A stretch of DNA of 29,317 bases from a virus: IMG/VR virus record IMGVR_UViG_3300044961_000944, positions 1 through 29,317 of that record; one strand, 5' to 3'. Of the stretch, positions 1-29,317 are shown in pieces; within the stretch, counting starts at the first letter, position 1, and every line of letters starts with the position of its first letter. The position numbers were made by a program, and so were the translations under genes. A model generated the notes under the pieces. It did no database searches. It worked only from the letters and a program-made list of their open reading frames with translations, and was not told where the DNA came from.

Positions 1-485
1 CCTTGATCGCCGAGCCGGAAGAAGTGGTAGCCGTTGCAGTGCGACCCGGTGATCCCCTTGGCGACCGCGCTGAGCGAGGCGTAGACCTTACCCTCGTACT
101 CGAACCCGTCCGACCGCACCCGGACGTGCAGCACCTCGCCCTTATACTTGCGGGTGATGACCGTGCCCGGCGGCGGCACCCGGTCGTCGGCCTGGAACTT
201 CAGCACGCGCACCGGCACCTCTTCTTCGGCGGGTGCGGCGGCCTTCATGGGCGGCGGGTTCATGCGGAGGTCGGCGTCGTCGGCCAACTCGGACGCCCGC
301 CGGCGGGCGCGCTCGGAGAGGCCGCCCTCGGCCCGCGCCTGCATCCGCCAGGCGATTCGCTTGACCAGCCACGCCTTGTTGTTGCCGTTCGTGTCCTCGC
401 CGAAGATCTCGGCGTACTTCTGCTTCAGTTGCTTCACGGTCATCCGCTGGAGCGCGGCGACCTCCCGTCCGACGTTCAGGTCCAT
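1..485 (-). CDS. DUF2924 domain protein (C-terminus beyond window edge)
   Basis: Translation from the ATG at 485 gives a protein beginning MDLNVGREVAALQRMTVKQL, followed by a motif with FGEDTNGNNKAWLVKRIAWR and, near the cut end, VRSDGFEYEGKVYASLSAVA and a GSHCNGYHFF motif. This is the layout of the DUF2924 family: a short helical N-terminal part with a K-x-W-L-x-R-R/I-W-R segment, then a domain with the G-x-x-Y-x-S-L-S-A-x-A motif. The reading frame stays open to base 3, so about 160 residues are visible and the end is missing. The biochemical role is unknown. Genes of this family are often found beside serine site-specific recombinases in prophages and integrative elements, so a recombinase may lie just beyond the left edge; that is inference. 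The next gene upstream starts at 719 on the same strand. Confidence 0.85.
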   Translation of the reverse strand, partial: MDLNVGREVAALQRMTVKQLKQKYAEIFGEDTNGNNKAWLVKRIAWRMQARAEGGLSERARRRASELADDADLRMNPPPMKAAAPAEEEVPVRVLKFQADDRVPPPGTVITRKYKGEVLHVRVRSDGFEYEGKVYASLSAVAKGITGSHCNGYHFFRLGDQ

Positions 486-518
486 GCGTTCGCACCTCTC
501 GTTGGGATCTCGGAACCG

Positions 519-719
519 TCAACCGACGTGGACACTGAGCGGGTTCTCGGGAACAGCTTCAAGGGGCGTTTCCGCTGCGTCGGACGGGTTTTCTGAGGCG
601 GGTTCGGACGTGAGCGCGGAACGGTCGCGGAGCCGCCGCAGACCGGCGGCCAGGATTGCCGCGACCTCGCGGCGGCGTTCATCGGGGGTCATTTGGGACG
701 GGTCGAGATCGGGTCGCAT
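519..719 (-). CDS. small conserved protein upstream of DUF2924 gene
   Basis: A 66-residue reading frame that begins MRPDLDPSQMTPDERRREVA and continues ILAAGLRRLRDR, a charged helix, then a Ser/Glu/Pro-rich tail. I chose the internal ATG at 719 over an upstream start at 800 because the sequence before it is low-complexity and unlike a protein N-terminus. The helix pattern (TPDERRREVAAILAAGLRRL) resembles small hypothetical proteins that accompany DUF2924 and recombinase genes in planctomycetes and proteobacteria, which is why I accept it despite its size. The stop is 33 bases upstream of the DUF2924 start, so the two are probably co-transcribed. Function is not known; a role as a partner or regulator of the recombination module is only a guess. 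Confidence 0.6.
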   Translation of the reverse strand: MRPDLDPSQMTPDERRREVAAILAAGLRRLRDRSALTSEPASENPSDAAETPLEAVPENPLSVHVG

Positions 720-1368
720 GGCGGGCCATCTCCACGGGGAGGTGCCCACAGCGACCTGCGCGGCGCGGCCGGCTGCTGTCGGACGGGGAACGAAGATCAC
801 CTACCTTTAGACCCTTGCCGGACGCGCTCGAAACAACGCAGAAAAGGGGGGCGAGAGGGAACGGGTTGGTAACTTTTCGGGGAGTGGTAACCAGAGACTC
901 TGAGAGTTTTGGCGGGAGAGTTTCGGGGTCCGAGGGGGACAGCAGGTGTACCTGCCGGACCCCGATCCGACTCTCTCAGAACGGAGAGTTTCAGGCCTGC
1001 TCCAGACGGGACGAAACGTCTTGCGGGAAAGGCGGAAAACGAAAAACGTCGGGAGCGGGTGCTCTCGGCGTTCTCCGTCAACCCGATTGTGGGATTTGTC
1101 CGTAGACCTTGAAACTAGCTCCGCGAGAGGAACACTCTTCGTAACAAACCTCACCCAGGTCGCCGTGAGAGTATCGATCTCACGCGAAGAAAGCGCTCTG
1201 ATTTCTAGGGCTTGGAAGTTCTGACTTGTCGTAGAGTCTGGCTGGCCTGATTCGGGACCGTGTGCCTCTCGTGTCCCAAGATCACGTCTTCGGATCGCGA
1301 CAACAGGGTGACAACCCGCCGACACTACCACTGACAACCACCAGCAGTTCACTCGATCTGAGCCACGC
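720..1368. other. intergenic stretch without a recognisable gene
   Basis: About 650 bases between the small protein at 519-719 and the stop of the glycosyltransferase at 1369. Open frames exist on both strands, but their translations are Arg/Ser/Pro-rich with no familiar motif and they overlap one another, so I treat them as chance frames. The part from about 860 to 990 carries several short inverted repeats built around a GAGAGT or GCAGGT core, listed separately. The region could hold the promoter for the two genes to its left; I cannot point to -35 or -10 boxes with confidence. No tRNA cloverleaf is visible. Confidence 0.5.
897..989. repeat. cluster of short palindromes (ACTCT/AGAGT and GCAGGT/ACCTGC)
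   Basis: Three small hairpin-forming inverted repeats lie within 93 bases. ACTCT at 897-901 and AGAGT at 903-907 are separated by one base. GCAGGT at 942-947 and ACCTGC at 950-955 are separated by two bases. ACTCTC at 970-975 and GAGAGT at 984-989 are separated by eight bases. The word GAGAGTTT also occurs at 903-908 (as AGAGTTT) and 917-923, giving a loose direct-repeat character. They lie in the non-coding stretch upstream of the DUF2924 gene pair. They could be operator-like sites or a recombination site for the neighbouring module, but nothing in the sequence proves this. Confidence 0.35.
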
Positions 1369-2142
1369 TCAGCCGACCCAAATCGGCCGAGACAGTTCGT
1401 CGGCTTGCTGAACCGGCTGCTCGTCCGGGGCAGAATCGGTTGGGCGCTCGGCTGATCCGAGGCGCGCCGTCGCCTTGATCGCCTCCGGCACTCGTTCGGT
1501 TCGGGAGAGGCTGTCGCCGCGGATGTGGTAAAGGCCACTCCTAATGGGCAGGTAGACGAACTCGGCCCCCGTCAGAGCGAACCGCCGCCACAGGTCCCAG
1601 TCCTCCAGGATGCTGATCGTCTCGTCGAACAGCCCCACCTTCTCCAAGAGGTCTCGCCGATGGGCAACTCCGAGCGGGCAGGCGACGTTTCGGTGTAACA
1701 GGATCGACCGCACCATCGCGGGGTCCCAGGTGCGAACCTCCCCCTGGCGCAAAAACACGCCGTCATCGTCGATGGCGTCGTAAGCGAAGACGAGAACATC
1801 CGCCTTCGCGCGGCAGCGGTGGACCCAATCCAGGTAATGGGGGTAGTACTCGTCGTCGCAGTCGAGGTAGGCGATCATCCGGCCCTGGCAGTGCCGGAGG
1901 GCGAGGTTCCGGGCCGCGGATGGACCGCTGTTCGCGGCCAGTTGGAGCGGCCGGACCCGCGAGTCGGACGCCGCGTAGCGGCACAGCGATTCGTAGCTCC
2001 CGTCTGTCGAGCAATCGTCAACGGCAACCAACTCCCAGTCGGAGAAACTCTGGGACAAGACCGAGCGCACGGACCGGTCCAAGAACCGGGCTCCGTTGAA
2101 CACCGGCATGACGACAGAGATCTGGGCTTGGGATCCGTCCAT
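1369..2142 (-). CDS. family 2 glycosyltransferase (GT2)
   Basis: A 257-residue protein that starts at the ATG at 2142, with GAGG nine bases upstream. It begins with the GT-A fold N-terminus ISVVMPVFNGARFLDRSVRS, followed by WELVAVDDCSTDGSY (residues 36-50), the nucleotide-binding region. N-S-G-P-S-A-A-R-N follows at 71-79, then the metal-binding D-C-D-D at 94-97 and the E-D-W-D-L-W acceptor/catalytic segment at 180-185. These are the hallmarks of GT2 enzymes that move a sugar from an activated nucleotide sugar onto a glycan, lipid or protein. The last 40 residues (after RTERVPE) are polar and low-complexity. No membrane segment is seen, so it is probably cytoplasmic. The substrate cannot be read from the sequence. 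It is the fourth sugar- or methyl-transfer gene in the window but lies on the far side of the Rhs island from the other three. Confidence 0.9.
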   Translation of the reverse strand: MDGSQAQISVVMPVFNGARFLDRSVRSVLSQSFSDWELVAVDDCSTDGSYESLCRYAASDSRVRPLQLAANSGPSAARNLALRHCQGRMIAYLDCDDEYYPHYLDWVHRCRAKADVLVFAYDAIDDDGVFLRQGEVRTWDPAMVRSILLHRNVACPLGVAHRRDLLEKVGLFDETISILEDWDLWRRFALTGAEFVYLPIRSGLYHIRGDSLSRTERVPEAIKATARLGSAERPTDSAPDEQPVQQADELSRPIWVG

Positions 2143-2299
2143 CGCTCACCGCCTCTTCAACATCCTCATCGGGGTTCAGTCGGGTTCAGCCTGGAGTTCT
2201 CTCTTGAATACTTTGGCAACCACGTCCTGCAGACTCGCCTGGGATAGTCATTCCCCATCCGTCCCAACCTGTCGTAGGTACGCAGGAACGCAACCAAGA

Positions 2300-2572
2300 T
2301 CAAGTCGAGAAGGGCGAACGCCCCGGAGCGGTGAACCTGCTCCCACACTCGGGGCAGAGGCACGGCCCCCCAGCGTAGTACCCGTTGAGTGTAAGGTCGG
2401 CCGAGCACGACGGGCAGGTCGCCTGAATGGGCGGGATGGCCGGCCATCCGGTCGGTATGCCGAGCGACTTGCCGCAACCCGGGCAGTGGTTGGGCGGGGG
2501 TTCAGTCGGTGTGCCGAATGGGATCCGGGCCTTGCACTGTGGACAGACGTATACAGGTCGGTCGTCGGGCAT
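2300..2572 (-). CDS. small double zinc-ribbon protein
   Basis: A 90-residue protein rich in Cys pairs: VCPQC and HCPGC in the first half and TCPSC and LCPEC in the second, which gives two CxxC...CxxC zinc ribbons. The ATG at 2572 (MPDDRPVYVC) is preferred over the in-frame start at 2593 because GGAGG lies seven bases upstream of it. Between the ribbons is a Pro-rich linker (GWPAIPPIQ). Zinc ribbons of this type bind nucleic acid or stabilise small domains; nothing visible says which. It sits between the last immunity gene of the Rhs island (start of that gene at 3260) and the GT2 gene, on the same strand. Similar small zinc-ribbon proteins are common in planctomycete genomes. No specific function can be assigned. 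Confidence 0.75.
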   Translation of the reverse strand: MPDDRPVYVCPQCKARIPFGTPTEPPPNHCPGCGKSLGIPTGWPAIPPIQATCPSCSADLTLNGYYAGGPCLCPECGSRFTAPGRSPFST

Positions 2573-2615
2573 GGCCTGACCTCCGACACCCAACAGGGAA
2601 GCGGATGCTGACGTT

Positions 2616-3260
2616 TTATAGAAGGGAAAGCCCGTTATAGCTCCGAATCGGCGCGATAGTTGAATCTATACCACGAAGTACTTGCTGGAGTCGTAGCATA
2701 TCATGCCCTTCAGAATCAGACCGCTCCCAAGTCCAGCTAACTGTATCATTTTCCTTGTTCCATTCTGGGCCTTCCATCCGACGGTATTGACCACCGTACT
2801 TCCATTCTGGAGAGGTGACCTCTTGAAAGAATCCGGCGATGGCGAGTCTGACTGCCTGCTGCTCTTGAGCGTTCAACGACCTTTTGAAGAAGACCATGTC
2901 CGTGGCTCGGTATACTTCGTCGGGAGGCGCGCTGTTCAACAGACTGCTTACGTCTACTATTTGCAGATTAGTCTGCCGAATCTCGCTGGGTTCTCCTCGT
3001 ATGTCACACACCACCTCCGAAAGGGGTGGGACGGCCTCCTTGGCTGCCGTGAGAAAGGGGAAGCCGCTCACCACGAACAGCTGTCCGCCGCGCAACTGTA
3101 GTACGGGGGTCGCACTTATCACACGACTCCGAGACACGTAACGCCGTAGATCATCGCCGACAACCTTCCGGTCCCACGCCGTCGGTTGTAACAGTGAAGA
3201 ATCGACAGCGACGGCTATCGGATTCACCCGGGCAAGAATGGGCGAATTGGTCGCGCTCAT
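2616..3260 (-). CDS. candidate immunity protein for the second orphan Rhs toxin
   Basis: A 214-residue protein with no family I recognise. Its ATG (3258-3260) overlaps by one base the TGA stop (3260-3262) of the Rhs cassette upstream, the TGATG arrangement of translationally coupled genes. This tight coupling directly after a toxin domain is the usual place for a cognate immunity gene, and that position is the main evidence. The sequence is mixed alpha/beta with no signal peptide or membrane segment, so it would act in the cytoplasm. Recognisable stretches are QLRGGQLFVVSGFPFLTAAK at about residue 55 and a Trp/Glu-rich part (SPEWKYGGQYRRMEGPEW) near residue 150. Its DNA looks clearly less GC-rich than the Rhs core next to it, as often seen for toxin-immunity genes acquired by transfer. 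The immunity role is inference. Confidence 0.7.
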   Translation of the reverse strand: MSATNSPILARVNPIAVAVDSSLLQPTAWDRKVVGDDLRRYVSRSRVISATPVLQLRGGQLFVVSGFPFLTAAKEAVPPLSEVVCDIRGEPSEIRQTNLQIVDVSSLLNSAPPDEVYRATDMVFFKRSLNAQEQQAVRLAIAGFFQEVTSPEWKYGGQYRRMEGPEWNKENDTVSWTWERSDSEGHDMLRLQQVLRGIDSTIAPIRSYNGLSLL

Positions 3261-4588
3261 CAGAGACCCTGCTGCCAGAAGTAAGCATAACGGTTAAAAT
3301 ATTCGATGGCATCAGTTGGCACATGGTCCTGGAAGTGGCCAGGCATGTTCGAAATTGGGGAGTTCCCGGTAGCTCCGTGTTGTCGCTGCAGCAGCCACCA
3401 GCGATAGCGAGAGATCTCAGCACCCAGCACCGCAGGACCTCCCTGTCGGCCGTTTATCCCCTGCAGTTCCGCAAAGGTCTGCGCCGTCTCTCGTGACCGC
3501 GTCAGATACAATCCCGGACCCAGGTCGAGGGTGGCGTTCGACTGTCGGGCCATAAGCCGCTCGATATTCACCGCCTGATTCTGCACCGTTTCGGCAACAT
3601 CATAATGCGTACTGCCTCGGTAGAATCGCGTATAGACCAAGGGGCGCATGGCGGCGCTCGTCACGTAACCGCCGAGCGGGAGGAAACCGAGCGCATCTGT
3701 GAAGCCGAAGTTCTGCGGGTCGGTGATGAGGACGTAGCTACTGTGGCCGACTCCGTACACAGAACCTGCAACGGTGTACCCTTGGGCTCCGCGATACGCC
3801 CAGATCCCCGCCTGCGGAACCCGCCCGGCCGCCCCGTATCCCAGCGCGAAGCTGTGGATCGAGCCGCCGATCTGCCCGCCGGTGTAGTACCACGAGTTGT
3901 AGTCCACGTTGTCCCAGCCCAACCCGCGGCGGGCGTAGCTGGTCAGTCCGAAGGAGAGCGCGTCGGCGTACCCGGCAGAGATATTGCTGGCGTGCCCGAT
4001 CCAATTGGACCTGGACGAACCGAGGTAATTGACCCAGGAGTCGGGCATGCGGCTGACTACCCAGTCGGACCAGTCCAGCCCCATCGGGTCAATTCGCCCG
4101 GTCGGCTGGTTGCCGACGTAGCGGTACAGGTTGCTGTCGCCCGCCCCGAACCCCTTGGGGTCCTCGCCCAGGAAGCGGCCGGTGGCCGGGTCGTAGTAGC
4201 GGGCGCGGTAGTAGTAAACGCCCAGCTCGGCGTCGTACTCCCGGCCGGTGTACTTGAACCGGTCGCCGGCCGACGGATTGGTTTCGCTGAGGACGTTGCC
4301 GAAACTGTCGTAGGTGATCGCGTCGAGCACCGTTCCGGTCGGGCCGACCACCTGCCGCACGGAGTTGATGTTGTCCCGCAAGTACCACGCGGCCGTGCCG
4401 TTGGCGGCCACGCGGGCGAACAGCGCGTCGGGCTGGTTCGGGTCGGCCAGGTATCGCATTGTCAAAGAGCCGCTGCCGTCGAAGTCGGCGTAGGGATTGA
4501 CCCCATCATACACGGTCCAGAGCTGGGACGCCGGCTTTGGTCTCGTTGAGAATGTTGCCGAAAATCTATTACTAAATGTGCTGGCCAA
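3260..4588 (-). CDS. orphan Rhs C-terminal cassette 2 with ADP-ribosyltransferase-like toxin
   Basis: A 442-residue frame with only a TTG (4588) as a possible start, so it may not be made alone. Residues 1-21 are unrelated to Rhs. From QLWTVYDGVNPYADFDGSGS onward it matches the core of the main Rhs protein nearly residue for residue through GREYDAELGVYYYRARYYDP to the IDPMGL motif (Asp167-Leu171), where Rhs proteins are normally cleaved. The next about 90 residues (SAGYADALSFGLTSYARRG) are homologous to the linker of the main protein. The last about 120 differ: YRGS at 323-326, LGPGLYLT at 356-363 followed by an Ala-rich helix (RETAQTFAE), and a Glu in LGAEIS near 391. That order resembles mono-ADP-ribosyltransferase toxins of the DUF3990 type, but I cannot prove the fold. 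The coupled gene at 2616-3260 is the likely immunity partner. Confidence 0.75.
   Translation of the reverse strand: MASTFSNRFSATFSTRPKPASQLWTVYDGVNPYADFDGSGSLTMRYLADPNQPDALFARVAANGTAAWYLRDNINSVRQVVGPTGTVLDAITYDSFGNVLSETNPSAGDRFKYTGREYDAELGVYYYRARYYDPATGRFLGEDPKGFGAGDSNLYRYVGNQPTGRIDPMGLDWSDWVVSRMPDSWVNYLGSSRSNWIGHASNISAGYADALSFGLTSYARRGLGWDNVDYNSWYYTGGQIGGSIHSFALGYGAAGRVPQAGIWAYRGAQGYTVAGSVYGVGHSSYVLITDPQNFGFTDALGFLPLGGYVTSAAMRPLVYTRFYRGSTHYDVAETVQNQAVNIERLMARQSNATLDLGPGLYLTRSRETAQTFAELQGINGRQGGPAVLGAEISRYRWWLLQRQHGATGNSPISNMPGHFQDHVPTDAIEYFNRYAYFWQQGL
4091..4525. repeat. Rhs core direct repeat, copy in orphan cassette 2
   Basis: This 435-bp block is a near-identical, gap-free copy of 7922-8356 in the main Rhs gene and of 5895-6276 in the other orphan cassette. 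The match starts at the IDPMGL codons and ends abruptly after the word CGGTCCAGAG at about 4522. In the main gene the sequence goes on as Rhs; here it does not. Repeats of this length and identity are substrates for homologous recombination that could move this toxin tip onto the full-length Rhs protein. Confidence 0.9.
4539..4562. repeat. 24-bp remnant of a further Rhs core copy
   Basis: Immediately upstream (in transcription sense) of the orphan 2 core, 24 bases starting GGTCTCGTTGAGAA match 8111-8134 of the main gene with two mismatches. On the minus strand they would encode F-G-N-I-L-N-E-T, the Rhs segment FGKVLNET, but in a different frame from the core that follows. This is a scar of an earlier cassette or a misaligned crossover rather than part of an intact gene. 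Confidence 0.6.
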
Positions 4589-4606
4589 CTCGTAACATGA
4601 TGAGTG

Positions 4607-4918
4607 TTAATCTGCCAACACTGAAACTGGCTTCTGTTGCCGAACTGCCTCTCGACATACATGTGAGATAGACTCTAGACAACTCATCATTCGTTTGTCC
4701 TCCTGGAATGCCTTCATCAACGAGTCGATATCACTGAGCAATTGAGGAATCTCTTCGACCAAATAAGTGTAGTCGGAATAATAGTCGTGCACCTTGAGCA
4801 CGGAGTTCAACCCCAAGGCAGCTGCCTTTTCGACGAGCATATGATGGTCACTTACCCCGATCCCTGCCGAGACCGAGGGCGTTCCGGAACGATCCAAAAC
4901 CGCAAAGTCAAGACTCAT
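4607..4918 (-). CDS. candidate immunity protein for the first orphan Rhs toxin
   Basis: A 103-residue protein beginning MSLDFAVLDRSGTPSVSAGI. The ATG at 4918 is chosen because GAGG lies nine bases upstream; a TTG three codons earlier has no such site. The protein is a mix of a short beta N-terminus and helices (KAAALGLNSVLKVHDYYSDY, then IPQLLSDIDSLMKAFQEDKR), acidic, with no signal peptide or membrane segment, which fits a small cytoplasmic inhibitor. I do not recognise the family. It follows the orphan cassette at 5172-6269 after 253 bases in which I see no gene, and precedes the second cassette, so by position it is the immunity gene of the EndoU-like toxin. The wider-than-usual gap makes this pairing less certain than the other two. 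Confidence 0.6.
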   Translation of the reverse strand: MSLDFAVLDRSGTPSVSAGIGVSDHHMLVEKAAALGLNSVLKVHDYYSDYTYLVEEIPQLLSDIDSLMKAFQEDKRMMSCLESISHVCREAVRQQKPVSVLAD

Positions 4919-5171
4919 GAGTGGCAACCTCAGTCATTTCGTCAAGTTAAGTCGATCTATCGTCTCGACCCAGGGTTACCGCACTACGAAGTCCTGATTG
5001 TGCAGGGATTTATGACATTTGGTGCTGAAAAGAGGCCAGTGATTCGACCTCGGCAACTCGGAATCGCTTGTTTTTCAGGCGTTTTCATAGTGCGGTGACC
5101 CTGCGTCTCGACCACAGGCGGGGCGGCAATCTGCACCATCCCAGGCTATGTTAGGAGTCTTGTCTCACAGA

Positions 5172-6269
5172 TCACGGCGCTCCGGGAAACGCAGTGACCA
5201 GCCGCCCGTCTGCTTCCGTGATGATCGTCATGATTGACGTCTGTCGTCCTGCGTTTCTGTCATATCCAATGATGCGTCCCACGTCAAAAGTTCTTGCGTA
5301 GCGTCCATTCGGTTGCCGAGTCATCGGCTGTTGGGTGCCACTGCGGATGAGAGCGGCGACGTCTTCACCAGCGTTGAACTTGCTCTTGTTGGCGAACTGC
5401 GGTAGTCCCGGAAGTGTATGCCGTTCGACTACATGCTGAAGCCCCTGGGGCGTGATGCGAATCGGAGGATTCAGCGCCGCAATGGGAGTGCCCGGCCGGC
5501 TGGCTGCGGCAGCCCGCGTCGCCGCTGCCGCTTCCTCGGCCGTCGCCGCCCGGTTCGCCGTGCTGTTCCACCACCCGCGGTTGGTCCAGACGAATTGCTG
5601 GCCGGCCGGGGACACCCAAGTCGGCCCGGCCGCCGTCCAGATCACGCCGACGTTGGCGAGCACCGCGGCGTCGCCCATCCCCTGCCGCCAGTTGCGGTCG
5701 AACGCCGGGTCGGCCACCCCGTAGGTGTTGCGGACCGACCACGTCCCGCCGCCCGACTGCATGACCGCGGCGAGTGGGTCGTACCGCCGCCGCTGGACCT
5801 CGTCGAGCCGGGCGTCCAGCTCCCGCCCCCGCCGCCACTCGCGGTAGTACTGGTACAGGTACTTCCCCGGGTACCAGACCATCCCGCTCGGGTCGGTGAG
5901 GGTGGTCGGCGTGTTCCCCACGTACCGGTAGAAGTTGGGATCGCCCGCCCCGATCCCGAGCGGGTCCTCGCCCAGGAAGCGGCCGGTGGCCGGGTCGTAG
6001 TAGCGGGCCCGGTAGTAGTAGACGCCCAGCTCGGCGTCGTACTCCCGGCCGGTGTACTTGAACCGGTCGCCCGCCGACGGGTTGGTCTCGCTCAGGACGT
6101 TGCCGAAGCTGTCGTAGGTGACCGCGTTCAGCACCGCCCCGGTCGGGCCGACCACCTGCCGCACCGAGTTGATGTTGTCCCGCAAGTACCACGCGGTGGT
6201 GCCGCCGGCGGCCACGCGGGCGAACAGCGCGTCGGGCTGGTTCGGGTCGGCCAGGTAGCGGGTTGTCAA
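5172..6269 (-). CDS. orphan Rhs C-terminal cassette 1 with EndoU/BECR-like toxin
   Basis: A 365-residue frame whose first usable codon is a TTG at 6269, inside the Rhs sequence itself (Ser-Leu-Thr-Thr-Arg-Tyr). It therefore has no proper start and is probably silent unless recombined onto a full Rhs gene. Residues 1-130 are the Rhs core, with GREYDAELGVYYYRARYYDP and the cleavage-site motif TDPSGM (Asp126-Met130). A Trp/Ala-rich linker follows. The last 95 residues carry His279 (LQHVVERH, with Arg283-His284), Lys-Ser-Lys-Phe at 295-298, FDVGRIIGYDRNAGRQTS and a terminal VTAFPG at 358-363. Two His residues, a central Lys and a terminal T-A-(Y/F)-P strand are what EndoU-type and related BECR-fold ribonuclease toxins show, so an RNase acting on a target cell's RNA is the best guess. 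Exact class is uncertain. Confidence 0.75.
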   Translation of the reverse strand: MTTRYLADPNQPDALFARVAAGGTTAWYLRDNINSVRQVVGPTGAVLNAVTYDSFGNVLSETNPSAGDRFKYTGREYDAELGVYYYRARYYDPATGRFLGEDPLGIGAGDPNFYRYVGNTPTTLTDPSGMVWYPGKYLYQYYREWRRGRELDARLDEVQRRRYDPLAAVMQSGGGTWSVRNTYGVADPAFDRNWRQGMGDAAVLANVGVIWTAAGPTWVSPAGQQFVWTNRGWWNSTANRAATAEEAAAATRAAAASRPGTPIAALNPPIRITPQGLQHVVERHTLPGLPQFANKSKFNAGEDVAALIRSGTQQPMTRQPNGRYARTFDVGRIIGYDRNAGRQTSIMTIITEADGRLVTAFPGAP

Positions 6270-6276
6270 AGAGCCG
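5895..6276. repeat. Rhs core direct repeat, copy in orphan cassette 1
   Basis: This 382-bp block aligns without gaps to 7922-8303 of the main Rhs gene and to the orphan 2 copy. The match breaks off on the right just after TGTCAAAGAGCCG, 53 bp earlier than the break of the orphan 2 copy. The different breakpoints show the two cassettes were displaced by separate events. On the left the match ends near the Asp-Pro codons of the cleavage motif. Confidence 0.9.
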
Positions 6277-6343
6277 GAGCGGATCAGTAGCTTCTGTTTC
6301 AGGCACTTCCATGAGGCGTATGATGGTCATCGGCCAAAGGGGC

Positions 6344-7165
6344 TCAGCCGGGAATTGATAACCTCTGTACCGTCAATAAAGCCTGCGAAAACTGCTTGCC
6401 CACAGGGAGAGGGTCACTTTCGTCATAACTGAAATAATAGAGGAGTCCATCTCGGGGATCAACGGTCAATACTCCGAATCCGTGCAACTCCGCCAGGAGG
6501 TAGTAATCACCTTGAGGCTGGTGAATGGCATAAATCTGTGTGAGACCAAGGACGGTCCAGTCGCCGACGGTCAAACCATCACACCTCTCTATAAGTTCGA
6601 TGTAGTCCTCTGGCAACTTCACGTCGAGCTGTTGCAGCAGTCGGTTTCGGCTATCATTATTGAGTGGCTCATATACTTCCGAGATCGAATTAGACACTTG
6701 ACTGATCCAGCTCGGTAGCTGGGGATTGACAGCCACCCGGCGAGCGTCTGCGCCCAGTGTGCCCTCCTGCATTGGATCGCAATTGATCTGAACCCGCTCG
6801 ATACGCGGGGCATCGCATCGCAGGATCTCGCCCGGAGGGGCGTCGAACAGAATCGAGAAGAAGAACCCTTGTACGAGAAAGAACTTGGCTACCCAATTCC
6901 TTTCGCTACTCGGACAGGAAAAGGTAATGGTTGCGAGCTGAACCTCCAGGCCATCGGCGGGGAACTGCAGTCGAGGATCACGACTGACAGCTCCCCGCTC
7001 CAGCGAGTAACAGCAGACCTCCCGACCGTTCGCGTGCCGCTGAACCAGGTTAACCCTCTGTAACTGTCTGGCGAGCAAGTCTGCAGCGTCAGTTCGCAGT
7101 TGCGTTTGCAGCTCACGCAGCAATGCGATCTCGAGAGGGCTGAACTTCGTCGACGACTGTACCAT
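6344..7165 (-). CDS. SMI1/KNR4 (SUKH) family immunity protein with extra N-terminal domain
   Basis: A 273-residue protein. The C-terminal part (about 180-265) carries the SUKH pattern LPEDYIELIERCDGLTVGDW, followed by LGLTQIYAIHQ and a segment with VLTVDPRDGLLYYFSYDESD. SUKH proteins are a well-known group of immunity proteins that bind and block toxins, often nucleases, delivered by contact-dependent or Rhs systems. The first about 170 residues (FSPLEIALLRELQTQLRTDA, then NLVQRHANGREVCCYSLERG) form a separate domain I do not recognise. Because it lies directly downstream of the main Rhs gene it should protect against that protein's own toxin. I chose the ATG at 7165, with GAGG 12 bases upstream; a GTG at 7243 is also in frame but has no good site. 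No membrane or signal segment is seen. Confidence 0.85.
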   Translation of the reverse strand: MVQSSTKFSPLEIALLRELQTQLRTDAADLLARQLQRVNLVQRHANGREVCCYSLERGAVSRDPRLQFPADGLEVQLATITFSCPSSERNWVAKFFLVQGFFFSILFDAPPGEILRCDAPRIERVQINCDPMQEGTLGADARRVAVNPQLPSWISQVSNSISEVYEPLNNDSRNRLLQQLDVKLPEDYIELIERCDGLTVGDWTVLGLTQIYAIHQPQGDYYLLAELHGFGVLTVDPRDGLLYYFSYDESDPLPVGKQFSQALLTVQRLSIPG

Positions 7166-7279
7166 ACCGGTGTAGAACCTCACACTTGCAACGGACCTCA
7201 ACCATTTTCCGTGTACTTGGCTGCCATCCGTCGGACGCAGCACTCCGGGTTGTCCAGGGAGGCCTTATCAGGATCTCAT

Positions 7280-10200
7280 TCACTCCTGTGGCCATGGGGA
7301 GGGTGGCCTGAACAAGGAGTTGACCCCGATCGATGCACCCCCATACCCGAGGCCGCCGAGACTACCTTGGGCCCAGTATGGCACACGCCTCCATTGCTGT
7401 ACGTACCAGGGCGGCATCGGGTTGGCCGCTTTCCACCAGCGCGGCATCATTCGGTAACGGAAGGGGTCGATCAGGGCATGCTCCGAACCCCACATCAGTT
7501 TAAGGTTCCACCGCTGCCAGCTCAGCCATTGAGGCAGGTATCGGTTTGGAATCCAGTGCGAACGCTCGACCCACTCGATGCCACGCGGGAATGCGGGGTT
7601 CGGGCGGGACATGCCCATCGCGAGGTTGGGCGCGCGAGCCGAGCGCCAAGCTCCACCAATTGCAATTGAGTGAAGCAAACCGAACGCTTCCCCACCGTGA
7701 TACCAGCCGGAGCGGTGATCCACGACATTGTCATATCCCATCCATCCCCGAGCATAGCTCGTCAGACCGAAGGAGAGGGTATCGGCATACCCGGCCGAGA
7801 AATTGCTGGCTTTCGCGAACCAGCCGGTGCGGTAGTCACCCAGGTAGTTGTCCCAGCTGCGGACGTTGTCCACTCCGATCCAGCCCGCGACGGTTTCGGC
7901 CCAGTCCAACCCCATCGGGTCAATCCGCCCGGTCGGCTGGTTGCCCACGTAGCGGTACAGGTTCGCGTCCCCGGCCCCGAAGCCCTTGGGATCCTCGCCC
8001 AGGAACCGCCCCGTCGCCGGGTCGTAGTAGCGGGCGCGGTAGTAGTAGATGCCCAGTTCCGCGTCGTACTCCCTCCCGGTGTACTTGAACCGGTCGCCGT
8101 CGGCCGGGTTGGTCTCGTTGAGAACCTTGCCGAAGCTGTCGTAGGTGATCGCGTTGAGCACCGTCCCCGTGGGGCTGACCACCTGTCGCACCGAGTTGAT
8201 GTTGTCCCGCAGGTACCACGCGGTCGTGCCGTTGGCGGCCACGCGGGCGAACAGCGCGTCGGGCTGGTTCGGGTCGGCCAGGTATCGCATTGTCAAAGAG
8301 CCGCTGCCGTCGAAGTCGGCGTAGGGGTTGACCCCATCATACACGGTCCAGAGTTGCACCGCCGCCTGCGGGCCGGGGCCGTCCGGGTCCACCCGCTTGC
8401 CGATCCTCCGGTCGCTCACGTCGTAGGTGAAGACCGTCTCCTGCAGCACCGTGCCGGACGCGTCCTTCACTACCACCCCGCTCAGCCGGTTGCGGTAGTC
8501 CCACACGAACTCGGTCCGCCGGCCGTCGGAGATGCGGGTCTTGGTGAGCGGGTTCCCCTCGTTGTCGTAGGTGTAGTTGTACGTGCCGTCGCTGGTCAGC
8601 CGGTTGCCCCCACCGGTCTGGTAGCCGGTCATCGTCCGGTTGCCGTTGGCGTCGTAGCTGTAGCCCTCGCTCCGCGCCCCCGACGCCCCGGTCAACTGGC
8701 TGGTCGCGTCGTAGTTGAAGTTGACCGTCCCCTCCGGCCCGGTGTAGCTCGTGAGCTGCCCGGCCGCGTCGTAGCCGTAGCTGAAGCTAGAGAGGGTGCT
8801 CCCACCCGAGCCGCCGGGCGAGTAGCCATGGGTGATCCCAATCAGCCGGTCTGCGTTGTCGTAGCTGAACGCGGAGTTGACCGAACCCGACTGGCCCGAT
8901 ACCTGCCGCGTGATGCCGGTCAGCCGACTGGCCGCGTCGTAGCCGAAGCCGACCTGCGGGCCAGGGTTGCCGGAGACGGTCAGCGATACCTGGCTCAAGC
9001 GCTGGGCGGCGTCGTAGCCGTAGGCGACGCTGCCGCCGAGGCCGTCCGACAGGCCCGTGCGCTTCCCGGCCGCGTCGTAATTGTAACCGAGGATGACGTT
9101 GGGCACGCCCGGCGTGCCGGCGTTGTTGACGCTCGTCAGCCGACCGGCCGCGTCGTAGCCATAGGCATAGGCCGAGTGCGGGTCGCTCGCCGAGACGAGT
9201 TGCCCGGCCGCGTCGTACCCGAAGCTCGCGGTGTAAATCGGCTGCCCCTGGCCGTTGAGCCACGTCTCGGCGGTCCGCCGCCCGGCGGCGTCGTAGCCGA
9301 AGGTGCGTTGCCGCCCGTTGCGATTCGTGACACCCGTCAGCCGGTCGGCGGCGTCGTAGGCGTACAGCGTCGCGTGGCTGAGCGGGTCGGTGACGCCCGT
9401 CAGCCGATCCGCGGCGTCGTAGGCGTACTGCCAGACGTTACCCACCGGGTCGGTGATCGAAGTCAGCCGCCCCGCGAGGTCGTAGGCGTAGCCGGTGACC
9501 CCGCTCAGCGGGTCGGTCGTTGATACCAGCCGGTTCTGCGGGTCGTAGGCGGAGAGGGTGGTGCGGTTCAGGGGGTCGGTCACACTGGTGCGATTCCCGG
9601 CCGCGTCGTAGCCGTAGCCGGTGGTCTGGCCCAGCGGGTCGGTGACGCTCACCAACCGGTCCCGTGCGTCATAGGCGTAGCCGGTGGTGTGCCCCAACGG
9701 GTCGGTCACGGCGGTCCGGTTCCCGGCCGCGTCGTAGGCGTAACCGGTGGTCTGGCCCAGTGGGTCGGTGTAGCGGATCAGCCGGTCGAGGGCGTCGTAG
9801 GCGTAGCCCCACGTCCCGCCGCCGGACCCCTGCTGCGCGGCGGCAAGGCGGTTGCCGGCCGCGTCGTAGGCGAAGGCCGACTGGTTGCCCAAGGGGTCGG
9901 TGACGCCCGCGAGCCAGCCCCGCACGGTGTAGGCGTAGTCGGTGGTGCGGCCCAGGGGGTCGGTCTGGGAGGCCAGCTGCCCGGCCGCGTCGTAGGCATA
10001 CGTCGTGGTGTGGTTCAGCGGGTCGGTGACGCCGGTGCGGCGGCCGGCCGCGTCGTAGGCGTAAAGCGTCTGGTGGCCCAGCGGGTTGGTGACGCTCGTC
10101 AGGTTCCCCGCGGCGTCGTAGCCGTAGCTCGTCGTGAAGTTGAGGGCGTTGGTGGTGCTCGTCAGCCGGTTGAGGTTGTCGTAGGCGGAACTGGTCGTGT

Positions 10201-13200
10201 GGTTCAGCGGGTCGGTGACGGACGTCTGGTTGCCCGCGGCGTCGTAGGCGTAGGTGTACTTCGGGTTGTTGTTCGGGTCGGCGTCGCCGTCGGGCAGGGT
10301 CGTCCGCGTCAGCCGGTTCAGGTTGTCGTAACTGAACGCCGTGACGAAGCCGCGCTCGTCGGTCCGGCCGGTCAGGTTGCCGGCCGCGTCGTAGGCGAAG
10401 AGCACCTTGGGGTTGTTGTTCGGGTCGCCGTCCCCGTCGGGGTAGGTGACCTGCGTCAGCCGGTCCAGGGCGTCGTAGGCGTAGAGCGTGACCCGGCCGA
10501 GCGGGTCGGTCGTACTGCCGACCAGCCCGTCGGCCGTGTAGGTGAAGCCGGTCACCGGGGCGGTCAGCGGGCCGGCCCCGTCGGGGTCGGGCCGGGTGAT
10601 GCTCGTCAGGTTGCCATTGGAGTCGTAGGCGTAGGTCGTCGTGCGGCCCAGTGGGTCGGTGGCCTGCGTGACCTGGCTGAAGCCGTTGTAGGTGAACTGC
10701 TGGGTGTTGTCGTCGGGCAGGTAGGTCTTGGTCGGGTTGCCCTTGCTATCGAAGGCGCTGACCGCGCGGCGGCCGAGCGGGTCGGCCCCCATCCAGGCCA
10801 GCCCGTTGGCGTTGCGGTGGACGACCGCCATGTCGCCCAGGGGGTCGGCCGCCTGGCTAGCCTGCCCGAAGCCGAGCCAGTCCAGGCGGGTCTGCCAGGC
10901 GTTGCCGCGCGGGTCGGTGTAGTCGGCCAGCGCTTCCACCGCCAGCACCGGCGCGGCCGGGTTGCTCTGCGAGCCGGACGGCGGCACGGCGAGCCCCTGA
11001 AGTTGCAGCGCCGTCAGCTGCTCGGTGGTGCCGTCCGGCCGGGTCGCGGTCGCCGCCCGACCCGCGAAGTTGTACGCGAACGTGGTGGTCTTCGACCGCG
11101 GGTCGGTCAGCGAGGTCAGCCGGTTGGCAGTGTCGTAGGCGTAGGACCACACGGGCGAGGCCAGCGGCCCCGCACCGTCCGGGTCGGGGTCGGTGATCGA
11201 GGTCAGCCGGCCGGAGCCGTCGTACCCCAGTTGGGTCACCCGCCCCGCCGGGTCGGTGATCGTGCTGACCCGGCCGTTGCCTCCGTAGGCCAGTTGGGTG
11301 GCCAGCCCGTTGGGGTCGGTGACCGCGGTCAACCGACCGCTGCCGTCGTAGGAGAAGCCGGTCGTATTGTTGTTGCGGTCCACGACCGCGGTCTGCCGCC
11401 CGGCCGAGTCGAAGTGGACCTTGGTGCCGTCCTTGAGGGTGCGGGTGTAGGTGTTGTCGGGGTTGCGGACCAGCGTCGAGAAGTCGCCCGCCGGGGTGAC
11501 GAACGTCCCGGACTGCTGCCCGTCGGCGAACCACAGGCTAATACCGCCCGGCGACTCCAGGATCATGCCGCCGGTCACCGGCCGGAGGCGCTCCACGCCG
11601 GCGAGCGACCAGCCGGCCCCGAACGGGCTGGAGGCGGAGTTGACGATGGTCACCTGGCCGCTGTAGTTGGTCGTCACCGGCGTCGGGTAGTGGGCGGTGA
11701 CGGCGATCTGGTAGCTGTAGCGGCCGGTCGGCAGGGCGGTGGCGTCGCCCTGGAGGGCGATCTGCAGGACGCCACCGGGGTTGAGCAGCGCCGTGTCGTA
11801 GTAGACGGTCGGGCCGGCCACGCCGTTGAGCGTCAGTTGGGCGCTGACCGTGGCGGGCACGGCTTGGGAAGGATCGAGCGTGTACCGGGTCAGGAAGATC
11901 GGGCGGGGGTCGGCCGCCGTGGAGCTGTAAACGAGCTGGTGCGGTGGCACGCCGGGGTTGTACGCGGGCAGGGTGTGGCCGGTCTGCACCTCGCCGGTCG
12001 CCAAACCGAGACTGTAATTCGGCCCGCCGACGACTTCCTGCCGGCTGGTGACGGCGTCTGGGGTGACGACGGTCGGCCAGGTGCTGGCGCTGGTGGGGCC
12101 GGTGTAGGAGCCGCCCGAGCCGCCCGACCCACCGCCGATGTAGCCGAGGTCGGAGGCGACCTGGGTGCCGGCCACCTGGAAGGCCAGCGTCTGGGTGAAC
12201 TGCGTGCTGTCCGCGTTCGTGGTCGTGATGCGGATGGTGTTCGTGCGGGCCGGACCCTGGAACGATGCCCATTTGAACTGGAGGCGGTAGCTGTTCTGGC
12301 CGGTGACGTTGACCGCGTCAGGAGCCTCGCTCAGGTCCCAGCTGTAGCTCGACACGGCGGCCCCGGAGACCTGGGCGCGCAGGTCCACCGACCAGCCGGA
12401 GAACTCGTGCTCGACGACCCCCGGCGTCACGACGATGGCGTCGTTGGCGTCCAGCACCCAGAGCGGGTCGCCCGACGGGCCTTCCAAGTTGAGCGGCCCG
12501 AAGAACGAGAACTCGCCCCCGGAGAGGCCGCCGGAGAACAGCCCTCCCGACATCCCAGATTGGGTGCCGCTGGAGAACGCGGTGACCGAGGCGAGTCCGA
12601 ACCCTCCGTCCTGCGAGCCGGTGGACCCGTCGGACGTGGCGGAGGCGTCGGTTTGCCGCGCCGGGGACACCGTGAGCGGCCCGACGGTGCCGAAAGAACT
12701 CCCGATGATCGCGTTGGCATCCCCGCCCTCGAACGGCCGGATGAGGCCGTGCGGGCGAGGGGCCGGAACGTCCGCCCCGAGTCCGCCTGCCGTGGCCGAG
12801 GCTGAGAGGAGGCCGTCACTCCCGGCGCCCGCGCCGCCACCAGCCGAAGCTTGTCCCGGCGTGGGGGCAGAAGCGGAAGAACCGCCGAAGGCGAGCAGGC
12901 CATCGAGCAGGTCGCGGTCCAGGCCAATGGCGTCACCGAGGCGAAGCCCCGCCAGCGCTTGCGTCCCGGACCAGCCCTCCCGGTTGCCGTTCTGAGCAGA
13001 TGAGCCGGGATTCCACCGCTCCTGGTTCCCATACGCCAGGAAGTGGGTCATGGTGCCGGGCGGGGTGACGCCGCGGCGAGCCGGCTCGTCGGCGGTCCAG
13101 TGATCCGTCGCCTTCCACGGCCGCGCCGGCCCGGTGCTGCGACCGACCGGGATGAGCAGGTCGTCCCCGAAGATGAGTGCGTCGGGCCGCAGCAAGAGCG

Positions 13201-13324
13201 GCTGGCCCAGCAGTTCGAGGACGCTGCCGGGGACGCTGCGGTCCTCCAGTTGGTGGAGGGTCGGGGTGGCGTTGAGGTTGAACTGGCGAACGCGGGTGCG
13301 AGTCCGGGGCTTCCGCAGCTTCAT
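7280..13324 (-). CDS. giant Rhs/YD-repeat protein with C-terminal toxin
   Basis: A 2014-residue protein starting at the ATG at 13324, with GGAG seven bases upstream. Residues about 1-45 are basic and contain LHQLEDRSVPGS, the LEDR-type motif of planctomycete exported proteins. Residues about 45-400 are Gly/Ser/Pro-rich, 410-610 look like beta-domain sequence, and 620-1650 hold roughly 40 YD repeats (pattern YAYDAAGRLTSVTDPLG), which form the beta-cage shell that encloses the toxin. The core (about 1655-1806) ends with IDPMGL at 1801-1806, the usual self-cleavage site. The remaining 208 residues begin with a linker shared with orphan cassette 2 (SAGYADTLSFGLTSYARG) and end in a Trp-rich toxin domain with SHWIP and GSEHALIDP motifs, His-containing and nuclease-like but unassigned. 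The SUKH gene downstream is the likely immunity partner. No secretion system is visible here. Confidence 0.95.
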   Translation of the reverse strand: MKLRKPRTRTRVRQFNLNATPTLHQLEDRSVPGSVLELLGQPLLLRPDALIFGDDLLIPVGRSTGPARPWKATDHWTADEPARRGVTPPGTMTHFLAYGNQERWNPGSSAQNGNREGWSGTQALAGLRLGDAIGLDRDLLDGLLAFGGSSASAPTPGQASAGGGAGAGSDGLLSASATAGGLGADVPAPRPHGLIRPFEGGDANAIIGSSFGTVGPLTVSPARQTDASATSDGSTGSQDGGFGLASVTAFSSGTQSGMSGGLFSGGLSGGEFSFFGPLNLEGPSGDPLWVLDANDAIVVTPGVVEHEFSGWSVDLRAQVSGAAVSSYSWDLSEAPDAVNVTGQNSYRLQFKWASFQGPARTNTIRITTTNADSTQFTQTLAFQVAGTQVASDLGYIGGGSGGSGGSYTGPTSASTWPTVVTPDAVTSRQEVVGGPNYSLGLATGEVQTGHTLPAYNPGVPPHQLVYSSTAADPRPIFLTRYTLDPSQAVPATVSAQLTLNGVAGPTVYYDTALLNPGGVLQIALQGDATALPTGRYSYQIAVTAHYPTPVTTNYSGQVTIVNSASSPFGAGWSLAGVERLRPVTGGMILESPGGISLWFADGQQSGTFVTPAGDFSTLVRNPDNTYTRTLKDGTKVHFDSAGRQTAVVDRNNNTTGFSYDGSGRLTAVTDPNGLATQLAYGGNGRVSTITDPAGRVTQLGYDGSGRLTSITDPDPDGAGPLASPVWSYAYDTANRLTSLTDPRSKTTTFAYNFAGRAATATRPDGTTEQLTALQLQGLAVPPSGSQSNPAAPVLAVEALADYTDPRGNAWQTRLDWLGFGQASQAADPLGDMAVVHRNANGLAWMGADPLGRRAVSAFDSKGNPTKTYLPDDNTQQFTYNGFSQVTQATDPLGRTTTYAYDSNGNLTSITRPDPDGAGPLTAPVTGFTYTADGLVGSTTDPLGRVTLYAYDALDRLTQVTYPDGDGDPNNNPKVLFAYDAAGNLTGRTDERGFVTAFSYDNLNRLTRTTLPDGDADPNNNPKYTYAYDAAGNQTSVTDPLNHTTSSAYDNLNRLTSTTNALNFTTSYGYDAAGNLTSVTNPLGHQTLYAYDAAGRRTGVTDPLNHTTTYAYDAAGQLASQTDPLGRTTDYAYTVRGWLAGVTDPLGNQSAFAYDAAGNRLAAAQQGSGGGTWGYAYDALDRLIRYTDPLGQTTGYAYDAAGNRTAVTDPLGHTTGYAYDARDRLVSVTDPLGQTTGYGYDAAGNRTSVTDPLNRTTLSAYDPQNRLVSTTDPLSGVTGYAYDLAGRLTSITDPVGNVWQYAYDAADRLTGVTDPLSHATLYAYDAADRLTGVTNRNGRQRTFGYDAAGRRTAETWLNGQGQPIYTASFGYDAAGQLVSASDPHSAYAYGYDAAGRLTSVNNAGTPGVPNVILGYNYDAAGKRTGLSDGLGGSVAYGYDAAQRLSQVSLTVSGNPGPQVGFGYDAASRLTGITRQVSGQSGSVNSAFSYDNADRLIGITHGYSPGGSGGSTLSSFSYGYDAAGQLTSYTGPEGTVNFNYDATSQLTGASGARSEGYSYDANGNRTMTGYQTGGGNRLTSDGTYNYTYDNEGNPLTKTRISDGRRTEFVWDYRNRLSGVVVKDASGTVLQETVFTYDVSDRRIGKRVDPDGPGPQAAVQLWTVYDGVNPYADFDGSGSLTMRYLADPNQPDALFARVAANGTTAWYLRDNINSVRQVVSPTGTVLNAITYDSFGKVLNETNPADGDRFKYTGREYDAELGIYYYRARYYDPATGRFLGEDPKGFGAGDANLYRYVGNQPTGRIDPMGLDWAETVAGWIGVDNVRSWDNYLGDYRTGWFAKASNFSAGYADTLSFGLTSYARGWMGYDNVVDHRSGWYHGGEAFGLLHSIAIGGAWRSARAPNLAMGMSRPNPAFPRGIEWVERSHWIPNRYLPQWLSWQRWNLKLMWGSEHALIDPFRYRMMPRWWKAANPMPPWYVQQWRRVPYWAQGSLGGLGYGGASIGVNSLFRPPSPWPQE
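7922..8356. repeat. Rhs core direct repeat, copy in the full-length gene
   Basis: Reference copy of the repeated core, from the Asp-Pro codons of the cleavage motif to codons for VQLWTVYDG. It encodes the RHS-repeat-associated core. The orphan copies at 5895-6276 and 4091-4525 align to it without insertions or deletions. All three copies have the same orientation, so recombination between them would delete the intervening DNA and put a different toxin tip on the Rhs protein. Confidence 0.9.
8640..11400. repeat. degenerate tandem YD-repeat coding DNA
   Basis: Within the Rhs gene the DNA is built from many units of about 60-65 bp, each containing a variant of GCCGCGTCGTAGGCGTAG (plus-strand view; codons for YAYDAA). 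Units differ in length where insertions such as GDGDPNNNP occur at about 10260-10300 and 10410-10440. The most regular units lie between about 9300 and 10250. Such arrays are prone to unequal crossing-over, and this part may be hard to assemble from short reads. Confidence 0.85.
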
Positions 13325-13743
13325 GGTGCTTCTCCGTGCTGTGTCCCGAGGTCACGAGGTCGGTGCGCCGCCATCAACGGAGGGGAAGCCCCCGGATTGG
13401 GTCCAGGCGCGAAGCGCAAGCGGTACGCTACCGTGACGAAGTCGTGAGGGTGTCGCGAGCCGGCGAACGGCGGCTCAAGGACCGAGCGCCGGGCGGGTGA
13501 GAAGCCCGACACAGGAAAGGAAGGGAATCGGGGAGCGGTGGGCGGCGAATGTCCCGACGGGGGCCGGAGTGGTGCGATCCATACGCATGCGGTTCTCCTT
13601 CGGGCAACTCCTTCCTGCCGGACCAGATCGCCGACCGCTCCGGAAGACACGCCGCGGTGGCCGTGGAAGACTTTCCGCAGACTTTCCGCGGACATCTTCT
13701 ATGTGCGGGCAGCGGGGCGTCAAGAGGACAGGCGTTCAGAATC
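13325..13743. other. intergenic stretch upstream of the Rhs gene
   Basis: About 420 bases separate the GT4 glycosyltransferase stop from the Rhs start. Several overlapping frames are open, but their translations are Pro/Arg-rich without motifs and I do not accept them as genes. This is the longest gap between the phage/glycosyltransferase operon and the toxin island, so the Rhs promoter should lie here. An exact 11-bp tandem repeat at 13668-13689 is the only structured element I can see. I cannot identify a convincing terminator. Confidence 0.5.
13668..13689. repeat. 11-bp tandem repeat AGACTTTCCGC x2 upstream of Rhs gene
   Basis: AGACTTTCCGC occurs twice without a gap, 344-365 bases upstream of the Rhs start codon. 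An 11-bp period places the two copies on about the same face of the helix, as paired regulator sites often are. It could equally be chance. Confidence 0.4.
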
Positions 13744-14976
13744 TTACGCGGGACCGGCTCGGCCCGCAACCCCCGCGAAAAACGCCTCGTAGTGCGGCCC
13801 CAGCCGCTCGGGCCGCCACGCCTCCGCAGCCCTTCGGCACCGCTGCCGCTCGGCCTCGTAAGCCTCGGTGTCGTCCCACAGCCGGATGATCGTGTCCATC
13901 CAAGGCGCGACCTCCTCCGGCGTCGGCACCAGGCGCGATTCCGGCGTGTAGTGCGCGGGGACGTCGAACAAGAAGCCGGCTTGTTCCAGTAACTCGGGCA
14001 GCGCACCCCGGCGGCTGGCCAGCACCGGGATGCCGTTGGCCAGGGCCTCGGCCGCGACCAGGCCGAACGACTCGTTCCACAGCGACGGCATGAGCACCAG
14101 GCGGCTGACCCGGTAGAAGTCCCGCGGGTCCGGCGTGTTCGCCATGACGCGCAGGTTGCCCGGCCCCGTCAGGTCCAGGCCGGTGCGGTGCAGCCAGTCG
14201 GCCCGGCCCCGCCCCTCGACGACCAGGAGCGGAATGTCCGGTCGCCGCCGCCCCAGTTCGTGGGCGATCCGGGCGAATACGAACACCCCCTTGTGGGGCT
14301 GCGGGTTGACGAACGTCGCGTACCGCCCCCCGACCTCCATGCGTAGGAAGCGCGACCAGTCCAGGGGATGCGGCAGTGCCGTGCAGTCCAGGCCGAGTGA
14401 GCGGCGGTAGTAGTCTTGGGCGAACCGCGAGGGGACGAGGACGGCGTCCACTGACCGGAAGAAGGCGGCGTCGGTGTAGGCGAAGTTGTGTAGCCCGAAG
14501 ACGACCGGGACGCCCTGCCGTTTGGTACAGGCGATGACCTCCGCGGCCAGCCAGTGTCCGCCGTAGGTCAACAGCGCTTCGGGCCGGAACGTCTCCAGCA
14601 CCCGTTCCAAGAGCGCGAGGAACGGGAGCCCTTCCGCCCCGGTGGGCACGCCGGCACGTGCGGCGGAGGGTGTGTAGATCGTGACCGGGATGCCGGCCTG
14701 CTCGAATTGCAGGAGCGTGAAGGGGGTCGGGCCGGCGGCGCACGGGCGGCTGACCCAGCGGATGCCCTGGTCACTCAGAAGCTGCGGGAGGGACTCCCCC
14801 GCCTCGAAATCCAACTGCGGGCCGCAGAGAACCCGGCACTGCCACCCCCTGGCGGCGAGCATCCGCAGCAGGTCGCGGGTGGCCAGTGCCGCCCCGCTGG
14901 AGGGGTCGAGGTAGCAGTGGTACGAGGCGAACAGCAGCCGCCCGGGTCGCCGTTCCACCGCAGGACCATCAGCCAT
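13744..14976 (-). CDS. GT4-type (GT-B fold) glycosyltransferase
   Basis: A 410-residue protein with its ATG at 14976 and GAGG six bases upstream. The N-terminal half has LLFASYHCYLDPSSGAALAT and RDLLRMLAARGWQCRVLCG, the acceptor-side pattern of GT-B enzymes that starts with a Gly/Ser-rich loop. The C-terminal half has YATFVNPQPHKGVFVFARIA and, around residues 299-314, NESFGLVAAEALANGIPVLA, the E-x7-E motif that binds the nucleotide sugar in GT4 enzymes. LPELLEQAGFLFD follows. No membrane segment is seen, so it is cytoplasmic or loosely membrane-bound. The donor and acceptor are unknown. It lies 57 bases after the FkbM-type methyltransferase on the same strand, the last gene of a three-gene sugar-modification set that follows the phage tail operon. 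Confidence 0.9.
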   Translation of the reverse strand: MADGPAVERRPGRLLFASYHCYLDPSSGAALATRDLLRMLAARGWQCRVLCGPQLDFEAGESLPQLLSDQGIRWVSRPCAAGPTPFTLLQFEQAGIPVTIYTPSAARAGVPTGAEGLPFLALLERVLETFRPEALLTYGGHWLAAEVIACTKRQGVPVVFGLHNFAYTDAAFFRSVDAVLVPSRFAQDYYRRSLGLDCTALPHPLDWSRFLRMEVGGRYATFVNPQPHKGVFVFARIAHELGRRRPDIPLLVVEGRGRADWLHRTGLDLTGPGNLRVMANTPDPRDFYRVSRLVLMPSLWNESFGLVAAEALANGIPVLASRRGALPELLEQAGFLFDVPAHYTPESRLVPTPEEVAPWMDTIIRLWDDTEAYEAERQRCRRAAEAWRPERLGPHYEAFFAGVAGRAGPA

Positions 14977-15033
14977 GAGGCACCTCGCCCGCTTGCCGAA
15001 CCAAGGACGTGCTGGGGCGTCCTGGCATCGCCC

Positions 15034-15873
15034 TCATCCTATCGACTTCCCGAGCCAGAGCGTCCAGTGCTCCTGCCGCCGGGCGAGGATCGTTCCGGGA
15101 TCGGCCGGGACGATGGCGCCCTCGTAGTTGACGCACCGGAGCGGATAGCCGGCCCGTTCGATCTCGTGCAGGAGGCCGACCGCCTGCGGCGGGTCGCGCT
15201 GGAGGTGCAGCTCGAGGACGACGGCGGCCTGCGGGAAGCGCCGCAAGGTGTCTTGCATCCCTTCCCAGACGAGGGCTTCCGCTCCCTCGGCGTCGATCTT
15301 GACCAGGTCGAGGCGCGGCCAGTCGGCGCAGAGCCGGTCGAGAGTGATCGCCGGCGCTTGCACGGACCCGGAGCGGTGCGCGTAGGCCCAGCGCTCCAGC
15401 GACGAGGTGGCGAAGTCACCGTCGTGCAGGACGAAGTCCACGGTTTGGTCGTCGCGGTTGCCGACGACCGTCGGGCAGATCTCGACGCCGTGGTAGAAGC
15501 CGTTCAGCGCCAGGTTCTGCGGCAGGTACGTTTCGGCCAGGAGCGGGTTCGGCTCGCAGGCCACGACCCGCCCCTCGGGGCCGCAGGCGGCGGCCATCAG
15601 CAGCGTGTAGTAGCCGTAGTTCGCGCCGACGTCGACGCACCGCATGCCCGGCCGCAGATGCCGGGCGACGGCGACCGTCACCCACGACTCCCAGAACCCG
15701 TCCAACACCAGCCGCGGGCCGAGCATCAGGTCGCGTGCGTCCACGAAGACCAGGAAGTCGCCGAGCAGCCGACAGAGCAAGCGGTGGTCGCCGTAATAGA
15801 CGCCGGCGGCCTTGCGACGGCTGACCTCTTCCAAGTCGGCGCGGCTGGACAGAACGTGCGACGGCAGCGGCAT
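15034..15873 (-). CDS. FkbM-family methyltransferase
   Basis: A 279-residue protein. The ATG at 15873 is chosen because GGAGG lies seven bases upstream; the frame is open further but that part overlaps the preceding gene. The S-adenosylmethionine-binding motif CVDVGANYGYYTLLMAAACG is at about residues 76-95, with ACEPNPLLAETYLPQNLALN (motif II) after it and DLVKIDAEGAEALVWEG near 188, the signature of the FkbM family. These enzymes O-methylate hydroxyls of sugars or small molecules. The start lies two bases after the stop of the GT71-like gene (TGA-TC-ATG), so the two are co-translated, which points to methylation of the sugar that enzyme adds. No signal peptide or membrane segment. The specific substrate is inference. 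Confidence 0.9.
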   Translation of the reverse strand: MPLPSHVLSSRADLEEVSRRKAAGVYYGDHRLLCRLLGDFLVFVDARDLMLGPRLVLDGFWESWVTVAVARHLRPGMRCVDVGANYGYYTLLMAAACGPEGRVVACEPNPLLAETYLPQNLALNGFYHGVEICPTVVGNRDDQTVDFVLHDGDFATSSLERWAYAHRSGSVQAPAITLDRLCADWPRLDLVKIDAEGAEALVWEGMQDTLRRFPQAAVVLELHLQRDPPQAVGLLHEIERAGYPLRCVNYEGAIVPADPGTILARRQEHWTLWLGKSIG

Positions 15874-15875
15874 GA

Positions 15876-17186
15876 TCAGGCCTCCAGGGGAATGAACTCG
15901 ATCGGCATGCGCTCGTGTTCGAGCCATTGCCCGTGCCAGGAGCCGTCGCCGTTGCGCCGCAGGTGACAGGTCGGGCGGTCCAGCCGGCTGAGGGTGAGGA
16001 TCGCGTGGCCGTCGTCGACGTTCACGTCCCAGCGGCGCTCGCACTCGGCCGCGCCTTCCCCGACTTTCCGCGCCGGCTCCAATCGCATGGGCCGCTCGTC
16101 GTGGCCGACCCGGCGGTACAGGAAGCGCCGGCCGGTCAACCCTTCGATGACCTGGTGTTCTTCGGGGGTCGGATCGGGGTTGTGCCAGAGGACGCCGTCC
16201 CAGCGCTTGCGCAGGTCGGCCACGAGGTTGAAGCACAGCTCCTCGTTGGCCAGCGAGTTGTTCCGCCGGTTGCCGCCGCCGATCTTCCACTTGTCCTGGC
16301 AGCGGTGGTTGAACATCTGCCGGCCGCGGAAGTCCCACTGGACGATGGTGTGTTGGTTCCAGCCGGGTGCCCTGGCCGGCATCGCGTAGTCGCTGCCGAG
16401 CCTGCGCCAGCCGAGGTGGAAGCACTCCTTGTCGCCGTAGACGACCCGGAACACGAAGTCCGAATGCTCGGCGTACCACAGCGCCATCCGCAGCTCGCGC
16501 CAGCAGCGAGTCTTGTTGATCAGGTACTGGCCGCTCTCGAACGCCACCTCGCTCTGCCAGCGGGCGGCGACCTCCGGGATGTCGAAGATCTCCCACACGT
16601 CGCGCTTGAGTTGCCAGCAGGCGTAGTCGGGCCAGAAGATCGCCCCCTTCTCCAGGTACTCCGGCCAGGAGAAGACCTCCGTGACATCACGGCACGGCCC
16701 GCAGTCCGCGTCGAGGAACAGAACCTCCTCGAACGGGGAGTGCAGCGTGGAGAACGGCTTCAGTTCCCAGCCGCACAGAATCCGGCAGGGGTGCTCCTTC
16801 TCGACCTCGCGGGCATCGACGCATTCGACGCCGAGCGGCTTCAGGAGTCGGCGCAGGTAGGGGTCGATCTCGCCGGTGCCGAGGTGCCAGAGCTGGATCG
16901 GCAGCGTGCAGCCGAAGTGCCGGATCAGGTTGACCCCGACCCAGACGCTGGGGAAGTACTTCAGCCCGCCGCCGGCGATGACGATGCCGCGCCCTTCCGA
17001 ATAGGCGTGCCGGGCCGGCGTCAGCGTGTCGGCGAATCGCCGCGCCATGACGCGGTGGGCCTCGTTGACGTTGGCCCACCCGGCCCAGCCCGGCGGCCAC
17101 GGGCCGGGCGGGGCGTGCTCGATGAGGTGGATCATCTCGTCCACCGTCATGTCTTGACGTGCCGAAGTTGGGCTGAGTTGCGCCAT
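15876..17186 (-). CDS. putative glycosyltransferase, alpha-mannosyltransferase (GT71)-like
   Basis: A 436-residue protein starting at the ATG at 17186 with AGGAG six bases upstream; that site overlaps the TAG of the gene before it. Residues 66-105 (GRGIVIAGGGLKYFPSVWVG, then IRHFGCTLPIQLWHLG) and 138-165 (CGWELKPFSTLHSPFEEVLF ending in L-D-A-D-C) match the layout of the MNN1/GT71-type mannosyltransferase family, in which D-x-D (Asp159-Ala-Asp161) binds the metal and nucleotide sugar. Later, FESGQYLINK and the His-rich NQHTIVQWDF complete the domain. The last about 90 residues contain a separate beta-rich tail ending HGQWLEHERMPIEFIPLEA. No signal peptide is seen. The sugar is not proven to be mannose. 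It is coupled to the Ser-Gly-rich protein upstream and the FkbM gene downstream. Confidence 0.8.
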   Translation of the reverse strand: MAQLSPTSARQDMTVDEMIHLIEHAPPGPWPPGWAGWANVNEAHRVMARRFADTLTPARHAYSEGRGIVIAGGGLKYFPSVWVGVNLIRHFGCTLPIQLWHLGTGEIDPYLRRLLKPLGVECVDAREVEKEHPCRILCGWELKPFSTLHSPFEEVLFLDADCGPCRDVTEVFSWPEYLEKGAIFWPDYACWQLKRDVWEIFDIPEVAARWQSEVAFESGQYLINKTRCWRELRMALWYAEHSDFVFRVVYGDKECFHLGWRRLGSDYAMPARAPGWNQHTIVQWDFRGRQMFNHRCQDKWKIGGGNRRNNSLANEELCFNLVADLRKRWDGVLWHNPDPTPEEHQVIEGLTGRRFLYRRVGHDERPMRLEPARKVGEGAAECERRWDVNVDDGHAILTLSRLDRPTCHLRRNGDGSWHGQWLEHERMPIEFIPLEA

Positions 17187-17195
17187 CGACCACTC

Positions 17196-18320
17196 CTACA
17201 CGTCTTCCACGGGGATCGGGACGGGACTGCCGGTGATCATGCCCGTCCCCTGGCCCGAATCGCCGCCTGAACCGGAGGCTTTCCCCGACACCCGGGCGCT
17301 GCCGGAGCCGTCGCCGGAACTTGAATCACTGCCCGACCCGCTGCCGTCGGCGGGGCCGCTGTCCGAGCCGGAACCCGAACTGCCTTCCGACGCCGATCCG
17401 GAACCCGACCCGGAGGCGGTGGGGCCGGGCACCGACCCACTTCCGGGCGTCGAGCCGCTGCCGCTGCCCGAGCCGGGGTGCGATCCCGACGCGGAGACCG
17501 ATCCCGGGCCGGAGGCGCTGCCGCTGCCCGCGCCACTCGCGCTGCCCGACCCGGCGGCGCTGCCGGACGATCCGCTCGCCCCGCTCGATCCGGGCGAGCC
17601 GCTGGCGCTGCCCGAACCGCTCTCGCCGCTCAGCGAGCCGCCCGAGCCGCTCGCGCCCGAGCTGCCTCCGCTGGAGGCGCTGCCGCCCGATCCCGACGAG
17701 CCGCTCGGGCCGGACCCTTCGCCGGAAGACCCGCTCGCGCCCGACCCGCCCGAACTCCCACCCGACGAGGCGCTCTCGCCCGAGGAACCGCTGGCCCCGG
17801 AGCCTTCCCCGGACGACCCGCTCTGGCCCGAGCTGTCTCCGGACAGACCGCTGTCGCCCGACGACCCGCTGAGACCGGAGCTCTGGCCGGACGAGCCGCT
17901 GAATCCGGAACTCTCGCCGGAGGAGCCACTCACGCCGGAGCTGTCTCCCGATGAGCCGCTTTCCCCCGATGAGCCGCTGAACCCCGAGCTGTCTCCCGAC
18001 GACCCGCTCTCGCCCGAGCCACTGGAACCGGAGGAGCCGCTCGAACCGTCCTGGCAGCACCCCAGCGCGTACACCGGCACGCCCTCCGGCGTCATGCCGA
18101 CGAAGCGCATCAGGTAGCGGCCGATGCGCGGGAACTCACAGGTCGAGTAGCCGTAGAGCGGCGTCCCACCCGCGAGGCCGAGGAAACGTGCCAACACGCG
18201 CGGCACCTTGTTCTCGAACGCGGCCGGCCCCGACCCCGAACCGGGGCAGCCCAGCGCGAACAGCGGCGTGTCGCCGGTTCGGCCCACGAAGCACGCCAGG
18301 TATCGCTGCGATGGAATCAC
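17196..18320 (-). CDS. Ser-Gly-rich fibre-like phage protein with three FVG repeats
   Basis: A 374-residue protein that starts with a GTG at 18320 overlapping the TGA of the gene before it (GTGA, 4-base overlap). The first 90 residues hold three related units: RYLACFVGRTGDTPLFALGC (6-25), RVLARFLGLAGGTPLYGYST (41-60, Cys at 61) and RYLMRFVGMTPEGVPVYALG (69-88, then Cys-Cys). Each ends near a Cys. From about residue 92 to 355 there is almost nothing but Ser and Gly (GSSGESGSSGDSSG type), with Asp/Glu/Ala/Phe sprinkled in, then the tail MITGSPVPIPVEDV. No signal peptide is visible. Its place at the end of the tail operon suggests a fibre, tip or decoration protein; the Ser-rich tract is a natural target for O-glycosylation by the enzymes encoded directly after it. 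Function is inference. Confidence 0.75.
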   Translation of the reverse strand: MIPSQRYLACFVGRTGDTPLFALGCPGSGSGPAAFENKVPRVLARFLGLAGGTPLYGYSTCEFPRIGRYLMRFVGMTPEGVPVYALGCCQDGSSGSSGSSGSGESGSSGDSSGFSGSSGESGSSGDSSGVSGSSGESSGFSGSSGQSSGLSGSSGDSGLSGDSSGQSGSSGEGSGASGSSGESASSGGSSGGSGASGSSGEGSGPSGSSGSGGSASSGGSSGASGSGGSLSGESGSGSASGSPGSSGASGSSGSAAGSGSASGAGSGSASGPGSVSASGSHPGSGSGSGSTPGSGSVPGPTASGSGSGSASEGSSGSGSDSGPADGSGSGSDSSSGDGSGSARVSGKASGSGGDSGQGTGMITGSPVPIPVEDV

Positions 18321-19000
18321 TGGTTGACGTCCACCACCTTGCACGCGAACAGCGTCTGCCACGTCTTCGTCGCCGCGTCGTAGCGCTGGACCTCGCCGGG
18401 GTAGTAGCCGTCGGCGTCGGGCACGTTGCCGGTGACGAGCACGTGCGCCTGGAGGTCGCCGTCGTCGAGGCGCACGACGGCCCAGCGTTCGATAGAGCCG
18501 CTTGGTTCGACCCACAGCACTCGCGCCGAACCGTGCGGCACGTTCCGCAGCCAACCCGTCTGGTCGAGTTCGACCGCCGCAAAGTCGTACAGTTGCGCGG
18601 GATCGACACGCAGTTTCACCGGCGTCACGCCGGCCACAACGCCCCGACCGACCGCGTTCGCCGCGAGCGGTTCGAGCAGAATCGCGAACCGCTCGCGCTT
18701 CGCCGGGTCAGTTGGCTTCACGCCGTCGAACGTGACTTTGTTCTGGAACTCTTGGAGGTTGTCCGTCGGCGTGATGACCGGCGCGTTGAGCGCGACCACG
18801 GCAAAGCGACCGAGATCCTCACCGGACGCGTTCCGCACTTTGACGATGCCCGTCTGCCGGAACGCGGCATCTTCGTCACGCTCGGTCTCGTGGAGTCGCC
18901 CCCGCGCGAACCGGGCCGCGTCGAGGAACGCGTTGTACGCCGCCGCCGGGATCTCCAGCCGCTGGCCGGGCGTTACGTTCTTGAACGGATCGCCGGGCAT
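18317..19000 (-). CDS. phage structural-type protein, unassigned
   Basis: A 227-residue protein from the ATG at 19000, ending in the TGA shared with the GTG of the next gene. It begins MPGDPFKNVTPGQRLEIPAA, with AYNAFLDAARFARGR next. The rest is beta-rich (VKVRNASGEDLGRFAVVALN, then VVAGVTPVKLRV and WAVVRLDDGDLQAHVLVTGN), with repeated Gly-bounded strands and no membrane segment or enzyme motif. That composition and its place between a tail-type protein and the Ser-Gly-rich protein suggest a structural component of the tail end. I do not recognise a named family. It starts one base after the stop of the gene before it. Confidence 0.7.
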   Translation of the reverse strand: MPGDPFKNVTPGQRLEIPAAAYNAFLDAARFARGRLHETERDEDAAFRQTGIVKVRNASGEDLGRFAVVALNAPVITPTDNLQEFQNKVTFDGVKPTDPAKRERFAILLEPLAANAVGRGVVAGVTPVKLRVDPAQLYDFAAVELDQTGWLRNVPHGSARVLWVEPSGSIERWAVVRLDDGDLQAHVLVTGNVPDADGYYPGEVQRYDAATKTWQTLFACKVVDVNQ

Positions 19001-19001
19001 G

Positions 19002-19838
19002 TCAGGCTCCGATCCCGAGGAGCGCGAAGTTGCCCGGCTCGTAAACTCGCTCGATGTAGACCGACTCCGGTTGTTTCACGAGCACTTTCTGGTCTTCCAC
19101 GTCGCCGTAGCGCACCCAGAGATACTCCCACCCCTTCTTGTTGATGTTCTGGATGTCGCCGACCTGGAGGTTGACCGCGTTCGGGCTGGCCGCGAACTGG
19201 TACGTGATCTCCCACTTCTCCAGTCCGCGACGCGAACCAGACGCGCCCAAGAACAACACCTCGCCGGCCGCGAAGCCCTTGAACGGTGCGTTGTTCACCT
19301 TCCCCGTCAGGCTGAAGACCGTCAGCTTGTAGCCGTGCGTGACGAGCGCCACCGGGATCGAATACGCTTCGGAGAAGCGGAACACCGGCACGGTGATGTC
19401 GGTCCCCTCGACCGAGTCGTTGTTGAAGCCGACTGCCCCCTTGAGATCAGGTGCGACCTTGCCCGGCTTGGTGTGCTTCGCCACCGTCTGGAGAGACTGC
19501 GTGACGTGCTGGGTGCCGCCCGACGTCTCGAACGTGTAACTCGGGCCGAGCGGCGTTTCGGGCGTGACCGGTTCGCCGCCGCCGGGCGGGGGTTCGCCGG
19601 CCAGTGGTTCCTCGCGCCCGTACCGCACCGACACGTCCCATACCCCGCCGCCCTTGTGGTCGATGTGGTAGTTCTGGAAGACCATTCCCCGGAAGATGGC
19701 CGGGATCGTCGCCTCGACCAGCGCCCGCACGTCGAGGTCACTTTCGGTGCCCAGCACGGCAAACGACAGATCGACCGACGGGCTATCCGGCCCGACCGTC
19801 GCCCCGCCGCTGTCGAACTTCTCGATGATGATCGCCAT
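19002..19838 (-). CDS. phage tail-region structural protein, unassigned
   Basis: A 278-residue protein starting at the ATG at 19838, with GAGG ten bases upstream. The N-terminus (MAIIIEKFDSGGATVGPDSP) leads into FAVLGTESDLDVRALVEATI and a segment with WDVSVRYGREEP. A Pro/Gly linker (GEPPPGGGEPVTPETPLGPS) separates this from a C-terminal half with YTFETSGGTQHVTQSLQTVA and several beta strands ending in a VQVGD-like stretch and the tail YEPGNFALLGIGA. No enzyme motif or signal peptide. Two-domain beta proteins at this position, right after the tape measure gene, are usually distal tail or baseplate components in siphophages; that is a positional guess. Twelve bases separate it from the tape measure stop. 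Confidence 0.7.
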   Translation of the reverse strand: MAIIIEKFDSGGATVGPDSPSVDLSFAVLGTESDLDVRALVEATIPAIFRGMVFQNYHIDHKGGGVWDVSVRYGREEPLAGEPPPGGGEPVTPETPLGPSYTFETSGGTQHVTQSLQTVAKHTKPGKVAPDLKGAVGFNNDSVEGTDITVPVFRFSEAYSIPVALVTHGYKLTVFSLTGKVNNAPFKGFAAGEVLFLGASGSRRGLEKWEITYQFAASPNAVNLQVGDIQNINKKGWEYLWVRYGDVEDQKVLVKQPESVYIERVYEPGNFALLGIGA

Positions 19839-19850
19839 CGGGGGAAAGCC

Positions 19851-21686
19851 TCACGCGAAGACCAGCCCGCCGTGAACGGCCGCGACCGCGATCTTCTTGA
19901 CGTTGTCGTTGATCTGATCGACCGCCTTCGCCGTGCGCTCGTTGAGCGATTCGCCGCCCAGCCCGCGCACCGCCAGCGCGTTGAACGTCCCCTGCACATC
20001 GACCTTCTTGGACAGGTCAATCACCTCGTCGAGCGAGGACATCGACCCGGACTTGGCCTTCGGCGGCACGCGCGGAGCGGCCTCGTCGCGTTTGCGTTCT
20101 GCTTCCTTCACCGCGTCGCGGAGTTCGTCGGCGGCCTTCTTCACGTCGTTCATGGCTTCGGCGGCGTCCGCGCGGCGAGCGTCGTTGGCTTCGCGCTGCC
20201 GGCGCGCCCGCTCGTCGAGGATCTGGTTCTTGATCCGGTCGCGGTTGCGGTTGATGTTCTCGTCGGAGAAGTCGAAGTTCTCGCGGAGCTTCCGGGCGAA
20301 CGTCTCGAACCCGAGTTTGTCCGCGACCCAGGCGGCGGCCTTGAAGAGCTTCTCGATGGCGAACGCGAACGTGCGGGCGATCCAGGCGGTGAAGTCCCAG
20401 AACATGAGCTTCAACCCGGCCACGACATCGTGCCAACCGTCCACGAAGATGCCCTTGAAGGCGTTCCACTTCTCGGTCCACCACAGCACCGCCTTGGCCC
20501 ACTCGAGGTTGACGGCGGCGAGCGCGATCTTGGCCGCCAGCTCCAGGTCGCCGGCCTGGATCGCGGCGACGATCCCGCCCCAGGCGGTCTTCGCCGTCTC
20601 GGCAAAGCTCATGAACCCCGCACTCAACTCGTCCGTCATCCGCGTCCCGGCGTCGGTCTGGGTGGCGAACAGATAACCCAGGCCGACCAGGGCCGCGACC
20701 ACCAGGCCGATCGGCGACAGGAGCGCCCCGAGGACGGAGCCGACGACCCCGATGACCGCGCCGAGCGCCGAGAAGACGGTGACCAGTCCGCTGATCGCGA
20801 AGCCCGCCAGACTGACGAACGCGCCGAGCGCGACGAGGGCCGCGCCGACGCCCAGGACGACCGCGACGAGCTTGGCGATCGAGACGACCAGGCCGCGGTT
20901 GCGGTCGATCCACTCGGACACGTCGCGCGAGGTGGTGATGATCCAGTTGGCCAGTTCCATGAGCGACGGCACGAGCGCCGCCCCGACGGAGAACGCGCCG
21001 CGCTTGATCACCTTCCAGAGCACGTCGAGCGTGTCGCCGAACTCCTCGGCGGCCGCCGCGTCCTCGGTCGAGATGGTCAGCCCGAGCTTGCGGGCCTTCT
21101 CCTGGAGGGCCTCGATCCCGGCCGCCCCGTCGTTCATCAGGGGCAGGAGCTTCGTCCCCGACTTGCCGAAGACGTCCATCGCCAGCGCCGCCCGCAGGGT
21201 CGGGTTCTCGACCTTGCTGAGCCGCTCGGCGAAGAGCTTGAACTGCTCGTCGGGCGCGAGCGCCTTCAGATCGGCGACTGTGAGGTTGAGTTTTCCCAGC
21301 GCATCGCGGGCCGCCTTGGAGCCGTCCGCCGCTTCGACGACGAACTTCTGCATCTTCCGCAGGCCGGCCTCGAGCGTTTCCATGTCCGCGCCCGACTGCT
21401 CGGCCGCGAACCCCAACTCCGAGAGCGCCTCGACCGAGACGCCGGTCCTCTGGCTCATGTCGATCAGGTCGCTGCCCAGGTCGGTGAAGACCTTCGCGGC
21501 CAGCACGAACGGCGCGGCGAAGGCGGCACCGACGCCGAGCAACTGCGTGCCCAAGCCCGTGATCCCCGCGCCGAACGCCTTCAACTTGGCGGCCGCGGCG
21601 GCGAGTCCGCGCGTCAGCCGGTTGTCCTTGACGAACAACTCGACGTAGGCCGCACCTGCGCGAATGCCGCCCGCCGACACCGCCAT
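19851..21686 (-). CDS. phage tail tape measure protein
   Basis: A 611-residue protein from the ATG at 21686, three bases after the stop of the frameshifted chaperone frame. The start (GAAYVELFVKDNRLTRGLAA) and MSQRTGVSVEALSELGFAAE, SGADMETLEAGLRKMQKFVV and LAMDVFGKSGTKLLPLMNDG segments match the N-terminal domain of tape measure proteins of the TP901/lambda type. Residues about 265-342 are a long hydrophobic stretch with several membrane-like helices (IAKLVAVVLGVGAALVALGA), also standard. The C-terminal third is charged and coiled-coil-like (RARRQREANDARRADAAEAM). The protein fixes tail length and enters the host membrane on injection. At 611 residues it predicts a tail at the short end for a siphophage, if length follows the usual rule. 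Confidence 0.93.
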   Translation of the reverse strand: MAVSAGGIRAGAAYVELFVKDNRLTRGLAAAAAKLKAFGAGITGLGTQLLGVGAAFAAPFVLAAKVFTDLGSDLIDMSQRTGVSVEALSELGFAAEQSGADMETLEAGLRKMQKFVVEAADGSKAARDALGKLNLTVADLKALAPDEQFKLFAERLSKVENPTLRAALAMDVFGKSGTKLLPLMNDGAAGIEALQEKARKLGLTISTEDAAAAEEFGDTLDVLWKVIKRGAFSVGAALVPSLMELANWIITTSRDVSEWIDRNRGLVVSIAKLVAVVLGVGAALVALGAFVSLAGFAISGLVTVFSALGAVIGVVGSVLGALLSPIGLVVAALVGLGYLFATQTDAGTRMTDELSAGFMSFAETAKTAWGGIVAAIQAGDLELAAKIALAAVNLEWAKAVLWWTEKWNAFKGIFVDGWHDVVAGLKLMFWDFTAWIARTFAFAIEKLFKAAAWVADKLGFETFARKLRENFDFSDENINRNRDRIKNQILDERARRQREANDARRADAAEAMNDVKKAADELRDAVKEAERKRDEAAPRVPPKAKSGSMSSLDEVIDLSKKVDVQGTFNALAVRGLGGESLNERTAKAVDQINDNVKKIAVAAVHGGLVFA

Positions 21687-21689
21687 TGC

Positions 21690-22396
21690 TCACACTCCCT
21701 TCGGCCTGTCCACGAACACTTGCTTCAGCACCGCGATGCCGACCTTCGCCGCGACCGGCTCCTTGCGCCGCAGGTGCGGGTTGAAATCGGCCGGTTGGAA
21801 CGGGCGGCTCTTCTTCGGGTCGCGGTGCGCGTTGGCGAGCAGCGCGAGCACGGCGGACGTGTGCGCCCACCGCTGGCGGCCGGCGGCTTCGGCCATCGTC
21901 AGGAGTTCGCGGAGGGTGAAGGGGCCGGGGTCGAGGCCGAGGACGCCGGCGAGTTCCCAAACGAGGCGATCAACCTGCTCGCTTCCGCCGCCGGGTCGAG
22001 GCGGTCGATCACCACCTCGGCGTGATCCAGGAGCTTGTCCCGCACCTTCCGCCCGGCCGCCAGCACCTTCGTCAGGCTGGCCCGCGTCCGGGCGTCGGGG
22101 AAAAAATCGATCAACTCCTCGACGAACGCATCCGCCGCCAGCGTGATCGCGTCGCCCGCCAGCGCGCGGCCGAACTCCTCGTCCGAAATGCTCTTTGCGT
22201 CCGCCTCGTCCTTGCACAGACAAAACAGCACGTCGGCCAGTTGCACCGGATCGGCGACGAGCGCGCCGAGCGGCTTGAAGCCGTCGTCGATGAGCTTGTA
22301 GAGGTCGACGCCGACCAGCCCGCGGACGCGCTTGATCGCTGCCACGTTGATCGTGACTGTCCACACCCGCCCGGCGTTGTCGCGGAAGCTGTGCAC
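21690..22396 (-). CDS. tail assembly chaperone, -1 frameshift (GT-type) product
   Basis: Two frames overlap here directly before the tape measure gene. The first runs from the GTG at 22396. A second frame, one base back, takes over somewhere near 21985-21956 and reads EQVDRLVWELAGVLGLDPGP, FTLRELLTMAEAAGRQRWAH and RPFQPADFNPHLRRKEP to a stop at 21690. The second frame has no ATG, GTG or TTG near the join, and a -1 shift gives exactly 235 residues. In siphophages the chaperone pair G and G-T is made this way. The position and the sequence both fit. I could not find a textbook slippery heptamer; the closest is G-TTT-GGG at 21962-21956. A sequencing or real frameshift mutation is the alternative. 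Confidence 0.75.
21899..22396 (-). CDS. tail assembly chaperone, unshifted (G-type) product
   Basis: A 165-residue protein from a GTG at 22396 with GGAGG seven bases upstream, inside the last codons of the protease gene. The sequence VWTVTINVAAIKRVRGLVGV, DLYKLIDDGFKPLGALVADP, QLADVLFCLCKDEADAKSIS and FGRALAGDAITLAADAFVEE, followed by LIDFFPDARTR, is helical and soluble and lies one gene before the tape measure protein, where the shorter chaperone is expected. The last about 20 residues (FGNSPASSASTPAPSPSANS) are low-complexity Ser/Pro, as expected if the natural reading continues in the other frame for a fraction of ribosomes. Chaperones of this kind keep the tape measure soluble during tail assembly and are absent from the virion. 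Confidence 0.85.
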   Translation of the reverse strand: MHSFRDNAGRVWTVTINVAAIKRVRGLVGVDLYKLIDDGFKPLGALVADPVQLADVLFCLCKDEADAKSISDEEFGRALAGDAITLAADAFVEELIDFFPDARTRASLTKVLAAGRKVRDKLLDHAEVVIDRLDPAAEASRLIASFGNSPASSASTPAPSPSANS

Positions 22397-22397
22397 G

Positions 22398-23405
22398 TCA
22401 CTTCCTCCGGACGAGGGGGATGTCGATCGGCCGCCAGTCCGCGTCGGCCTTCTCGGCGGCGCAGACGGGGATGGGGAGCGGCTCCCAGGCGTCGGCGTCG
22501 GTCGTCGCCGCCGGGCGCAGCCGGTTCGCCCGCTCGGCGCTGCCGCCGAACATGAGCGTCTTGCGGCCGCGCTCGGTGGTGCAGCAGACGACCGCGATCA
22601 GTTCGTCGGTGTCGGCCCGAAAGATGCCGCCGCCCGAATCGCCGGAGGAGACGCTCAGCTCCATCTGCAGTCGCCCGCCGGGCGTCTCCGGGCCGGTGAC
22701 GCGGCCGTCTTCCCGGTTGCCCGGCCGGTCGATCCCGTAGCCCATGTGCCAGACCTCGGTCCCGACCGGCGGGTTCTTCGCCGCGAGCGAGGCGAACGGC
22801 AGGTCGTCCACGGCCGCGTCGGTCACGAGCCAGGCGAGGTCCGAGTCGGCGTTCCGCGCCGCGACGGTGACCGCGAGCGTGCGGCCGTCCTTGAGGGTGA
22901 ACGTGCCCCGGCTGCCGACACCGCCGGTGCAGTGGGCGGCGGTGAGGATGTCCCACTTGCCGTCGCCGCGCTTCGGACCGATCACGGTCGCGGTGCAACC
23001 GGCGTTGCCGAAGCGGAGTTTGCCGATCGCCCGCTCGGCGTTGGCCTTACCCGGCGGCTTCGGCTCGGGCGCGGGCGGCACCTGGTTGCAGCCCTCGATC
23101 ACGACCGTGACCTGGCTCTCCTCGACGACCAGCCCGTCCCCGGTCTGCCGGATCACCAGCAACTCGATCTCGTAGGTGCCGGGGTGGGCGGCGAACTCCA
23201 GCACGCCGCGCGGCGTGGTCGCCCGCTGCACGTCCTTCGCCGGGTGGACGCGCCAGAGGATCGCGGCCTTGGGATCGACACCCTCGGCGCGCAGCCGGAC
23301 GAGGCTGTGCGGCTTGTACTTCGTCTCGCCGGCGATGCGGATCGGCTCCGCGCCGGCGGCGGGTGAGACCAGGGCGAACAGGGCGAGAGCGAACGGCAAT
23401 CGCAT
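22398..23405 (-). CDS. secreted trypsin-like serine protease in the tail operon
   Basis: A 335-residue protein from the ATG at 23405, with GAGGAG five bases upstream. Residues 1-19 (MRLPFALALFALVSPAAGA) form a signal peptide ending in an A-G-A cleavage site. Residues about 25-105 make a beta-sandwich-like domain (VRLRAEGVDPKAAILWRVHP, then FAAHPGTYEIELLVI). A Pro-rich linker (PPAPEPKPPG) leads to a trypsin-fold protease: LTAAHCTGG with His158, DSDLAWL with Asp189 (or 187), and SSGDSGGGIF with Ser257, so the triad seems complete. It would act outside the cytoplasm. It sits between the tail tube and chaperone genes, where phages normally have no such enzyme. Its stop is one base from the chaperone start, so it belongs to the late operon. 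Substrate unknown; receptor or surface-protein cleavage is a guess. Confidence 0.88.
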   Translation of the reverse strand: MRLPFALALFALVSPAAGAEPIRIAGETKYKPHSLVRLRAEGVDPKAAILWRVHPAKDVQRATTPRGVLEFAAHPGTYEIELLVIRQTGDGLVVEESQVTVVIEGCNQVPPAPEPKPPGKANAERAIGKLRFGNAGCTATVIGPKRGDGKWDILTAAHCTGGVGSRGTFTLKDGRTLAVTVAARNADSDLAWLVTDAAVDDLPFASLAAKNPPVGTEVWHMGYGIDRPGNREDGRVTGPETPGGRLQMELSVSSGDSGGGIFRADTDELIAVVCCTTERGRKTLMFGGSAERANRLRPAATTDADAWEPLPIPVCAAEKADADWRPIDIPLVRRK

Positions 23406-23422
23406 GGGAACTCCTCGGGTGA

Positions 23423-23863
23423 TCAGGCCACGGTCATCCACTCGGGCGGGTTCTCCGAGTACGTCGGCTTCACGGTCACGCTCACCGTGATCGCCTCTTC
23501 CAGTGGCTCGTTGCGGCTGAAGTTGGTGACGGCGCAGGTGGCCCGCAGTCCTTGCGAGCCGGCCGTCGCGACGTCGCCGTCCATGACCGCGAACTCGACG
23601 GCGGTGTGGTTGAGGAATGCGTCGCGGATGGCGGTGAAGTCGTCGTCCTCGGTGTCCCACACCATGTCGAACTCGATGGAGCCGTCCTTGAGCGTCGCCA
23701 CGGTCGCCCGCCAGCCGGCGTTGCCGCGCGTCGTCACGTCAGCCTCGCCGGCCTCCAAGTTGAGTGTCAGGTCCTTGACGTTCTCGACCTCGTTCCACAC
23801 CGGCGCGGCGTGGGTGCCGGTGTTGCGGAACAGCTTGGCGTCGAGTCCGAGTTTCACGCTCAT
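23423..23863 (-). CDS. phage tail tube (major tail) protein
   Basis: A 146-residue protein from the ATG at 23863, beginning MSVKLGLDAKLFRNTGTHAA. It has WNEVENVKDLTLNLEAGEAD, TTRGNAGWRATVATLKDGSI and EFDMVWDTEDDDFTAIRDAF, the order of strands and helix found in tail tube proteins of siphophages (lambda gpV and TP901-1 type). It ends EEAITVSVTVKPTYSENPPE. These stack as hexameric rings to form the tail tube through which DNA passes. Place in the operon (after tail completion genes, before chaperones and tape measure) agrees. No sheath gene lies next to it, so the tail is likely non-contractile. Confidence 0.85.
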   Translation of the reverse strand: MSVKLGLDAKLFRNTGTHAAPVWNEVENVKDLTLNLEAGEADVTTRGNAGWRATVATLKDGSIEFDMVWDTEDDDFTAIRDAFLNHTAVEFAVMDGDVATAGSQGLRATCAVTNFSRNEPLEEAITVSVTVKPTYSENPPEWMTVA

Positions 23864-23873
23864 CGGTGTCCCC

Positions 23874-24305
23874 TCAGCGAACCGAGTTCTTCCACAAGGC
23901 CGGCAGTTGCGGCTTCTCGGCCTCGAACGCCGGACCCATGAACGGGCGCGGGCGGTAGTGCGCCCGCTTCGGGCCTTCGCGCGTCTCCAGCGTCGTGTCG
24001 CCGCCGTGTTCCAGGAGGCGCGGGGCTTCCGACTCGTCCTTCGTCAGCGTCGGCCCGATCACGACCGACTGGCGACCGGCGTCGTAGGCGAACAGGATGA
24101 ACTTCCGCAGGAGGCCGACGTGCGAGTGCGGCGGTTGACCCGGTCGGCTGATCTCCTTCCGCTTCTTGATCGAGGTCCTCGCCCGCTGCCGCACGAACGC
24201 ACCGAACCGCGACAGCACTTTGCGCGTGGCCTTATCGACCTTCTGTTGCACCGCCGCCCGGTCGAAGAACCCGCGCTTGGCGGCTTGGAAGCTCAGCCCG
24301 ATCAT
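23874..24305 (-). CDS. HK97 gp10-like head-tail or tail-completion protein
   Basis: A 143-residue protein from the ATG at 24305; this start lies just before the previous gene's stop region (3 bases between). The N-terminal helix is basic (KVDKATRKVLSRFGAFVRQR, then ARTSIKKRKE). SRPGQPPHSHVGLLRKFILF follows, the S-x-P-G-x-P-P pattern with a Leu/Arg helix that marks the HK97 gp10/minor tail group, and RPRPFMGPAFEAEKPQLPAL closes it (the P-R-P-F-M-x-P-A motif is also characteristic). These proteins join the head connector to the tail. The assignment rests on motifs and position; an exact subfamily cannot be given. Confidence 0.8.
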   Translation of the reverse strand: MIGLSFQAAKRGFFDRAAVQQKVDKATRKVLSRFGAFVRQRARTSIKKRKEISRPGQPPHSHVGLLRKFILFAYDAGRQSVVIGPTLTKDESEAPRLLEHGGDTTLETREGPKRAHYRPRPFMGPAFEAEKPQLPALWKNSVR

Positions 24306-24308
24306 GCG

Positions 24309-24737
24309 TCACCGCCACGCGCGGAAGGTCAGGGTCAGCACGCTCGTGAACTGCCGGAACTCGTCCAGGTGTTCCGGCGCGTAAACCGGGACGTTCTCGA
24401 CCTCGGTGCAGCGGGCCTGCGGGTATCCCGCCAGCGGGTGCGACCGGAAGTGGTCGGCGATCTCCTCCACCAGTGCCACGAGCGCATCGAGGTTCCCCGG
24501 CGTCGGGTCGAGCTTCCGCTGCACCGCCACGTCGATGCGGTAGTCGAAGCTGTCGCGGTTGCGGTCGAGGCCCTTGCTCGCCACCGACCGCGGCACCACG
24601 CTGACGCGCAGTTCGGTCATCTCGGACAGCTCGAACTGCGGGAGGTAGTGCCGCTCGGCCTGGAGGGGTTGGCTGAACGAAGTCGCGTTCAACTGGGCGA
24701 CCACGGCGTCGGCGATCTGCACAATCGTCGCGGGCAT
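24309..24737 (-). CDS. tail terminator/tail-completion-type protein
   Basis: A 142-residue protein whose ATG (24735-24737) overlaps the stop of the small gene upstream by one base (TGATG). It opens MPATIVQIADAVVAQLNATS and has FELSEMTELRVSVVPRSVAS, RDSFDYRIDVAVQRKLDPTP and a C-terminal EFRQFTSVLTLTFRAWR strand. A long N-terminal helix followed by alternating beta strands and a final strand ending in charged residues is what tail terminator (lambda gpU-like) proteins look like, and the gene is where one is expected, just before the gp10-like gene. Sequence similarity in this group is low, so the call is by layout. Confidence 0.65.
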   Translation of the reverse strand: MPATIVQIADAVVAQLNATSFSQPLQAERHYLPQFELSEMTELRVSVVPRSVASKGLDRNRDSFDYRIDVAVQRKLDPTPGNLDALVALVEEIADHFRSHPLAGYPQARCTEVENVPVYAPEHLDEFRQFTSVLTLTFRAWR

Positions 24738-24922
24738 CAGGCCTCCTTCGGAAGGAGCGCCCGCACGATCTGAAGGATCAGGTCGTCGATCGGCGTGCCC
24801 GTCGCCCGGACGATCTCGGTGAGCGCCTCGCTGTGAACGATGGCCCGGAGGATCGGTGCGGCCTCGCCGGGGTTCGTCCCGCCGCCGCGCAGACTGAGCA
24901 GCTGCCGTAAGAAGTCGAGCAT
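24737..24922 (-). CDS. small phage protein between head-tail genes
   Basis: A 61-residue protein, MLDFLRQLLSLRGGGTNPGE onward, ending LILQIVRALLPKEA. The ATG at 24922 is preferred to a longer frame because it overlaps the stop of the gene before it by one base (TGATG), and its own stop overlaps the next start in the same way. This double coupling and the helical, uncharged-to-mixed sequence argue for a real gene. No family is recognised. It may be a small connector or a helper for its neighbours; nothing in the sequence settles this. Confidence 0.65.
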   Translation of the reverse strand: MLDFLRQLLSLRGGGTNPGEAAPILRAIVHSEALTEIVRATGTPIDDLILQIVRALLPKEA

Positions 24923-25302
24923 CACTCCACCCCCACTTGTTTGGTGTGAATCCGAAGAACCTTCCTGTACACGTCCGACCAGCGCCACGCCGGCTCCTTG
25001 CCCGGGGCCATCACCTCGTACACGAGCGTCTTGTCGCCCTGCGTTTCCCGAATCGTGTCACCCCGCTCGGGCAACGCGGTCGCAGTACCCAGCACCAAGT
25101 CCGCCGCGTGGATCAGGAAGTCGCGGTCGGTCCACTCCATCCGCACGCCGCCGTAACCGTCGTCGAGCTTCAGGAGCGTCCGACCGATGGTCGCCTGCAC
25201 CGTGACCTCGACCGCCCCGCGCCGGTACACGACCGGCCGCGAGGCGTGCTCCTTGAGCATGTCGGCTAGCCAGTCGGAACCGGTTCTGAGCAGGTCGGGC
25301 AT
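24922..25302 (-). CDS. probable head-tail connector-region protein
   Basis: A 126-residue protein from the ATG at 25302. An N-terminal helix (LLRTGSDWLADMLKEHASRP) is followed by beta strands, VVYRRGAVEVTVQATIGRTL and MEWTDRDFLIHAADLVLGTA, then PERGDTIRETQGDKTLVYEV and WRWSDVYRKVLRIHTKQVGV. The pattern of a helix, a small barrel with an RGDxI segment and a final strand resembles head-tail joining or stopper proteins of siphophages, such as those next to DUF2190 genes. Its stop overlaps the next start. Assignment is by position and shape rather than a firm motif. Confidence 0.65.
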   Translation of the reverse strand: MPDLLRTGSDWLADMLKEHASRPVVYRRGAVEVTVQATIGRTLLKLDDGYGGVRMEWTDRDFLIHAADLVLGTATALPERGDTIRETQGDKTLVYEVMAPGKEPAWRWSDVYRKVLRIHTKQVGVE

Positions 25303-25309
25303 CGCGGCC

Positions 25310-25639
25310 TCACTGGCTCATCCGGACCCGAACGGTGGTGTCGGCTGCGGCCGACGCCCGCACCGCCTTGCCGAGCAGCTTGTTGCCGGCGGACACGTTG
25401 GTGGCGACGTTGGCCGCGTCGTCCCAGTAGATGAGCGTGCCGACCGCCAGCACGAGGCCGGCGAGCTTGGCGAAGTCGAACACGCCGCCGACCGCGAGTG
25501 AACCGGGCGTGTTCGCCGGGATGTCCCGCTTGGCGACACCGACAAGGTCGCCCTGCACGACCACGTCGCCGGCGGCCACATCCGCGACCGGCGCGTAGTC
25601 GATGCACTCGCCGTCCTGAACGAAAGTCGCTTGAGCCAT
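25310..25639 (-). CDS. DUF2190 family capsid decoration-type protein
   Basis: A 109-residue protein from the ATG at 25639, with GGAG eight bases upstream. It reads MAQATFVQDGECIDYAPVAD, then VAAGDVVVQGDLVGVAKRDI, and GVFDFAKLAGLVLAVGTLIY followed by WDDAANVAT, with a C-terminal VRASAAADTTVRVRMSQ. The G-D-V-V-x-x-G-D/L-V-G-V-A segment, the Y/W-W-D-x-A motif and the final R-V-R/L strand are the marks of DUF2190, a family of small beta proteins next to capsid genes that trim or stabilise the head. It follows the capsid gene after 27 bases. Confidence 0.85.
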   Translation of the reverse strand: MAQATFVQDGECIDYAPVADVAAGDVVVQGDLVGVAKRDIPANTPGSLAVGGVFDFAKLAGLVLAVGTLIYWDDAANVATNVSAGNKLLGKAVRASAAADTTVRVRMSQ

Positions 25640-25666
25640 GTCTCACTCTCCGAGAGGATGCCGGGA

Positions 25667-27622
25667 TTACGCTTCGCCCTTGACCTTGATCCCCGCGAGC
25701 CACTCGGCGAAATCGACGCCGAAGTCGTGGTAGCCTCGGAACTGCACGCCCAACTGGTTGAAGTCGGCCTCGGCCATGTCCACCGTCGGCGTCTGCACGC
25801 CGTCGAGGAAGCTGACCACGACCGGGGCCAGAACGCCCGGCGCGCGGAACAAGTACCACGCCTTCGCCGACTGGCCGGCGAAGGCCGCGTCGGAGAGCCA
25901 GTCGCACACCACCGGCCGGTACTTGCCGGCGTGGATGTTGTCGCTGGGCACCGAGTCGTCCGCGGACGCGCCGCCGGTGTTGACCGTGGTGCTCTGGTAG
26001 AGCCGCTGCGCGACGAACTGCAGTTCGGGCGGGACCAAGAGGATCGTCGGCACGCCGCCGACCCGCTTGCCGTCGGGCGACTTCAACTTGCGGAAGGCGA
26101 GGATGCCGGCCTGCAAGCCGGTGCCGTTGAGGTCGAGGGCGGTCGCGGCCCCGGCGATGGAGTTGCCGCGGGCGGCGGTGAAGAACGCCGCGTTGTCGAG
26201 GAACCGGCCCCAGAAGACGGCGTTGAACTTCCGGGCCGCCCCGCCGCCGAGCCGGGTGCGGATGTCCTCGAAGGCGCCCAGGTCGTCGTTGATCAGGTCC
26301 TCGCGGGTCAGCGAGAACATCTTGGCGTAGGTCCGCGCCTGCCGGGTGTACGACTCCTCGGACTTCTTGCCGTGCTTGATCTCGCCGCCCGGCGGGAGTT
26401 CCTCGTACTCCATGTCGTCGAGCAGGCGGTAGCTGGTGACCTGCTTGAAGTCGCTGACCGACTTGACCGCCGCGACCTCGCGCCAGGTCTGGTCCTCCTC
26501 CTGGAAGCCGGCGAGCAGTTCCTTGTTGGCGACGTTCGAGAAGATGCCAGGCAGCGACAGGGTGCTGAACGCGGCCTGCACCGGGCCGAACGCGGCGCGG
26601 AAGATCGCCGGCAGCGTGTCGCGGCGGATCGCCGTGCGGCCGGCGTAGCCGTTGGCCTGGGCCGCCATCACGACCAGTTCCTGCAGGCCGAGGCCTTTGA
26701 ACTGCCGGTCGGCGGCGTCGAGCGTCTCTTCGGAGAAGAGCCTCTCGCGGTTCGGGGTGCGGAGCGTCTTGCACAGCGCCGCCTCGATCACCTCCGCGCC
26801 CGGCAGACCGCCCTGGCCGCCCGCGACGGCGGGTGCGGCCGGGCGTTTGCGGCGCAGCAGTTCCAACTCGGCGTGGGTCACGTCCCAGCCTTCCTCGATG
26901 GCCTGGGCCTCCACGTCGGGGAGCTTGCCGTCGTACAGCTTGCGGATGGCGGCGATCCGCTTCGCCTCGTTCGCCGTCGCCGTCCGCACGGCGGTCACGG
27001 CGTCGGCCGCCGCGGTCGCGGCCAGTGTGTCCGTCGGGCTGGTTGCCGTCGGCATGGTCGGACTCCCCTGGGCGTGGGCGGCCACGCTCGCGCTGGTGTT
27101 CCCGTCCGCGCCGAGATCGACGAAGCTGATCTCCCCGAGCGTGGACTTGCGGACGATGACGACCGGCCCGGTGAACTCCCGGCCGTTGGCCGCCGCGACC
27201 TGGCCGTCCTTGACGAACTCGAACTGCTCGACCCGCGCCCCGATGCTCGCCTGCCACGGGAAGCCGTTGCGCGACCCGGCGATGACGCGCTCGGTGTCGG
27301 GGCCGGGGATGCTCAGCACGCCCGAGGCGACCAGTTTCCCGGCCTCCTGGCCGATGGCGTCGGTGTGGCCGACGAGCCGGTCGGTGTTGTGGCCGACGCG
27401 GATCGGGCGGTTCTGCGACGGGATCGCCATGCCCGCCAGATCGACGACGACCGGGTACTTCCACCCCTCCAGCCGCATCGCCCCGCCGGTGTAGGCGACC
27501 ATGTTGAAGCGCGGCAGCTTCGCCGCGCCGTCGCCGACGGCCGGGCTCTCGGCGGCCGCGAACTGCATGGTCGCGGTCAGCCAGAGCTTCTCAGGCATCA
27601 GTTCGGGCCGGCTCGTCGGCAT
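25667..27622 (-). CDS. prohead protease-major capsid fusion protein
   Basis: A 651-residue protein. The ATG at 27622 has GGAGG six bases upstream, which decides the start; ATGs at 27643 and 27598 are in frame. Residues about 10-180 form a prohead protease: IRVGHNTDRLVGHTDAIGQE with His78 and His86, and NGFPWQASIGARVEQFEF with Ser126, then GEISFVDLGADGNTSASV. A Thr/Ala-rich linker and a helical scaffold-like part (about 190-300) follow. The rest is a Mu-gpT-like major capsid protein: ATRF-less but with YAKMFSLTREDLINDDLGAF, ARKFNAVFWGRFLDNAAFFT and FLDGVQTPTVDMAEADFNQL. The protease would free the capsid part during head maturation. Separate genes are usual, so the fusion is noteworthy. The first bases overlap the portal gene's end. 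Confidence 0.9.
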   Translation of the reverse strand: MPTSRPELMPEKLWLTATMQFAAAESPAVGDGAAKLPRFNMVAYTGGAMRLEGWKYPVVVDLAGMAIPSQNRPIRVGHNTDRLVGHTDAIGQEAGKLVASGVLSIPGPDTERVIAGSRNGFPWQASIGARVEQFEFVKDGQVAAANGREFTGPVVIVRKSTLGEISFVDLGADGNTSASVAAHAQGSPTMPTATSPTDTLAATAAADAVTAVRTATANEAKRIAAIRKLYDGKLPDVEAQAIEEGWDVTHAELELLRRKRPAAPAVAGGQGGLPGAEVIEAALCKTLRTPNRERLFSEETLDAADRQFKGLGLQELVVMAAQANGYAGRTAIRRDTLPAIFRAAFGPVQAAFSTLSLPGIFSNVANKELLAGFQEEDQTWREVAAVKSVSDFKQVTSYRLLDDMEYEELPPGGEIKHGKKSEESYTRQARTYAKMFSLTREDLINDDLGAFEDIRTRLGGGAARKFNAVFWGRFLDNAAFFTAARGNSIAGAATALDLNGTGLQAGILAFRKLKSPDGKRVGGVPTILLVPPELQFVAQRLYQSTTVNTGGASADDSVPSDNIHAGKYRPVVCDWLSDAAFAGQSAKAWYLFRAPGVLAPVVVSFLDGVQTPTVDMAEADFNQLGVQFRGYHDFGVDFAEWLAGIKVKGEA

Positions 27623-29045
27623 CGTCTTCCTCCGGGTTGGCATCGTCCGGTCCGGGAGTCGTCTGGGCCGGCGTCAGGCCGAGTTCGGCCATGAGCGCGA
27701 CTTCCTTGGCCCGCTGGCGCAAGGCGTCCTCCCAGTCCCGCCCCTGGCGGGCGTACTCGTGCGCGAGGGTGGTCGTGTGGTTGGCGAGCCGCGTCGCCTG
27801 GGCGGTCGCTTCCTTCGCGGGATCGACGTGTTCGTGGCCGTCCCAGAACCAGGCGTGGTCGAGGTCGATGAACGGACCCAGGCCCGCCGGCAGTAGGCCC
27901 GGAATGAGGGCGGCCTCGTCGAACCAGGCGGCGAGGAGGCGGTCGAGGATGGTGTCCTCGACCTGGGCCTGCTCGACCCGGATCGCCTTGAAGTAGGTCT
28001 GGTGGTCGAGCCGGCCGGAGGCGTAGTTGTAAGCCGACGAGTTGCCCGCCGCGACGTTGAACGGCATGTTCAGGCAGCGGGCGATCTCGTTGAGGATCTC
28101 CCGCTTGAACTCCGCGTAAGTCGTTGCCGGCTGCTCGGCCTGGAGTTGGCTCATCTTCCAGCCGCCGGGCATGGTGACGAGCGCCCGCTTCTCCAGTTCG
28201 ATCGGCTCGAACGGCTCGGCCGCGTCCGCCTCGCCGCTGGCCGGCGCGTCTGTGTAGAGGATGCCCGCGAAGTCGGCGGCGGTTTCGGCGGCCGCCAGCA
28301 CCGCGAGGGTGAACCGCCGCAGTTGCGCGAACAGCGGCAGCGCGGGCGTGATGTCCGGGATGCCGCGCGCCTGGCCGGGGCGGTCGATGCGGAACCAGTG
28401 CAGCATCGCCTCGGCGGGGATGCGGTCGAAGGCCAGCGCCCGGCGGGACACCACGTCGCCCGGATGCTCCCGGAGGACGTGGTACTCGACCGGGTTGCCG
28501 GCCGCGTCGAAGACGATGCCATCGACCGTGGCGTCCAGGCGCGGGTTGGGCGTGGTCACCTGCTCGGCCTCGACCAGCTTCAGGTCGAGTTGCACGGCGT
28601 GCGGCAGCTTCGGGTTGTTGGTCAGGAGCGCGAACGCCTCGCCGTCCGTGGCGCGCGCCGAGCGCATCGTGCGGAGCTTCTCGGCGAGGCGGATCGCGGT
28701 CGTCCAGCGCCCGAACTCGCGCTCGATCCGCCGGTTGGCCTCGGCGTCGTCGGTGAGCATCTGCAGCCGCGGGCCGGTGCCGACGACGTCGTTGGCGAGG
28801 GTCAGCACGATCCCGCGGGCGTAGCTGTTGTTGGCGACCTCGTAGCGGGCACGGTTTCGCAGGACGCGGCGGACTTCCGGGTTGTTGGCGGCGTTGGCCG
28901 ACAGCCCGTCCGCCGCCGCCCAGTGCCGGCGGTTGTCGTCGGTCGTCACCGCCGCGTCGTAGCGGGCACGCACGACGCGAACGCTCCGGTCGCGGCCGGG
29001 CCGCGTCGGCTTGGTGTTCCAGAAATTGGCGAGCCAGCGCAGCAC
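27591..29045 (-). CDS. lambda-family phage portal protein
   Basis: A 484-residue protein that starts with a GTG at 29045 (MLRWLANFWNTKPTRPGRDR). It contains RYDAAVTTDDNRRHWAAADG, then RARYEVANNSYARGIVLTLA with DVVGTGPRLQ, which is the N-D-x-x-G-x-G-P/I pattern of lambda gpB portals. DGEAFALLTN, AMLHWFRIDRPGQARGIPDI and LNMPFNVAAGNSSAYNYASG-type segments follow, the last being another lambda-portal hallmark. Twelve copies form the channel at one head vertex through which DNA is packed and ejected. The C-terminal about 40 residues are acidic (PGPDDANPEEDDADEP). Its end overlaps the start of the protease-capsid gene. The sequence just upstream holds a palindromic insertion that separates it from its neighbour. 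Confidence 0.95.
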   Translation of the reverse strand: MLRWLANFWNTKPTRPGRDRSVRVVRARYDAAVTTDDNRRHWAAADGLSANAANNPEVRRVLRNRARYEVANNSYARGIVLTLANDVVGTGPRLQMLTDDAEANRRIEREFGRWTTAIRLAEKLRTMRSARATDGEAFALLTNNPKLPHAVQLDLKLVEAEQVTTPNPRLDATVDGIVFDAAGNPVEYHVLREHPGDVVSRRALAFDRIPAEAMLHWFRIDRPGQARGIPDITPALPLFAQLRRFTLAVLAAAETAADFAGILYTDAPASGEADAAEPFEPIELEKRALVTMPGGWKMSQLQAEQPATTYAEFKREILNEIARCLNMPFNVAAGNSSAYNYASGRLDHQTYFKAIRVEQAQVEDTILDRLLAAWFDEAALIPGLLPAGLGPFIDLDHAWFWDGHEHVDPAKEATAQATRLANHTTTLAHEYARQGRDWEDALRQRAKEVALMAELGLTPAQTTPGPDDANPEEDDADEPARTDA

Positions 29046-29163
29046 TCAGTCGGCCCCCATTTCAGGAGTCAGGGATCAGGAATCAGGGGTCAGAGAAGAC
29101 ACCGGAGTCGAGTGTTCTGACTCCTGTCTCCTGACTCCTGACCCCTGGAATCAGTCGGCCCCC
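29046..29163. repeat. palindromic element flanked by 13-bp direct repeat
   Basis: TCAGTCGGCCCCC occurs at 29046-29058 and again at 29151-29163. Between the copies are 92 bases made of short TCAGGAG/TCAGGGG units on the left (29062-29095) and their reverse complement GACTCCTG/GACCCCTG on the right (29114-29146), able to fold into a long imperfect hairpin. The right-hand copy of the direct repeat is the end of the upstream gene (Gly-Ala-Asp-stop on the minus strand); the left-hand copy lies just before the portal start. Removing the element and one repeat copy would leave TGA directly followed by GTG, a normal operon junction. This looks like the footprint of a small mobile palindrome. Confidence 0.8.
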
Positions 29164-29317
29164 GGCGGGACGAGCTTGTTGAACCGCAGTCCGCGCTGCG
29201 GCTTCTTGGCGGCTTCCTTGGACGCGAGGTAGCGGTCGGCCTCGATCTGCTCGGAGAGCGGGTGCTGCTCGACGGAGCCGGCGTCGCCCGAGGCCTTGGC
29301 CGGTCCCTTCGCGTTCT
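29151..29317 (-). CDS. unidentified phage gene upstream of portal (3' end only)
   Basis: The frame enters from the right edge and ends at a TGA at 29151-29153. The visible 54 residues read, in part, AGSVEQHPLSEQIEADRYLA, then KKPQRGLRFNKLVPPGAD. Too little is seen for a family call. Directly before a lambda-type portal one expects the terminase large subunit or a small gpW-like head-tail joining protein; the short charged tail fits the second better, but this is a guess. Codon use is like its neighbours. Its stop codon lies inside the right-hand copy of the direct repeat that flanks the palindromic element. Confidence 0.65.
   Translation of the reverse strand, partial: NAKGPAKASGDAGSVEQHPLSEQIEADRYLASKEAAKKPQRGLRFNKLVPPGAD

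Follow-up and report, generated by a model that had tools for sequence, protein, structure and literature searches.

A planctomycete-phage gene cassette that may glycosylate and methylate a Ser-Gly tail-fibre-like protein

The window is an entire IMG/VR virus record of 29,317 bases, whose minus strand carries a structural run of siphophage type (portal, head protease/major head, major tail and tape measure, as named by PHROGs). The tape-measure gene (19851–21686; PHROGs tail length tape measure, 1.1e-44) marks the start of the tail-tip module and is followed on the same strand by p278 (19002–19838, cluster c2), p227 (18317–19000, cluster c3), a Ser-Gly protein gene (17196–18320), a GT71-like glycosyltransferase (15876–17186), an FkbM methyltransferase (15034–15873) and a GT4 glycosyltransferase (13744–14976). 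The cassette genes, all on the minus strand, form one tightly coupled operon directly 3′ of a siphophage-type tail module. The Ser-Gly start codon overlaps the stop of p227 (CAGTGATT), its own TAG stop lies 9 nt ahead of the GT71 ATG with an AGGAG ribosome site overlapping the TAG (TAGGAGTGGTCGATG), and 2 nt separate the GT71 stop from the FkbM start (TGATCATG). The last two junctions are exactly as given in the preliminary description of this DNA, which also had the GT4 gene following FkbM; that order holds, across a gap of 57 nt, but the gene itself falls outside the 15034–18320 interval that was said to contain it. The tail role of p278 and p227, both conserved tail-module genes, is read from synteny (p278 keeps its position in relatives, and p227, detected in 54 IMG/VR loci, is likewise syntenic), because PHROGs and PDB profile searches gave no match for p278 and a PDB profile search with p227 gave nothing worth following.

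The Ser-Gly protein (374 residues from a GTG start) belongs to a family with three parts: an N-terminus of about 90 residues, a stalk and a C-terminal tip. The N-terminal domain (18057–18320, minus strand) is built of three Cys-bearing repeats of some 25 residues (RYLxxFVG...PLYAxxC) and is conserved in relatives, with profile matches. Conservation of this domain across independent contigs indicates that the frame is real, and a reading as the shadow of an antisense ORF at 17233–18117 is ruled out. The stalk (residues 89–368; 17217–18056, minus strand) contains 117 Ser and 93 Gly among its 280 residues, somewhat longer than the 260 or so of the preliminary description; Pro is sparse in it and Thr nearly absent. 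Stalk length varies from roughly 60 to 500 residues across relatives. Ser makes up 34–55% of the stalk throughout the clade defined below, in which Lys/Arg and Thr are scarce and Gly spacing shifts among 2, 3 and 4. Ser codons in the window stalk are mixed (72 TCN, 45 AGY), and Gly is encoded by each of its four codons. Because Ser density is constant while Gly spacing and codons vary, the dense Ser array appears to be what is kept; the same three observations rule out an origin as a DNA microsatellite.

A Gly-rich repeat stalk with a variable tip recalls collagen-like phage fibres and glycosylated collagens of bacteria such as BclA, but the window stalk is out of GXY register and Ser-based. 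Only 16% of it lies in runs of at least five GXY triplets, the longest run being five, and the window protein has no match to Pfam Collagen (PF01391). The GSS triplets in the stalks of two Pirellula-type phage relatives (L106 and L107) do pass Pfam Collagen. The C-terminal tip is exchangeable, with several unrelated kinds among relatives, and is absent from the window protein, whose gene ends at 17196. In the predicted structure of one tipped relative (L096) the stalk is disordered and the tip is a confident β-sandwich, among whose top structural matches, at modest scores, are carbohydrate-binding modules, C1q-like heads and a binding domain from a phage short tail fibre; the tip of such relatives may be termed carbohydrate-binding-like. 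Modular form and position after the tape measure together suggest a tail-tip fibre, which would place the Ser-Gly protein in the virion.

The GT71-like enzyme matches PF11051 (Mannosyl_trans3) at 101.6 bits against a cut-off of 22 (6.5e-29), and its predicted structure (pLDDT 89.8) has the yeast GT71 enzyme MNT2 as best fold match (Z 21.2, RMSD 3.6 Å over 293 residues). The next match, glycogenin (Z 16.4), and GlyE, also among the matches at about 14, score far lower, and MNT2 is also the top PDB sequence-profile match (E 0.008), at an identity of only 13%. A DxD motif (DAD, residues 159–161; 16704–16712, minus strand) is invariant in the alignment with 19 relatives, as are H294 and K299 of the motif HRCQDKW (residues 294–300; 16287–16307, minus strand), which we take to resemble the second metal/nucleotide motif of GT8-type enzymes. 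The likeness to MNT2 and MNN1 (PF11051) thus extends to fold, DxD and His/Lys motifs. By profile, modelled GT-A fold and DxD motif the enzyme is a GT71 member, with mannosyl transfer from GDP-mannose as a putative activity. Unlike MNT2, the phage enzyme has an extra C-terminal domain (residues 336–432; 15891–16181, minus strand) with no Pfam name, which is duplicated in two relatives (L027 and L131) and detached in another (L010), there fused to a cREC domain. Its candidacy as a stalk-recognition module was rejected: its association with Ser-rich partners among distant relatives (uncorrected p 0.0002) was not significant in a phylogeny-aware test, in which one locus (L212) was entered with its two labels interchanged, without effect on the outcome. 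Further fusions occur at the GT71 gene itself, which continues into a second, GT8-like domain in L014–L016 and, in L027 and L039, into a GT2 domain, beyond which lies a region that by eye resembles a sulfotransferase. These additional glycosyltransferase domains suggest that in some phages the locus builds more than one sugar.

The FkbM gene is assigned by PF05050 (68.1 bits against a cut-off of 22.7; 1.3e-18) and comes after GT71 in intact loci with room for it. Conservation stops there, and the genes 3′ of FkbM differ from phage to phage. The GT4 gene (PF00534/PF13439) is an accessory in this sense, having no relative in any other locus fetched; the contig also has GT4 and GT2 genes outside the cassette.

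Scanning IMG/VR and GTDB genome contigs with the GT71-like protein gave 96 distinct loci after dereplication at 97%. Relatives of at least 55% identity form one clade (98% support) of 38 distinct phage or prophage loci, whose hosts, where named, are mostly Planctomycetota (Isosphaeraceae, Gemmatales and Pirellula), with one contig binned as Verrucomicrobiae. The cassette is carried by phages of uncultured planctomycete bacteria, and no named phage in INPHARED matches. Directly upstream of GT71 lies a Ser-Gly ORF in 31 of the 38 loci. Of the remaining seven, two are cut by a contig end (L117 and L123), a third offers no more than 785 bases of upstream sequence (L051), and four have decayed, their GT and/or FkbM frames being broken (L056, L059, L065 and L077). 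Every intact, untruncated clade member thus has the Ser-Gly protein just upstream and FkbM next wherever there is room. The recurring order is tape measure, p278, p227, Ser-Gly, GT71 and FkbM, with a small extra gene between Ser-Gly and GT71 in the Pirellula-phage group. The four-gene block proposed in the preliminary description is therefore reduced to three: Ser-Gly, GT71 and FkbM recur across planctomycete phage loci, but GT4 is in none of the other loci fetched, which rules out a block that includes it.

The reverse query gave the same picture. Among the 54 IMG/VR loci found with p227, all with more than 2 kb downstream have both Ser-Gly and GT71, except two. One (L170) is a rearranged contig that has lost both genes; because a single rearranged stretch spans the two, it cannot serve as a case of stalk and enzyme being lost together naturally. 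The other (L212), a relative at 32%, has short Ser/Gly linkers and then a GT71-like gene. The glycosyltransferase is thus genetically linked to virion structural genes, those of the tail module, and the proposed tie of a Ser-rich, tail-fibre-like protein to a glycosyltransferase and FkbM is strongly borne out by comparison. Hosts seldom carry GT71 of the cassette type: at E 1e-20 it is present in 3 of 392 Planctomycetota genomes, a count that includes the genome used as centre. The clade is a single lineage, and much of the pairing seen in its sequences could be inherited synteny.

Relatives below 50% identity provide a comparison beyond that lineage. Of the 27 phage loci among them, 10 have a Ser-rich ORF within 5 kb upstream, against 1 of the 31 chromosomal loci (Fisher p 0.0016); FkbM comes shortly after the enzyme in 7 of the 27 and in 0 of the 31. 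The Fisher tests take no account of phylogeny. Downstream, the distant phage loci show no Ser-rich ORF within 5 kb, some of them having little downstream sequence. The distant pairings fall at several separate places on the tree, where GT71-like enzymes of phages are again found close to Ser-rich proteins, of different kinds and without the same tail genes; two of the paired loci (L128 and L133) share the Ser-Gly N-terminal motif and the others lack it. Some distant phage enzymes lie beside proteins that are not Ser-rich, as in L158, where the GT71-like gene neighbours one for a GGSGYT-repeat protein. Enzymes without any Ser-rich protein, which the preliminary description held would speak against its proposal, were found only among these relatives below 50% identity and in decayed prophages.

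As a control, 80 viral loci were picked only by a GSS-repeat DNA pattern. A single GT71 was found among them, in a family member, so a GSS-repeat stalk alone does not imply glycosylation. A few control GSS proteins are followed by glycosyltransferases of different families: GT4 and GT25 with 2OG-oxygenase domains in one locus (L234), GT4 in two (L258 and L272) and Anp1 in another (L298).

From these sequence comparisons we consider it reasonably probable that the phage encodes its own machinery for O-glycosylating and O-methylating the stalk of its tail fibre. The N-terminal repeats would attach the Ser-Gly protein to the tail tip, from which the unstructured stalk would project outward, with a receptor-binding-like tip at its end in many relatives. 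Inside the infected cell, GT71 would move a sugar from an NDP-sugar, plausibly GDP-mannose, onto the dense stalk Ser residues, or else extend a sugar already there; FkbM would then O-methylate the stalk sugar, and in some relatives the fused GT8-like or GT2 domains would lengthen the glycan. The linkage to Ser, mannose as the sugar, its methylation and the order of these steps are inferred. The resulting coat may stiffen, protect or mask the stalk, in the manner of the glycosylated stalks of serine-rich adhesins. Serine-rich repeat adhesins with dedicated glycosyltransferases, such as PsrP and GlyE, combine a dense Ser-rich stalk and a binding head with adjoining glycosyltransferase genes. The likeness lies in the Ser-rich stalk, in the neighbouring glycosyltransferase genes and in GlyE being among the structural matches of the phage GT71; those adhesins are, however, bacterial surface proteins with accessory secretion and other GT families, whereas the stalk of the cassette is a phage protein, and no gene for secretion was noticed with it.

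A fuller version can be advanced only tentatively. In it, GT71 would be an initiating protein O-glycosyltransferase that, with FkbM, places O-methylated glycans on the Ser-Gly stalk to give a mucin-like fibre, the glycans being longer and possibly sulfated in some relatives, with the arrangement widespread among planctomycete phages and evolved repeatedly in unrelated ones. Characterised GT71 enzymes (MNN1 and MNT2) extend glycans with outer mannoses and are not known to start them on peptide. That background, and the presence of other glycosyltransferases in the contig, would fit a sub-case of stalk glycosylation in which GT71 only extends a sugar first placed on Ser by a host enzyme or by the window GT4 or GT2. 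We regard this sub-case as possible, if doubtful: with GT4 lacking relatives in the other fetched loci, there is no conserved phage-borne initiator besides GT71.

A different substrate altogether was raised in the preliminary description, namely the host surface, altered so as to exclude competing phages; lipopolysaccharide or other envelope glycans would then be the target. FkbM enzymes also act on polysaccharides, and the contig's GT4 and GT2 genes would suit such a role. The same reading has been published for glycosyltransferases beside tail fibres in pelagimyophage host-recognition clusters (PMC7029224) and is mentioned also in PMC10202952. Against it, GT71 and FkbM keep to the Ser-Gly gene within a late tail operon and stay conserved while the downstream cargo varies, and Pfam and PHROGs name no Gtr-type flippase or lipid-carrier transferase among the neighbouring genes scanned. 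Since both enzymes are tied to the stalk gene and not to the variable cargo, we disfavour modification of the host surface and judge it unlikely. Least probable is a stalk that serves, unmodified, as a flexible or collagen-like spacer, with GT71 and FkbM acting on another virion protein such as p227, p278 or the major tail protein. In its favour, viral contigs lacking GT71 commonly encode GSS-repeat proteins, and the two Pirellula-type stalks pass Pfam Collagen; against it, the window stalk is not GXY collagen and the distant phage enzymes keep company with varied Ser-rich proteins in the absence of the same tail genes.

Stalk glycosylation by the phage's own enzymes would have a precedent in the mycobacteriophages Che8, Rita and their relatives, for which virion glycosylation has been described (Freeman et al. 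2023, via PMC11256854). There, phage-encoded glycosyltransferases are believed to act on structural proteins of the phage itself, as proposed for the cassette, but glycosylation is reported for major capsid proteins, whereas the cassette pairs a GT71-fold enzyme with a Ser-Gly tail-tip stalk and keeps FkbM as a constant partner. Phage enzymes that glycosylate virions are thus already known, and the cassette would be a further variant. Our search of the open-access literature found no work on planctomycete phage glycosyltransferases.

Few phages are known to have glycosylated proteins, and pairing an enzyme with its target protein is usually hard. Here the enzyme and its likely substrate adjoin, are coupled and are conserved in some thirty distinct phage loci. 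If the interpretation is correct, these phages would possess a mucin-like glycosylated fibre built by a dedicated enzyme pair, and glycosyltransferases beside tail-fibre genes, usually read as modifiers of the host surface, would deserve re-examination.

The Pirellula-phage group carries an inserted 183-aa gene of no known family between the genes for the Ser-Gly protein and the GT71-like glycosyltransferase (GT71) (L012:7445-7996 and relatives). Locus L158 has a 906-aa protein with GGSGYTxAPTV-type repeats in the expected place of the Ser-Gly gene (L158:2741-5461), followed by a distant GT71-like gene.

The GT71 protein of L027 (8001-11060) and L039 has a duplicated C-terminal domain, a GT2 domain and a terminal part that is sulfotransferase-like as judged by eye; its sequence suggests a multi-domain glycan builder. 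A small gene (L010:2179-2877; L101) fuses the phage GT71 C-terminal domain to cREC (PF20274), a cyclic-phosphate-processing receiver domain. In L234, a control locus chosen for GSS repeats, a GSS-repeat phage protein precedes a 194-aa ORF and a GT4–GT25–2OG-oxygenase fusion (4510-7525), an arrangement reminiscent of collagen hydroxylation and glycosylation.

The window encodes a third glycosyltransferase, a GT2 enzyme (1369-2142; PF00535, 1.1e-29), distant from the tail operon. A 2,014-aa RHS-repeat protein (7280-13324) is followed by three ORFs (5172-6269, 3260-4588 and 6344-7243): two are RHS-tip-like and repeat its core end (RYLADPNQPDALFARVAA), and one is a weak, immunity-type SUKH-like ORF. 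Together these genes form a possible polymorphic-toxin cassette within the phage record. A DUF2924 protein (3-485; 3.6e-44) at the left end suggests that phage DNA may extend over the entire contig.
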